A DNA stretch of 64,000 nt, taken from assembly GCA_020746835.1 (NCBI GenBank), contig JAGPNK010000017.1, positions 186,001 to 250,000 of the forward strand. The letters run 5' to 3'. Below the pieces are notes generated by a model, which ran no database searches, was not told the DNA's origin, and was given only the letters and a program-made list of their open reading frames with translations. Below, piece after piece: positions 1 to 64,000 of the stretch (the first letter of the stretch is position 1; each line of letters opens with the position of its first letter). This DNA comes from Stachybotrys elegans (taxonomy: Eukaryota > Ascomycota > Sordariomycetes > Hypocreales > Stachybotryaceae). The translations under genes and the position numbers were made by a program.

Positions 1-1207
1 GTGCTTCCGAGTGTCGCCTGATAAAGAGCTCCCTCGTCTCGAACCCATCCAGGAACTCCTCCGACACGAGAATTGGCCGACACCAGACGGGCCGAATGTA
101 CTCGTTCTCACCTGGCCCGCCTCCATCCAAGTTTTGTGGCTCCGTATCAGCCGAGACGAGTGGAAGAACAACGACTGTAGCGGCGGGAGGCCCGTCATCT
201 TTGACCGGAAGGCGACACCCGAGTGATACGTAAATTAGCTTGTCGTACATCGGATCGACCCGCGTCGCTGCCTTGAGCTGCAAGCCTTTCTGGTGGATGG
301 AGAAGGTAGGAGGTACGACACCATTGATGATGCACGATTGAACCTCTCGGCAGTTCTTGAAGTGCGTGGGCAGAGGTGCCAGTATCGACGACTCGTCCAA
401 TCTCCAGCTACAACACGACTCTTCCAACCCCCACGAGAGGATGGAGCTATCGCCGCTGACCTTCATAATCTCCTCCTGCAAACGTCGAAAGGCCTTGATG
501 CCCTCGCCGTAGAGCATGGCAATGTTGATATTAAAGATGCCCAACAGGCAATACGCGAGGTCCTCTTGTCGCTTCGTCTCCCGCTCCGCCACCCACGACA
601 GGCGCTCAGCGACGCTGGCCTTGGACAGTCGCTCATAGCTGCTCATGGCAGGGAACCCAAGGTAATCGCCAATGTAGCCCAGCCCGATGCCGGTGATCTC
701 GGCAATCAGGTAGCGCAGCTCCGTCTTGGTCCCGAGGAAGCGCCATGAAGCGTCGTAGAAGTCAATCTCGGCGGGCGCGAGGAGTTCCTGCAACGTCCAG
801 CCCCTGGTGAACCACCTGGCCTTGCGGAACTGCGAGGTCTCGGCCGCCACGTCCTCGCCCTCGGCCACGTCGGAGAGCAGCGCGATGCAAATGTCGGCCT
901 GCTCGTACCACCGGAACATGGAGTTTATCGACTCCTGCAGCTCCGCGCTGCTCGTCTGGTCCATGCAGCATGTGTCGATCCAGACATGGCTCAGGCCGTA
1001 CTGGCAGGCTAGGCGACATGTGTTCTCAATCTTGTGCCAGCCGAGCTTCTCGCGCACGTCGGCACGTTCGCGCGGGTCCGTCGATCGCACGTCCTGGTGC
1101 GTAACCTCATCGTCGCCCCAAGTGTGCGAGAGGATGGCATATGGAGGCAGCAAGGGTCCCTCGGGCAGCTGCTCGAGGCGGAACGTGACGGCATTGAGCA
1201 GCCACAT
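1..1207 (-). CDS. HET-domain (heterokaryon incompatibility) protein, 3' end beyond window
   Basis: From an ATG at 1207 the minus strand is open for about 402 codons and runs off the left edge, so the C-terminus is missing. Family motifs are clear: YAILSHTW at residues 23-30, VWIDTCCMD at 75-83 and a TRGWTLQELLAP block at 134-145, followed by the usual stretch on an igniting small-cluster assignment of reading frame up to position 1. HET domains occur in fungal allorecognition proteins that trigger cell death when unlike strains fuse; partner and specificity cannot be read here. No intron is needed in the visible part. The gene is divergent from the esterase at 1724. Whether a NACHT or repeat domain follows outside the window is unknown. 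The family call is firm, the biological role is inferred from the family. Confidence 0.86.
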   Translation of the reverse strand, partial: MWLLNAVTFRLEQLPEGPLLPPYAILSHTWGDDEVTHQDVRSTDPRERADVREKLGWHKIENTCRLACQYGLSHVWIDTCCMDQTSSAELQESINSMFRWYEQADICIALLSDVAEGEDVAAETSQFRKARWFTRGWTLQELLAPAEIDFYDASWRFLGTKTELRYLIAEITGIGLGYIGDYLGFPAMSSYERLSKASVAERLSWVAERETKRQEDLAYCLLGIFNINIAMLYGEGIKAFRRLQEEIMKVSGDSSILSWGLEESCCSWRLDESSILAPLPTHFKNCREVQSCIINGVVPPTFSIHQKGLQLKAATRVDPMYDKLIYVSLGCRLPVKDDGPPAATVVVLPLVSADTEPQNLDGGGPGENEYIRPVWCRPILVSEEFLDGFETRELFIRRHSEA

Positions 1208-1723
1208 GCTCTCGCGCGAGCATTTTGCTCGAGAAACAGGATCATGACAGCTTGGCCACCTTTCGTTAGTACCTGCAGGCCAATGAGGGGCAGAAGAGCA
1301 GGGGTCAAGTCAGCAGAGGCAGCAGATTCGTCAATGCGTGAATCCTCCAGCATTGAAGAGCACTGTCAATTCGGTTTACAATATTACAGACGCCAATGGT
1401 GGAATTGACACCTTTGCCGGGACAGATGCAGAGGTTGTTCAGCTAACCAATCCTCGCCCCTGTCCTCGCCTCTGTCCTCGCCTCTGGTTTGGTCTTGGCA
1501 TAACGACCGTTTGCTAGTCCCTCGGCTCATCATTGCGACGATGATGCCGAATAATCCATCAACCATGGGTCGGCCACAGAATCGACGACAGCCCGGCTCT
1601 TTTAGATCCAGGAACCCCGCTGCAGGGGAGCCATCCCCATGGGGAGAGCCCCGGTGCATGAAGCCATTTAAGACGATGCTGGCTCCATAGGGAGAGCGCG
1701 TCACGGGCAGGCTTATTATCACG
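1208..1723. other. Divergent intergenic region, HET gene / esterase
   Basis: About 0.5 kb separating two divergent starts, so it should hold both promoters. I see a short tandem repeat at 1451-1486 and no convincing coding frame. Confidence 0.5.
1451..1486. repeat. Three tandem copies of a 12-bp unit
   Basis: The unit TCCTCGCCYCTG is repeated three times head to tail (1451-1462, 1463-1474, 1475-1486); the first copy differs at one base. It lies in the shared upstream region of the HET gene and the esterase. Confidence 0.8.
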
Positions 1724-3382
1724 ATGAGGCCGCAGCTCGTTGCTGCTCTTGCCGGCGTCGCTTCGGCCTTTCCAGCAGCGCAGGATCTGCTGGCAAACCT
1801 CGACTACGGGACCTTTCAGGGCGCTTACTCCAGCAGGTACAACATCTCGTACTGGCAAAAGATACCATATGCGGCGCCGCCTGTAGGGGAGAATCGCTTT
1901 CGGGCGCCGCAGCCCCCGTTGTCAATTGAGGGCGTGTATGACTCGAGCCAGAGATTCGACATGTGTCCCCAGCGCACGGTAAGAGCGGCTCTTAAGAACA
2001 CACGCGATGATGACTGACAAGTTAGGTTAATGGCTCCGAGGACTGCCTCTATCTCGGACTGTACTCCCGGCCCTGGACGCCTAGTCAGCCCCTGCGCCCC
2101 GTCATAGTCACGTTTCATGGCGGCGGCTTCGTGCAAGGCGCTGCGACATTTACACCGCCTCCCTCTGCGTACCCGATCCTCAATGTATCTGAGACAATGA
2201 ACCTGCTGTTTGTGTACCCCAGCTACCGCCTCAATGCCTTTGGCTTCCTACCCGGACGCGAGATTGCTGCCGATGACATGTCCGACACCAATGCCGGCCT
2301 GCGCGACCAAGAATATGTTCTCCAGTGGACGAGAAAGTACATTCGCCAATTCGGAGGAGATCCCGACAAGGTTACCGTCTGGGGCCAGAGTGCTGGCGGA
2401 GGAAGCGTCCTGGCGCAGGTGATTGCATCCCGCCATCGTAGTGGAGAGCCATTGTTCGACAAAGCCCTCGCTTCAAGTCCTTTCTGGCCAAAGACCTATC
2501 GCTACGACAGTGCGGAAGCGCAGGATATCTACGACACCCTGGCCAAGCTGACGGGCTGTGCGGGAGCCGACAGTCTCAAATGCTTGAAGACTGTAGACGT
2601 GCAAAAGATTCGCGACGCGAGCCTCGTCATCACAGATAGCCACAAATGGACTACGTCGTCATTCACCTGGGGCCCCGTCGTAGGCGACGACTTCTTGCCC
2701 GTACCGTTATCTCAGGCGACAAGTGAGAAAGCCATTGTGCCGCACGCATTTAGCATGTACAATACCCACGAGGGCGAGAGCTTTATCAATGCGACCGTCA
2801 GCGCGGCAGGCGATTTTGACATTTGGCTCGAGGACTATCTGCCGGGGCTTAGCAAATGCGATGTCTCACAGATCGGGAGGCTATACCCACCGTCGGGCAT
2901 CATCAGTGAGACCGAGTCGTACAGCGACGCCTTCACGCGCGCCGGGCTCGTCTACCGCGACACGGTACTGACATGCCCTGCCCTGTGGACGGCGGGCGCC
3001 GCGGAAACTGGGTGGCTAGGCGAATATACCATGGCACCCGCGCGGCATGCGAGCGACGTGTACTGGTGGAACACGATCAATGAAGCGCATACAAGAGATT
3101 TGCTGCACTACCAGGGATATGCGGGTAAGACTAGACAAAGAAAAGTGTTGTTCCCGACAGAGCTGACTGACTGTCTGGCTTACAGGAGCACTCGCATCTT
3201 TCTTTGCGACGGGGGATCCCAATAAGTTGAAGCTCACGGAGCCCGCGGTGGCAGGGACGCCAAAACTCGCCTCCGGAAAGCGGTGGATTATAGATGAGGC
3301 AGGGTTTGGGACTGGAGACGTCGCATTGATCAAGCAGCGTCGCAATCTCTGGAGAAGGCTTTCGCACAAGATACCTATCTAG
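1724..3382 (+). CDS. Secreted type-B carboxylesterase/lipase
   Basis: Three exons, 1724-1978, 2026-3124 and 3186-3382, give 516 residues, a normal length for the family; introns are 47 and 61 bp with GT-AG ends. A hydrophobic N-terminus (about residues 1-18) suggests secretion. The oxyanion-hole motif HGGGF is at about 116-120, the nucleophile elbow GQSAGGG has its Ser near residue 207, an acidic segment THEGESF follows, and the HASDVYWW block near residue 430 should supply the catalytic His. The enzyme hydrolyses ester bonds of unknown substrates. It stands alone, without clear pathway partners. Alternatives within the family (lipase, cholinesterase-like) cannot be separated from sequence. 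Confidence 0.88.
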
Positions 3383-5936
3383 GCGTGGACGGCATGTTTT
3401 CTGCAAATCATTGCGGAAAACAACTATGAACAGCAGGATTTGTTCAAAAGTATCCCCTCTCGTGTTGCAACGAATGACCGGGCCTTTGTTCTCTTGGACG
3501 CGTCGTGGATGGCAGAGTGTTAATTATTACTCTTCGAGCATCATAAATTGGGCTGGCCATATTCTGCTCCATCTATGTCCAAGAACCCCATCAACTGTGG
3601 GTATGGGACCTGGAACCATTAACATATCGTCCGAGCTTGATGGATGGTGTCGAATATTTGCGTGGGTAGCCAACACGTACCATCTATTCTTCCAAGGAGG
3701 TAAACACCCAACAATTGCTAAACCCCCAATGCTCACTCACAAACACGCAAATATTTCAATCTGAATAGATTGATTGCGAGAGTAGACGAGTGAACTACCT
3801 CCCGTGTGCAACTCCGCCCGCTACCTACGCCTCGTTCGTCGAACAACTAATTTGGTGTCCAGTTACTGTTCTTGGTACAGAAGTAGGCGATTATAGCAGA
3901 CACACAACGAGAGAATCGCTCCTCCGAGCCCTTAGTCCTCTGGACTTTCTCGCGGGCAATGCTTGAACACTGGGAAAGGCACGCAATAGTCAGAGTAGTA
4001 AATCGGAAGCCCCACGAGAGTGGTGAAAGGGCGCTTATGGCCAGCTTCAAGACGACTGGCCTAGTGATACATGTCCCGATAAGAAATAAAGTTAGGCAAT
4101 GAGTCGGTAGAGCTGGACGGGGTCGAGAACTTGGCACGGTTGATGTCTCAGACAATGTCTGGCCGTGCATTAATGGAAGCAGCCAGACACAGGTGCAAGA
4201 CAAGGCCGTGATATTCTTCCAGAGTCTAGCTGCACATCCTGCAGGTGGCTTGTGGGTAAATAGGGAAGGGGAATCCCATCGCAGCCAGTTTCCATGCATC
4301 GACTGTGAATGAAGTGTCAAGGAGTGGTGACTTCTGGTGATACATGTAAGAACGACTTTGAACAGATTGCACAATTGTAAACTCGCTGTCATGGTGTTTA
4401 TGGCCAGTTCAAATGCAAGGCCTTGGATGGCTCGCGCACATATTCTCGTCAGAACGGCCGACGAACATAACGCAACTTCTCCATGATATGAAGAGAGGTC
4501 GTTGCATCAAAGCGCTCGGTGGTATGTAGAAGACTCGTCATGGGCATGGCTAACTCAGCCCCAGAAATATAACGAGCCATTATAGAGACAAATCACCCAT
4601 CATTTGAAGGTTTCACGAACCCAGCTGAGGAGAAACAGTGGAGATCGGAGAATAATATGGCGGACGGTGAAGAGAAGGGGATTCCATGCCCCTCGGCTAT
4701 TCTGTTTCTCCAAATGAATTCTAACCGATTGGTCAATGGCATGAATTGCATGTATTTGAAGAAGCTAGGGACAGGACAGGATGCAAAGGTGCAAAGGTGT
4801 AGTGGTTCGAGTAGGGCTTTTCGAGGGCAAGATGCAACTGATTGAACATCCTCATGAACTCGACTCTGGAAGGTGACTGAGTCTAAAGCAGCCAATTGCT
4901 TGACTCGCATAATGAGTGCTCAGCAAGAATTATTTACGCGCTCATAACCGAAGCGATTACACAATTCCCGTCTATCGTCTAGGCATCATGTACCTTCGCC
5001 ATCAAGGAAAATGCAATGGAGCTGCGACCATCAGAAACACGGGACAGCGGCCAGGGGAAATTGCTCTGATGAAGAGAATCCGCGATTGGGCTGAGAGGTG
5101 GCAAGACAACAGGCCATGCTAGTAGGGACTCGAAGCCCATCGTCTCCGGCAAAATGCAAGGCTGCGTCATTCTGAGTCCTGACAGCCATCTGTCGCCTGT
5201 CTGAGACCACGCCTGTCGGTGATGATAGGCGTTGAGGGGCGATGCAACCACGATTTAATGTGCTCATGTCATGCTACGTCAGGAACCGATGGCGAGAACT
5301 GCGTTGGTGCGTCGCTTGTCCGAGATAGTACAGGATCGTCGGAGAGATAAGCTGACAGTCTACAACTCACATCCCATGCAATCATCAATCATCCGACGCC
5401 CCGATATCTATGGACAGCAACAGCAAAGACACCAGCGTGAGACTTTTCCCACCGCCCTCCTGGCACACAGTCTCACCAAGCCACGGCCCTCCCCTAAAAG
5501 ACCCCTGCCCAGCCATGTTGGCACCCATTGGTCACACCACATGCCGTAATTGTGCGGCTGAAGTGGATGGTCGGCAGATGCGCTGGTTGGCGCCAGCGGA
5601 GTCGAGATTGCATGGATCAAGGTAGCTGAGAGCCAGGTTGATTCGTCCCAACTCGTCCAATCGACGCAACCGAGACTGGCCAGACAATCAAAGCCACGAA
5701 TCCACCCCGGCCTGCCTTTCCCCTCTTCTGTCGCTCTCCCGTATGTCGTTGCCCTCCCCATGTTTCGGCGATTACGGGAGGGTCCTGTTTGTTCGAGCAG
5801 CCCGGCCCAGCCTCTCGCCTGGGGTGCTTGCTGCTCTCGTCAAAACTCTTCTTCTTCCTGATGTGCGCATGCCGTCATGGCCTCGAGAACGCTCTCCGAG
5901 TTATGCTGTCAATTATCCTGAACCCGTCGTAGTAAC
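3383..5936. other. 2.5-kb intergenic region without convincing gene
   Basis: Several ATG frames occur here (the longest is 181 codons on the minus strand, 3847-4392), but none shows family motifs, biased codon use or a plausible spliced extension. I see no tRNA and no transposon ends. The 3' part should contain the promoter of the CSC1-like gene. Confidence 0.5.
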
Positions 5937-8900
5937 ATGTCCGCGCAGCACGAGTCTGTCGCCAGTGGCCATTGGGCCCAATGGCTTGTTGCCCGACAGC
6001 TCAGCCTCGTAAGAAGACCCCTGACTCTGGGCTCGCCTCGGGACCGGACTATGCGGAACGGCGGACGTTGAGCTAACGAATGGCATCGCATCATCCAGGA
6101 CCAGCAGGACGACCCGCGACTCGGTGCCGGCCGCAACGATTCCGACGGCGGCGGCACGCTGAGCACCAATGCCGGCAGCACCACGGCATCTGCCTCGAAG
6201 CTCGGCGCCACCTTTGTCCCGATTGTCATCTACCTCGCCGTCTGCCTCGTCGTCTTTCTTACCCTGCGCCCTCGATGCAAGCGAGTCTACGGCCCTCGGG
6301 CGATACCAGCGCTCCGGCTGCCATAGTATGTAGCGATCGCCTTGTCGTGGCGATGCGGCATCCCGGATGCTTGCTAATGAAACCAGCGCGGCCAGTCCCG
6401 AGTTGCCTGACGGCTGGTTCGATTGGATCAAGCCCTTCTTTCGGATCCCCGACTCGTACGTCCTCAACAACGTCTCGCTCGATGCCTTCTTCTTCCTCCG
6501 CTACCTCAAGGTCCTGCGAACGATTTGCATCGCCGGCTGCTGCATAATATGGCCCATCCTGTTGCCAATCCATGGCACGGGAGGAAAGGGATCGATTCAG
6601 CTCGACATGCTGACCATGGGTAATGTCGAGGACCCGAGGTTCTTCTTTGCCCACGCCTTTGTTGCTTGGATTTTCTTCGGTCAGCTCCGCCCCTCTGTGC
6701 TTTGGAGAGGATTTTCTCTAATTCGTGCAGGCTTTATTCTCTTCATGATTGTCCGGGAGTGCATCTACTTTGTCAATCTCAGGCAGGCCTATCTCTCGTC
6801 ACCCTACTATGCCGACCGCGTAGAATCGAGGACGATGCTGATCACGGGCGTCCCTCGCCAGTATCTTGACGAGCGTCGCTTGCGCAAACTGTACGGACCT
6901 ACGGCCAAGCGGATATGGATCCCCCGAACGGCCAAACCCCTCGTCAACATGGTCAAAGAGCGGGAGCAGACGGCCATGCGCTTGGAGAAGGCTGAGATTG
7001 AGCTCATCAAGAAGGCCAATGCCAAGCGACAGAAGCATCTCCGAAAGCATCCAGAGGCGGCGGACCAAGTCCCAAATCCTGGTCACGACCTGCCCCTCGA
7101 CCTGCCCCTCGACCTGCAGAGCCTCGAAAAGGACTCCGCGGAGCCCCAGTCACTGCCCGAGACAATGGAGGACGAGTATGTCCACCCATACGGGCTTCAT
7201 TCCTCGTTACCCGATGTGCGCGGCTCCGTGGCAGCCCTCTGGCTTCCCGCCTCTTCACGTCCTCACCATCGACCTCTGGGCAACTACTTCCGGCGCGTCG
7301 ACACAATCCGCTGGACTCGCAGTCGCCTCAAGTCGCTCAACCAGGCCGTCTACAAGCTGCGCCGCGTAGTCGCCCGAGGGGACGGCGACACGCTCCCCGC
7401 TGCGTTTGTCGAGTTTGACTCGCAGGAGAACGCCCAGGCCGCCCAGCAGACTCTCATCCACCATCGACCGTTCCAGATGGCTACGCGCCTGCTCGGCATC
7501 CGCCCGAACGAGGTTATTTGGAGCTCTCTGCGCATGCCCTGGTGGGAAATCATTGTCCGCAGAACGTTTGTTACCATTGTCATCATTGCCGCCATCATCT
7601 TCTGGTCTATTCCATCTGCCTTTGTGGGACTTGTATCCAACATCGAGTCCCTCAGCACGTTCCCGTTACTCACATGGATCACTCTTTTGCCTCAGCCAAT
7701 TTTGGGCTTCTTGAGCGGCTTCATTCCCCCATTCGCCCTCTCCCTCCTCATGGCTCTAGTGCCTGCCATGCTCCGATGTAAGTCGACACCATGCGACACA
7801 TTGACACTCGTGCTAACAGGCTTAGTTTGTGCCACTCTCGCTGGCGTCCCATCCCGGGTCATGGTTGAGCTTTACTGTCAGCAGGGCTACTTTCCATTCC
7901 AGGTCGTTCAGGTCTTCCTCATCACTACCCTGACGTCTGCAGCTTCTGGCGCCGTCGTTGAAATTATTCAAGAGCCCTTTCAAGCCCAGGATCTCCTTGC
8001 TCAAAACATACCCAGAGCCTCCAACTTTTATCTCTCCTACATCCTCATCCAGTCCATTGCCGCAGGGGCCGGCGGGCTCTTACATCTATTCGATCTTTTC
8101 CGCCATCAAATTTTCTCCAGACTTATCAGCATTCCCCGCGCCCAGCATAAGCTATGGAGTCGACTGAGGCCTGTTCACTGGGGCGGCGTTTTCCCCGTAT
8201 TCACCAACATGGGAGTGATAGGTAATGTCTACTTCTCTGTTTGCGAACTTTACTGATCATCTTAGTGATGGCATACGCCTGTATTGCACCTCTGATCCTC
8301 ATATTTGCGGCTGCAGGTATGGCTTTTATGCACATTGTATGGCGCTACAACCTCATCTATGTCTATGACTCGGATATGGATAGTATGGGGCTTTTTTACC
8401 CTCGTGCGCTCAAGCAGCTCATCGTCGGTCTATACATCGCCGAGATCTGTCTCATTGGGCTGTTCCTCCTTAATGGAGCGTTCGGGCCTATGATTCTCTT
8501 GGCTTTGCTCTTATTCACCACTGCGTTGGTTCATTTCACACTCGGAGATGCCGTCGCACCTCTGGTGCAAAACCTGCCGCAAACACTTGCACTCGAGGAA
8601 GATATTAGGGAAGAAGAGCGTGCGGCGGCGGCGGCAGCCGCAGAACCCGTGAACCATAACGAGTCTGCCGGGGCAGCTAATGACTATTACGACACAGAGC
8701 AAGCGTTTGGGGATGATAACGCGACAGATTCCGACGAGGAGCAGGATGATTCGACTGAGGAGCATGCCGTATCCGGCAACCGTGCTTTAGAAGGCTCAGA
8801 TGACATCAAACTAATCCTCACGCAGTGGCTGAAAAGCACGGCACAGACCCAGGTAGAGCGCGAGGTTAAGGCCTCCGGCCTGACACAGACACTCAACAGG

Positions 8901-9248
8901 CTCAAGTTCTGGAGCGTCAAAGTCACGGGCGAACCACCCAACTTTCTCGTACGATGGTTTCATCCTGAAATATACGATGACTTTGTCGCACTGCGCAAGA
9001 TGCTCCCGGACCAGGTTGAGCAACCGGAGCAGAATGGCATCCACAGAGATTATCTCCCCACCGAAATGTGGTTGGATAAACCGACTCTATGGATTCCGCG
9101 GGATGAGGCACGCGTGAGCCGGCAAGAAGTGGCACACACGAAGCCATCTGCTCCAATTACTGACCTGGGAGCTCGGTTGGATGAGAAGGGCAAGGTATTT
9201 GTGCAGCTTGAGAAGGCACCGTTTAGAGAACCCAGGCCAGATCTATAG
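5937..9248 (+). CDS. CSC1/RSN1-type (DUF221) calcium-permeable stress-gated channel family protein
   Basis: Five exons, 5937-6008, 6099-6325, 6387-7777, 7820-8221 and 8266-9248, join in frame to 1024 residues, typical of fungal CSC1/RSN1 proteins. An N-terminal hydrophobic segment follows a short polar leader. Then come the conserved PELPDGWFDW and KIPD-like region, a cytosolic RRM-like loop, and a C-terminal bundle of about seven to eight membrane helices carrying a conserved ELY...YFPFQVVQVF block. The tail (about 830-1000) is acidic and soluble. Family members are osmosensitive cation channels or lipid scramblase-like proteins of plasma or ER membrane. The third intron is only 42 bp, a multiple of three without a stop, so its retention would still be translated. 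The start at 5937 gives a phase-correct first exon, but the true N-terminus is less certain than the rest. Confidence 0.88.
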
Positions 9249-9965
9249 ATGCAATACACAATATCCAATGACGGCGTCTCCTCTATTGGTGTTACTCTTA
9301 TATGTGATGACAGCAATGTAGAGTGATATGATGAATTGATGAAGCCTCATCATGACCCATGAGGGGCCAGTTTAAGTGTGGATGGAATATTCAAGGTCCA
9401 TTCATAACAATTTAGCCAACTAGCCATCCCACCTTCGGCATGACACCTTGTTTGGTATTTGGAGGTTGATAGTCTGGTTCAGGTATCTGATCGTCATGTA
9501 AGGCCTCGTTACCGATCTTAATTGAGAGCAAAAGTATGCCAAGAACGGCACAACGGCCGGTATATCCTACTGGACGAGCCAAGATCATTGCTCAATATAT
9601 CAACCTTCCTATTTTGGTCGAAATTATCGAAAGTTCCTATCAATGCTTCGAGAAGCAGTAACGAGAAGACGCTACTTGTACGATAAGAGAAATCGACTGT
9701 AATGAGGGCATTTATCTCACTTTTCGAAGAGGAACGAAACCACGGCCTCGCAATGGCGTTCGAATTTGCCAAACTGGCCTTAACTGACTGCGAAACCCAT
9801 AAATGACCCGTATTCTATTCCTTCTGGTGCCATCCCGCCCTAGCAAGATAGACGGAAAGCATATTATTAATCCCCATTGTTTTTATAACCCGCACATAGA
9901 GGAACTAACTTCTTGCCAGTTTCATTATTCGCTCATGCTTCAACACTGTCGATACAGACGGCAAT
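9249..9965. other. Intergenic region, nothing recognised
   Basis: About 0.7 kb between the channel gene and the decayed dehydrogenase. It is AT-richer than the flanking exons. No coding frame, RNA gene or repeat was recognised. Confidence 0.45.
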
Positions 9966-10803
9966 ATGGATGACAAGACCTGGGTGATTATCGGCGCATC
10001 GCGGGGGATCGGACTCGAATTTGTCAAGCAACTACTTGAGTCTGGCAACAGAGTCGTCGCAGCTGTGCGCGATATATCCGCAGCACCACAACTGTCGGAC
10101 TTGATAGCCTCGAAGCAAGCGGAAGACAGGTGTGTCGTGCTACAGTGCGATGTCTCAAACGACGACAGCATCAGTGTGAGTCGATCCCGACACAACGGAA
10201 ATGTATGGTCATCAATTCTCATCACGGTGCTGAACTGACATGGCAGATCATTCTCGAACTTTGCTCTGCACCTACACACGAATACGATTGGGCCAATTAT
10301 CTGCGCACAGAAGATGATCAACCTGGCTCCTGGTTCCCCACCAGCAAAGGTCGTCTTCATCTCCTCTGACTCCGGGTCGGCGACCCGATTTCTGGACTAC
10401 GAGGACGGCTTCGGGGCGTACGCAGCAAGCAAGAGTGCCCTGAACCAAATGCTGCGACACATGGCTGCGGAGCTACGACGATCCAAGGAAAACAAGAACA
10501 AGACTGTGGTCCTGGCACTCCACCCTGGAGAAGTGGAAACGCGAGTGCCCAATCCTCTTTGAGTGGGATGTGCTAACCGATCCAACAGGGATATGGCTAA
10601 TATCGAGCTGGGCTGGGACGTCAAGGGCTCGATCAGGCCGCCAGAGAGCGTGGCCGGGATGTTGAAGGTGATTGCGGAGAAGGATGGACATGATACCGGC
10701 ACTTTCTGGTGCTGGGATGGCAGAGTAAGTACACACTACGTACATGCAATACGGCTCGGAGATAGCCAAAGACTAATTTGTGCGATAGAGTCACCCTTGG
10801 TAA
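9966..10803 (+). pseudogene. Decayed short-chain dehydrogenase/reductase (C-factor-like)
   Basis: The N-terminus is a good Rossmann start (GASRGIG, residues 8-14) and a DV motif follows at about residue 62. Homology resumes at 10260 with the HTNTIGP block, then a VFISSDSGS segment and the catalytic YAASK pattern at about 10419-10433, LHPGEV at 10519, and an ending that splices cleanly (donor after 10724, last exon 10789-10803, ending SHPW). Two breaks are visible. The region between the DV motif and HTNTIGP is much shorter than in intact SDRs, lacking the NNAG-like strand, and no GT-AG pair near 10174-10247 restores frame. At the next intron (about 10545-10588) the only good splice pair shifts frame by one and meets a stop. 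I infer a pseudogene; assembly error is the alternative. Confidence 0.7.
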
Positions 10804-12513
10804 AGAATCGTTGTCCATTCTGGCCATCACGCCCTCGGTTAAAATCGACGCCTCGATAGGTTAAATGCTTGTCATGTCAGCAAACCAGCACACTCATGCA
10901 AGCGATGTAACGTGGGTGGACTGGGTATGATTCAGACATGACAAACTCGGCCGATGTGGATGTGATTTTGTAACAATGACGAAGAGCTGTCGTTCTTCAC
11001 TTGCCGTCCCATCATCCCCTCCACTGCTGGAGCAGCAAGCGAGGCTTCAGAGCCCCAGCAAGCACGAGTAGGACCGAAGATCCACAGCACGCCAAGCCCG
11101 GTAGCGACCTGGAACTGTGATGAACCGCCTTTTCAGCTACACACGTGGATGCCTTCATTTCAGCTGAGCGGTCCCCTCACGAGACCAAACTCCATGGATG
11201 AGGGCCAGGCTCCCGGTCGTTGGCCGTTGCTGACAGGATCGATCCTCGCGACCTGTGCCTATTCCTCGTGGATCCTTGTGGCAGCATCCCTTGTTATTGG
11301 TGGGTTGTCCCCTCCCTCTCCGTCGGTGATGGGGAGAGGACGCCTTGGCTTTGTGCCCCCTCAGGCGAGCGGCGAGCAGGCGAGAAAAACTCGACGTCGA
11401 TCGTTTCCTCGAAGGAAACAAATCGCTGTCAGAACGGCAACCTCCATCAGGGGCTGCCCCGTAGCTCCACCCCAAAAGGTACGCAGCCCCCTGACAGCTG
11501 AAGTCCCAATGCAGCGCTGCCAAGGATTTCTCTCCTGCGCTGACGGGGACTGTAGGAGGGAGAACAGGGAGGACGCAGCGTCGGCCGTCGACCGCCTATT
11601 CCTGACGACTGCCTTGTGCCGGGCATTAAGATGCGCGTGCTATAGCTGTCAAACTCCCGTGGTATTATAGACACAGATATCGTGTTAAGACAGCATAACG
11701 GGAAGGTATCATAGCATGTTATTCCGAAACGGCGGCTCGGGAAGCCCACAGCGGATCTCCTCTCCTGGATCGCCCGATTGCCGACAGGCCCCGTTTGCTG
11801 TACCAACGTTTGAGGAGAGGGCGTCTAGGATGGCGATCTATGGTGCCAGGTGAAGCATCGACACCGAGACAGCTACGGAGTACGAGGCCATCGCAACAGC
11901 TCCCGAGCACTCAGCCAGTCTCAGCTGCATACATCCGTAGGCCCCTCCCCTCCCCTTCGTAAGCCGCGTCACCTAGATTCGGCCGGGTGTCGTCATTACG
12001 CGTGCAGCCTTTACTACAGCCGGCCCCCATGCCGCAGCAGAAAGGAGCAAAAACCAATCTAGCCGAGTAAATAGTCATATAAACCCCATGCCTGATGACA
12101 TCAGAAGGGGAATGATATGCCTCGAAGGATGAGCATGGCCGACGCCCGTTGGCCCGCCCTCGTTTAAACTACTTGTCAACGGCTTCGTGGCTTGCAGCGG
12201 CTATTCTCCCGGGGGGTCCAAATCGGGGGGGCGTCTGACAGGGCCAAGGGGCCCGGTTTAGCTGTTCTCTGCTCTGCCTGCTCCGTGGGCTAGGTGCTAG
12301 CTTGGCTAGAAGCATCTTGGGGCTGGCAGGCCGGAGTGTGGAGCGGGAGCGCTGATGTCCATCGCAATATGGCCGGGGTTAAGAGGGAGAGGAGCGATAC
12401 CAGGTATAAATATCAGGGACGAGAGAGCTCATCTATCCGAGGAAAGAGATTTTCATCCCTAGTCTCTCCCTTCTCCAGAGACTTGCCTCTTCAAGTCCTT
12501 GCTCAAAGCAATC
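10804..12513. other. 1.7-kb intergenic region upstream of FAD oxidase
   Basis: Open frames here (for example 11149-11670 plus) are GC-rich but have no family motif and are matched by equally long frames on the other strand, so I do not call a gene. The right end carries a TATA box for the downstream oxidase. Confidence 0.5.
12405..12412 (+). promoter_or_regulatory. TATA box of the FAD-linked oxidase gene
   Basis: TATAAATA lies 109 bp before the ATG at 12514, a usual distance for a fungal core promoter with a short 5' leader. Confidence 0.55.
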
Positions 12514-14062
12514 ATGCTCTGGTCGCGAGCCATTGCGGCTTCGGCCCTCGCCTTTGCCGGGCTCGCCCGTGCCAGCACCTGCAGCGATGTGAGGACGCTC
12601 ACCACCATCGAGGTCCGCGGACCTCTTGAGCTGGCCTACATCAGCGAGCAGCAGGACTACTGGTCCACGTCGTGCGCGGCCATCAAGCCCCAGTGCATCA
12701 TCTTCCCCAAGACGCCCTCGGAGATGTCGCGGGCCATCCAGATCCTCCGGGCCAACACGGAGAGATTCGCCATCAAGTCGGGCGGCCACAGCCCCAACCA
12801 CTACTGGGCCAGCGTCGACGACGGCCCCCTCATCTCCACCCAGCGCCTCGACCAGGTCCTGCTTGACGAGACCATGGGCGTTGTGACTGTCGGCCCCGGC
12901 ACGAGGCTCGATGAGGTCGCCAAGGCCCTCGACGGCACCGGCTGGACCTTTGTCGGCGGCCGTATCGGCAATACGGGTGTCGGTGGCCTTGTGCTCGGCG
13001 GTGGTCTGTCGTACATGTCTGCGCAGTACGGCTGGACCTCGTCGACCGTCATCCAGTACGAGGTTGTCCTAGCCAACGGCACCGTCGTCATCGCCTCCAA
13101 CACCCAGCACTCGGACCTGTACCACGCCCTCAAGGGAGGCGGCAATAACTTTGGTGTCGTTACCGCCTACACTCTGCAGGCCTTCCCTCAGGGCGACATC
13201 TGGGGTGGAAACGTGAGTCCATACCATCGCACCTTTGTACTGAGCCAATCTTTGGACTAACATGATGCAGATTGCCTTTGCCAACACGCCCGGTATCGCC
13301 ACCAAGTTGCTCAAGGCTGTCCGTGACTTCACCGAGTACAACACGGACCACAAGGCCGCCGTCATTCTCACTGCCGAGCGTGCCACGGCCGATCTGATTG
13401 ACAGCTGGATCATGTTCCTCTTCTACGACGGCGCCACCCCGCCGCCCGGCATCTTCAACAACTTCACCGACCTCCATCCCATCACCAACACGGTGCGCAC
13501 GCGCCCCTACGCCGACTTGATCGCCTGGAGCAACTGGGTCGTGCTCCCCGGCGTCATCGTCACCATGAGCACCGAGACCATCGTCATCCCCAAGGAGGCC
13601 GACAGCGAAAAGGTCATGGACGCCATCTATGCGCACTGGCGTGACATGTCGGACCGCACCAGGCTCGTCCCCGGCATCATCGCCTCCATTGCCTTCCAGC
13701 CCTTCCCCCGCGCCATCGCCCGCAACGCCCTCGACAGCGGCGGCGACCTGATTGACGCCGAGGACGACGTCGACCGCCTCATCATCGAGATGAACTACCA
13801 GTTCCTGCTGCCCACCGACTACGCCAAGATAGACGGCATCATGCAGGACACGTACACGGGCATCCGCAACCTCGTCGTCGGCTGGCAGGCGGACGGCACG
13901 CTGCCCAACGCCTACCTCCCGCTCATGGCCAACTACGCCTTCTTCCGACAGGATTACTGGGGCCGCATCAAGCCTACCAGCAGGGCCTTTGCCAGGGACG
14001 TGGTGGACGCTTACGATCCGGAGGGGCTCTTCCGCACTCGAACTGGAGGATGGAAGCCTTGA
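12514..14062 (+). CDS. Secreted FAD-linked oxidase (BBE-like, PCMH-type FAD domain)
   Basis: Two exons, 12514-13212 and 13271-14062 (58-bp intron), encode 496 residues. A signal peptide (about residues 1-20) is followed by the PCMH-type FAD-binding domain, with SGGHSP carrying the His expected to bind FAD covalently, VGPGTRL, and GVGGLVLGGGLSY. The C-terminus has the BBE-type YDPEGLFRTR block near the end. The position of the second covalent anchor (Cys in bicovalent berberine-bridge enzymes) is not a Cys in the GRIGNTGVGG segment, so attachment is probably only through His. Enzymes of this family oxidise sugars, alkaloids or secondary-metabolite intermediates with oxygen. It is convergent with the alcohol dehydrogenase at 14232, 169 bp away. 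The substrate is unknown. Confidence 0.9.
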
Positions 14063-14231
14063 GCCAATGGAGACAGTAGGAGTTGTCGGGATCCGGGAAT
14101 CATCTTTATTGTGTAATGACAGTTGGATAAATTACTAGTAGCGTTCCAATAAAACAGTAATATCGCACCTGCATGGCGGACCGACCCTGCATCCCCCATC
14201 CCGCTTTAATTGTTTCTTTGTAGCCCTGCCT

Positions 14232-15254
14232 TTATTCCATAATGAGAACGTTCCTGAAGCGAGGCTTGCCGGCCTTGAGGCTATCCACAGCCTCCTGCAC
14301 CTTGGACAGCGGGTACCGTTCAATCATGCACTTGACGCCGTGGTTCTGGGCAAACTTGATGGCCTCCTCGGAATCCAGGGCGTGGCCGCTGGGCCAGCCA
14401 TGGACACTGGTACCGCTCAACACGAGCGACACCGTGTTAATCTCGACGGGGCCGACCGGCGCCAGGCACATGAGCTTGCCGCCGGGCTGCAGGCCGTCAA
14501 CCAGTGCGCTGACGACGGTCGGGCTCGGGGCCGTCTGGAGGATGACGGCGGCGCCGCCCAGCTTCTTGAGCTCCTCTGTCGCGTTCTTGGTGCGGTGGTT
14601 GATGTAGTGGTGGGCGCCAAGCTGCCTGGCAAACTCCTCCTTGTCGTCGCCCGACGATAGCACGACGACCTCATAGCCCATCTTGGAGGCGTACTGGACG
14701 GCCATGTGGCCGAGTCCTCCGAGGCCCTGGACAGCCACGAGGTTGCCCTGCTCGACGTGCAGCTTGCGCAGGCTGTTGAAGACGGTCACGCCCGCGCACA
14801 GCAGCGGCGCCACCTCAGCCACGTCCATCTCCTTGGGCACGCGCGCGACAGCCTCGGCGCGCAAAATGACATACTCGGCGAAACCGCCGTCTCGGCTCAC
14901 GCCGTTGATGGCTCGGTTTTCGCAGATCTGGAATTGGCCCCTGCCGCAGGATCGGCAGCTGCCGTCGTGGCCGCCGTGCCATGGACCGCCGACGCGCTGG
15001 CCAACCTCGAGCGTCTTGACGCCGTCGCCGAGCTGAACCACGTCGCCGACAACCTCGTGGCCGGGGATACGCGGGTAGACGGGGCCGAACTCGCCCGATT
15101 CGAGCGCGACGTCGGAGAAGCAGACTCCGCAGGCTAGCACCTTGACGAGGACCTCACCCGGCCCAGGGGCGCGAAGCTCGACATCGCTTAGCTTGAAGCC
15201 TCCGTTGGCCTCGGTAATCACCACGGCCTTGTACGTCTTGGGGAGGGAGCTCAT
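14232..15254 (-). CDS. Zinc-type medium-chain alcohol dehydrogenase
   Basis: A single uninterrupted frame of 340 residues, standard for the MDR family. The GroES-like half holds the catalytic zinc Cys in CGVCFSD (about residues 42-48) and the GHEVVGDV motif; the structural-zinc loop is reduced, with Cys in CRSCGRGQFQIC rather than a full four-Cys set. The Rossmann half has GLGGLGHMAVQYA (about 173-185) for NAD(P) binding. It resembles fungal alcohol and cinnamyl-alcohol dehydrogenase-like enzymes that interconvert alcohols and aldehydes. A TATA box lies about 100 bp upstream. It is convergent with the FAD oxidase, so a joint role in an alcohol/aldehyde oxidation route is possible but unproven. 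Confidence 0.92.
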   Translation of the reverse strand: MSSLPKTYKAVVITEANGGFKLSDVELRAPGPGEVLVKVLACGVCFSDVALESGEFGPVYPRIPGHEVVGDVVQLGDGVKTLEVGQRVGGPWHGGHDGSCRSCGRGQFQICENRAINGVSRDGGFAEYVILRAEAVARVPKEMDVAEVAPLLCAGVTVFNSLRKLHVEQGNLVAVQGLGGLGHMAVQYASKMGYEVVVLSSGDDKEEFARQLGAHHYINHRTKNATEELKKLGGAAVILQTAPSPTVVSALVDGLQPGGKLMCLAPVGPVEINTVSLVLSGTSVHGWPSGHALDSEEAIKFAQNHGVKCMIERYPLSKVQEAVDSLKAGKPRFRNVLIME

Positions 15255-15355
15255 TGTGATGAGTTGGTGATTGATTCTGTGGATTTTTTCCTCGTACGCT
15301 TTCGCGGATTCCTACCAAACAGTGGTGGTCAGCATTCCGCCTCGTATTTAAACCA

Positions 15356-15361
15356 TTTATA
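15356..15361 (-). promoter_or_regulatory. TATA box of the alcohol dehydrogenase gene
   Basis: TATAAA on the minus strand, about 100 bp upstream of the ATG at 15254. Confidence 0.5.
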
Positions 15362-15989
15362 CTCAACCCCTCCCTACGTCGACTAGTGACGTGGGCGGCG
15401 GACTAAGAGTAAGGTCAGTGAGGGGCAGCACGTACTGTACAATTCGCAAGGTTAATGCGGGGAATGTCTCGTAGTGAGTTTATGTAGGATGGCAGGTAGG
15501 TTTGGGATGACTGCAGTCGAGGAGCACTTATGGCTTTTATACACGGCCCGTCAAGCTATGAGGTCAACACTAGAGACTGCCATAATGCCATGGATCCACA
15601 GGAATGATCAAGGAAGCCACCCAGCATCTCTCATGTCCATGTGCATTACAGCTGCGGGTGTTGCCAATCTGGATGATGGCCTGGCTGCTATCTCAGGATG
15701 GGACCAATTGCATGCGATGGACCGATAGTCCTGCTTCGTCGTTCTTCGACATGATTGGCAGGCTCGGGTTATCTGCCCAATGTGTGGCGTATCATCGGGC
15801 TTGCGGATACTTGCTACTCGAATCCGATCGGGTATATGGCTAAACCTGGTAAGCGACGCTTTATCTCCGATGAGAGACCCCTCGTCCGCACATGCTAGGT
15901 CCGAAAAATGAACGGATTCCGGTATATGCTAGGGGTCATCCGTCCGGCAGCTAGCAGCGAACCCACTGGCAGTCTGATGTCAGCAAGCT

Positions 15990-16081
15990 GGAGTCGCTGG
16001 GTCCCCATAGGTGCACCGGATCCGGTGCATAGACTTGTTTGCACCGGATCCGGTGCACCTATGGGCTCCCGGAGTCGCTGG
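15990..16081. repeat. Nested palindrome flanked by 11-bp direct repeats (possible miniature foldback element)
   Basis: Two 26-nt arms (16004-16029 and 16040-16065) are perfect reverse complements separated by 10 nt. Each arm itself contains the 18-bp perfect palindrome TGCACCGGATCCGGTGCA, so each arm can also fold alone. The pair is bracketed by direct repeats of GGAGTCGCTGG at 15990-16000 and 16071-16081, as if a roughly 70-bp foldback unit had inserted with a target duplication. There is no coding capacity. Whether it is mobile or a cruciform/regulatory site is not known. Confidence 0.75.
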
Positions 16082-17155
16082 AGACAGGCAACAGGAGGAC
16101 TGTTGATGAGTCTTGACAGGGGTTTCGCATTAGACGTTGGAACCATTCCGGGGTTGGAATCAAACAATGTGATTGTACCATCCGTCCTCGCTTCGGAAAA
16201 TGGTCAAGTTGAACAACTCCGAGGCACCCGGCAGGTGGCAGCTGACTCTCGGGCTGATACATAATCAAAGGCGACTGTCCAATGCAGATAGCAGAGCATG
16301 TGGTATGACATTCCAGTCCTGTACATGGCAGAGCTCACCTGCACCGCGTGTTAAGACCAGTACTGTCAACCCTCCAATGACCTGCTGGATCGTATCCATG
16401 ATTCGAAGACACAGTCTGGCCTCGTGGCTGGTATCTCTCTGCCGAGCAACGGTGCTTGTCCCTCCCGTAGAGCTCGTCGTTCGACGCGCCAGCAAAGACA
16501 GCGGACCATATCACATTTTTAATATCAAAAACAGCCGCCCTGATATTTGCGTTGAAATCAGAGTTGAATATTGGGTTGGCATCAACAGCTGGTGTCAGAA
16601 CATCTGGGCGTCTGGGCGGCTCGTATCGGGCTGGTGGCGGTGATGTCGGATCCGCTCAATCACCTGGGACGGTTTTCGGCTGGTCTCATAGAACATCTTT
16701 AAAGATTCGCGGCATCCCTGATTCCACCCCGAGCTGCTCAAAGCGGCTGACAATGCATTGCGTGCAGCGAAACGAGATGACGTGATGTGTCGCGTCTCGA
16801 GAAGGCCAAGTTGAGGCAGCCAAAGTGATGAATGCTTCACGGGCGAAGCCTGCTGCCCAGACTGATTGGGAAATATCACCTAGCAGATTGAAATGAGAAA
16901 GGTCAAACCCAATGCACAACCATGGCAGTTCTTTGACCTTCGTCATGGAAGGGTTGGTTGGGCCGAAGTGAAGGAGATAAATCCAATCGCCGAGCCACAG
17001 CCGATAAGGCCTCAGCCACATGTGGCACTAACAGCTCCCCACCATGAAATCAGAAAACTCATGAAGCATTTCTTTCAACTCTACAGCCCGCAACACCAAC
17101 CACTCGCCAGCGACCCTTAGCGACCCTCAATCCCCCAGCCTCCAGCTCGCCCGCC

Positions 17156-18017
17156 ATGCCCCTAGATACATCCACCTACTCGCTCGCCCTGCTGCGCGTC
17201 GACGGCCGCCGCTGGAACGAGCTCCGCCGGCTGCATGCGCAGATCCGCACCCAGGACGCCGCCGACGGCTCCTCGTACCTCGAGATGGGCCACACAAAGG
17301 TCATGTGCGTCGTCACGGGGCCCTCGGAGCAGCAGATGAACCAGCGCCGTGGCCAGGCGGCCCAGCGCGACGCCGCCGCCGTCAATGTCAACATTGTGAT
17401 TGCTGGGTTTTCCAGCGTCGATCGCAAGAAGCGAGCCCGCAACGACAAGTACGCCCCTCTCCCATGCAGCTTTTAAGCCTGCGGATGTTCTAACAGAGAG
17501 TAGGCGCGTCCAGGAGATGGAGATTACCATCGCCAAAGCGCTGTCTTCGAACCTGCACACTCACCTCTTCCCGCACTCGTCCATCTCCATCTCGCTCCAC
17601 GTCCTCTCCCAGGACGGGTCTCTCCTCGCCGCTCTCCTCAATGCGACCACCCTGGCCCTCATCGACGCCGGTATCCCCATGACCGACTACATTGCAGCGT
17701 GCACGGCTGGTTCCACTTCGACATATGCTGCGGGCGACGACTCGGCCGACCCATTGCTCGATCTCAATAACCAGGAGGAGCAGGAGCTGCCTTTCCTGAC
17801 TGTCGCCACGCTGGGCGATTCAGATCGTGTCACGGTGCTTGTGTGCGAGAGCCGTGTACAAGTCAGTCGTCTGGAGGGCATGCTCGTCGTGGGCGTCGAC
17901 GGCTGCAAACAGGTTAGGCGCTTCCTCGACGGCGTTGTGAAGGAGAAGGGTGCCAAGATGGTTAGAGAGGGCGCAGCATTGAAGAGCGACACCATCGCCA
18001 TGGACATGGATGAATAG
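17156..18017 (+). CDS. RRP41: Exosome core subunit Rrp41/Ski6 (RNase PH-like)
   Basis: Two exons, 17156-17448 and 17501-18017, with a 52-bp intron, encode 269 residues. The N-terminus (LRVDGRRWNELRRL), the GSSYLEMGHTKVMCVVTGP block and the QEMEITIAKAL helix identify the RNase PH-like exosome ring subunit that pairs with Rrp45 in nuclear and cytoplasmic 3'-5' RNA decay. Eukaryotic Rrp41 forms part of the RNA channel and is thought to be catalytically inactive. The acceptor at 17500 is chosen because nearer AG sites lead to a stop or shift. It is slightly longer than the yeast protein because of a loop with acidic and Gln-rich residues around 180-200. Confidence 0.92.
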
Positions 18018-18162
18018 ATTCCGCTGCTATCTACGAGACGAAGTCACGATTTGCTGGAGGTTGATTATGGGTATGTGAATATTCGATTGGCTTTTTACCC
18101 TTCGCCTTTGCAGTACTGCCAGGTCATATTTTACATATGCTAAAAGATACTAACTATTCAAT

Positions 18163-19650
18163 TTAGAGCTCGTCATGCGCGGCCTTGGGAGCCTCGGTCT
18201 CAGCTTCAGGCTCTGGGTCGGTTGCCTGGGTAGCCTCGGTGCTTTCGCTCTCAGCCTTGGGCTCCTCGGCCTCGGGCTCGGGCTCCTTGGGCAGCTCGAC
18301 AACCAGGCCCTCGGGCAGCTTCATCTTCTCGCCCTCGCCCAGGCGAATAGCGTCAATCCATGCCTCGACAGCCTCCAGGTCGAACTTGAATCCGTTGGAG
18401 TATCGGCGCCACCAGCCGCGGCGTGCGTTGATGGCAATAATCTCGACGTCTTCGTTGAGGTTGAGGGCCTCGCGCATCTCGTCGCCGCCCTCGAGAGTGG
18501 TGGGGATGGCGTAGAAGGGGAACATGTGCCTCTTGGAGTGGATGTACTTGGTCTTGATCTTGGAGAGGGAGGTGACGGCCTCGAGGGCTGGGTCGGTGGG
18601 CTGGGGAGGGATCAGGACAAGGACACAGGTCTGGGCCTTGGTGTGGAGACACTCCTTGACCAGGACCGACTGTTCCATGATGGGGTCGATGGGGATAATG
18701 TTAGCCATCTGGTCTTCGAGGGTAGGTTCCTCGGCAGTAGTCTCGGCGGGCTCCTCAGCTTTGGGGGCCGCCTCCTCCTTGGCCTCGTCGGTAGAGGAAG
18801 AAGACGCCTTCTTCTCGGTTTTCTTTTCCGTCTTCTTCTTGGGAGGGGCAGGGTCAGGGTTGGGCTGTCCAACTTGCTTGAGGAATTCAACAATGTCCGT
18901 CTTCTTCATCTCTCCATCGTATACAATCGGCTCTCCCTCGGTAGGGATGAGGACCAGCGTAGGAAACTTGTCAACTGAGAACTTCTCGACAGCGCCCGCC
19001 TCCTTGTTGCGGACCTGGCCGACGGCGATGACGTCAAGGAAGTCGATGGCGACGCTCCTGAGGAGGGCGCTGGTGGTGCCCTTGTCGGTGAAGAGGAGGG
19101 CCTTGGGGCTCTCGTTGGCGAGGAAGGCGTCGAGGTCCTTGTCGGTGACCTTGGTGACGTGGTTGTTGATGCCCTTGACGACGGCGTCGGTGATGGCGCT
19201 GGCGGTGCGCTGGCCCTGGTAGTCCTCGACAACGGGCCGGCCGCCTGCCTTCTTGCTGGGACGGACGAGCTTCAAGGTGGGGAAGCCCTGGACGCCCATG
19301 GCGCCGCAGAGCTGCTTGTTGGACTCTTCATCGCAGTTGACGGCGGCGACCTTGGCGAGGCCCTCGAGGTTCCTGGCGGCCTTTTCGTAGGCGGGCTTGA
19401 GGTTCTGGCAGTGGCCGCACCAGGGCGCGTAGAATTCGACGATCTACAAAGGATAAAGGTCAGCTTAGCAGAAATGGCATCTTGGGGGGGGTCGTACGGA
19501 AGTGTGGTTGGACTTGGCAATCAACTTGTCGTAGGATCGGCCATCGACCTGGAGGACAGGCGAGCTCTTGGTGTAGAGGCCGGCAGCCTGGGCAGCTGGC
19601 AGGGCGGCCAGGACGGCTGCAATGGTGGCGAGGAGAGTGGGCTGATGCAT
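18163..19650 (-). CDS. ER protein disulfide isomerase (MPD1/PDI-like) with HDEL retention signal
   Basis: Two exons, 19650-19498 and 19443-18163 (54-bp intron), encode 477 residues. The N-terminus is a signal peptide (about 1-23), then a thioredoxin domain with FYAPWCGHC (Cys60, Cys63), a second inactive thioredoxin-like region, a Lys/Glu/Ala-rich linker around 205-255, and a third region ending in a Glu/Pro-rich tail. The last four residues are HDEL, the fungal ER retrieval signal. Together these indicate a luminal oxidoreductase that forms or isomerises disulfides in secretory proteins. Only one CXXC active site is present, as in MPD1 and PDIA6-like relatives rather than PDI1. The high-confidence parts are the CGHC motif and HDEL; the exact subfamily is inferred. 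Confidence 0.92.
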
Positions 19651-20307
19651 ATTGTCAAGCGTCAGGGTATCAATATCAAGAAAAAGACAGACAGACAAAA
19701 CAACAAAACAATGGGCACAAGCAAGTCAAAAGGTGACGAGACTCGGCCTTTATCCGTCAGCCGGGGGGAGATGCCAAAGTGTCTTCTTGGGGGAGGGTAG
19801 GGGTGGCGGGCAGCAGGCAGCACGGCAAGGTAAAAAAGGCCACGGTGCAACTTTGGCGCATCACGAGATGGATGCCATCTCGGCGTCGGGAATTGAAAGC
19901 TGTCCTGGGCGGTTGCCTAACGCGGCTTAGTGGCTGAACCCCGCCATAGCTCCCCCACTCACCATGCCTGGGCGGAGCTACACTGGCATTGCCGTTTGGG
20001 GCCGCCTACAGGGTACACTGTAAATACCTAGTGATGTAGGGTAGGGAGGTGTAATTCGATGGATTGCAGACGACCGCAACAATAGAATCAATAATAATAA
20101 TAACAATAATAAAGAATCATTCAATAATATATTGAGATTGATGAGATCAATACTTCCTAGGTGTGTCACGTACGTATGATGGCGGAGCTTAAAAGTATAG
20201 GCATGCTTTGCTGATGCGCGTGATCAAATTTCCACGCCAAAATTTCCCATCATGAATTTTCTTCCTCCAACCTTCTCTGCCTATCCACCCACCATTGTCA
20301 AGCAACC
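19651..20307. other. Intergenic region with AT-rich microsatellite
   Basis: Holds the promoter of the disulfide isomerase (right of its ATG) and the 3' region of the deacetylase. A simple AAT-rich run (about 20086-20113) is the only repeat seen. Confidence 0.5.
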
Positions 20308-22605
20308 TTATAATGGTGGCGCATTTGGATCCTCCAAGCACTGGTCAATCCGCATGATTTGCTTCCCGGTAGCTTTGGCCTGCCTGATAAACTCGCGAAA
20401 GTAGTCGACTGTCGACTCGTACGAAAAGTGCATGACGACCAAGTTGCCGCCCCTCGCCACATCCGTCCTGAAAGCCTCGACCTGCCTCTCCGGCGTCGGC
20501 GACTCGGCCCAGAGCCAGTCCTGCACGTCGACGCTCCAGTTCACAATGTACGCCCTGTCGGACCCCGAGGCGGCCGCCCAGCGCTGGCGCATCCGTGCTC
20601 CCTCGACGCCAAACGGCGGGCGGAAGTAGTTGGACCTCTCGCCAAACATGCTCGTCATGACGCGGTAGTCTTGCTCGTACTCCCAGTCGATGCTCCGCGT
20701 GTCCGGGAGGCCCTCCATCCGCGGGTGCGTGTACGAGTGCAGCGCAATCTGGTGGCCTTCGCTTTGGAGCTGGCGGTAGAGGCTGGCCATGCCTGTCGAG
20801 TTGTTCTCCAGCACGGCGCCCACGGCGAAAAAGGTCACCTTGATGTCCTCCTCCCGGATGATCTGCACCAGCCGCTCAGCGTACCGCGGATTTCCGTCGT
20901 CGATGCCAAAGGCAAACGAGTTGGGCCGCGTGCAGGCAAAGACGAGCGTGCCCGACGGCAGCTTCTGCGGTATCGTCACGCCTGAAGGGATCGAGGGAAC
21001 AATCTCGACCCGCGTCAGCACAAAGGGCTCGGTGCTGTACACGCCTCGGATAGCGACACTGCTGACGCGCTGCAGGTTGATGTTGAAGTGGGAGATGGGT
21101 ATGTAGATGTCATTACCCGTGGCGTACCGCGCCGCCTCGAGGCTGTCCCTCGTCTCGGGGTACGGCGCCACAGTATCTCTGCACTGGGAATTGTGCTGCT
21201 GCAACGCCACCGAAAACCTGTTGTGGCCCGAGAAGGCAATGTGGAGATACGAGCCTCTCTGGCCGCGCAGGTCCCGGCAGCCGTTGCTCAGCAGCGTGGT
21301 GAAGGCGTAGTCGGGTGCCCCAGCGACGATGCTGACACGGTTGGAGCCCCAGGTCAAACCCATGTCGCCGCCGCCGTGCCAGAGACCTAGCGCGTTGGAG
21401 CTCGAGCTGCTGAAATCGTCAATCACGAAGCCCGAGACTGTTGCGGACGGTGCCGGGACAGTCTCGGTTGGTGCTGGCGGGGAGGTAGTCGTAGGGACTT
21501 CCCAGGCGTTGGGAGTGCTCCCGCAGTAGAACGCCAATGGGCCCAAGGTCAGTGGCCGGGTGGGCGCCGAGATGACAATGGATCGCAGCTTAGAGAGGTT
21601 GAGTCCACTGAATCGCGACCAGGTGAAGCTGTAGAGTCTCTCGGTCCCGTCGAATGTCCAGCCCAGCTGCGTTGACGTCTGAGACGCCGAGCCTGTCGTT
21701 GGGCCATCGCACTCCGTCTTGGATGTCATCTCGATCCGGAAGGTTGTCCCAGCGGGAGCTTGGATCCGGAGCGCTACACCACCATACCGATTGGCGTCTA
21801 CACAGCCAACCTGGGAGTAAAAGTATGACGACGTGGACCTTGGCGTCAGCGTAATGCGGTAGTTGTCCACGGCCATGGACTGCATTGTGCCGTCGTCACC
21901 AGTGGGCAGCAAGAGGGCATTGTAGTAGAGGAAAGTTAGGCGCGATTGCGACGCCCAATCGTCGACCAAGAGCGGCGAGCAGGATGGAGCGACGCCCGTC
22001 GTGGTGGATGACACAGTGGTTGTCGGCCTCTGGGCACAGACAAACGAGACCTTGTCCAACTGCCATTGCTGTGTGGACGAGAAGGATTGGATGGTGATGG
22101 AGAGAGCGGCGTTGAGATTGGCGCCGGCAAAGCTACTCAGCGGAATGCGAATCGACTGCCACTCCCCGGTAAGGCCCGTCACCCGGAACGACGTCTTTGT
22201 TCCTGACGTGGACGAGCAGCTCGAGGCCCAATTGAGCTGGGCGGTAAAGGCATCACCGGATGCTGGAGCCTTGATGTCGAGCTGGAGGTGCGTGTAGGTG
22301 TCGGTCTGCAGGGCCTGGCACGGGAACGTCTCGTAGTAATACGCTCCCGCCCTTGGAGTGAAGCTGAGAATGCCGCCAGAGGCAGACTTGCTCGCCATGC
22401 TGCCATCGTCTACGGGGGTTGATTAGTCCAAGCAATGGGACGAATCGATTGTCTTACCGGATGTCCACGACCCGAGATTGTTTCGGCTCGTTGAGAAGGA
22501 CGTGGAAAAATCGTCCACTACCAGGTCTGAAGTGCATGCAGCAGCGACAGCCACCGCAGTGTAAGCCGCGGCTGCCAACAGGCATCGTGTATCGAAGCGC
22601 ACCAT
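20308..22605 (-). CDS. Secreted polysaccharide (chitin-type) deacetylase, NodB domain with large N-terminal beta region
   Basis: Two exons, 22605-22458 and 22409-20308 (48-bp intron), give 749 residues. A signal peptide (about 1-23) precedes roughly 500 residues in which a DDF/DDW-type segment recurs three times (about residues 28, 195 and 375), suggesting three related jelly-roll or carbohydrate-binding modules joined by Pro/Thr-rich linkers. The catalytic NodB domain is C-terminal: GIDDG at about 551-555 (motif 1, usually TFDDG), HSYTH at 607-611, RPPFG at 646-650, DVQDW at 677-681 and VMH at 708-710. All metal- and base-type residues appear present. It should deacetylate chitin or another N-acetylated or acetylated glycan outside the cell or in the wall. 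Confidence 0.9.
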
Positions 22606-23401
22606 GTTGAGGAGCTGTGAAAGGAGGAGGGATTATGACCGCTGGCGAGTCATTACCCAGAAGGCAGGGGACGGCGGGAACCGTCCATCCTTTATGCGAG
22701 CGAGTACGATTGACGTGCTGAAGCGTAATTCAAGAGCTCTTGGCAATGTCGGGCATCGAGCCCAAGATCTCGTATTCCAGGCACATGAACCCCTCAGCTG
22801 CAAAGCCAGGCGATCCGAGCACGAAGACAGGAGGTGGCTGCAGTATTCGTGGCCCTTGGGTAACGGGATTTGCTTTGCATCCGGAAGAATACGATCTGCT
22901 TAATTAATGGATAAATGAGGAGGGGGCAAGAAAAGAAAAAGAAAATAAAGGCTGGGCACCTGTCTCATCCCATGGCGAGAGGCAAGAACTGGCACTACTT
23001 GTTCAGCTGAATGAGGAGACTGGCTATGTTATGCTTATTTTTTAGTTGCCGCCGCTCCTCTTCTCGGGAATTTTATGAAGGACAAGAGGGGGAGGATTTG
23101 TCCTTCATCTACTGATGTGATGGAGGGGTGCAGCTCTTCTCCTCTCAGCTTTCTCCTCACCTGAGAAAAGGCGTGTCTAAGACGACGTCTCACAGGCATA
23201 ATATTGACAGCAAGCCAAGCCTATGAGAGACAGGCTGCTTACCCTCCATGTCGCCTGTCAATCAATACGGGGGTAGTTCATTTTCTCCGCCAAATTTGTC
23301 AGCACCAGCCACGCAATTTTGGCAACAGACTGCCGTCATTCATACCCCAAGTCACCAATCTTATTACGGAGTACGGATAGCGAACGAGGAGATACATATC
23401 C
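22606..23401. other. Divergent intergenic region, deacetylase / Zn2Cys6 factor
   Basis: About 0.8 kb between divergent starts, so it should contain both promoters. It includes one copy of the TACGGAGTAC motif (23365-23374). No gene is seen. Confidence 0.5.
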
Positions 23402-25561
23402 ATGGACGACGCACCCGCAGTCCCTCAGCAAGGGTCGGCCGGCCAGCCGAGCAGCCGGCGAAAAGGTGAGGCTTGGCATCGCAGCCGCACTCGACACGGG
23501 CTGGCTGACCTGAAATACACGCAGCCTGCGACCTGTGCGTCACCAAGAAGATCAAGTGCGACAGGCTCAAGCCCGTGTGCTCCAACTGCAAGCTGTACAG
23601 CACCCGCTGCTCCACGAGCCTCATTCGCCGCAGGGCCAACCCGCCAAAACCACGTCCCCGGCCCGTCGAAGCTGCAGAGTGAGTCTTGCCCGTCCTGTCC
23701 TCCAGATGGACATGTCTTGCTCACCCAAACAGCGCTTCTGTTGTAAACAACGACACGCAGCCTCTGGGGGCGCGGGTTGAGAGGATAGAGAGGCAGCTCG
23801 AGGGATTCTTGAACTCGTCTGCGTCAAATCATAGCCATGGCAATGCCGCTGCCACAAACCATTCGACTGGAGGGGAAAGCAGTCTCAACAGCGACAACCT
23901 CGGCAGTGATCATGGCAGCCAATTTCATGAAATCAGCCTCATTGTTCCCGAACCTATACCGGACGCCCTCCCGCTCCCACCCAGAGACGCTATTACCCCC
24001 CTCATTGATCACTACTTTGACCATCGCAACTCGGCAATCCCCATCTTCCACAGGCCAACATTTATGCGCATGTTGAACGATTGGTATCAGCGCCCAACCG
24101 ACCGAGACCGGTCTACCTGGGCAGCCATCCAGATCACCATGGCCCTCGGCCTGAACACACCCAAGCCCGGCGTCGTGGAGCATGAGCCCGAGAGCATGGC
24201 CATGGCCAACCACTGCCTGAAGAACGCCCAGTCCGCCGTCACCGAGCTTGTCACGCTCGACCGAGGCATCCTCGCAATCCAGGTGCTGCTGGGCATCATC
24301 CACATCTTCGAGAACTGCAGCGATCCAGGCCCCGCCAGCGTCCTCATCGGCACGGCCGTCCGCCTAGCGCATCGTCTGGAGATGCATGCCGCCGCCTCGC
24401 GCGAGTTCTTCACCCCGGAGGAGATAGAGCAGCGATCTCGAGTTTTCTGGATTACCTATTCATTCGACAAGGTGGCCTGTCCCCTTCCTGTGCAGCCCAT
24501 GCTTCCTGCTGACGTGCTCTAGGATATATCGCTTCGAGCAAAGATACCGTCGTTCCAACTCGACGCGGACATTGACATACCCCTCCCAATGCCTGAGCCA
24601 GCAGACGGCATCGGCGTCATCTGGACGGAATGTGGACGATACTCGTTCAACTTCCACCGCATGCAAGTCGAGCTGGCCTACATCGAGGGCAAAATCAGCG
24701 ACCTCCTCCACTCCAACCGCTCACGCCACCTGAAGCGAGACGAACGCCAGAGAAGAGCCGCGGGCCTAGGGGCCATGCTGGACCAATGGTACTCCCGCGT
24801 CCACCCCTCGTTCCGCGTCGACGCGGCCGCGTCGACGCTGGGCCCTACCCAGTTGCTGCTGATGACCAAGCTATATCACTGCTACCTCCTGGCCAACATC
24901 TGCACCCACGGCGTCTTTAGTCAGGCTTCCCAATGGATGGAGCGTATCAATTCCGTGGATGAGGCCGCGGCCGACGAATTCTGCCGTTACAGGGACAACA
25001 ATGCGCCCACCTTGGTCCGGGCCAACTTGGAGCCCCCTCTGCCCAGCCAATGGGACAAGTGTCTCGAGCTGAGTCGGAACTGCATGATCCTATTCCAGAA
25101 GGGCTTGCCCGAGAATGTCCTGTGGTACGGTGGCTGCCTTGTCATTCTATACATACTTTCGGCTAACAAAGGATAGGGCGTGCAGCTGTGCTCATTTTAC
25201 GTCTCTGATCATTTTGCTTGATCAGATGGCCCAATATCCTTCGCACCCCTTTGTCGCCATCGACGAGGCGCTGACGGCCAAGTCACTGGCTCTATACAGG
25301 AAAGCACGCAGCATGGTGGCCAAAAGGTCAAAGATACATGCCATCGGGGCCGCCATCTTCGAACTCGAACGGCAGGCCGCCGCCGCCGTGGCCGCCTATC
25401 GGAGCAGATCGGAGGACGATGTAGGGTTTTCCGCCACAACTGACCCTGAAATGTCCTTGTTCCTGGAGAATCAGGGCTACCATCCATTTGGAGACATGGC
25501 CGAGGATCCCGAGGGACCTTTTCGCTTTACCTTTGGTGACGTGCTGCCCACAGAAGATTAA
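23402..25561 (+). CDS. Zn(II)2Cys6 transcription factor with fungal-specific middle homology domain
   Basis: Five exons, 23402-23465, 23525-23678, 23733-24471, 24523-25124 and 25177-25561, join to 647 residues. The zinc cluster is complete with C-X2-C-X6-C-X6-C-X2-C-X6-C spacing (Cys 23, 26, 33, 40, 43, 50), interrupted after residue 21 by an intron as is common. A fungal_trans domain follows (PLIDHYFDHRNSAIPIFHRPTF near residue 150, then YSFDKDISLRAKIPS across the third intron). It should bind CGG-type sites in the nucleus; targets are unknown. The fourth intron (25125-25176) is the least certain junction; it was chosen because it alone keeps frame. It sits divergent to the deacetylase, which is a possible target. 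Confidence 0.88.
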
Positions 25562-26506
25562 AATTTCCTGCCTCCTCCCTTAATTACAGTGGCTGGATAC
25601 TCGACGCTCGTGACGGGATATCTATGTGAGTCACTGTTGTCGGTAATGACCGACAACCTCTCGTTGGCTAATCACTGAGATAAACGCAAAACCCAAGCTG
25701 TCACGGGGCTCATGATCAAGCCACAACTTCACGATCCAGGCCTTCCATTGTCCTCGCTTCACAGAACCTGATGTTTTTTCCTGTGGTGGTGGCGTCGAGA
25801 AACAGCCTACAACCACCAACAAGCCAAGGATGAGCGGGATGAATGTACCATTTTACGTTAGGTTTGGGGGGTTTTCCCCAGAAGCTTTCTGAAGCCGTAT
25901 TCAAGAAAAACCATAAACAGAATCAGTAGAATTTGTTGGGGTCCTCGGCCTGCTGATTTTTCTATTTAATACGGGCTTCCCTCCCAGATTCTGCAGTTTC
26001 GTTTTCCTCCATCCATCCACATCCTTCGTGTTCGCTCTGCACAGTCAGCCCCTTGCATCGGAACTCTGATTCACACTATTGCATACCTTGTGTCACACAA
26101 CATCTTGCATCACCTTACTTCATCATAGCCTGCTGTGCTGGACCACCCCACTTCATACTTCTTCTTTCTCTTGCTGAGCATCTTCCCCTCCTCTTGGGTC
26201 TTTGTCTACTGTACCCCACGGCATCTCTTGAACTTGCTTCATCATACCTTGCTCGTCGCAACCCACACTCGAGTTCTACCTCCCTTGCCCATAATCTTAT
26301 CTGAGCATCCTCTTGGGCCTCTGTCTACTGCACCGCACGGCATCTTACTTGAACTTGCATCATCATACCTTGGCCATCGCAACCGACATTCGTCTTCTAC
26401 CTCTCTTGCCGCGAACCTTATCCGTCTCTTGCTGAGCATCCTATTGGGCCTCTATCTGCCACGCCGCATTTACCTTCGCACGAAAGCAACATCACAACAA
26501 GCCACC
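25562..26506. other. Leader/promoter region of F-box-like gene with tandem repeat
   Basis: About 0.9 kb. The right half, from 26175, contains the imperfect 127-131-bp tandem repeat listed separately and is Thr/Leu-codable but unlikely to be protein; the left half shows nothing. Confidence 0.5.
26175..26470. repeat. Imperfect tandem repeat, 127-131-bp unit, about 2.3 copies
   Basis: The core TGAGCATC recurs at 26175, 26302 and 26433, each followed by TCTTGGGTCTTTGTCTACTG-like and ACGGCATC-like sequence, with the intervening text also matching between copies one and two. The third copy is cut short just before the F-box ATG. The frame stays open through the repeats because the units are about 42 codons long, but no coding role is needed. 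Confidence 0.75.
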
Positions 26507-27700
26507 ATGGACTGCTTCGACAATATTCCCGCCGAGCTTCGTGTCCAAATTCTCGAGGCCTGCTCATCCATCAAAGACATGAATGCGTTTCTCCAGGCAT
26601 CCCCCGCAATGGACGCTTTGGTCCAATCAGAGAAGGAACGTCTTCTCGTTGTCCGCCTCAAGAAGCTGCTGCCCGCCGAACTCATGCAAGACGCACTTTG
26701 CATCAGTCGCTTCCCGCCCACGAGTGGCCTTTCGCGAGACGAGTGGCTTGATCAGACCGAAGCCCACCTACAGACCTGGGCCGACGGTGGCTTTTCTAAC
26801 CCGACCGACGCCAACACGAAGGATGTGCAAGAGTGCATCAACGTCATCCACCTCATCGAGACAATCAACCGCTTCGTCGACGACTACCTATCCAAGGCCA
26901 ACAGCACCAACTTGGCCAGCGCGTACCGATACATCCCCGACTGGGCTCATCCGGACTTCTCCATGGGATTTGGCCAAGAAGACACTGCAGCGAGTCTTAG
27001 CTCATCGTGCGGATCCGACACAGAGAGGTACCGATGCCTCAAAGCCTTCCTCCGGTGGGAAATTTACTGCCGGGCTTGCGGTACCGTGAGCGGCAACTTT
27101 ATTGTCACGGACCGCCCAGTCAGATGGTTCGAGGATCGTCGGATCACCTGGGGCTCGCTATGGGAATCTCTGCCCGAAGACAAGGCACCCAGCATCATTG
27201 AGAAGCACGCCATTCTGTCGGCGGGCTTCTATATCGAGACCATCTACGATGCGCTCCTCACCCAGATGGTCTCGGTTCCGCCAAATGGGGCCGATTGGGA
27301 GACGCAGTGGGTATCGTCGGGCGTTTTCGAGGAGACGACTTTCCTGCTGGCCCTCACCGGCTTCTACACGCTCACCCGAGTCCTGGGCTCAGGCTTGGAG
27401 CGCCTGAGTACCATCTACACGGCCCTGCAACCCGTGGCCAAGAGCGCCCCGCCAATCCTTTCCCTGTGCGAGAATACCATCCTGACGCACCATCAAAACA
27501 GCATGCCGCACTTGTGCATCCTCCGGTCGCGGGCCTGGTCCACCAGGGACATGGTGGAAGGGGGCCACCAATGGGGCCTGGAGGTCGACGACGACTTCCG
27601 CAAGGCCTCGATCGAGATTCATATGCTCGAGACCATTGCCGTTGTCATGAATGAGCGGTGTTACGACACCATGGTGGAGCAACTCGCTATGATCTGGTAG
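26507..27700 (+). CDS. F-box-like domain protein, function unknown
   Basis: The ATG at 26507 sits in a strong context (GCCACCATGG) and starts a 397-residue intron-free protein. The first 40 residues (DNIPAELRVQILEACSSIKDMNAF...) resemble an F-box-like motif that could dock to Skp1 in an SCF ubiquitin ligase. The remainder is a helical region without a recognised catalytic motif, with several Cys and Trp residues near 190-200. The frame extends upstream to 26135 through tandem repeats, but that part looks like leader sequence. The F-box assignment is moderate; substrate recruitment is inference only. Confidence 0.75.
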   Translation: MDCFDNIPAELRVQILEACSSIKDMNAFLQASPAMDALVQSEKERLLVVRLKKLLPAELMQDALCISRFPPTSGLSRDEWLDQTEAHLQTWADGGFSNPTDANTKDVQECINVIHLIETINRFVDDYLSKANSTNLASAYRYIPDWAHPDFSMGFGQEDTAASLSSSCGSDTERYRCLKAFLRWEIYCRACGTVSGNFIVTDRPVRWFEDRRITWGSLWESLPEDKAPSIIEKHAILSAGFYIETIYDALLTQMVSVPPNGADWETQWVSSGVFEETTFLLALTGFYTLTRVLGSGLERLSTIYTALQPVAKSAPPILSLCENTILTHHQNSMPHLCILRSRAWSTRDMVEGGHQWGLEVDDDFRKASIEIHMLETIAVVMNERCYDTMVEQLAMIW

Positions 27701-28011
27701 AGTGTGTTGGAGGCACGGACTCCATTTGGTGGTTCCGTTTGATGGATGGAAAAAGGGTTGGACAACGAATTGCTATCGGCGATGGGGTTTTAACAACGGG
27801 GATTTATTATTATGTGTTATTCGACAAATGTTGGGAGTTTGCATTTTGAGAATGAAAAAGGAGTTTTCAAGTTGACTTCAATCACGAATACACCGATTCA
27901 CTAATTTTGACTGTTCCGTTCCATCTTTGTCGTGTTGTGTCCTTCCCATGTCGGCAACCGCATGTCGTAGTGGTAAAGGTTGTTCTTTTGTCCATCCTGG
28001 TCCTTTTATCC
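27701..28011. other. Convergent intergenic region
   Basis: About 0.3 kb between the 3' ends of the F-box-like gene and the minus-strand orphan gene. Nothing recognised. Confidence 0.4.
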
Positions 28012-28794
28012 CTAAGATAGCGTAGACGATGACGAGCTGGACGTAGTTCCTCGTCTCGACCTCCAGAAACAGAGCCTCCTCACCCATCTCAACCCAAAGA
28101 TCCTCTGCTTTCGAGTCCTTTTACCCGCAACGAATTCCCACATTGGAACAGTACGCGATGAACGTATGTCAGCGATCGGAGCGTGGCAGTGACATGAGCA
28201 ACAGTTACAGCAGGCCTTTGTCTTTATCGGTGCTCGTAATGGCCGTGGTGCTGGCGGTGGTGTGCCGATTTGGTTAAGGGGGTCACTTTTGATGGAGAGA
28301 TCGACGGCCAGCAGATATGTTTCCGCAAAGTTGGTGGGCACAGTTGAGATCTGAATCATGCGAGACCCGGTCATATAGCAGAGCCTTTGAACCATTATAC
28401 CGAGGCTCTTGTCATCCTCGCCGTGGTTCAAGGGGTCCCAGGTAAACAGCTGCCCGCTCATTTGTTTAATGCTGCAGAGAATAGCATATATCTTCTCTAC
28501 TGGAGGCATTTCAAGATCGGAAACAAGAGACGCGAAGCGACCAGCCTCTAGGACCTTGCCTTGGTATGGTCTGAATTTCTGGCTCAGGCGACACAGACGC
28601 CATGCCAAAGAATGCCAGTTTGGCTCGAGAAGCGCGTCGGGGGATGTACAGGACATGTGACCTTCGAGCACCTGGGTGCGCTGGTGAAGACGCTCGAGTG
28701 TGACAGTGGCATCGGCTTCGGAGGGAAGTGGAATTCCCTGGGAGCCTTCGAGGTGGGCGACCACGCCGGCACAGGATAGCTGAGACATTGCCAT
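28012..28794 (-). CDS. Hypothetical protein, unrecognised, with Cys/His-rich patch
   Basis: An uninterrupted frame of 260 codons from an ATG at 28794. The first 165 residues are a regular mixed-composition region without a family I recognise. Around residues 198-208 a run of Cys and His (ACCNCCSCHCHAP) appears, then a basic Arg-rich tail ending in Ser repeats. The change in composition after about residue 170 could mean that an intron or a frame exit occurs there and that the tail is not translated. Neighbours give no hint of role. I call it a probable gene because codon use resembles adjacent exons, but the model may be wrong. Confidence 0.5.
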   Translation of the reverse strand: MAMSQLSCAGVVAHLEGSQGIPLPSEADATVTLERLHQRTQVLEGHMSCTSPDALLEPNWHSLAWRLCRLSQKFRPYQGKVLEAGRFASLVSDLEMPPVEKIYAILCSIKQMSGQLFTWDPLNHGEDDKSLGIMVQRLCYMTGSRMIQISTVPTNFAETYLLAVDLSIKSDPLNQIGTPPPAPRPLRAPIKTKACCNCCSCHCHAPIADIRSSRTVPMWEFVAGKRTRKQRIFGLRWVRRLCFWRSRRGTTSSSSSSTLS

Positions 28795-29642
28795 TGAGAT
28801 GCTGCCGAGTGTAGAAACTCTGTAGGATGAGGAGAGAATGAATTGCGGTGTCTGTCTCTAGAAATATTTATGCTCCTTGAGCAGATGCATGTCAGACGGA
28901 CCGGTGAGAGGCTGCACGGGGTAGTCGTACGTGTCTGGCAACCTTTTCGCATAACCATATCTCTCTGCTGCAGCTCACTATGCATATCAGACATTGTAAG
29001 CAATACTAGACAACCCCATTCGTGCGTCCGCCTCACTTTACAAAGTATGTGCATTAGTGGCACGACGCGAGGTCGTAACGTCCAATCACTGCATATCTGC
29101 ATGCACGAATTGTCAGAAGGCGGGCCAACAGACGACTCATTCGGCTATAGAGAGGAGATGGAAACGGTTGGGGCGCGTGCATAACCGACGTCCTCAAGTG
29201 TCACCGGCAGGACACTGTCACGAATCAAGACAGAATATTTTGTTGGTCCAGCACGTCTGCTGGACGTAGACCGGGGACATATGAAATGCACCTCTCTGCG
29301 GGGAAGATGCTTGACCAATGGCAAAGATGAAGCGGTAGAGGGGCAATCTATCTTTGTTACATCCAAAGTGGTCCAGACTGTGGCGGCAGGTATTCTGTCT
29401 TCCTGTGCGGCTTGGGCGAACCACTCAAGGCGGTAAGGCGCTGGGAATGTTGTGGGCATAGCATTTATCGTACCCCATCGCTTCTGCTTTGCAGAGCCCC
29501 ATTTTTATGCAAGTCAAATAGGTGTTTGGTCCGGCCTGTGATAGTGTTCAGAACAGCCATTCCCCCAGCAATCAATAGACCAAGACGTATTCATATAACT
29601 CAAAGTTCATTTCTTCTCATCATCGTTGTTCCATACATGTCC
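28795..29642. other. Intergenic region, nothing recognised
   Basis: About 0.85 kb between the orphan gene and the carbonic anhydrase 3' end. Frames on both strands are short and unconvincing. Confidence 0.45.
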
Positions 29643-30237
29643 TTACGCCTCAACTTTGGTAAGCTTGCCCGTGTTTACGTCAAAGACGTAGCCAGTAATG
29701 GGCACATCCAGAACCAGTGGATTCTTCTTCAAGGCCACGACATCTTCTGCCACGCTCTTCTCCAGGTCTGAGAAAGACAGCCAGGCAATGTGGTCGGCAT
29801 TCTCTCCGAGATCCGACTTGACCTTGGCATGCAGCTCGTGGTCCTTAAAAGTGAGCATGCCGCAGTCGGTCTGTGAATTTATTAGCAGGCCATATCCATG
29901 TTGTGGGATAGTGAAAGGCTTACGTGGTGGATAACGACGATTTCGCGGGTGCCCAGAAGCTGCTGGGAGATGACGATGTCACGGATCGCTGCGATGCCAC
30001 GTCCTCCAGCGTTGCGAACGACGTGCGCGTCGCCCTTGGATAGACCGAGTTCCTTTGCAGGGTCGACTCGGGCATCCATGCAAGCTACCACAAGAACCTT
30101 GCTGAACCAGCGTGAACGAGTATTCCCAAGAAGCCGGCGAAGAGTGCTTACCGAGCGGGTGGCATGGGCAGACCACCTTCATTGAAGGTGGCGGCATACT
30201 TCTCGTTGGCGGCCTCGAACTCTTGGGCAACAGTCAT
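29643..30237 (-). CDS. Beta-class carbonic anhydrase
   Basis: Three exons, 30237-30152, 30101-29924 and 29870-29643 (introns of 50 and 53 bp), encode 163 residues. Zinc ligands are all present: Cys36 in ACMDAR with the Asp38-Arg40 dyad, His88 and Cys91 in HHTDCGM. The short length fits the small fungal beta-CA subgroup. It interconverts CO2 and bicarbonate in the cytosol. It lies 484 bp from the MFS gene bordering the isocyanide-synthase block; isocyanide formation involves decarboxylation in related enzymes, so the proximity could matter, but such genes are also common housekeeping genes. Confidence 0.93.
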
Positions 30238-30720
30238 GCTGGGCAGGATAATTGATGATGGATAGGTGCGAGATTGGAGAATAACAAATGGTGTCGAGTA
30301 ATTATCTTGGAGACACCACTGGGTACTTATAGTACTATCAAGGCTGATCTCGATGCTGCTGGTTATGGTTCATCTGAGACGGCTGAAACACTCAAGTTGC
30401 AATAATGCGGGGAACTTTCGCCATTCCGTACGTTCCGGATTGGGTACGCGAGGATCTGATCACACTTTGAGTTAGTCTGCCCCTTGTTATGCCAAGGAGG
30501 CAATCCTGACAGAAGCTGATAAGCATTAATCTGGAGATGGTGTGTTTGAGAGGAGGCATGGGGTCAAGTTTATCTATGATTGAGTAGGTCGTGCAGTGAG
30601 GGAAAGGGAACAATAGTGTATACGAACAATGATGGTGGCCCTGCTACCTGTAGGACCAAAGAACAGAGTTAAGCTATTAATATATAACACTTTAAAAGAA
30701 TGAAATATCATTTCATAGGC
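30238..30720. other. Intergenic region
   Basis: Upstream region of the carbonic anhydrase and 3' flank of the MFS gene; no gene or repeat recognised. Confidence 0.4.
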
Positions 30721-32146
30721 TTATACCACGTGTTTTATCGTCCATCCAACCTTGGTAGTACGAGCCAATGCTTGTATCCAAGCCCCAATCAAAAGAACAG
30801 TGCCGGCCCAAATCCAAGCAGCGTCGTAGCCCAACCTGTCAAGTAATGCGCCAGCGATTGGAGGACCGAATAGATTCGCTATGGAGAACAGTGCAAATGC
30901 CATGCCAAATCGTGTCCCAATCGTGGCTGGATTAGATGTTGACCTCGCAATGACAGTGGGAAGAAGGGCAAAAAATGTGCCTGCAAAGAAACCGTAAAAA
31001 ACGATTACTACCAGCAAGCGTGCAGTGGACGTAGCTGCCATTAAGGACAAACCTGTTATACCCAAAAGCATTGCTGTGATTGTGACCATGTTCATAGCAC
31101 CCAGCTTCGGAGCCGCCATCATCGGCAGGATACGTCCCAGGATAGAACTAGAGTTCAGGATAGCCAGGAGGTAAAAGGCAAATCCCTCTTCGACAATCTT
31201 CTCACTCAATGCATAGCTCTGGCCGAAGGTAAATGGCGTATACAGGCCTAAGAAGACAACAAAACAGCCCATCACAAATAGTACGTATGGCCAATCTGTA
31301 AAGGCCGTACGGTCAACCAGAGAACGCCTCTTTTGCTGGCCAGATGGGTTACGTGGTCGGAGCACCACATTCGCAACAACCAGAAGAACGAATAATATGA
31401 GAGCAACGACTCTCACCGACCAACGTAGCCCGATCTGGTTGTTCAGTCGTCTGACGACGATTGGGAGTATCACACTACGCCGTTTTTTTAGTACACAAGT
31501 GAAAAAAGCGTACTCTCCAACTACTTACCCACCAAGGCCACTGCCTGAAGCCGCGATGCCATTTGCAATGGGGAGCTGAGTAGTAAACCATTGCGATGGG
31601 ATTGCGACCGACGGAATGTTTAGACAGCCCGCACCAATCCCAACCAGAACGCCTTGGCTTAGAAGGAATTGCCAAAGATTCGTACAGAAGCTCTGTGCAA
31701 GAGTTCCGACGACGACGAAGACGGATCCCACAGTGAGCAGGGTTCGACAATAGCCAGAATCAAATATCGGACCGGTTAAGAAGCTCAGAAAAACCATCAA
31801 GAAGATCTGAAGTGACCCTATTATGGATATCTCAAATTGACCATGCGCACTTAGCACCCCAGTCTCGTAGATTGCCTGGAAGGTGCCGAAGCTTGATACC
31901 AAACCTATCATCATCTGTGAGCACATAGCCTTGGGCTTTTAAATGACCCATATAGCAGCGATGCTTACCCCATGTATTGAAGTACAGGCAGAAGCTGCCA
32001 GCAATTTGTAACCAAGCCTGGAAACCGCCATTTGGTTGAGCAGAAAGCAAGGAGGGAGTTGTTGGAGTAGCCGTAGGAGATTCGAGCAGGCCTGGATCCG
32101 CAGCTGGCGAGGGGACGCTGACCTTTTCCCCAACAGAAGCCGCCAT
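30721..32146 (-). CDS. MFS permease, monocarboxylate-transporter (MCT) type
   Basis: Three exons, 32146-31969, 31904-31529 and 31474-30721, encode 435 residues. A Pro/Ser-rich cytosolic leader (about 1-40) precedes twelve likely membrane helices with the MCT-type pattern (GGFQAWLQIAGSF at helix 1, LVSSFGTFQAIYE, GIGAGCLNIPS and a mid-protein cytosolic loop rich in Arg/Lys near 250-265). It should move a small organic acid or metabolite across the plasma or vacuole membrane. It is on the same strand as the isocyanide synthase and 616 bp downstream of its stop, so it is a candidate exporter for that cluster. The upstream acceptor at 31905 is chosen over an earlier AG because only it keeps frame. 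Confidence 0.9.
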
Positions 32147-32762
32147 CTAGACGGCGCCACTCTGGAATATGATGGCAAGTTTCTTATACTTGCTTACTTA
32201 TTGCGATACTTCTTTGCTGTATTCGAAGTTGGGGATAGCTTATTTGGACAGAGATATAGGAAGCGTTGCCGAGGTTGTTTAGTGGAATGGAGTGGACGGC
32301 AACTTGGCGCAGGCATATAGCATTATTAAATATACAGATTGTTCTAGGAAAGTCCAGGGCTTATCAATCAAAAAGGGGAAGGTGGGTAGAGAAGAGTGGC
32401 CCTGTCCACATTGGATGACGGCTTTGCCAGCGGCACTTGGAAGCCCCTGAAATTAACAGGGCAACCTTGAGAATATGATGGCAACTAAAGTGGATAGATG
32501 ACCGAGATACTCCGTACTCCGTATTCGATCAACAGTTTTGCTCCATCGATAATACTACGTCATGCTCTTACTTGCGATAATGGCAAGGTAACAGGCATGC
32601 TCGTTACAATCTAGAGATGCAGTATTACGAGGAAGACTAACCACTGATCCCTCCGGCCACCATGGCTTCCTTCATGTGGAGCGATCCCAAGGGACTTAAT
32701 CATGTAGCGGAAATCGGGTTAACTTCTCTAGATGCTAACATACAATACTCGTGTCAAGCTCC
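32147..32762. other. Intergenic region inside the isocyanide cluster
   Basis: 0.6 kb between the 3' end of the isocyanide synthase and the start of the MFS gene, so it probably holds the MFS promoter. A tandem TACTCCG run at 32508-32523 is listed as a repeat motif; no gene is seen. Confidence 0.5.
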
Positions 32763-34895
32763 TCAATCAAAATGAATCCTCCATAGTTCTCTGTCGCAAC
32801 CTGCAGTAAAGTCACTCCGCGTGTGCATCGTCAGGATGTTATCGCTGATGACGAGATCACCCTTGTGCCAAGCGTGGTAATACGCAACTCGCCGGTCATG
32901 GAGTACTGAGTCGATGGCTCCACAGATGGACGAGCTCTCGGCCTCACTTAGTCCATCGATAGTGACATCCGTTGGGTCGAATTTCGTTCTTGACTGCGGC
33001 CATGGTTCGTGATATCTCAAACATGGCTGCTTTGTAGTGGGGTGCGGCACGACGAGCTGCAGGCCTTTCATGTGCGAACTGTCAAAGGATGGCGTAGAAA
33101 CCGACCAGGTCATGGTAGATAGCTTATCCATCGGCAGCCACGATGGGAGATGCTTGGATACCATGGTTGAGGACGAGAATAGAGTAAACCCGGTATTTTG
33201 TGGCGATGCCGTTACCCCTGCGAAAAATTGAAAGCTATCACAAGTTAGACTTACATGCCGTTGACATGCCATGGAAAGGGAAGATGAAACCTACCGAGGG
33301 GGCACGGGGACGGTACGTTCCTGTCCGCCTTCGTCCAGTTGTTTTACCGTCTTGAAGAGACCATCAAAGTGGAATGGCATCCATTCCGCAGACAGGACAT
33401 TGTTCAGACCACGGCTATCAAGGCCTTGATCTTTGACTTCCAAGACCAAGCCGAATTTCCAAGGCAATGGGGTGCCAAACTCTTCGGCTTTCTTGACAAA
33501 TAGCTCGCGGTTGCGCACGTTTCCAAATCCACGCAGTATCACCGGAGAGTTGTGTTCTGACAAGGCCCGGACCTTTGCGGCATCCACATCTTCAATCGTC
33601 ATGCTACCTACTCCGGCGGCTGGCCGAACGATCAGACCGCAGGGGTAGACAGGCTCGACGAGAATCCCGCCCTTTTCTTGACTCCAGTCAAACAAATCCG
33701 ACTTCTCTCGATAATAGCTCGGTCGTCCGTCTTCATAAACAAGCTCCATGCTATCATCTTGGTCGAAGGTGCGACGCTTGCCGGTGGTGATGGTGCCGTC
33801 CAGTCTGAAAGCAACACTGCAATGCCAGGGCGTTGTGTAAATGCTATCCGTAGGTAGCAGGCCGATGGAAAGCTTTGAAGAACCAGTTGATGGATGAATC
33901 GAAAGGCGAACATGGTCCTTGAACACGTGGCCAACAGCACTGGCAAAGGCCTGTCATAGGTCAGTAAGCAGCAAGACGGCGAAAAAATCATGGGTAACCA
34001 ACATCACCGCGAGCAATCATTTGCTTAGCAATGTACTCGATTCCTCTCTTGTACTTGCTCTTGGAACGGTCTTCGCCCTGAGGAAATACTTCTTCCAGAT
34101 CCGTTTCGAGAAACTTGATGTAGCCCCGGTACGTCAAGCAAACGTCTTCGCTTTTTATTGTTTCCTTCCAGTCCCAGTTTGGTCGGCTAAAGGTGTTGAG
34201 TAGCGCGCGGCGGAAGTTGGATGCGTTAGCAGTATATGTCATTTCGTCCAATTCGTCAGGCAACGGTATCGATACTAAATCACGAAGCCGTGAAAATGAT
34301 ATACAACTCAAGCCCTTGGATTGTGCCATCGCTCTGAGGGCCTCGCCGTACGCCCAAACATCCTTATCGGGGACCGCCAGAAGATCTACAAAGGAGTCAG
34401 AACGTATCCTATATTGTGAAAGCCTAACAAATCATTACCATTGTAGACGAGGCCGTCAGAAATGATTGTCAAGGTTGCTCCGGGACTGTAAACGTCCCCG
34501 ATAGCCTGGCAAAGTCCATTCAGATGGGCAAGTGCGAGAGCCTCTCCCCTATCCGGTAATTTGCCCAAAACTTTTGACTTGGAGTTGGGTGACTTGAATG
34601 GAAAGGCAGGCAGACACATTGGCACAGGGCGTTGCGCCTTGACATGCATGTAGATCAATGACAGAAACTTGAGTGCCCCTACATCGGCTTGGGGAGGGAC
34701 GCCAGCAACCTTGCCAATGCGGTAACGATCAATGATATGCAGAATAGTCGAAGCCTTTTGCAGAGCTTCGTTGTCGACTGTGCTTGTCAGTAGCCCCGAG
34801 GGCACTGACAGTGTTGGGGTATTTTGAGATTCAGTGGCATGCTTCTTGGGAAAGCCAGGAGCCGCAAGAGGCTCGCTTTCCACGATAGACGGCAT
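32763..34895 (-). CDS. Isocyanide synthase (DIT1/PvcA) fused to TauD-type Fe/2-oxoglutarate dioxygenase
   Basis: Four exons, 34895-34439, 34385-34003, 33950-33295 and 33234-32763, join in frame to 655 residues. The N-terminal DIT1/PvcA domain shows PAFPFKSPNS at 96-105, LPDRGEAL at 113-120, the ISDG motif at 145-148 and RLSIHPS at 295-301. The C-terminal half is a TauD/PvcB-like dioxygenase with iron ligands HFD (His474, Asp476) and a distal His636, plus Arg residues at 647 and 651 that could hold 2-oxoglutarate. Family enzymes turn the amino group of an aromatic or other amino acid into an isocyanide, and the partner dioxygenase desaturates or decarboxylates it. The two-domain fusion is known in fungi. 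The start at 34895 has a good context (ACCATGC); an in-frame upstream ATG would add 63 residues. The last intron has a clear GTAGGT donor. Confidence 0.93.
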
Positions 34896-35856
34896 GGTCA
34901 CGATTCGTTCCGTTCGCGACAAAGAAGGAACAGTGCAATGACGTGCTGTGAGCAAGATTTTGTTGACTAACGGATACGTATAAGGTTTGTCTTCATGAAC
35001 GGGGGAGCAGGCTGTTCTTGCATCTTTAGACATGTAACGACTTGATTCACATGACCAAGTCTTTTGACCCTCCTGTCCTCCCACCTATACCGATCAATGC
35101 AAGCCCACGTAATTCGTCTGCGCTCGACTTTCCCAACAGAGATGATCAAGTTCAACTCATCCTGGTCTTAGAGTGTGGAAAGGGGGGGATCCATCTCCTC
35201 CTGATGCATTATGCTAGTTAGGGTTACATCGGTGCATATGTCATGAGACTTGACTTGGAAGAGCATCATCGAAACAGGGATACTGTTCGTAAGAACATGA
35301 CCTTGACGTGATAGCTGGTTTGTAATCCAGGGATAAGTCAAAACGTTAATGACTCCACTGATCATATCAGGCCCGAATACAGTTATGACCGAGCGGCAAG
35401 GCACAATGCTATGTACTAGGGACCGGACCACTCGAGAGTCCACTCATAATTTACTTGAAGCAGGTGCCCAATCATGGCTTGATATTTCAGTAGAAAAAAT
35501 CGTTCCTGGCATGAGAAGGTCTTGGCTGTGGGGAAATGACCCTCCCGTCGGCCAGCTCCGCGGCTCTCGAGTGGGAGTTGCCTTCCTTGTTGATCGCACA
35601 CACAGGGTACGCGCGGGCTGCGAGAGATGTCGAGTATTCCTCCGTGCAGGTTTCTTTACTCAAGTCATCCCTGGAAGGATTGCTGCGGGTCATTTGATCA
35701 ATCAGATACGGAAGGTCGTTGTAACATCCCACTTGCGAAGCCGGGATATCTTACAAATGACCTAGGCCGGCTAGACTCGACCAGATGATATCTCTTGTCC
35801 GTCCTCGGGCAACGTTACCTTTCTGTACTCGTCGTTTCTCTCAACAACAGCTCAAT
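34896..35856. promoter_or_regulatory. Divergent promoter region, isocyanide synthase / FAD monooxygenase
   Basis: About 0.96 kb separates two divergent starts of likely cluster genes, so it may work as a shared control region. I could not identify an unequivocal transcription-factor site. The right half, near 35630-35700, is ordinary sequence without a gene. Confidence 0.45.
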
Positions 35857-37686
35857 ATGGGTTCCTTAATGTCTACGTCAAGCGAGAATATCCGAGAGGT
35901 TGATGTCGCCATTGTAGGAGGTCTGTTTGCCCTTTGCGTGTTGTCTGGTTCCTTAACTTACATTGTCATAGGTGGACCTACTGGGCTATTCACCGGTCTA
36001 CTTCTACACCGGCTAGGGGTATCAGTATGCATTCTCGGTATTTGCCCTCCTTGAGGCCTCCTACTCGCGACACAGCTAACCATTATCAGATGCGAAAGCG
36101 GGAAGTCTTGATCTCGGCCGAGCGGATGCGCTCAATGCACGCACTCAGCAATACCTGGAAGTAGCAGGTCTCCTAGATGAATTACTGCCCTTGGGTCTCA
36201 AGTGTAACAGTAAGTTGGGAGACACTTGTATTGCTTGAGACGAAGTCTAATATCTGTCAGCAAGCTCTACGTTCGCTGATGGCGAGTTCAAGTCTCGCCA
36301 GAATAAGTGGTGGGTAGGAATCGAGCATGCTCTTCACAAGAATTTCCTCATGATTGGCCAGCCTGTCATCGAGGCTATGCTAAACAGCCGTCTTAAGGGT
36401 CTGGTATATCATGGCCAAGATGTTGTGAATGTCGCGGAAGATGAGGAGCACGTCCATGTCACAACATCCACGGGTTTCAAGGTACGGAGCAAGTACCTCT
36501 TAGCAGCGGACGGTGCACGATCCTTCGTTCGAAATGCCTTAGGAATCGACTTTACTGGTACAAAGCCAGAGATGCTGTGGGCAGTATTAGACACTTTCAT
36601 AGAGTCTGATTTTCCTGTCTGTCCTGAAATTATCACATTTCAGGCACATGGCCAATCTCGCGTGTCATGGATTCCACGAGAGAGAGGCCTGTCCCGCTTC
36701 TATGTGCTCTTAGAAGGCGAGGTGTCTCAGAAACGAGCCGAGGAGTCCATCAAGAAGCACATGGCACCACACTCGGTGGAATTCAAGCAGACAGAATGGT
36801 ACAGCACATTTGATGGTGAGTTATCCCAAACCTACGCAGCCTTCTGTTACTTACTCGAGTCCAGTCAAGGAACGTATCGCATCTTCTTTCATCTCCAAGA
36901 ACGGCAATGGTCGCGTACTTCTTGCCGGGGATGCAGCCCATGTCCATAGTGTCAATGGGGGGCAAGGACTCAACACTGGTCTTTCAGATGCCTTTGCACT
37001 AGCGTGGAGATTGGCCATGGTCACAAAGCACGATCTACCAGAAGCTGCATCCAAGAAGTTGATACAAAGCTATGATTTGGAACGTCGTACTACAGCTAAA
37101 AATGTTATTGATGTCGCAGCAGCTCTTGTCAGAGATACCATGAGGGAGGCCAAGGAGTACGTGGCCACTATAGAGCGAAACGCAGGTTACATCACAGGTA
37201 AGTTTCACCGTCCGGTGCTACCCATTATTCATCTCTGACGATGATATCCCAGGAATGGGTGTCTCATACGAAGGACTGAATTCTCCTCTCGTCAAAGAGT
37301 CATCATATTCGTTTTGGACTGCTGGTGCTCGATGTCCCGACGTTGTCGTTACTGGTTCTGAACAACCCGGCCCTTCTTGGCTCTATTCTCATGTTGAGTA
37401 TGGGAAATTCATTGTCTTATCTATTGGACAAGTGCCGCATCCATATATGAAGTACCAGCACGTGCTTCAATTCATCAGCATCTTTGCATCACCTCCAGAG
37501 GGAAGCAACAACCCCGCTCAAGGAGAGGACAGAGACACACATAGCCTGTCTGGAAAGATGTTTAGAGCTGATTGGGTTTTGCCAGAGGATAATTATATTA
37601 TAGTTATCAGGCCCGATATGTACATAGGGTATATTGCGACTTGTGAGCAGGGCTGGCAAGACTATATTGCTAGTATATGTGTGTAA
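35857..37686 (+). CDS. FAD-dependent aromatic hydroxylase (phenol 2-monooxygenase-like)
   Basis: Six exons, 35857-35920, 35972-36037, 36090-36209, 36261-36815, 36865-37197 and 37253-37686, join to 523 residues, with introns of 49-55 bp. The Rossmann FAD site GGGPTG is at 21-26, the second FAD motif GDAAH at 290-294 followed by NGGQGLNTGLSDAFAL, and the C-terminal thioredoxin-like region ends near RPDMYIGY. These are hallmarks of the flavin hydroxylases that add an OH to phenols with NADPH and O2. An alternative start at 35785 would add a 24-residue Arg/Gln-rich leader that could be a mitochondrial presequence or leader. It lies divergent to the isocyanide synthase and is a strong candidate tailoring enzyme. 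Confidence 0.91.
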
Positions 37687-37871
37687 CCATTATTGTCGGG
37701 TGATTCCGACGATCCCTTCATCCTTTGGCTCTGTTCTTTGGTCCTGCGGGCAGTAGGGCCACTGTCATTGTTCGCATACACACTTGTTCTTTTTCCCTCA
37801 CTGCATGCATCTACTCTATCATGAATCATAAGATAGACTCAGCTCCCATGTTCCATCGCTATGGCTTGATT

Positions 37872-39409
37872 CTACTCCTGGTGAAAAGCAGCATTGCTGG
37901 TCTTGGGATGCGGAACCAAAAGCCAGCTTACGCCCGTGGCGGCGAGCACCCCAACAAGGATGGGCTGCAGAATGGCAACTCCAGATCGGGAGGCAATGAC
38001 GCCCGTGATAATCGGCAAGGCTGAGCCTCCCATCTGCGCGACCACGAATATCAGAGCAAGCGCTGTAGAATGAATCTCTTGTGAGAAGAGCTTGGATCCG
38101 ACCGACATGCCCTGCACTCATCAGCAAATACCCACGGAACTTCATGGGCGAGGAACGTCTTACTGTTGCGAAAAGAGGTCCAGTAAAGAAGCCAATGAAA
38201 CTGATAGCAACCGAGGCAGCAATGATGTTCGGAACACTAAACATTGTTAGCACGTGCCCCGTCAACCAAGGAAACAGACTCACAGCCAGAAGACCAGTTG
38301 TAGCGCCACAGCGAGCAGGATGTAGATGAAAACCATCCGTCGCTCTCCGAAGCGATACGTCGGCTCGGCCAGCAGCAGCCGACCAAGAAAGCAGCCACCA
38401 CTGAAGCCTGCTGGGACGTAACCCATCTGAGACAGGTTACCGCCGCGAACTTCGACCAAATACTGCGTCACCCATCCGCTGGCAGTCAGGGCAGCTCCGA
38501 TGTAGAAGAAGTAGAACATGCTGAGTAGCCATACACTGGGCGTTTTGATGGTTTTCTTCATCAATGTGAGGGCATTCTTGTTGCGGGACGCGGCAGCATC
38601 ATCACCAGCCGGAGCGTGTGCGGCATCTTCGACATTCGCATTCGACTTGTTGTCATGAAAGCGCACAGTGTCGCGAAACGCGACAAGACACCATGCCAGA
38701 TTTACGATACCAATACCCAGCGGAAAGATGTAGAACAGGTACCACTGGGAGACCTCCCCAGCCGAGGCAATCGGTGTGGCGACGAACGGCCCGACCAAGC
38801 AGCCCGCCATATACATGGCATGAATCAGGGCGAGCCACCGGTGCGCGCCCTTGACTCCGGCGACGTACGTGTTGGCGTGCGCGTCCTGGAATGCCTGCCC
38901 GACGCTGACGATCCAGAAGGTCGCCACGAAGAGGCCAAAGGGCGGGTTCCAGGCGCGGAGGGTCTGAGCGACGACCTGGAAAAAGGCACCGAGGGCGAGC
39001 ATGGCGCCCAGGTCGAGATATTGGCTCAAGTGCGTGTTTGCGATGGCCGCAAAGAACCATCCAAAGAAGTTGGCGCCGTAGCTGCGGCAGTGTTAGTCGT
39101 CTGCGCATGGTGCGAGAGGGAGATGTCTTACATGCTGGACACGATAGCTTCGCTAATGTTGTACTCGCGCAGCATGTAGGGGATGAGGGCGCCGATGCTG
39201 CCGTCACTCACGCCGGCGACGAAGAAGGAGAATGCAGCGCTCATGAGCCTGAGCACCGTGGCCCTGTCCATCCCTTGGCCATGATTTTCCCCTTCATCGG
39301 CCTGCGCTGTCGGATCCGAGGCGACCCTCTCATTTCGAGTCTCGGGGTCATTGAGAGGCTTGAGCCTGATGGCCTCTGCGGGCGCCGTCTGCGTGACTGT
39401 TGTGGACAT
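37872..39409 (-). CDS. MFS permease (BSC6-like)
   Basis: Four exons, 39409-39132, 39081-38284, 38236-38164 and 38111-37872 (introns of 47-52 bp), encode 462 residues. A charged leader (about 1-50) precedes twelve predicted helices, with the loop between helices 6 and 7 rich in Asp/Ala/Asn (about 240-262). The sequence pattern resembles the BSC6-type family. It converges with the flavin hydroxylase, 185 bp apart, and closes the isocyanide block as a second candidate transporter. The third exon is only 73 bp. Substrate is unknown; uptake or efflux cannot be told from sequence. Confidence 0.88.
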
Positions 39410-40142
39410 GGCGGGGGCGGCTCAATGGGAGAAGCTTGGCTACACGCTTGGCGTGAGGTGTGCCGTCGCAAAAAATTGTCGGTGACGAAGGGTAGCAGAC
39501 CGTGTTATATCATTGATGAACGGTGGATCTGGGTGCCCCGGGAATTGAGAATCTGCGGAGAAACAGGGGAAGCGGACCGAGTCGCCAAAACCTCGCCAGC
39601 ATATCGGATTTACCGAGGCATATGACATATTCCTTGCTTGCGCGCAGATCTTGTTGTGGGGTGTCAATGCCTGTTACTCAGTCATGGGATCCAGATACAA
39701 TCAATTCCAGCTTACTCTCCGAGATAACAGTCCTAATCTTACGATCACGTATTTCTGGCCAAGCACCTTCGCTCAGCCTCGTCAGAACAACATGTAAGGG
39801 CGACAAGCGGTACCTATACACATCAAGCAGAGTCTGCTGACCATAGGGCTTCTGGCTACATACAAATATAGTGTTACATATTTGTTGTTTCTTTCTACTG
39901 TTTACGACTGCGTTGGTTGCCGGGGCACTCACTAGGCACCACCTCTACTGTTTATTTGCTCTGTACTGCTTGCACCTCACACTGTACACTCTTTTCATCA
40001 TCACAGTGTTACATACTTTCTTATCACGTAAATCTCTTGATGTGATAGGGTCTTTATCGTCAGAGGGGCCTCTTCGAAATCACTGATCACTATCCCGTTG
40101 GGGCACAAAATCGGGAAATCCCACACACTTTAGATCTATTTT
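39410..40142. other. Intergenic region, cluster edge
   Basis: 0.7 kb between the MFS start and the NLR 3' end; AT-rich in its second half, no gene, RNA or repeat recognised. Confidence 0.45.
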
Positions 40143-42605
40143 CTAAAAAGGTGACGTTAAGAAGTCATTGCCTAGAGCATGGCTTAGCGATAGCACCGGT
40201 GGCCTATAATCGGGCTGTGGCGTGTGTCGAGAGACATACGCCGTCATGTTTACCTCCAAGGCAAGTGCGAGGAGAAAGTTCCCAATACCATGCTCGCTGA
40301 TCTGATGCGATGGTCTCGTTGGATCCAACCCCGGTCCCTTCACCTCTTCGGAAACAAGGATCTGTGTCATTCGCTTTAGCAACGGAAAGCTCCATTCAAC
40401 ATCTTGCTCGTCCACCGCCACACAACACCTGATCGCATGCTCCCTAAATGGAGGCAAATGAATGTTCGGCTTCGCATACCATAGATACATTGACATGAAG
40501 CTTATGGCTGCCATCGCATTAAACCGTGCGTCGTGGATGGCAAGACAGTCAAGCTCCCAAATACCAGGTAAACTGAGAAACTCAAACACCGTTCGATGCA
40601 TAAAGACGATGTGAGACTTCTCTTTGTTTTTCAGCAAGGTTGTGAGTTCCAGCAATCCGCCACAACGACTCCTGAGTCGTCCTTCAACACGGGGCAGAAT
40701 CTCATCCAGGTAGCCATGGGTAATAAGTTCAAAAGATGGAGCGTTCTCAAACTCCATACAGTATCTGTCCAGAATATCCCATGGACGGGCTAGCAGGTCG
40801 ACTCGCTCCCAGCCGTCGATTCGCTTACGGCTGGCGACTCGCTCCCTGCGGGCGAATTTATCACGCAAGTTGAGTCGCTCCGCGCCGCATTCATTGTAAT
40901 GAACTTGGTTCTGGTAGCAAATGCGAAGCATCTTTGCCGCATTTTGAGCGTACCTCGGCTCAACCTTCTTCAGCATGTGACGAAACATGTCTTCCAGCTC
41001 CTGTGGCAATTCGTCAACACGTTGCATAATTTCAGCGATCGTATCATACGCAGCGAAACCGTTCAGTACATTCCGGCAGGCGAGTATGACCCATAAAAAG
41101 ACACCGGCCGATTTCTCAACCAGTTGGTCGATTATGGACTGTGCGTTGTTAGGTTGGGAATGCTTCAGTTTCAGGAAATGATTGTGTGATCCGATCAAAT
41201 CTCCAACGTAAGCCTCAATGTCTGGTCTCGTGATGTCTTGGAGACGAATCTTGTGGTTGCTAGAGAAGGCATCGACACACAATGGCAAAGGCCTGCTGGA
41301 CAGCACAACCTTGATTCGATGGGTGCTGGCAAGGTTTTGGATGAAGGTTATGCCCTCTGACAATTTACCCTCATATTCATCGAGACCATCGATAAGGAAG
41401 CAAAAGTATTGCGGAAGCTCCATTCCGAGGAGAATCGTTAACGCGGATTGTAGCTCTGCATCGGTTGGCGGCAATAACTCAAGGTCATTTTCTTCCGTAT
41501 TGCAGGCGCATCCTTGCTTCCACATTCGAGGCAGGACTTTCGGTAAAAGAGAGCGGTTGTGCGTCAACAACTGATACAGAATGGCTCTGCAGAGGCCAGT
41601 ATGAGACTTTTGCTCCAGAGTTCCCAGGTTCCAGAAAAAGAAGGCGCCAAGAATAATAGAGTTGTCTCTCGCCCACTGCTGTAGCGTCGGGGATGTGTCG
41701 CTGTGGTGGAAGAGATACTTCATCAACGTGGATTTCCCACTGCCTGCCTTACCGGACACCCAGAATATGCCAGAACCAGAGGCCAACCACGACGATAAGT
41801 CTGAGTCTGGGGACAGAGCCCATCGGAATGTCTTCTGATGGGCTGCTGAGACGGCTTCCAGGCGATCGTCCATAGTGCGGAACCAGAGCCGCTCGAGAAT
41901 CCTTTTCTGTACCATCGTATCGAGTGGCTCTTTGGCTGGCCGAGAAATTCTGACCGGGGCATGAATCGGGACAATTTGTGTTGCTCTCAGCGCTCTGAGG
42001 TCTTTCAAGTGGGACAGTGTTTCTCTCAGCATGGTTTGTGTTATCTGTTCCGCGGCAGGATTGATGCTGGGGATCAGGTGATTGAGCTTGGCCACGAAAT
42101 TCGACAGTTCTTGCACCAGCTTTTCAAATTTGCCCTTGTCGTTGACCGCCCATCGGAATTTCTTACCCGAGCTGGTGTACTTCTGCCGGCCCTTGACGCG
42201 CAGTTGAAACGCGTGGAAGTACTTTCTGAATACCTCCATGTATTCTTGGCCAATCTGTGCCTTGACCACTTCCAGCGTGGCGGCGTTTTGAGGCGGTTGC
42301 TCCATGCCGTACCGCTCTTGGAAAATTGAGCCCTCGCCTAGCAAACTGTGAATATTTCCTAGTACGATAGAGACGGCATTTTGTGTCGCTGCGTCATCTA
42401 GGCGAGAGTCGTGGTCATGATAAAGCAGGCGAACGCGAGCGGCCCATTGAAGCAACAAAGTTTTCTCGACATCTAATCTTGCCGCCAGCACCTCGTAGTC
42501 GCGGCCAAGAGAACGATAGGACGTGAAATATGAGAAGAGTGTAACACAGTCATCAAATATTCCCACCAACGTGAGAATTCCGACTGCCAACCCAGCTGCC
42601 TCCAT
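40143..42605 (-). CDS. HeLo-NACHT NOD-like receptor (NLR-type) protein without repeat domain
   Basis: A single 820-codon frame from an ATG at 42605. Residues 1-205 match a HeLo (prion-inhibition and propagation) domain, starting with MEAAGLAVGILTLVG and having a hydrophobic helix. The NACHT NTPase follows: Walker A GKAGSGKST at 285-293 and Walker B FCFLIDGLDE at 401-410, then an extended helical region (about 570-800) that looks like the DUF7791-type C-terminal part. No ankyrin, WD or TPR repeats follow. Fungal HeLo-NACHT proteins act in allorecognition and programmed cell death. It lies next to the isocyanide block, with no cell-death partner such as a small HET-S-like gene seen beside it. 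Confidence 0.9.
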   Translation of the reverse strand: MEAAGLAVGILTLVGIFDDCVTLFSYFTSYRSLGRDYEVLAARLDVEKTLLLQWAARVRLLYHDHDSRLDDAATQNAVSIVLGNIHSLLGEGSIFQERYGMEQPPQNAATLEVVKAQIGQEYMEVFRKYFHAFQLRVKGRQKYTSSGKKFRWAVNDKGKFEKLVQELSNFVAKLNHLIPSINPAAEQITQTMLRETLSHLKDLRALRATQIVPIHAPVRISRPAKEPLDTMVQKRILERLWFRTMDDRLEAVSAAHQKTFRWALSPDSDLSSWLASGSGIFWVSGKAGSGKSTLMKYLFHHSDTSPTLQQWARDNSIILGAFFFWNLGTLEQKSHTGLCRAILYQLLTHNRSLLPKVLPRMWKQGCACNTEENDLELLPPTDAELQSALTILLGMELPQYFCFLIDGLDEYEGKLSEGITFIQNLASTHRIKVVLSSRPLPLCVDAFSSNHKIRLQDITRPDIEAYVGDLIGSHNHFLKLKHSQPNNAQSIIDQLVEKSAGVFLWVILACRNVLNGFAAYDTIAEIMQRVDELPQELEDMFRHMLKKVEPRYAQNAAKMLRICYQNQVHYNECGAERLNLRDKFARRERVASRKRIDGWERVDLLARPWDILDRYCMEFENAPSFELITHGYLDEILPRVEGRLRSRCGGLLELTTLLKNKEKSHIVFMHRTVFEFLSLPGIWELDCLAIHDARFNAMAAISFMSMYLWYAKPNIHLPPFREHAIRCCVAVDEQDVEWSFPLLKRMTQILVSEEVKGPGLDPTRPSHQISEHGIGNFLLALALEVNMTAYVSRHTPQPDYRPPVLSLSHALGNDFLTSPF

Positions 42606-43836
42606 GGTTGGTGAAACTAAATGACTCAAAGGGATGCCGAAGTGTGTGTAGAAGAGAAGTTAGTTTGTAGGCGACAAGTGGCACATGCCGCCTAATATAT
42701 GCACCGGCTGAGATGTCTCAGAATGCCACACAGCCACTATTGTGGCAGCCGAGGCATTATGCAACAAGGTCTTAACAACGCCCGCCGGAATATCTTCGCC
42801 ATCTACAAGGCCTGACAAGGCATCTTCGTAATGCATGAAAGACTATTGCACTGATGCCTTCAGGTAAGACGAAGCTGATGGCGATGTATTTATCGTCATG
42901 GGTGGTGTCGATGCAACCAGACTTTTCTCCTTGACTTCCCACAAACCCTCACGGTGCGTGCCGACTTCTTTCCAGCATAGCAATCCGAATGCACATGTAT
43001 TCAGCTGAGCGAGACGGCATCCTCGAACCCTGCCAAGTGTCCGTCGTCCGCACGTACGAGTCGGGCGCAAAGGTGTGCCTGATAGCGACGACGAGGCTTA
43101 CACCTACCGTATGAAGCTACAGAAAACACTCCACAGTGGCGCGGAGAACGGTTTGCGTTACGATTGCTGCTCAGTCGCCTGTACCTGTGCGCTACCCGTA
43201 GAGACAGCTGTGCGTCTAGCCATGCTAGACGAAACCCAAACGTTGGAACGATGACGATGCATGCACTCTCGGGAGCTCGAAGACGACAATGTTGTTGTCA
43301 CGTGCCCGTCAATTCTCAGTGCGAGACCAACATGACAAGGAACTTACCAACGAGTATCACGATCAGATTCCTACTGAATGAGACGCCCTGATGGTCGGGA
43401 TTGGCGCCGGAAGACCGAGCAAGATTGATATTCGCTTGGGTGAAATTTTGTCGGATGGGGGACATTCACTATAATCCGACGAAGGCAGGCGGCAAGGCCC
43501 CTTTAAACTCTTTTCCTCCGCTGCTGCAAGTCCCAGAGCCTGGCGCAAATCATGGCCCAGTCAAATTTCCGCCTTTCTTCGGGAGAAGGTGAAAGGGCAT
43601 CTGGAGCATAGAATTCCGAGCACACCGGGTTGTTCATGCTTGGTAGACCACACACAAAGATTTGACGAGGGTAGTGGCACAACCGAATTATATTTGGCTA
43701 AGTGCGCACGCCTTGACATTTAGCACACCTTCCCTTTCACAGTCACAGCCGTTTCTCACTACCCACCGCCAAGCTTGGTTGATCTTTACTTCCCTCCATC
43801 TCCACAAATTGGAGCACTGGGGAGGTGGTGGGCAAG
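42606..43836. other. Intergenic region, nothing recognised
   Basis: 1.2 kb upstream of the NLR and downstream of the SDR; frames on both strands are short and lack motifs. It may include the NLR promoter. Confidence 0.45.
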
Positions 43837-44626
43837 TTAAAACTTCTTGTACCCCAGTCCGGTCACAAAGGTCTGCGGCCAGGGCAGTTGCTGAGGACCC
43901 TCGGCCAAGTCAGTGTATAGCTTGGCATGGCCCTCGCCGCTAAGGTCGTTGTACACTGGCGAGCCGTCCTCGCGCCTCTCATCAGCATAGTAGAATCTGG
44001 GAGTGAATCGTTAGTATTGATGAGTGAATGAACTGGAATTGGCCCGAGAACGTACTTGTAGCCCTTTTCCTTGTATGCTCCCGCGGCAATTTGGATGATA
44101 GTAGCGGCAGCAGTCTTGCCCACGGTGGAGTCCAGGAGCCAGTCTATGGGAGCCACATTTGTGCAGTTTCCGGTATAGATGAAGGTTGGGCTGGCCGACG
44201 CGGGAAGATCTGCCCAGCCTTTTACTGCTTGTTGGGCTGCGGCGTAAGGGCCAAGGATGTTGACGGAAGCTGACTTCCTGAAAGCATCTAGTGGAACTTC
44301 AAATACATCCGTAGAACTGTTGCGGGTTCCCGCGGCAGCTGCCTGGAGTTAGTATGATGGCAACGGCTCTCGTGAGGGCTGCACTCACCGTTGTATACAA
44401 CGACGTTGGGCGAACCATAGGCAGACCGGACCTGAGAAAAGGCCTGGACGATGGATTCTGGGTCGCTGCAGTCGGTAGGGATATGCAATTGGTCTTTGGT
44501 AGAATCCTGTGCCTTCAAGCTTCTAGCAGCGAGAGCCACCTTGTAGCCTTTTGCGCCAAAGGCCTGGGCAACGCTCCGACCAACCCTGGCACCGGCGCCA
44601 AAGATGAGAACAACGCGGTTCGACAT
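43837..44626 (-). CDS. Atypical short-chain dehydrogenase/reductase
   Basis: Three exons, 44626-44389, 44338-44056 and 43996-43837 (introns of 50 and 59 bp), encode 226 residues. The N-terminus has the Rossmann GAGARVG motif (about 10-16) followed by AARSL, and VVVYNA in place of the usual NNAG strand end. The active-site region (TGNCTNVAP then GKTAAATIIQIA) lacks the classical Tyr-X3-Lys pair, so it may be a non-catalytic or divergent SDR; a NAD(P) binding role is inferred from the Rossmann motif alone. The start context is fair. The second intron acceptor is the second of two AG choices; only this one keeps frame. Confidence 0.8.
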
Positions 44627-45900
44627 GGCTGAAGACGGTTCGATAGTGAGCAGTAGTTGCCGAATAGATGGTATTGAATGGTTTGGAAGGCGGGATGAAT
44701 ACGATCGATGTTTGGTTATCTGTGCATTCTCGACCAGAGGCACGACACGTATTTATACAGGACAGCCCATGATGAAGCTTTCACATGACGAGCTTCCCGA
44801 TGCAACCTTCCATCCCGCTTGAATTAGCGCATTGGTCATCAAGGCTTGGAAATCTTCAGTTGACAGATCAATCGTGCTGTTTATCTCAATGCTGAAGCCT
44901 ACAGAAGCAAGCATGTCGGCTTACATATCCGCGTATCAGTAAGCGCCAAAGAGTTCACTCCGCTCCGAGCCAGTCTTCGTAGTCCCGCTATTCCGAGTAC
45001 AGAGACAGGTTGCTGGCGCTACCTGTGAATCAGTCCACCATCTCCCTCCCCGTGCCCCATCATTTTCGAGGCGAATCTAGTCCATTGGCATTCTACGTAG
45101 TAAGTTTGCATTTTTGTTAATGACGAAACGGCCGCTGGCCGGCTACGGCTGCTGATATGCAGCTGTAGAGCTCTGACCAACCAGGTGAGCCATCGTCGCC
45201 CCTAATGGTATGCTCTCGGCATATTGCTGATTAGAAGTACTATGGGATGAGCGGCGCTGAGCACTGTTGGGCTCCTGCTGTGCTGGTCTCGTTGGCGCTT
45301 TCGTTAGAGCTGTTATATCGAACGTATCCAGACTCAGTATTGAATTGAGTTCCATCGTCGCTACACCATACACTGTTTCTGTCTTGACGCATGGCATATC
45401 CGTTGGATGACTTTAGTAAACGGTGGATTAAGTATAGGGAGAACAAAACAATTACAGTCAAATAAAAGAAGGAAGGTATGAGATTTAAATAGTGGATTCT
45501 GTGTAGGCAGCCATCGACTTATGAGAAGCTGACCAATGGTTGCAGCGCCGCATTGGCTAACCTTGATATTTTCCACTCGGAATCCTATCCAAAATCCAAT
45601 TCAATTGCATCGCGCACCTCGGTGTCTATATTAACCCTTCCAAAGAAGAAGCTTGATGAATTTCCTGTGCGGTATACCGAAGAGGCCGAAGTGCGGACTT
45701 CAAAGCGGATCTCGGAATGTCCAAGAGCGCGAGCTCGACATAGGCAAGCCAAGGACAGGGTCGAATCGTAACGAGCATTCATGGATAAGGGTGATAGCAG
45801 GAATATAAAAGCAGCACGGATACCGCAGCTAAGTCCTAGTATCAATTTATTCATATTCAACCTCGAACATCTATTTTAGAAAGTCCAAATTGCCGTCACA
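44627..45900. other. Divergent intergenic region, SDR / epimerase-like gene
   Basis: About 1.3 kb holding the SDR promoter on the left and a TATA box for the epimerase-like gene on the right; the middle shows nothing recognisable. Confidence 0.45.
45804..45810 (+). promoter_or_regulatory. TATA box of the epimerase-like gene
   Basis: TATAAAA, 97 bp before the ATG at 45901. Confidence 0.5.
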
Positions 45901-47393
45901 ATGGTGCAAAACATTCTTATTACGGGCGCAGGTGGATACATGTTAGTGCATTTGCGATGCTTGGTTTCCATAATTACTGACAATGATAGCGGCGGTAATG
46001 TCCTCAACGATCTCTCAGCCCGTAAAGACGGAGCGTTCAAAGATGTCAAGATCATCGCCTCGGTTCGACAGGCGGCTCAGGTCGACCAGTTTACGAAGCT
46101 GGGCTTCAATGCAGTTCAATTAGACGCCACAGATACAAGAGCCGTGGAAGACGTTGTGTTGAAGCATGAAAGTACGGCATATCATGAACCCATATACATA
46201 AGGAGTGTGTTGGAGTAACTAATCATTGAGCCAGTCGACATCGTCATTCACACGGCTGGTGGCATCGAACAAACCCAAGTGGTTAATCTCATCCACGCCC
46301 TCGGCGCACGTCAGAAGTCACTTGGTGAAGCCAGCAAGACGTACTTCATTCATGCAAGTGTTCCCATGCTTTTTTATTCTTTTGTTTTTCGGAGGGACAG
46401 ACTCGGCTAATCGCTTTCAGGCTGGTGTCGTGACTCTCTTTACACCCGAGAACGGTTGGCCGTATGGTCGAGCCACAGACGCAGACACCGACATCTTTGA
46501 GAAACTAAAGAAGCTGGATGACCAGCATCCCATCAGAATCGTAAGTAAAAGCTGGAGATGGCAGTCTCCGGATAATCACAAATTGGACTCTAATAAACGT
46601 TAGACCGCTCTAAAAATACTCGAAGAAGGGCAAAAGCACAATGTTCAGACGCTGAACATTGGCATTCCTCTAGTTTGTACGTTTTTTTTCTTTGGTATTC
46701 TCGTCAATCACTAGAATCATGGTATCTGACACGGTGATAGATGGCACTGGCACTGGCCCAGGAAGGAAGATATCGGTCAACATCCCGGCTATGATCCGTG
46801 CCAGCAAGGATGCGAGACAAGTCTTCAAGTTTGAGACGGATGCTGTAAGCTCCTCTAAAAGGACGTAATCTACAACGCCCGCTAACCATAATACAGAGGC
46901 CCCCTGTTGCACACATCCAAGATTTGTCCGATCTGTATGTCCTCCTCATTGAGAAGATCCTCCAGGGGGAGACCCCCCCTCAAGGAGAGCAAGGGTATTA
47001 TTTTGCTGTCGCGCACCAGTTTTCCTACTGGGATTTGCTGTCAGGACTGGCCAAGAGTCTTCACCAACTCGGCCTTGTGGACGACGAGACTGTCAAGACC
47101 TGGCCTAGCTGGGAAGCAGGCGCAGATGCGCTTGGCTTTCCTCGCGCATTTATCAAGGGCATCGCAGGTTCTGAGTAGGTTTAGGATTCCATGGATGGGT
47201 TTTCTTGAGAAATGATCAGCTAATGAGATACAGAGGAGAGATGATTGCCGTTAAGCCCTTCCAACTTGGTTGGAAGCCGAAATGGGATGAGAAGAGGTTT
47301 TTGGAGAGCATCGATGAGGAAATTGCAGCTGCGGAGAAATTCGATACCGGCAAGACGTCCATATTTGAGGTTCTGGTGCCATCCAAGGCTTGA
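45901..47393 (+). CDS. NAD(P)-binding epimerase/dehydratase-like protein, eight exons
   Basis: Exons 45901-45941, 45990-46171, 46235-46359, 46421-46540, 46604-46676, 46741-46844, 46897-47174 and 47210-47393 join to 368 residues. The N-terminus is an extended-SDR/NmrA-type Rossmann site (ITGAGGYIGG), followed by HTAGG and a conserved YGTGTGPGR segment, typical of epimerase/dehydratase-like NAD(P) proteins. Catalytic Tyr-X3-Lys is not obvious, so catalytic role is uncertain. The last intron (47175-47209) is only 35 bp, below the usual minimum; it is needed to keep frame between two strongly coding blocks, so I keep it with caution. Frame and content support a real gene; its substrate is unknown. 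Confidence 0.78.
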
Positions 47394-47782
47394 GGCGTGC
47401 CTCAGCTGAGTGGTCGAGATAGTACGTATATCAGCAAGAACTATCTAAGCTGCTGGTTACTCGAAATGTACTCCCAAATTGGAGGCAGGAGATCCCAACC
47501 TGCGATTTTCATTCATGAAACGTTTGGTTTCCTGATACGTACCTACGAAGAAAACTAGAATTTGCGAGTCAACATGGGCAAATGTCGCATGACTCTGTCG
47601 TGAAAAATCCATGTCTTACCATGTAACGTAGTAGCTTCTGATCGACATGCTGCGGGGATTTACCAAGAAGGGCGTCATTGACATGTTCCCCTACTTGTAG
47701 CAGCTACACAACAACGTGCTCAATACAAAAATTGACGACATCGCAACCATCACCGGCGGAGTCTACGTACCCCAAACCCACC
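47394..47782. other. Intergenic region upstream of GFA protein
   Basis: About 0.4 kb; promoter of the GFA gene. No RNA gene or repeat recognised. Confidence 0.4.
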
Positions 47783-48388
47783 ATGGCTGAAGTCCAGCAG
47801 CAGCGTCGACCCTTTCATGGATCTTGCCATTGCGGCGCAGTCCGCTACCTGGTCTTCCTGAACATACCGCACCAGGCGCCCAAAGACAAGGGCAAGGAGC
47901 AACAGAACATCTATCGTTGCAATTGTACTGCTTGTCACAAGACCGGGATCTTTCATGTCCGCGTTCACTCTTCTCCTGACGACTTCCTCCTCCTCTCGCC
48001 GCAAGACCCCATGTCGGAGCTGGGCAACTACAAGTGCGGCGCATACCTCAACTTCTTCTTCTGTAAGACGTGCGCCGTCCGTCCCTTTACCTTTATGGGC
48101 GAGGGAGAAGTAATAGAGGTGGACTTGAGCAGTCTGGGTGTTTCGGGCGCAGAACCTGGCGTCAAGACCAAGGCATGGCGACCTAAAAAGGAGGGCTGGA
48201 TTGAGGGAAGAACTACCCACGGGTGCTACTTGAGCGTGAATGGCTACACGGTCGATGCTGGACAAGAAGGATTCGACTTGCGGGAGTGGAGTGAGAAGAA
48301 GCTTGTGGGATATGAGGATTACTTGCGCAGTGACTCAGATCGGCAGCCGATGAGTTGGGAGAGGCCATATCCTGGGGGTGCATACTGA
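47783..48388 (+). CDS. GFA/CENP-V domain protein (zinc-binding, glutathione-dependent-type)
   Basis: A single exon from the ATG at 47783 (context CACCATGG) encodes 201 residues. Zinc-binding Cys residues occur in the characteristic order: GSCHCGAV (Cys15, Cys17), CNCTACH (Cys46, Cys48, Cys51) and FFCKTCAVRP (Cys94, Cys97). This is the fold of glutathione-dependent formaldehyde-activating (GFA) and centromere protein V-like proteins. Most fungal members have no proven reaction, so I call only the fold. The frame also extends to 47678, but this ATG is the natural start. Confidence 0.9.
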   Translation: MAEVQQQRRPFHGSCHCGAVRYLVFLNIPHQAPKDKGKEQQNIYRCNCTACHKTGIFHVRVHSSPDDFLLLSPQDPMSELGNYKCGAYLNFFFCKTCAVRPFTFMGEGEVIEVDLSSLGVSGAEPGVKTKAWRPKKEGWIEGRTTHGCYLSVNGYTVDAGQEGFDLREWSEKKLVGYEDYLRSDSDRQPMSWERPYPGGAY

Positions 48389-48719
48389 GACAGATGGGAT
48401 GGGTTCAAGATGATCACATCAACAGGAATTTTTATATTATTGAAGAAACTATTTGACACTTGCCTACAGAACAGTCCCCATTGCTTAATACGTCTTCGAC
48501 CGAATACTTACAGCCTTCTCCGTCCACATTCACGCTCTTGCACGCTTGTCAGAAGATCATGCAATGAGCGACTTTTCTTAGTCCAGTTGGATTCCATCCA
48601 AAGCAAGCCAGGCCGAGCCGAGCTTAGCAGTGGGACCACATGCAGGTCCCGCCCTGCCCTAATAAAACTTCACCGGCGCCTTCATGAGCCTCATTTCGTT
48701 CCGGCCCAAAACATCCAAT
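48389..48719. other. Intergenic region upstream of tRNA
   Basis: 0.33 kb between the GFA 3' end and the tRNA. Nothing recognised; internal tRNA promoter boxes lie inside the tRNA itself. Confidence 0.4.
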
Positions 48720-48823
48720 GGGCGCATGGTTTAGTGGTATAACACTCCCTTAGCATGTTCCGGACAGCCGGATCATTCGTGATAATTTGGGAGAGGTCTG
48801 GGGTTCGATTCCCCATGTGTCCA
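48720..48823 (+). tRNA. tRNA-Ala(AGC) with intron
   Basis: A seven-pair acceptor stem (GGGCGCA with TGTGTCC, two G-U pairs) closes the molecule. The D loop has AGTGGTA; the anticodon stem CTCCC/GGGAG brackets TTAGCA, giving anticodon AGC, and an intron of about 32 nt (48764-48795) follows one base 3' of the anticodon. The T arm is perfect (TGGGG TTCGATT CCCCA). A T5 run at 48845-48849 fits an RNA polymerase III stop. The mature tRNA would be 72 nt before CCA addition. Confidence 0.85.
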
Positions 48824-49284
48824 CTCGATCATATGATGGTTCTATTTTTGCCGCCTGTGGCCATATGCTCGAGCTGCAAGAATCGGTGGCGAGGCAGATG
48901 GGAGGTGCTCCAGTCTTGGTGTCGTTGTTTTGCTCCGTGCTTCTCAATGTTCTCTGAAAGTCAACTCTTCTTTATCAGTTAGTCGTCCATCATAGACGTT
49001 AATCTGGTTCGTGAATCTCAGGCTCGTTCAACCACTCAAGGTTCGTATAATCCTACAAAAGTCGGCTCACATCTCTGCCTGAGTGGTGGAACATTATGCT
49101 TCTCTCTCCTTTGCCATATATCGAGAAGTCGTGACCATGATCCATTCCTGTATTCAATATGGTGCGTCTAGTTGTCTATTCCACAAAACTTGCCCGTTTC
49201 TATTTGCGCCGGTTCGCCTGTCTTAAATCCCTTTCCGCCTGTAGTGTCCCTTACGGAGAAACCCGCCCAAACAAGTCTGATACC
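48824..49284. other. Intergenic region after tRNA
   Basis: 0.46 kb. It contains the T5 stop for the tRNA at 48845 and otherwise nothing recognised. Confidence 0.4.
48845..48849 (+). terminator. RNA polymerase III terminator of tRNA-Ala
   Basis: T5 run 22 bp after the discriminator base of the tRNA. Confidence 0.55.
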
Positions 49285-49821
49285 TCACAAGTCTTTGTAA
49301 AGAATGGTAAAGTAAAGGTCATCGCGAAGTGCCTTGCCATTGACCAGGTGCTCGTACGGGAATGGCTTGGTCTCCGAGGTCTTGTTGTAGCCGCGTCGTT
49401 GGTACCAGGAAATTAGCTCATCGCGCAGCCAGATGACCTGCATTTCCAGACCAGCCACCTTCATCTCATTCTTGGCATATGCCTCAGCCGCAGCCAGCAC
49501 CTGTCTTCCTAGGCCCCCTGCCTGTCGCTGAGGATCGACGGCGAAGAGACCAAAGTATCCCAGCTTTTCGCTCTTCTTGAGCAGCTCACAGCATGCCGCC
49601 AAAACGCCATCCTTGTCGTAAGCCATCAGAATCACGCCGGCTGGGTCGTTGATCTTGTCGCTGACGCCTTTCGCATCAATCCGCTCATCGGCCACATAAT
49701 CGGCTTCCGTTGTCCATCCAGCACGGCTGCTTTCGCCACGGTAGGCCGACTTGACAAGGGCTGCAATCACAGGCGCATCCTCAACGGTAGCCGTTCGGAA
49801 AGTAAGGGACCCCGCCGTCAT
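49285..49821 (-). CDS. GNAT-family N-acetyltransferase
   Basis: A single frame of 178 residues from ATG at 49821. The FRTATVEDAP start, a central beta bulge strand and a Q/RxxGxG/A-type acetyl-CoA loop in DPQRQAGGLGRQVL (about 96-109), and a C-terminal WYQRRGYNKT motif identify the GNAT fold. It transfers an acetyl group from acetyl-CoA to a small amine or protein N-terminus; the acceptor is unknown. The neighbouring tRNA is convergent. No intron is needed. Confidence 0.88.
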   Translation of the reverse strand: MTAGSLTFRTATVEDAPVIAALVKSAYRGESSRAGWTTEADYVADERIDAKGVSDKINDPAGVILMAYDKDGVLAACCELLKKSEKLGYFGLFAVDPQRQAGGLGRQVLAAAEAYAKNEMKVAGLEMQVIWLRDELISWYQRRGYNKTSETKPFPYEHLVNGKALRDDLYFTILYKDL

Positions 49822-50083
49822 GATGTTGGTTGTTTTCTTTGGATAGCTTACCCAAAGGTATTAGCAAGATTTTGAGATACGCTGGCACGACCAATTGCGG
49901 GCTGTGCAGCACCACAATAAGTTACTTACATTGAACTTCGGTGTGAATGTAGAGCGAATGTTGCAGTAGATTGAAAATGCTAGGTTCCGATGCAGGACTC
50001 GGGGTGAGGCACAGTGATTTATTAGCCTCATGGCTCGCTCTAGGAACCCGCAAGCCTCGCAAACTTATTCCTATATCGGACTT

Positions 50084-50099
50084 TCCGCGGGTCCGCGGA
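50084..50099. repeat. CCGCGG-containing inverted repeat
   Basis: TCCGCGG, GT, CCGCGGA: arms of seven with a two-base spacer. It lies 263 bp upstream of the acetyltransferase ATG and resembles CGG-half-site pairs bound by Zn2Cys6 factors. Confidence 0.5.
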
Positions 50100-52251
50100 G
50101 CAAGCCTTCGCCACCCCTAGTCATGTCGAAAATAGTAAGAAAGGCGTGCGCCCTGATTGTCATGTCAAACTAGTGTCATTTGGTGGGGTATTTTGACTGA
50201 CGAGCTTTTATCCTGGACCAAGGATGGAGTTTCCAATATGCATAGGTGTCATCAAGTTGACTGAGACGTTTCTTGTTGTATGTAGGAGGACGAAGCTGAT
50301 TTTCTTGGCATCACTGAGCCCCAGCATTAAGATCCCGACTTCTTGTTTGACCAAGAGCCTTCTGCTAACCCAAGAATTGAAACAAGCTATGAGCGGTGTA
50401 CTCCGTATGTTGTCTGGACTCAGCAAATATTTGCAGTCGCTAGGGAGAGATGGATAGTCTTATCTACTGACCCAATGTCCTCACCAGCTGGATATAGACA
50501 ATTTAATTTGTCCAATTCTAATAAGTCATGGCAGAGGCCACTGCCATGATTATGGTCATGGTCTGCCGAGGCCCATCAACCCCTACTTTAATCATGAACC
50601 TGCCTCATAGGTCCAGAGCAAATATCTCGATTCAATAATTTGACTAGAAATTGCGTTGAAATGAAACATGTCGTCCTACGCTGGTTGGATCCGAGCTGAA
50701 TAGCAGAACCCCACAGCCTGGACCTGATGGTAAAGAATAAGAGAAGCGAGAACGAAGGTTATTTCACAGAGAGGCTGAGGTGGGAAGCTCTTGTGAAGCG
50801 GTCAGAGTGGTGGCTTAGGATCATAATATGAGTACTAAGGATCCTGAGGAGGCCTTGATAGGTAGAATAGACTCTCGCACTTACACTGAACAGTTTACAG
50901 TTCATATGGGCCCTTCTCGATGTTGGCGGGCTCATTTGTCTGTTGGTGGGAGAGAAAGACGAACCCTCTGCCCGAAATAATCGGGCAAACAATTGCCAAG
51001 GCTCATCATTCTCATATGAGCCTGTTCCTGGGCGTCGACTATTGTGTTCCCTCTCAGGTTGACGTCATTATTCCCAACCTTAACCTTTACCTGGAAGAGG
51101 GACGTCAGATCCGTGAGCTATTGGCTGATCAAGACGGGAAGGAGTCTCGAAGTGAATGGGTCGCTGATGGATGAAAGTGGGCGGCTCCGGTATCCAAGAC
51201 GTTGCCTAATCGGCCCGATTGCTCTTTTTACTGTGTCTGAAAAGGGCATTTTTGTCGTCTAGTTTCTTGGCTATCAGCATAGTGAAGGCTACGACACTTT
51301 GAGAAATAAAAGCGAGGCTCGGTTTGGAGAAATTCAGTATGTTGGCTTGCTTTGGTGCCATCCATCTACTTAATCCTATGGGGAGAAGGTCTGCGAGACT
51401 GCCAACTGCCATTGAGGATGATCCCAGTTGGGCTTCGTAGGTTTGGTTCAAAATTTTGAGATTACTGTCAGTCCATGCGGGTAGGGTGACTACAGACCTC
51501 GACATGTCCGTGATGCCATCGCTACCATCTAAAAATCTTTAATATCCATGGCATTTTTACATGTGTCAACATTCCCCGCGACTGGTTCTTGGCCATAAAT
51601 GCCATTGATTAACGCTGCCTAGCCAAGATGCATCGGTGGTGGTCGGAAGGTAGGCTTCGCGGAATGAACGCTGCTTTTTTCGGCATTTGTAGATCTTTGA
51701 AGAGCACGCAATCTCGATCCAATCCTCCCGATGCAACCTTAATCGAATAAATGCCTCTGATGATGATGAATGCTAGTTTGGACACCAGTCACAGCTTTTA
51801 CCGTGCAAATGCCGAACTCTTAATCATGGGACAGGCCTCGGAGACTTCATTCCGAGGTCAATTAGCAAGCCATGTCCACTTGACGAATAGTAACTCGACT
51901 CTGTTGGGTTTGGCAGGTCTTAGGGACGTTTGGCTTATGACGTGACACGTATTACGGTACATATGCGGCTGCTTAATTATTGCCAAGCATATCATGTGGA
52001 CGCATCTCTCATGGTTTGCAGCACATCAATATATATGATGTCCCCATCCATGGTCGGGAGCCGGATGATAGCCTCCGTGACAACTTTGGCTGTCTGGACG
52101 AGTCGCGGATAGAGAACATTGGGGTGTTGTAATCACATCCACTGAACGCTACGTTGTCAGCCAGTCCCATAGTATGCCTACCCAGTGCACATATTCCGTG
52201 CCTAATCGGTCTGACATAGTCGAACCAAGGGATACATGTAACATACACACC

Positions 52252-52258
52252 TATATAG
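52252..52258 (+). promoter_or_regulatory. Candidate TATA element of the AA9 gene
   Basis: TATATAG, 64 bp before the ATG at 52316. Confidence 0.35.
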
Positions 52259-52315
52259 GCCTCAGGCCCAGTTGCTCATGGCTCCTCCCCTCTGATCCTA
52301 GACAGCAACGACGAA

Positions 52316-53169
52316 ATGAAGTTCCTGGCTCTTATCCTTGCGGCCGGTGCGGCCGTCGAGGCGCACTGTAAGTCTTCCATCATCCCCCTCACAATTGCAT
52401 ACTGAAGATGGAGCCTGTCAGACACCTTCCCTCGTCTCATCGTCAACGGAGTGACCGAGAGCGCCGACTGGACCAGTATCCGCATGACGAAGAATGCCCA
52501 GAGCAAGCAAGGCATTGAGAACCCTACGTCGTCCGATATCCGTTGCTACGCCTCCCAGAATGCACCCAGCGTGGCGACTGTTCCAGCGGGAGCCAAGATC
52601 AACTTCATCTCCAGCCAGCAGGTATAGACATACGGAGGTCGATGCAATGCTCCGTTAACTGAGGAAATATTAGGTGAACCACCCAGGCCCCGTCCAGTAC
52701 TATCTCGCAAAGGTTCCTAGCGGACAGTCCGTGACCAGCTGGGACGGATCTGGCGCAGTGTGGTCACGCTTCTTCACCACGACACCGACCATGAACCAGC
52801 AGACTAGACAGCTGGAGTGGCCCGGTAACAGTAAGGAACTTTTGCACGACTCTGATGGGAAAATTGCTGATGCCTTGTCAAGATGAGTACAAGCTTGTGG
52901 AGGCGACGATTCCCGCTTCACTTGCTCCTGGCGAGTACCTTCTCCGAGCCGAGCAGATTGCGCTGCACATGGCCGGCCAGCGTAACGGAGCCCAATTCTA
53001 CCTTTCTTGCGCGCAGATCAGAGTCACCAGTAGCGGCAGTGCTGTTCCTGGCCCAACCGTCTCTCTCCCCGGCGCTTACAGTAGCACTGACCCCGGTATT
53101 CTGGTTGACCTCTGGCAGAACCCCCCAACCAACTACCGTGGTCCTGGCCCAGCCCTCTGGACTGGCTAA
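52316..53169 (+). CDS. AA9 lytic polysaccharide monooxygenase (secreted)
   Basis: Four exons, 52316-52367, 52422-52621, 52674-52830 and 52883-53169 (introns of 52-54 bp), encode 231 residues. A 16-residue signal peptide ends just before His17, which would be the N-terminal His of the mature copper histidine brace. The second ligand is in [10 protein letters not shown] (His87), and the QFYLSCAQ segment supplies the axial Tyr. The enzyme cleaves cellulose or related beta-glucans oxidatively at the cell surface or outside. No CBM or linker follows the catalytic module, as in many AA9s. The mature length near 215 residues fits the family. The substrate preference cannot be read. Confidence 0.93.
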
Positions 53170-54769
53170 GCTGCCCTTGCACATCATTAATAGTTAGTTG
53201 CAAGGATGAGTGACGGAAACCATTTTGTCCAGTTGCTGTATCGTTTTGGCAGACAATTCAGCTACCTTCTACTTGTTCTCTTCGAGATATATATTAAACC
53301 CCTAACTCTATCGTACACATTGTCTCATATAGCGCCTCGATACTTCATAAACGAAGACCGATGCTTTCGTCGACTTATGGAGACTACTACAGTGGAGCCC
53401 AAAGACTGTTAGGGTGCCACCACGACTATGACTTTGACACCGCCGTCTTCTTAAACCAGGAGGATGGTATACTTCCCGTCATCAATCGCAAAGTAGTCGT
53501 CCTTGGCCCAGCCATCGAGGCTGCTCTGGAATGTTTTCCGGTATTCAAGACCAAAAGGACAACCGCGATATCTAAGATAACTTCCAATTCGTACATACGA
53601 GCACGGCTCCTTTGCTCGTTTAAGGACCAGTCCCCGCTTCAATTCCTCTTCTTCGCTGTCCACTGTGGTAATATGTATCAAGAAGTGATCAACGGATGTC
53701 GACTCGTCGCTGGCCATCTTACTCAGCCAAGTCGCAACTGCCCCCCGCGACGTATCCCAACCAATGACCACAAACCCATCTAGTGGGTGGCCCATAGTTT
53801 CGGCCTCGGGGATTTCAACGTCTGGCCCCAATTTGATAAACGGCTTGCTGTTCCTGACGTGTCGATGAAATCTGCAGAGCGGGTCACGAAGACGATGCCG
53901 GCACCGACGCCCGGGATCAAACAGGTTTGGCGATGTTCGGTTCATTTGCATGTCCAATACCTCCGTCAAGACTTCCAGAGGAAACAGGTCGTGCTGCTAG
54001 AACATGCTGGGCTGCAATGCTGGCGCTCCCACCGATGCCTAGGATCAAGATGGTGCGACCTTCATCCCGACTTTCGAGCTAGTTGTCGTATCCAGACCGG
54101 TCTCAGGTCTAGGTACCACTTCGTGATCCTCATACCAAAGCAATGAAAGCGGCAATTGAGTCCTCCAATGGCTAGCCAGATAATCAGAAGGTTCGAGATG
54201 CATGGCCTGACAGTGTCGCTTTTGCAACAGCTGAGAAGGCAAGCAGACCGTCGTCCTCATATGTAACGGAGGTCGCGGAATAGTATAAGACAAGATCATG
54301 TCATTGTGACTTGGGCGACAGACGACGCGATTCGGAGCTTCCAAAGCCTGTATTCAGTAACAATGCAGGCTCTACTGAAGGATCACTTTCGGGCAGCATC
54401 TCCGGATGCCTGGAGGGAGTGACATTCCCACATAGCCTGGCTTCCAGTTCTGTGTCCTAACCGTGGGAAGCATATGAGAGACGCAATCAAGGAAGAGGTA
54501 ATAAATGCCGTTCTTGCAATTATCCCATAACAGACGACAGACAGAACGGACGACATAGATGTAAGTAGGCCGATGATTCAAAATTGTTCAAACTAGCCAG
54601 AGACAGATGCGAAAGGTTCATGACTAGCCGTTGTCACCGCGCCCTAAGATGGACTCGACAATCCCTCTAGGCCCTTGAAAATTTGTCCTAACCAATCTCG
54701 AGCGTCCTACGTTACTAAACACCCTGCAAGGAGCTCAAGCAGAGGCAGCCGAGTCCCTCTGTATATCCC
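53170..54769. other. Gene-poor region, possibly with decayed coding remnants
   Basis: 1.6 kb. A minus-strand frame 53451-53969 and short frames near 53950-54340 have coding-like stretches, but I found no continuous spliced model. Nothing else recognised. Confidence 0.4.
53451..53969 (-). pseudogene. Possible gene remnant, minus strand, HET-C-terminus-like (tentative)
   Basis: A 172-codon frame in which the segment RGLVLKR...SYVRIGSY followed by a short hydrophobic C-terminus loosely resembles the end of HET-domain proteins. The start of such a protein is not visible upstream: reading on, the frames are interrupted and change. A neighbouring stretch around 53950-54050 has another frame with a glycine-rich hydrophobic segment. 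Either a decayed gene or chance; I give it only weak support. Confidence 0.25.
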
Positions 54770-55570
54770 CTAGGTATAAAACTGTCCGTAACGACCACCG
54801 GGGTTGAGCTCAAGCATCTCCAGGGACATGGTGTTAACAAACTCGTGCCCAAACCTCTTAAGACAGTAATGGGCAATCATGTCGATACCTAGATTCCCAT
54901 GTCAGCAAAGTCTCCGGTTCGTCATCAAATGGCACTCGTTTACACGAGTCAACAATAGCAACTTACCAGCTCCAGCTCCACCCGCAGTCCACAACTCGCC
55001 CTTCCTCCCATCCGTCCCCTCATACTCCTTCTCCTCCACCACCCATCGCTGGCGTAACCAATTCGTTCCGGGGTACATCTGTTTCGCCATGTCCAGGAAC
55101 TCCTTATTAGTCGTGCACGTCTTGCCCTCCAGCAGTCCCGTGCTCGCCAGCCATATGCTCCCGATGCACGTCGTCAGCCACACGGGCGTCTTGCTCCATG
55201 CCTCCTTCATGAACTTGTCCGCCTGCGGCGGGCGGTGGCTCGGCACCGGGCCGCCGATGAGCAAAATGTCCAGGTCGCGCGGGCAGTCGTCGTACGTGAC
55301 GGTGGGCACAAACTTGAAGCCGCCCAAGCTGTCTGAGCCGGGCTGCGGCGGCGTCATGAAGCTCGTCTCAAGAGTGGTGGCAATGTAGAAGAACTCGATA
55401 CTGACAGCGTGCGGGCCGAACTTGGCGTACTTCTGGTCAACCGAGATGACGCCCGAGACGTAGGAGTCCGAGAGGTTGCCGAAGATGTCGATGCCGGCGA
55501 TGTCGACGAGCTGGACTTCCTCGAGCATCACGCCGATGCGGAGCTTCTTGGGGTTGTTGAGAGTGGACAT
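54770..55570 (-). CDS. DJ-1/PfpI-family protein (isonitrile-hydratase-like superfamily)
   Basis: Two exons, 55570-54967 and 54888-54770 (78-bp intron), encode 240 residues. The class-I glutamine-amidotransferase-like fold is shown by LLIGGPVPSH (about 103-112) and the nucleophile elbow TTCIGS with Cys135 followed by the GLLEGKTCTTN segment. The C-terminal exon adds the conserved helix GIDMIAHYCLKRFG. Fungal members are mostly of unknown function; bacterial isonitrile hydratase (InhA) belongs to this superfamily. It lies about 15 kb from the isocyanide block, so a link is only a hypothesis. A TATA box is 95 bp upstream. Confidence 0.9.
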
Positions 55571-55664
55571 ATTGGGGCTGGAGGTTTTGTTTAAAAGTTG
55601 CTGGATGGCTTTCGGTTTGTTTGAATCCGCAGTTTGAGATGACAGAGGGGCGAGTGCCTCTGCC

Positions 55665-55670
55665 TTTATA
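55665..55670 (-). promoter_or_regulatory. TATA box of the DJ-1/PfpI gene
   Basis: TATAAA on the minus strand, 95 bp upstream of the ATG at 55570. Confidence 0.5.
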
Positions 55671-55874
55671 CCATGTTGGCAGCCATTTCCCCTCCAGGTC
55701 GATAACTTGATTCCTAAGCTGGTCCCGGACATGCTCGGAGACGCGTATGAACCAACGTGTGCACCAAGCAACCGGAAGCCATTTTGATGCGCCAGAAAGA
55801 CCGGTGTCTTCAATCCAGTGGTATACCTGCGTGATCCTTGCTGGCTTGAATCTGAGATCCCATCTCCCCTCCTT

Positions 55875-56074
55875 CCGATGCTTGTCGGATGTTAATGTAG
55901 ATGGAGGGGAGGGCGTGGCTGGCTTACCAAGCGACTCAAGTGAACATAAGGACGGCAAAAGATTCCCCCTCCCTCCGACAAGCATCGGAAGTTAATGTGG
56001 AGGGAAGGGAGTGGCCGGCTAACGAAGCAACTCAAGCGAACACAAGTACAGCAAAAGATTTCCCCGCAGAAAAC
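55875..56074. repeat. Imperfect 100-bp tandem duplication with inverted stem element
   Basis: Two units begin at 55875 and 55975. Each opens with a 14-bp stem-loop sequence, CCGATGCTTGTCGG in the first copy and its exact reverse complement CCGACAAGCATCGG in the second. After this, the units align (TTAATGTRGA/GGGA, AGTGGCYGGCT, AACAYAAG, GCAAAAGATTYCCC) with several substitutions. So the spacer is inverted while the rest is in direct orientation, as if the palindrome had flipped after duplication. Confidence 0.75.
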
Positions 56075-57211
56075 ATAGAAGAAACGCTCATGAACTGCAG
56101 ATTCGCGCATATGAAGCCCTCTCTCTAGTACGGGAAACGGGTTTCCGCCCTTGGGGGGCGTAAAATGAGCAGAGCCCGCAACTGTATGTCGGGGCTGCAG
56201 CAAGTACGGCCTCTGCTTCGAAGACGGAATATCAGGACCTGACTACAGCCAGCGCCGTCGACTCCGCTGCGGTTTCATGTTTTGGACAGCAGGTCTCTGA
56301 GCCTAGGTAGTTCCCTTTAGAAAGATGAACCCATTCATTGGACAATGTATTCAGGTTATATTGGACTTTCTCTCACCTCTGCTCACCCTGGCTACTAATT
56401 TGGATACCCTCTGTCTATCATCTGACTCAAATTGTTCTATATCTGGTCGATGAGGTCGAGAATAGGGGTGGTTCTCGGGGTGGCCAAAGGAGAGCTCCAC
56501 TTCTAACTCTTGGGCAGCGCGGTTCTGAGGTCTTCAATCTGCCGTAGGGCAGCTTGGGGATATCACCCTACTTCTCATATTTCCTTTCGACTGTACTATC
56601 CTACGGCCACACGAACCATGTCCGCTGCCAGCCAGCACTCTGTCGGTCGGTTTGGCGTCTTTTCGCTTCTAGGGTGATTGGGGCTCTATTAGGCGGCTCG
56701 CTGGACCAATGGGGGAGACACTTAACACATGCTAGGATACGAGAAATCCATGGCACGCTCGAGAATGAGGGCTGGATTACATTGGCAATATCAAGAGCTG
56801 CACAAGGGCACAGACCAGCGCCAAGACGTAAGTTAGCAACATTGATGCTTCAACCTACAATATTCTTGCCCAGGCTGCACAAACCGTGCTTGCTTCGGGC
56901 TCTGTCATGTTCGACATGCCAAGGATGAGGGAGGTTGGAACGAAAGCTGACATGCCATAATTACTCTAGTTTATCAACCATGATTATTTAACCGTCCAAT
57001 AACCAGACGGGCTTATCGGCAGCCGCCCTGTTGCCTTGAGTATAAAGGCATAGGCACTGGATGGGGCGAGGTGCATACGGTCAAGCGTGGGTGATTGGCC
57101 CGAATATACTTGTCAGCTTTCAGCTGCTTCAGATGAATTTCCCCTCGTTCAGTTGCCGAAACTGTCATGACTGACACGCTCTTCTCTTGGCAATAACTGC
57201 AAACTCAAGTA

Positions 57212-57217
57212 TATAAA
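57212..57217 (+). promoter_or_regulatory. TATA box of the beta-trefoil lectin gene
   Basis: TATAAA, 100 bp before the ATG at 57312. Confidence 0.5.
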
Positions 57218-57311
57218 GGCGATTGCTACCTCTCCTTTCCCCCAGAATGATCCTCATTAGCTCACTACTCCACTACCCCTCTATCATCTCCATCACATCC
57301 TGTTGGCCACC

Positions 57312-57995
57312 ATGTCTTTTGTTGAGTCGCTCGATGGGGCTATTGTCAGTTTTCTCAACTACCACAGCGGCACTGCCATAGACCTCAAGGTGTCTGGTGA
57401 GCAACCCTGGCTATTGTTGGCGGTTTGATCCCCCCTTCACTCACACATACGTAGGTGGTGCCGAGAGAGGCAACACGGTTTTTGGTTATCCCTTTCACGG
57501 CAAAAAGAATCAGCAATGGAAGCTTGAGCGCGTCGAAAACAAATCCATCTTCCCAGTTTTTATGATTAGGAATGTTCAGTTTCACAGTGCGTAGCTAATG
57601 GCCAAGCTGAATGCGAATGCTGACCGCTGTTAGCATGCATCGACATGAACGGGACTGAGAGCCATGTCATGGGCTGGCCAGGCGGTGATCCCACCAATGT
57701 TCACCAGCTGTATCGGCTAATTGCAGCTGACACCAAAGGAAGAGTCTTTGCGTAGGTTCTACGCATGTTTTGTTGTGCCATAGATGTGCTAATTTTGTAG
57801 CATCCAGAATGTCGGCACTAACCATTGCATTGATCTTCTGCATGGCAGTAGGGAACCAAGGTATGCTTTGACATGCTTTAACTATTTGCTCATAGATAAA
57901 TACTGATACAGAACAGGGCTGCCATCCAGGGGACGCCAACCGCCCCTGACTTGAGCAACACGCATCAGCTCTGGAGGGTTCTTCGGATGGATTGA
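57312..57995 (+). CDS. Ricin-B-like beta-trefoil lectin, no signal peptide
   Basis: Five exons, 57312-57396, 57455-57586, 57634-57751, 57801-57860 and 57917-57995, encode 157 residues, the expected length of one beta-trefoil. The three repeats each end with a QxW-type motif: NQQWKLE, HQLYRLI and HQLWRVL. The second has Tyr in place of Trp. Introns are 47-58 bp and fall between repeats as seen for such genes. No signal peptide is seen, as in cytoplasmic fungal defence lectins. The last acceptor (57916) was chosen over an earlier AG because it alone gives REPRAAIQGTP. It would bind a galactose- or GalNAc-type sugar, but ligand residues cannot be judged here. Confidence 0.85.
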
Positions 57996-58700
57996 CTTAG
58001 TCAACTAGCTCGGCAAATTCTGAACATTTGATATCGTGTGGCCCATGAGTCGAGTCTTCACTTACGTAGAGGACGTTCCGATGAGTTTGAGCAGAAAGTC
58101 GGAGTAGATATCATCCATGCCCAGTACTTCTAGACAGGGTCGCGAATAATGGTGCTTGGCACCATTAAGAGATGGTTCATGATTGTTGTATGGTCTCGGA
58201 TCGTCAGCTCCATCTTGTCCCCACGTCCACTGTACGGCCCCGAGATGAAGCAACAGTGTGCTGGAAGGAGACAGACCTACCAACGATCTCGCATAAACGA
58301 AAACCGTTTGAGAGGTTATTCATACGTTAGGATGACTTCTCTAGCCTATACGTCCGAAGAAAACTGTGAATGAGCGCCGCCAACCTAACGGCGTTCAGTC
58401 TCACAAGATAACAGTCAGGGAGGGAATCGTTGGTCGGGCAAGGCGTATAGCGAGCCTGTCACCCACCAATAGCCTTCTCATCCTGGCCCACCTATTTTGC
58501 TTGAGGATTGCTGACACCCCGGAGTTTCCATGGAATTGGACACATCATAATCCCCCCAAAGGAGTCATGGTAAGCTCAAAACCCCGCAATGCTGCACTCT
58601 CCGTGCTGAGACTCATGGTGTTAAAGTTAATTGTAGGAACAAGTCCAGCATCTGGTTTCACATACACAGACAGCCTCCCGCAACGCTTTGCCCATCTACC
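57996..58700. other. Intergenic region, nothing recognised
   Basis: 0.7 kb. A frame beginning at 58366 overlaps the start of the next gene but shows no motif. Confidence 0.4.
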
Positions 58701-59463
58701 ATGCCACAACAATACCTCGGCGAAGAGGCGCCGGAAGGGGAAGCCTTGCGACCTACAGCAGAACCACTGCATGGGAAATACACATCACTTGTTCCCTATG
58801 ATTCTTCTCATGTCGATTCGCTATACAGAGAGCTATTCCGCCCCGGGACAGAACACATTTGGACTTGGATTCCGGCACAAATTCCCTCAGAAGTCACTCA
58901 AACGGGCGCCGCCCTCGACTACCTTCTGAGCCTTAGCTCATCCTCCGAGTCCTTTTTCTACGCGGTCCTCTCGGCTCCTGCGTCTGATCCATCTGCCGAG
59001 GCCTTGGGGTTGATCACACATGTCAATGTTGCTCCTGAACACCGCCGTATCGAGGTCGGCGTCATCTTCGGGTCGCAGCTGAAGCAGACACGAATGGCAA
59101 CGGAGGCATTCTATCTCATGATGCAGAACACTTTTGAGAACTATGGGTATACCAGGTTTGAGTGGAGGGCAAACGAGTTGAACACGGCAAGTGTGGCAGC
59201 GGCCAAACGACTCGGCTTCCAGTACGAAGGGATACTCCGGTAAGAGCACACATGGATCTTGCTTCGGCTCTTTGCAACCCGCTAATATGCAAGACAGGAA
59301 CAATCTGATCGTCAAGGGGAGATACCGCAATACTGTTTGCTGCAGTGTCTTGAAGGAAGAGTGGCCCCGCGTCCGTGGAGGTTTTCAGAAGTGGCTAAGT
59401 CCAGATAACTTTGACGAGAGTGGCAAACAGAAACTTAGCTTGAAAGAGTGCAGGGAAACATGA
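58701..59463 (+). CDS. GNAT acetyltransferase, RimJ/RimL type
   Basis: Two exons, 58701-59239 and 59298-59463 (58-bp intron), encode 234 residues. The FYAVLS strand, the GLITHVNV beta-strand, the GVIFGSQLKQTRMATEA acetyl-CoA binding loop, and ASVAAAKRLGFQYEGILRNNLIVKGRYRNT at the C-terminus identify the Acetyltransf_3 family of protein N-terminal and small-molecule acetyltransferases. The N-terminus (about 1-25) is an acidic extension that varies in the family. Acceptor is unknown. Confidence 0.9.
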
Positions 59464-59863
59464 AACCCTGGTCCATACAGCTTGCCAGAATATGTGGCTG
59501 ATGATTCTTGGTGGTATTAATATGTCGTGAAAGACTGGATGAGCCAAACACATTGGATGATAGACAAAATAAAAAAGCCATTAGGACTGAGTATCCTATC
59601 AGTGAGGGGAATCACGGGTCATCTTGCGGTTGGGTCAGCACCCGGACTGAACTGCGCTTGCATCATCACAATTCTCAAGATATAAGGATAACTTATAAAG
59701 TACATACATGCTGTTTCCGTTTCGAAACAACCATGGGGGTATCTAAAGAAAGCAGAGAGATGCAACCCTTTTATATACAGTAACCCGCCTTGTCACCCAT
59801 TGACTGATAACCAATCCCAATCCCTAAAACTCCGCCCAAAGCAAAACGGTGGCCACCCCGTTT
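59464..59863. other. Convergent intergenic region
   Basis: 0.4 kb between the acetyltransferase and kinase 3' ends; nothing recognised. Confidence 0.4.
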
Positions 59864-62243
59864 CTATCTCCAACATGAAGTAAGGAACTTCAAAATCCTT
59901 CTCCATCGCCCAGGCGGCTCTTCAGGGACCGCTTCTCCTCTCGTCTCATTCGCAGATGCAGCCTTCTGTTCCCTGACCGAGTCGTCCACTGATCTATCCC
60001 TGGGAGTGGTCAGTGTCTCGTCCAGACTTGGAGCCGGCCCAGCTCGACTGCCGTCCCATCTGCTGCGGGACGGAACAGCAAGCCTGGAAATATCAGATTG
60101 TATCTGAATGCTCTCATCTGGAGGGGAAATTGCCCCTTCGCTCACTGCCCGCGAGCTCGTTTCACTTTGCTCACCACCATGACTCTCGGTTTCGGGGCCA
60201 GTTCCATCTGCAGTCCGGCCCCCAATGGTAGACTCGTCGCATCGGGGGTCGTCCACCTCCAGCTGGCTTGAAGTTGCCAGATTGCCCACTGTCGTGGACA
60301 AATTTGGCTCTTCCACAATTTCCGAACCACTTCCACTAGGCTTGCCTGCCTCTTGCTCCTCCTGCATCATTTTCAGAATCTTTGACATCTCTGTAAAAAT
60401 AAGGTCGCTTTTCCCTCGGTCACTGGGATTGATGAGGAGCATCTTTGTTTCGATCAGATCGAGTAAAGCCGCTGCGAGCTTTGTACAGTCCGGGAGACCC
60501 CTCAGCCTCTCGATGCACTGGTAAGACATTAGTAAGTTGCTCAAAACTATGGATCTGGGTATAAGGGGTTCGAGATATTCTTACCTTGCTCACAGATGAC
60601 TTGAGCTCACCAACCGGGTTTCCGTCAGCTCCCTCTACAATGTTGAAAAACCTCTCCGATTTGAAGCCTATGATGCCTGTCCTGTCCTCCTCTCCGCGCT
60701 CGAATCCAAAGTTCACCACTGCATCGTATCCTTCCAGATGCCAGACGCAGAACTCAAGAAAGACGCAGCCAAGAGACCAGATGTCGTAGTTTTGGGAAAT
60801 GGTCTGGCTCCAGATATCGGTCTCAGGCCCACGATAGGTATCCGTCCATCCATCTGCGGTAGCGTCCCCTGATCTTGAGAGGAGCGTATGGTATCTTGAG
60901 AGGCCCAAGTCAGACAGAACAAGCTTCCCGTTGTCATCCTCGTCTTCCCCATCAGTCCACAAGATATTCTTGGGCTTTATATCTTGGTGTCGTCCCCATT
61001 CTGGCAGCGTCAAGTCGGGGGCGTCTCCTGCCTGCATTCTTTCCTCCTTCTGCCACGTGGCCAGCCCGTGTATCCTCCTCACGGCCCTGGCAATGCCTGT
61101 GCACTGTTGAGCTATCCACAAACTATCCGAACGGATGTTCTCTCTGGGCGGGTTCTCCCAGAACTCCTGCAAGTTTTTGTCTGCCCATTCAAAGACAAAA
61201 TAATGCTTGCTGCCACGTTGAAAAAATAGCAGAAGATTCACTAGGTGATCTTCTTTGTGCACTTGGGCGCAGCAACGTAATAACCCCTGCAATTCACGAT
61301 GATAGGCCTCGGTATCGTGCGGGTCAATCTCTTTGAGTGCAAAATACACCGGCTTCCGCGATGCCTGTCTCCAATATTAGCATGGCCCAAAGTAGTGGTT
61401 ATCTGGTGGACGTACTGGCGTAACTTCGAAGTTGTGGTGAGACGGATCAATCTCAATCCTGTAGACTCTCCCACCGCCACCCGTTGCTTTGATCTTCTTT
61501 TTCAGCCAAGGAAGATGAATCCTCTCATGCACTATGTACTTGCATAGTCTGCCGGGCCGCATATCGAGGAAGGGTACGAAGAACCATTGCTGGTAGTTGT
61601 TGAGAGAGTGCAGATCTTGAGATGTCCAGGTCCTGAATTGGCTGTGCCTAATTTCCAAAACCCTGCCTTGACTCGTCTCGATGGACTTGGGCTGCCTGAA
61701 GTCAAAGTTGAGCGGGAAGTCACTGTCGGAAATGTCTTCGCGCAAGAAATCGTGTATGTGCTGAAATTTGCCCATCTGGACCAGTATCGCGACAATGCGG
61801 CGCCTGGAACTCGTTCCGAGTATTCCATTAATTATGAATAGCAAGACTGGCTCGGGAAGCTCCTGGTACTTCTCAACAACCAGTGCCTTGATAGCATCGA
61901 TAGTGAAAATCTGTTCAAATGCTCCAATGGGTAGATATTGGCTCTCCTTGTGGTTTCGTTGCCAGCATTCATCCATCTTGTCAATGATTGACTGCTCGAT
62001 GGTTTGGTCGGTACATGGGTGAAGCCCAAGCCTTCGACGCAACTGACCAACTGTCAAAATGTCGCCAAGTGAAGTAATCGTATGGCCCTGTCCACTCCCG
62101 TCCGTGTATGGAATGGCGCCCAGTCCTAAGTCGTTCACGGTATTGACGCTGACGCGAGTATCAGAATACCGAAGGGTAGGTCTCAGAGACCCGACAGGAG
62201 GGTCCGGTGTGGGTGAAAGCCGGCCGTCGATACCATCATGCAT
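59864..62243 (-). CDS. Divergent protein kinase (Ser/Thr-like) with N-terminal extension
   Basis: Three exons, 62243-61416, 61364-60585 and 60517-59864 (introns of 51 and 67 bp), encode 753 residues. Residues 1-276 form an N-terminal region without a recognised domain. The kinase domain begins near residue 277 with VYFALKEI (Lys287); the catalytic loop is HQDIKPKN at 402-409 instead of HRD, the metal site is DLG at 428-430 instead of DFG, and the activation segment ends in GPE (455-457), then DIWSLG at 470-475. The tail (540-740) is Ser/Glu-rich and probably unstructured. Many fungal kinases of this expanded type lie near NLR-like genes. Catalysis is plausible but unproven. The frame also starts at a GTG at 62291, but the ATG is preferred. 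Confidence 0.85.
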
Positions 62244-63409
62244 GGCTTCTGTGTTGGTCCTTGTTGCGTGGATGGATTCGAAGAATGACACAGGATTCGA
62301 CGCCCGTTAGCCGAAAGTGGCCGAGGCGGATTTGGTGACCCAAGTCTTGGGTAAATGTATGTGTTCTTAACACTGTAAGACAAGATGAACAAACAGTGCA
62401 GTTGGTGATCCACGTAGAGTGAAGTGAGCTTGGTTAAGCCAATTATTGCAGTGTATGCTCCATAGCCTCTCCTTATGTATCCAGTAAGAGCTCAACAGGT
62501 CCGCATTTGGGGTATATAGGTGCCAGGTAAGTAACAAAGAAGTCGAAGTGCCTTGCGTTGACTCCGTCTTCTCTGCAGGAAATTGGTCGTACAGGGGATG
62601 AAGGAGGGGGGCCAGTGGCTGCATCCTGCGCCTCAGGTGGCCTTGCTCCAGCCGCCGTCCCTTACATGCAAAGGGCCATCATTGGTCGCCTGATGGCTAT
62701 GGTGACAGTGAAATCCCATTTTGTTGGTCACATGGGGGCTGTGGAGGCTCTATCGAGCAGCTGAGACAGGGGTGGTCGACAGTTTGGGCCATGGCCTTCA
62801 GTTCAGCAGAGCCTGATTTCACTCTGCCGTTTACACCGCCTCTCTTGAGGGCTTTCACTGATCAAGCCTGATCTTGCAAAACGACAGCGTGCCAGAGCCT
62901 TGGATTCATCAGCTGGGAATGCCGTCATGCGAACTCTTCCGTGTTCCCTCGGAGTGTGTCATGCGGCCATTGCATTGTTGGACAGTAAGGCAGCCTTGTC
63001 CTACACCGAACTCGTATTTTTGGAACCTGAGAGTGGCCCCCAGTATCGAAACGCGAAATGGTTTGAGACAAGTGTCAAAAAGGGGGGGGGCGGCTGAGTG
63101 CCCAAGGATACACCGTCCTTTGGTGCCTTGCCGTTGGGAAAGGGATTTATTTGGGCGGGATGACGACCTTTTTCCACTTTGCCGCCCTCCCCCCAAAACG
63201 CCCCAGGCACACTGGCTCACTGAAAGGGGGCGAGCACCCAATCATGTGGCAGTGAATCACAAAAGCACCGATTCTTGCGCGGATACAACTGCCCTGCCCA
63301 CCCATTTTCTGGACTTAAGCTTTCCACTTGACAACGAACACACACCTTACAACTGCGCCTAATCCAACTACGCTTTGTGAGCCAATCGACATAATTCATC
63401 ATTTGCGTC
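62244..63409. other. Divergent intergenic region, kinase / orphan gene
   Basis: 1.2 kb, with frames of up to 162 codons near 62874-63362 that lack motifs. Possible promoters on both sides. A poly-G run of nine at about 63082-63090 lies in the middle. Confidence 0.45.
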
Positions 63410-63826
63410 ATGGCATATAACGACTTGGGGTTTGGCCAAAAAGTACACAAGGACTTGGAGCTTGTGCGAAAGGACTGCCGTGTGTCTGTCCTCACCGCCT
63501 ACCCGCATAGCTACAAACCGCGTGACCTCTCCAACGCCCTCCTTGCTTATTTCCATGGGAACGAGTTTGAGATATGGTTATCTGGGAATATCTACCTTAT
63601 CTACATTGATGCGGATGCATACAATAACTGCCAGGTCAGTGCAATCCCCAGCTTGGAGCGAGTAACATGTCCCTTACAAAGAATGCAGGGCCCGCGGCAG
63701 CAGACCAAGCCAAACGAGATATCCGGCGACTCATGTAAAAAGACCTTCGACCACGATCGCAAGCGACAGATCGATGATGCAAAAATGGCTCAGAAGCTGT
63801 TGAGGGAACGACCGCTAGATGGATAA
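63410..63826 (+). CDS. Small hypothetical protein, function unknown
   Basis: An open frame of 138 codons from an ATG at 63410. It has a mixed N-terminus (YNDLGFGQKVHKDLELVRKDC) and a middle with many aromatic residues (FEIWLSGNIYLIYIDADAY), then a basic tail. A perfect GT-AG intron of 54 bp (63635-63688, a multiple of three) could also be removed, giving 120 residues without a frame change. I do not recognise a family. The gene is at the right edge of the window and could have more exons beyond it. Confidence 0.5.
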   Translation: MAYNDLGFGQKVHKDLELVRKDCRVSVLTAYPHSYKPRDLSNALLAYFHGNEFEIWLSGNIYLIYIDADAYNNCQVSAIPSLERVTCPLQRMQGPRQQTKPNEISGDSCKKTFDHDRKRQIDDAKMAQKLLRERPLDG

Positions 63827-64000
63827 GGGAACAATGGCGCCGCCAGACCATCTGGCAACAGCCTGCAGGGCGCATTATGATGTTATGCCTTTTCTTGCGT
63901 GATTTGATGGCGAGTTAGCGATATTGGGAGTCATATGGTATAGACTAGGAAGAACTGAGATTGATATCGTAGACATTATTAACCTCAATGGCCCAGCATC

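Follow-up and report, generated by a model that had tools for sequence, protein, structure and literature searches.

The window analysed here, a stretch of 64,000 nucleotides, corresponds to bases 186001-250000 of contig C9 in the 43.4 Mb genome of Stachybotrys elegans. Four genes lie side by side between window positions 30721, the end of the stop codon of the first, and 39409, the start codon of the last, where the original prediction had placed them. Their models were spliced by hand, and all four are intact. The first is a transporter gene, MFS1 (30721..32146, minus strand, 435 aa), with three exons (31969-32146, 31529-31904 and 30721-31474), and next to it is the gene of an isocyanide synthase fused to a TauD domain, ICS-TauD (32763..34895, minus strand, 655 aa), with four (34439-34895, 34003-34385, 33295-33950 and 32763-33234). 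A gap of 961 bases (34896..35856), presumed to be a shared promoter, separates the start codon of ICS from that of a flavin monooxygenase, FMO, and the two point away from each other. FMO (35857..37686, plus strand, 523 aa) has six exons (35857-35920, 35972-36037, 36090-36209, 36261-36815, 36865-37197 and 37253-37686), and the last gene, the transporter MFS2 (37872..39409, minus strand, 462 aa), a probable bystander, has four (39132-39409, 38284-39081, 38164-38236 and 37872-38111). Pfam MFS_1 was matched by two reading frames of MFS1 and by one of MFS2. Within 28000-42000 the Pfam scan covered these four genes and a flanking NLR gene, and an inspection by eye of the ORFs from 100 aa upwards in the same interval showed no P450 or NRPS, in line with what had been predicted. 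The ICS model is 100% identical to the recorded S. elegans protein (P0001) over 94% of its length, and the only disagreement is at the N-terminus, which in the record is shorter and different. The donor of one of the ICS introns, GTTGGT, is unusual, and this junction is shared by the recorded protein. The recorded FMO (P0121) retains the 51-base intron 1, which gives it 17 extra residues compared with our model.

The fusion of a synthase with a dioxygenase, proposed from the DNA alone, was borne out: DIT1_PvcA (E 3.7e-99) and TauD (E 4.1e-23) are both above the Pfam cut-offs in one protein, at residues 81-350 and 401-652. DIT1_PvcA followed by TauD is the fungal ICS-TauD backbone, and it is seen by fold as well as by Pfam, the structure of P0001 matching PIsnA and PIsnB. 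Pfam found these two domains only, and the protein is thereby not of the crm type, in which the ICS is fused to NRPS-like domains. The original prediction had asked whether activity residues were lost; in the TauD domain the metal ligands H474, D476 and H636 are all intact. A published rule for the PIsnB type, which forms vinyl isonitriles, combines the metal ligands H, D and H with K or R at position 107 and N or H at position 188 (PMC9467999), and the S. elegans domain follows it with K480 and H574 at these positions (PIsnB numbering), instead of having L at the first and C at the second, as in the isocyanoacrylate-forming PvcB type. Both published selectivity positions thus forecast a vinyl isonitrile, and according to the authors of the rule single changes at them did not switch products (PMC9467999).

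The divergently transcribed gene proved to be the phenol-hydroxylase-like flavoenzyme that it had been taken for. The protein matches Pfam FAD_binding_3 (E 1.3e-63, 215.8 bits), and the structure of an FMO ortholog matches VibO, which is the best match, and phenol hydroxylase, its model being aligned with phenol hydroxylase 1foh over 494 residues. The domain and the whole-length fold match together make it a class A flavin monooxygenase of the phenol hydroxylase-like kind. In the S. elegans genome FMO is the best match to the family PRK07190 (NCBIfam NF005531), with 212.6 bits for the main exon and 131.7 bits for the next gene. The fungal ortholog P0124 reaches 401 bits, below the 530-bit cut-off of this equivalog, and judged by sequence the fungal FMOs are a sister lineage of the PRK07190 family and not members of it.

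The bacterial side of this relationship was followed by scanning prokaryote genomes with an FMO alignment, which gave 580 relatives, 80 of them listed. Exactly three of the 80 listed loci have an ICS match, and these are the three best-scoring ones, from a Bacteriovoracia MAG, a Legionella MAG and Aquimarina, with FMOs that are 38-40% identical. A near relative, a Silvanigrella fragment (L025), is 42% identical over a segment and has no visible ICS. The three complete operon FMOs score 852-914 bits in PRK07190, a family that is present in 23 of 140 genomes from the order to which the Legionella MAG belongs and in 2 of 199 from the Aquimarina family, with the starting genome included in each count. 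Homologs of pvcA and pvcB lie directly upstream of FMO in 23 of 24 loci, a count that leaves out three further PRK07190 matches; the exception is the Silvanigrella fragment just mentioned, here numbered L095. In phmmer comparisons the score of the S. elegans FMO is 326-354 bits with seven operon FMOs, and it does not exceed 138 bits with fifteen other bacterial FMOs and nine fragments of S. elegans paralogs. In a tree of 11 of 22 operon, 12 fungal and 25 of 73 other rows, for which long branches and uneven composition were flagged, the FMOs of fungi and of the operons form a group separate from the remaining bacterial FMOs with a support of 100/100. The grouping persists, but its support is 58/26, once the fragmentary paralogs are added (7 operon, 8 fungal and 15 other rows with 7 of the 9 fragments, two shorter than 250 residues having been dropped). 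Eight operon TauD proteins all have R at position 107; position 188 is N in six of them and C in another, and the last gave no pattern match.

The operons resemble the fungal locus in that an ICS, an Fe/2OG dioxygenase and FMOs of sister lineages are found side by side. They differ in having separate genes, and ICS and TauD sequences of the bacterial branch. The ICS and TauD trees (32 and 29 rows) split by kingdom, with no special tie of the fungal proteins to the FMO-type operons, and an exchange of the complete set between the two kingdoms is therefore unsupported. In these two trees L120 was labelled as a glycosyltransferase type by its likeness to L121, no glycosyltransferase being visible in the incomplete L120. 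A further difference is a divergent LysR gene in two of the bacterial loci (L012 and L013), as well as a downstream ATP-grasp gene in L013. The latter, at 7459-8718 in this locus of the Legionella MAG, was found with Pfam, and a similar ORF was seen by eye at 6306-7532 of L025; such a gene behind the FMO suggests that bacteria add another tailoring step. In the remaining six bacterial ICS loci (L116 and L118-L122) no such FMO is seen within a flank of about 1.5 kb. By eye, three of the six have a P450-like ORF and L121 has a glycosyltransferase-like ORF. Those with pvcA-pvcB and the P450-like ORF (L116, L118 and L119) have H and A at the TauD selectivity positions, which is neither the PIsnB nor the PvcB pattern. 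A P450 has been described as always accompanying isnAB in Legionella (PMC5126622), and the operons with an FMO seem to be of a second type.

In fungi, the relatives listed were 120 of 637 for ICS, 120 of 7944 for FMO and 120 of 677 for MFS2, all drawn from candidate sets of limited size. With contigs of exactly equal length in bases counted as identical, at least 42 of the 120 ICS relatives in the list are on the same contig as an FMO relative, out of 118 listed FMO relatives that have a contig, and the figure is a lower bound because each row stands for a 90% cluster; eight of the 42 shared contigs are shorter than 60 kb. Consecutive locus tags were found in at least 15 ICS-FMO pairs, e.g. 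AK830_g6625/g6626, FSARC_3815/3814 and HIM_03823/03824, 12 of the 15 being within the 42 linked and three (ACHAP8, FVEN and JX265) outside. Linked pairs occur among others in Fusarium, Neonectria, Hirsutella, Tolypocladium, Cordyceps, Metarhizium, Trichoderma, Colletotrichum, Verticillium, Hypoxylon and Daldinia. Over the 42 pairs the ICS distances correlate with the FMO distances (r 0.889, a value reached in 0 of 2000 permutations). This correlation and the ICS tree fit a mostly vertical descent of the two genes together, though some correlation would be expected from shared species history alone. The ICS tree was made from 65 of the 120 listed rows, including 28 of the 42 linked ones. It has S. 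elegans beside Paramyrothecium, and its Hypocreales rows group largely by family. The label "linked" is scattered over it, with 17 changes compared with a shuffled mean of 21.2, and a row lacking this label is not thereby unlinked, because the scoring covered listed representatives only. A second group of Trichoderma ICS-TauD proteins (P0089, P0091 and P0100) joins P0103 (Uncinocarpus) and P0106 (Ophidiomyces) of the Onygenales with 100/100, and is a candidate for horizontal transfer. None of these Trichoderma and Onygenales rows is on a contig with a listed FMO. The Trichoderma group is also a candidate source of the isonitriles of that genus.

The original prediction had counted two transporters into one cluster of four genes and had made conserved synteny of the four its test. 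The genes are physically adjacent in S. elegans, and in relatives the synteny holds for ICS, FMO and MFS1, by linkage and by merged gene models. An MFS1 ortholog is merged with ICS in P0032 (Paramyrothecium) and with FMO in P0127, P0193, P0203 and P0216 (one Dactylonectria, two F. oxysporum and one other Fusarium); the MFS half of all five matches MFS1, the main pieces being 48-64% identical, whereas MFS2 is matched by none of the five at E 1e-5. The transporter therefore adjoins ICS in one lineage and FMO in others, so that MFS1, on this comparison, belongs to the conserved trio, and is likely an exporter. For MFS2 no such synteny was found among the relatives listed. Among its 120 listed relatives only S. 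elegans' own is on any of the 42 ICS-FMO contigs, and the other 119 are elsewhere, e.g. in Cladobotryum mycophilum, Paramyrothecium foliicola and Tolypocladium paradoxum, where the pair is on one contig and MFS2 on another. We therefore rejected MFS2 as a member of the cluster, among the matches listed, and regard it as a probable bystander outside the pathway; a four-gene cluster with two transporters is accordingly a very improbable reading. The grouping of ICS, FMO and MFS1 exceeds chance, MFS2 being excluded from that, and the conserved unit is, as far as the genomes compared here tell, one of three genes and not four. One MFS2 relative is named S. chartarum (P0242), and no row of that name is found among the listed ICS or FMO relatives.

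Because FMO is linked to ICS in fungi and stands in pvcA-pvcB operons in bacteria, its lineage is to all appearances tied to isonitrile synthesis in both kingdoms. The pathway that we infer from the gene structures, domains, metal ligands, selectivity residues, linkage and bacterial operons would start with the ICS domain turning L-tyrosine, its presumed substrate, into tyrosine isonitrile. The fused TauD domain would then remove CO2 and introduce a double bond, which would give 4-hydroxystyryl (vinyl) isonitrile, and FMO would place a hydroxyl on the phenol ring, probably in the ortho position, to form a catechol vinyl isonitrile for MFS1 to export. We think it rather probable that the locus holds such an isocyanide pathway of three genes, which have stayed linked in many Sordariomycetes, leading from tyrosine to an exported, hydroxylated vinyl isonitrile, with MFS2 as a bystander. 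The likely product, a ring-hydroxylated tyrosine vinyl isonitrile, is in essence the one guessed at in the original prediction, and the guess has gained weight because of the TauD selectivity residues and the bacterial pvcA-pvcB-FMO operons. More tentatively, and with somewhat less than even confidence, we hypothesize that ICS, Fe/2OG desaturase and FMO are one functional set in fungi and bacteria, with an FMO lineage whose specific task is the hydroxylation of a vinyl isonitrile derived from tyrosine.

The same genes could also lead to another product. FMO might rearrange, expand or contract the phenol ring, giving an oxepinone-like or a cyclopentenyl isonitrile and not a catechol, and in favour of this are VibO, an oxepinone-forming FMO and the closest structure of the FMO ortholog, and the known cyclopentenyl isonitriles of Trichoderma; we hold this to be unlikely, though worth keeping in mind. 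Less likely still is that ICS uses another amino acid, or that the product is N-formylated or altered in some other way, with FMO acting on another compound. There are precedents, as the isocyanide made by CrmA, a fungal ICS, derives from valine (PMC9381783) and Dit1 leads to N-formyl tyrosine (PMC13005658). Against a different substrate, the closest folds of the ICS are the tyrosine enzymes PIsnA and PvcA, and its sole NCBIfam match is L-tyrosine isonitrile synthase, at 133 bits compared with a cut-off of 600 bits.

If the product is the catechol vinyl isonitrile of the three-gene pathway, it would combine a copper-binding isonitrile with a DOPA-like ring. Such a compound might plausibly inhibit tyrosinase or phenoloxidase and would have been retained by Sordariomycetes that are associated with insects, plants and fungi, and a chemistry well matched to copper enzymes would then be common to two kingdoms. 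The bacterial operons are what points to the substrate of FMO. Rhabduscin, a vinyl isonitrile, is a low nanomolar inhibitor of tyrosinase and insect phenoloxidase (PMC6386379), and by analogy the fungal compound may act against phenoloxidase or other copper enzymes.

Control of the cluster by copper, suggested through the idea of expression under copper stress, found no support, which leaves room for weaker effects. Regulator words were counted in two promoters (1,577 bases) as raw counts against the window. TTTGCTCA is absent from the two promoters and occurs 3 times in the window. TGCTCA occurs once, with about 1.2 expected from the 47 in the window; this lone site (34949-34954) is just upstream of the ICS start and, when compared by eye, agrees with the Mac1 consensus of F. 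oxysporum, but a single Mac1-like site is at chance level. TTTGCTC was found once in the promoters (15 in the window), GCGTC not at all (158 in the window) and GATAA four times, with about 2.2 expected from 91. The ICS-FMO gap and the region upstream of MFS1 have no words of 10 bases or more in common. There is accordingly no excess of Mac1-like sites, nor is an FAD monooxygenase among the Mac1-dependent copper-starvation genes in Table 1 for F. oxysporum (PMC11563359).

Clusters with an ICS-TauD backbone and MFS genes are already known from a survey by Nickles of 3,800 ICS clusters (PMC10153163), and the S. elegans locus resembles them in its backbone, its small size and its MFS gene, and one family, GCF 6, also in its described broad distribution in Ascomycota. 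It differs in its FAD hydroxylase, of which we saw none in the survey's main text, where the word "monooxygenase" occurs 0 times (PMC10153163). The ICS-FMO pair itself probably lies inside that survey. The locus is a conserved variant of a known cluster type with an unusual tailoring enzyme. The view that this is not a described cluster stands in so far as no FMO-ICS pairing, product or bacterial match was found in the openly licensed literature, and falls in so far as the pair is widespread and probably part of the survey. The new part is the partnership of FMO with isonitrile synthesis in two kingdoms. The xan cluster of Aspergillus fumigatus shares the backbone (XanB) and a transporter, and has in addition a P450 and an isocyanide-hydratase-like gene (PMC5974471), neither of which was seen by eye among the ORFs of 28000-42000 in S. 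elegans, whose 8.7 kb contain FMO instead. The pathways of paerucumarin (pvcABCD) and rhabduscin (isnAB-GT) follow the same logic, a tyrosine isonitrile, then Fe/2OG desaturation and then tailoring. Paerucumarin differs through the L and C of its PvcB, absent from the S. elegans TauD, and rhabduscin through tailoring by a glycosyltransferase. The PvcC and PvcD proteins are from a different family of hydroxylases.

The surroundings of the cluster offer a few further observations. Adjoining it is an NLR-like gene (40146-42605, minus strand) with HeLo, NACHT-type and DUF7791 domains, and on the other side a carbonic-anhydrase-like gene was seen by eye (29643-30238, minus strand). Further away in the window are a gene for a GFA-domain protein (47645-48385, plus strand) and a tRNA gene (48720-48823, plus strand). 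The genome has a second ICS locus (L011, positions 3490-6805; contig C5, about 642-645 kb) with two tandem ICS genes, by eye apparently without TauD, and an MFS gene at 1004-2199 of the same locus; the arrangement resembles a two-ICS cluster family of the survey (PMC10153163). Genes of DJ-1/PfpI, the isocyanide hydratase superfamily, are found about 20 kb from each ICS locus (window 54905-55891, minus strand, and C5:665129-665707). The genome has 11 such matches, and this proximity, noticed after the fact, is possibly due to chance.
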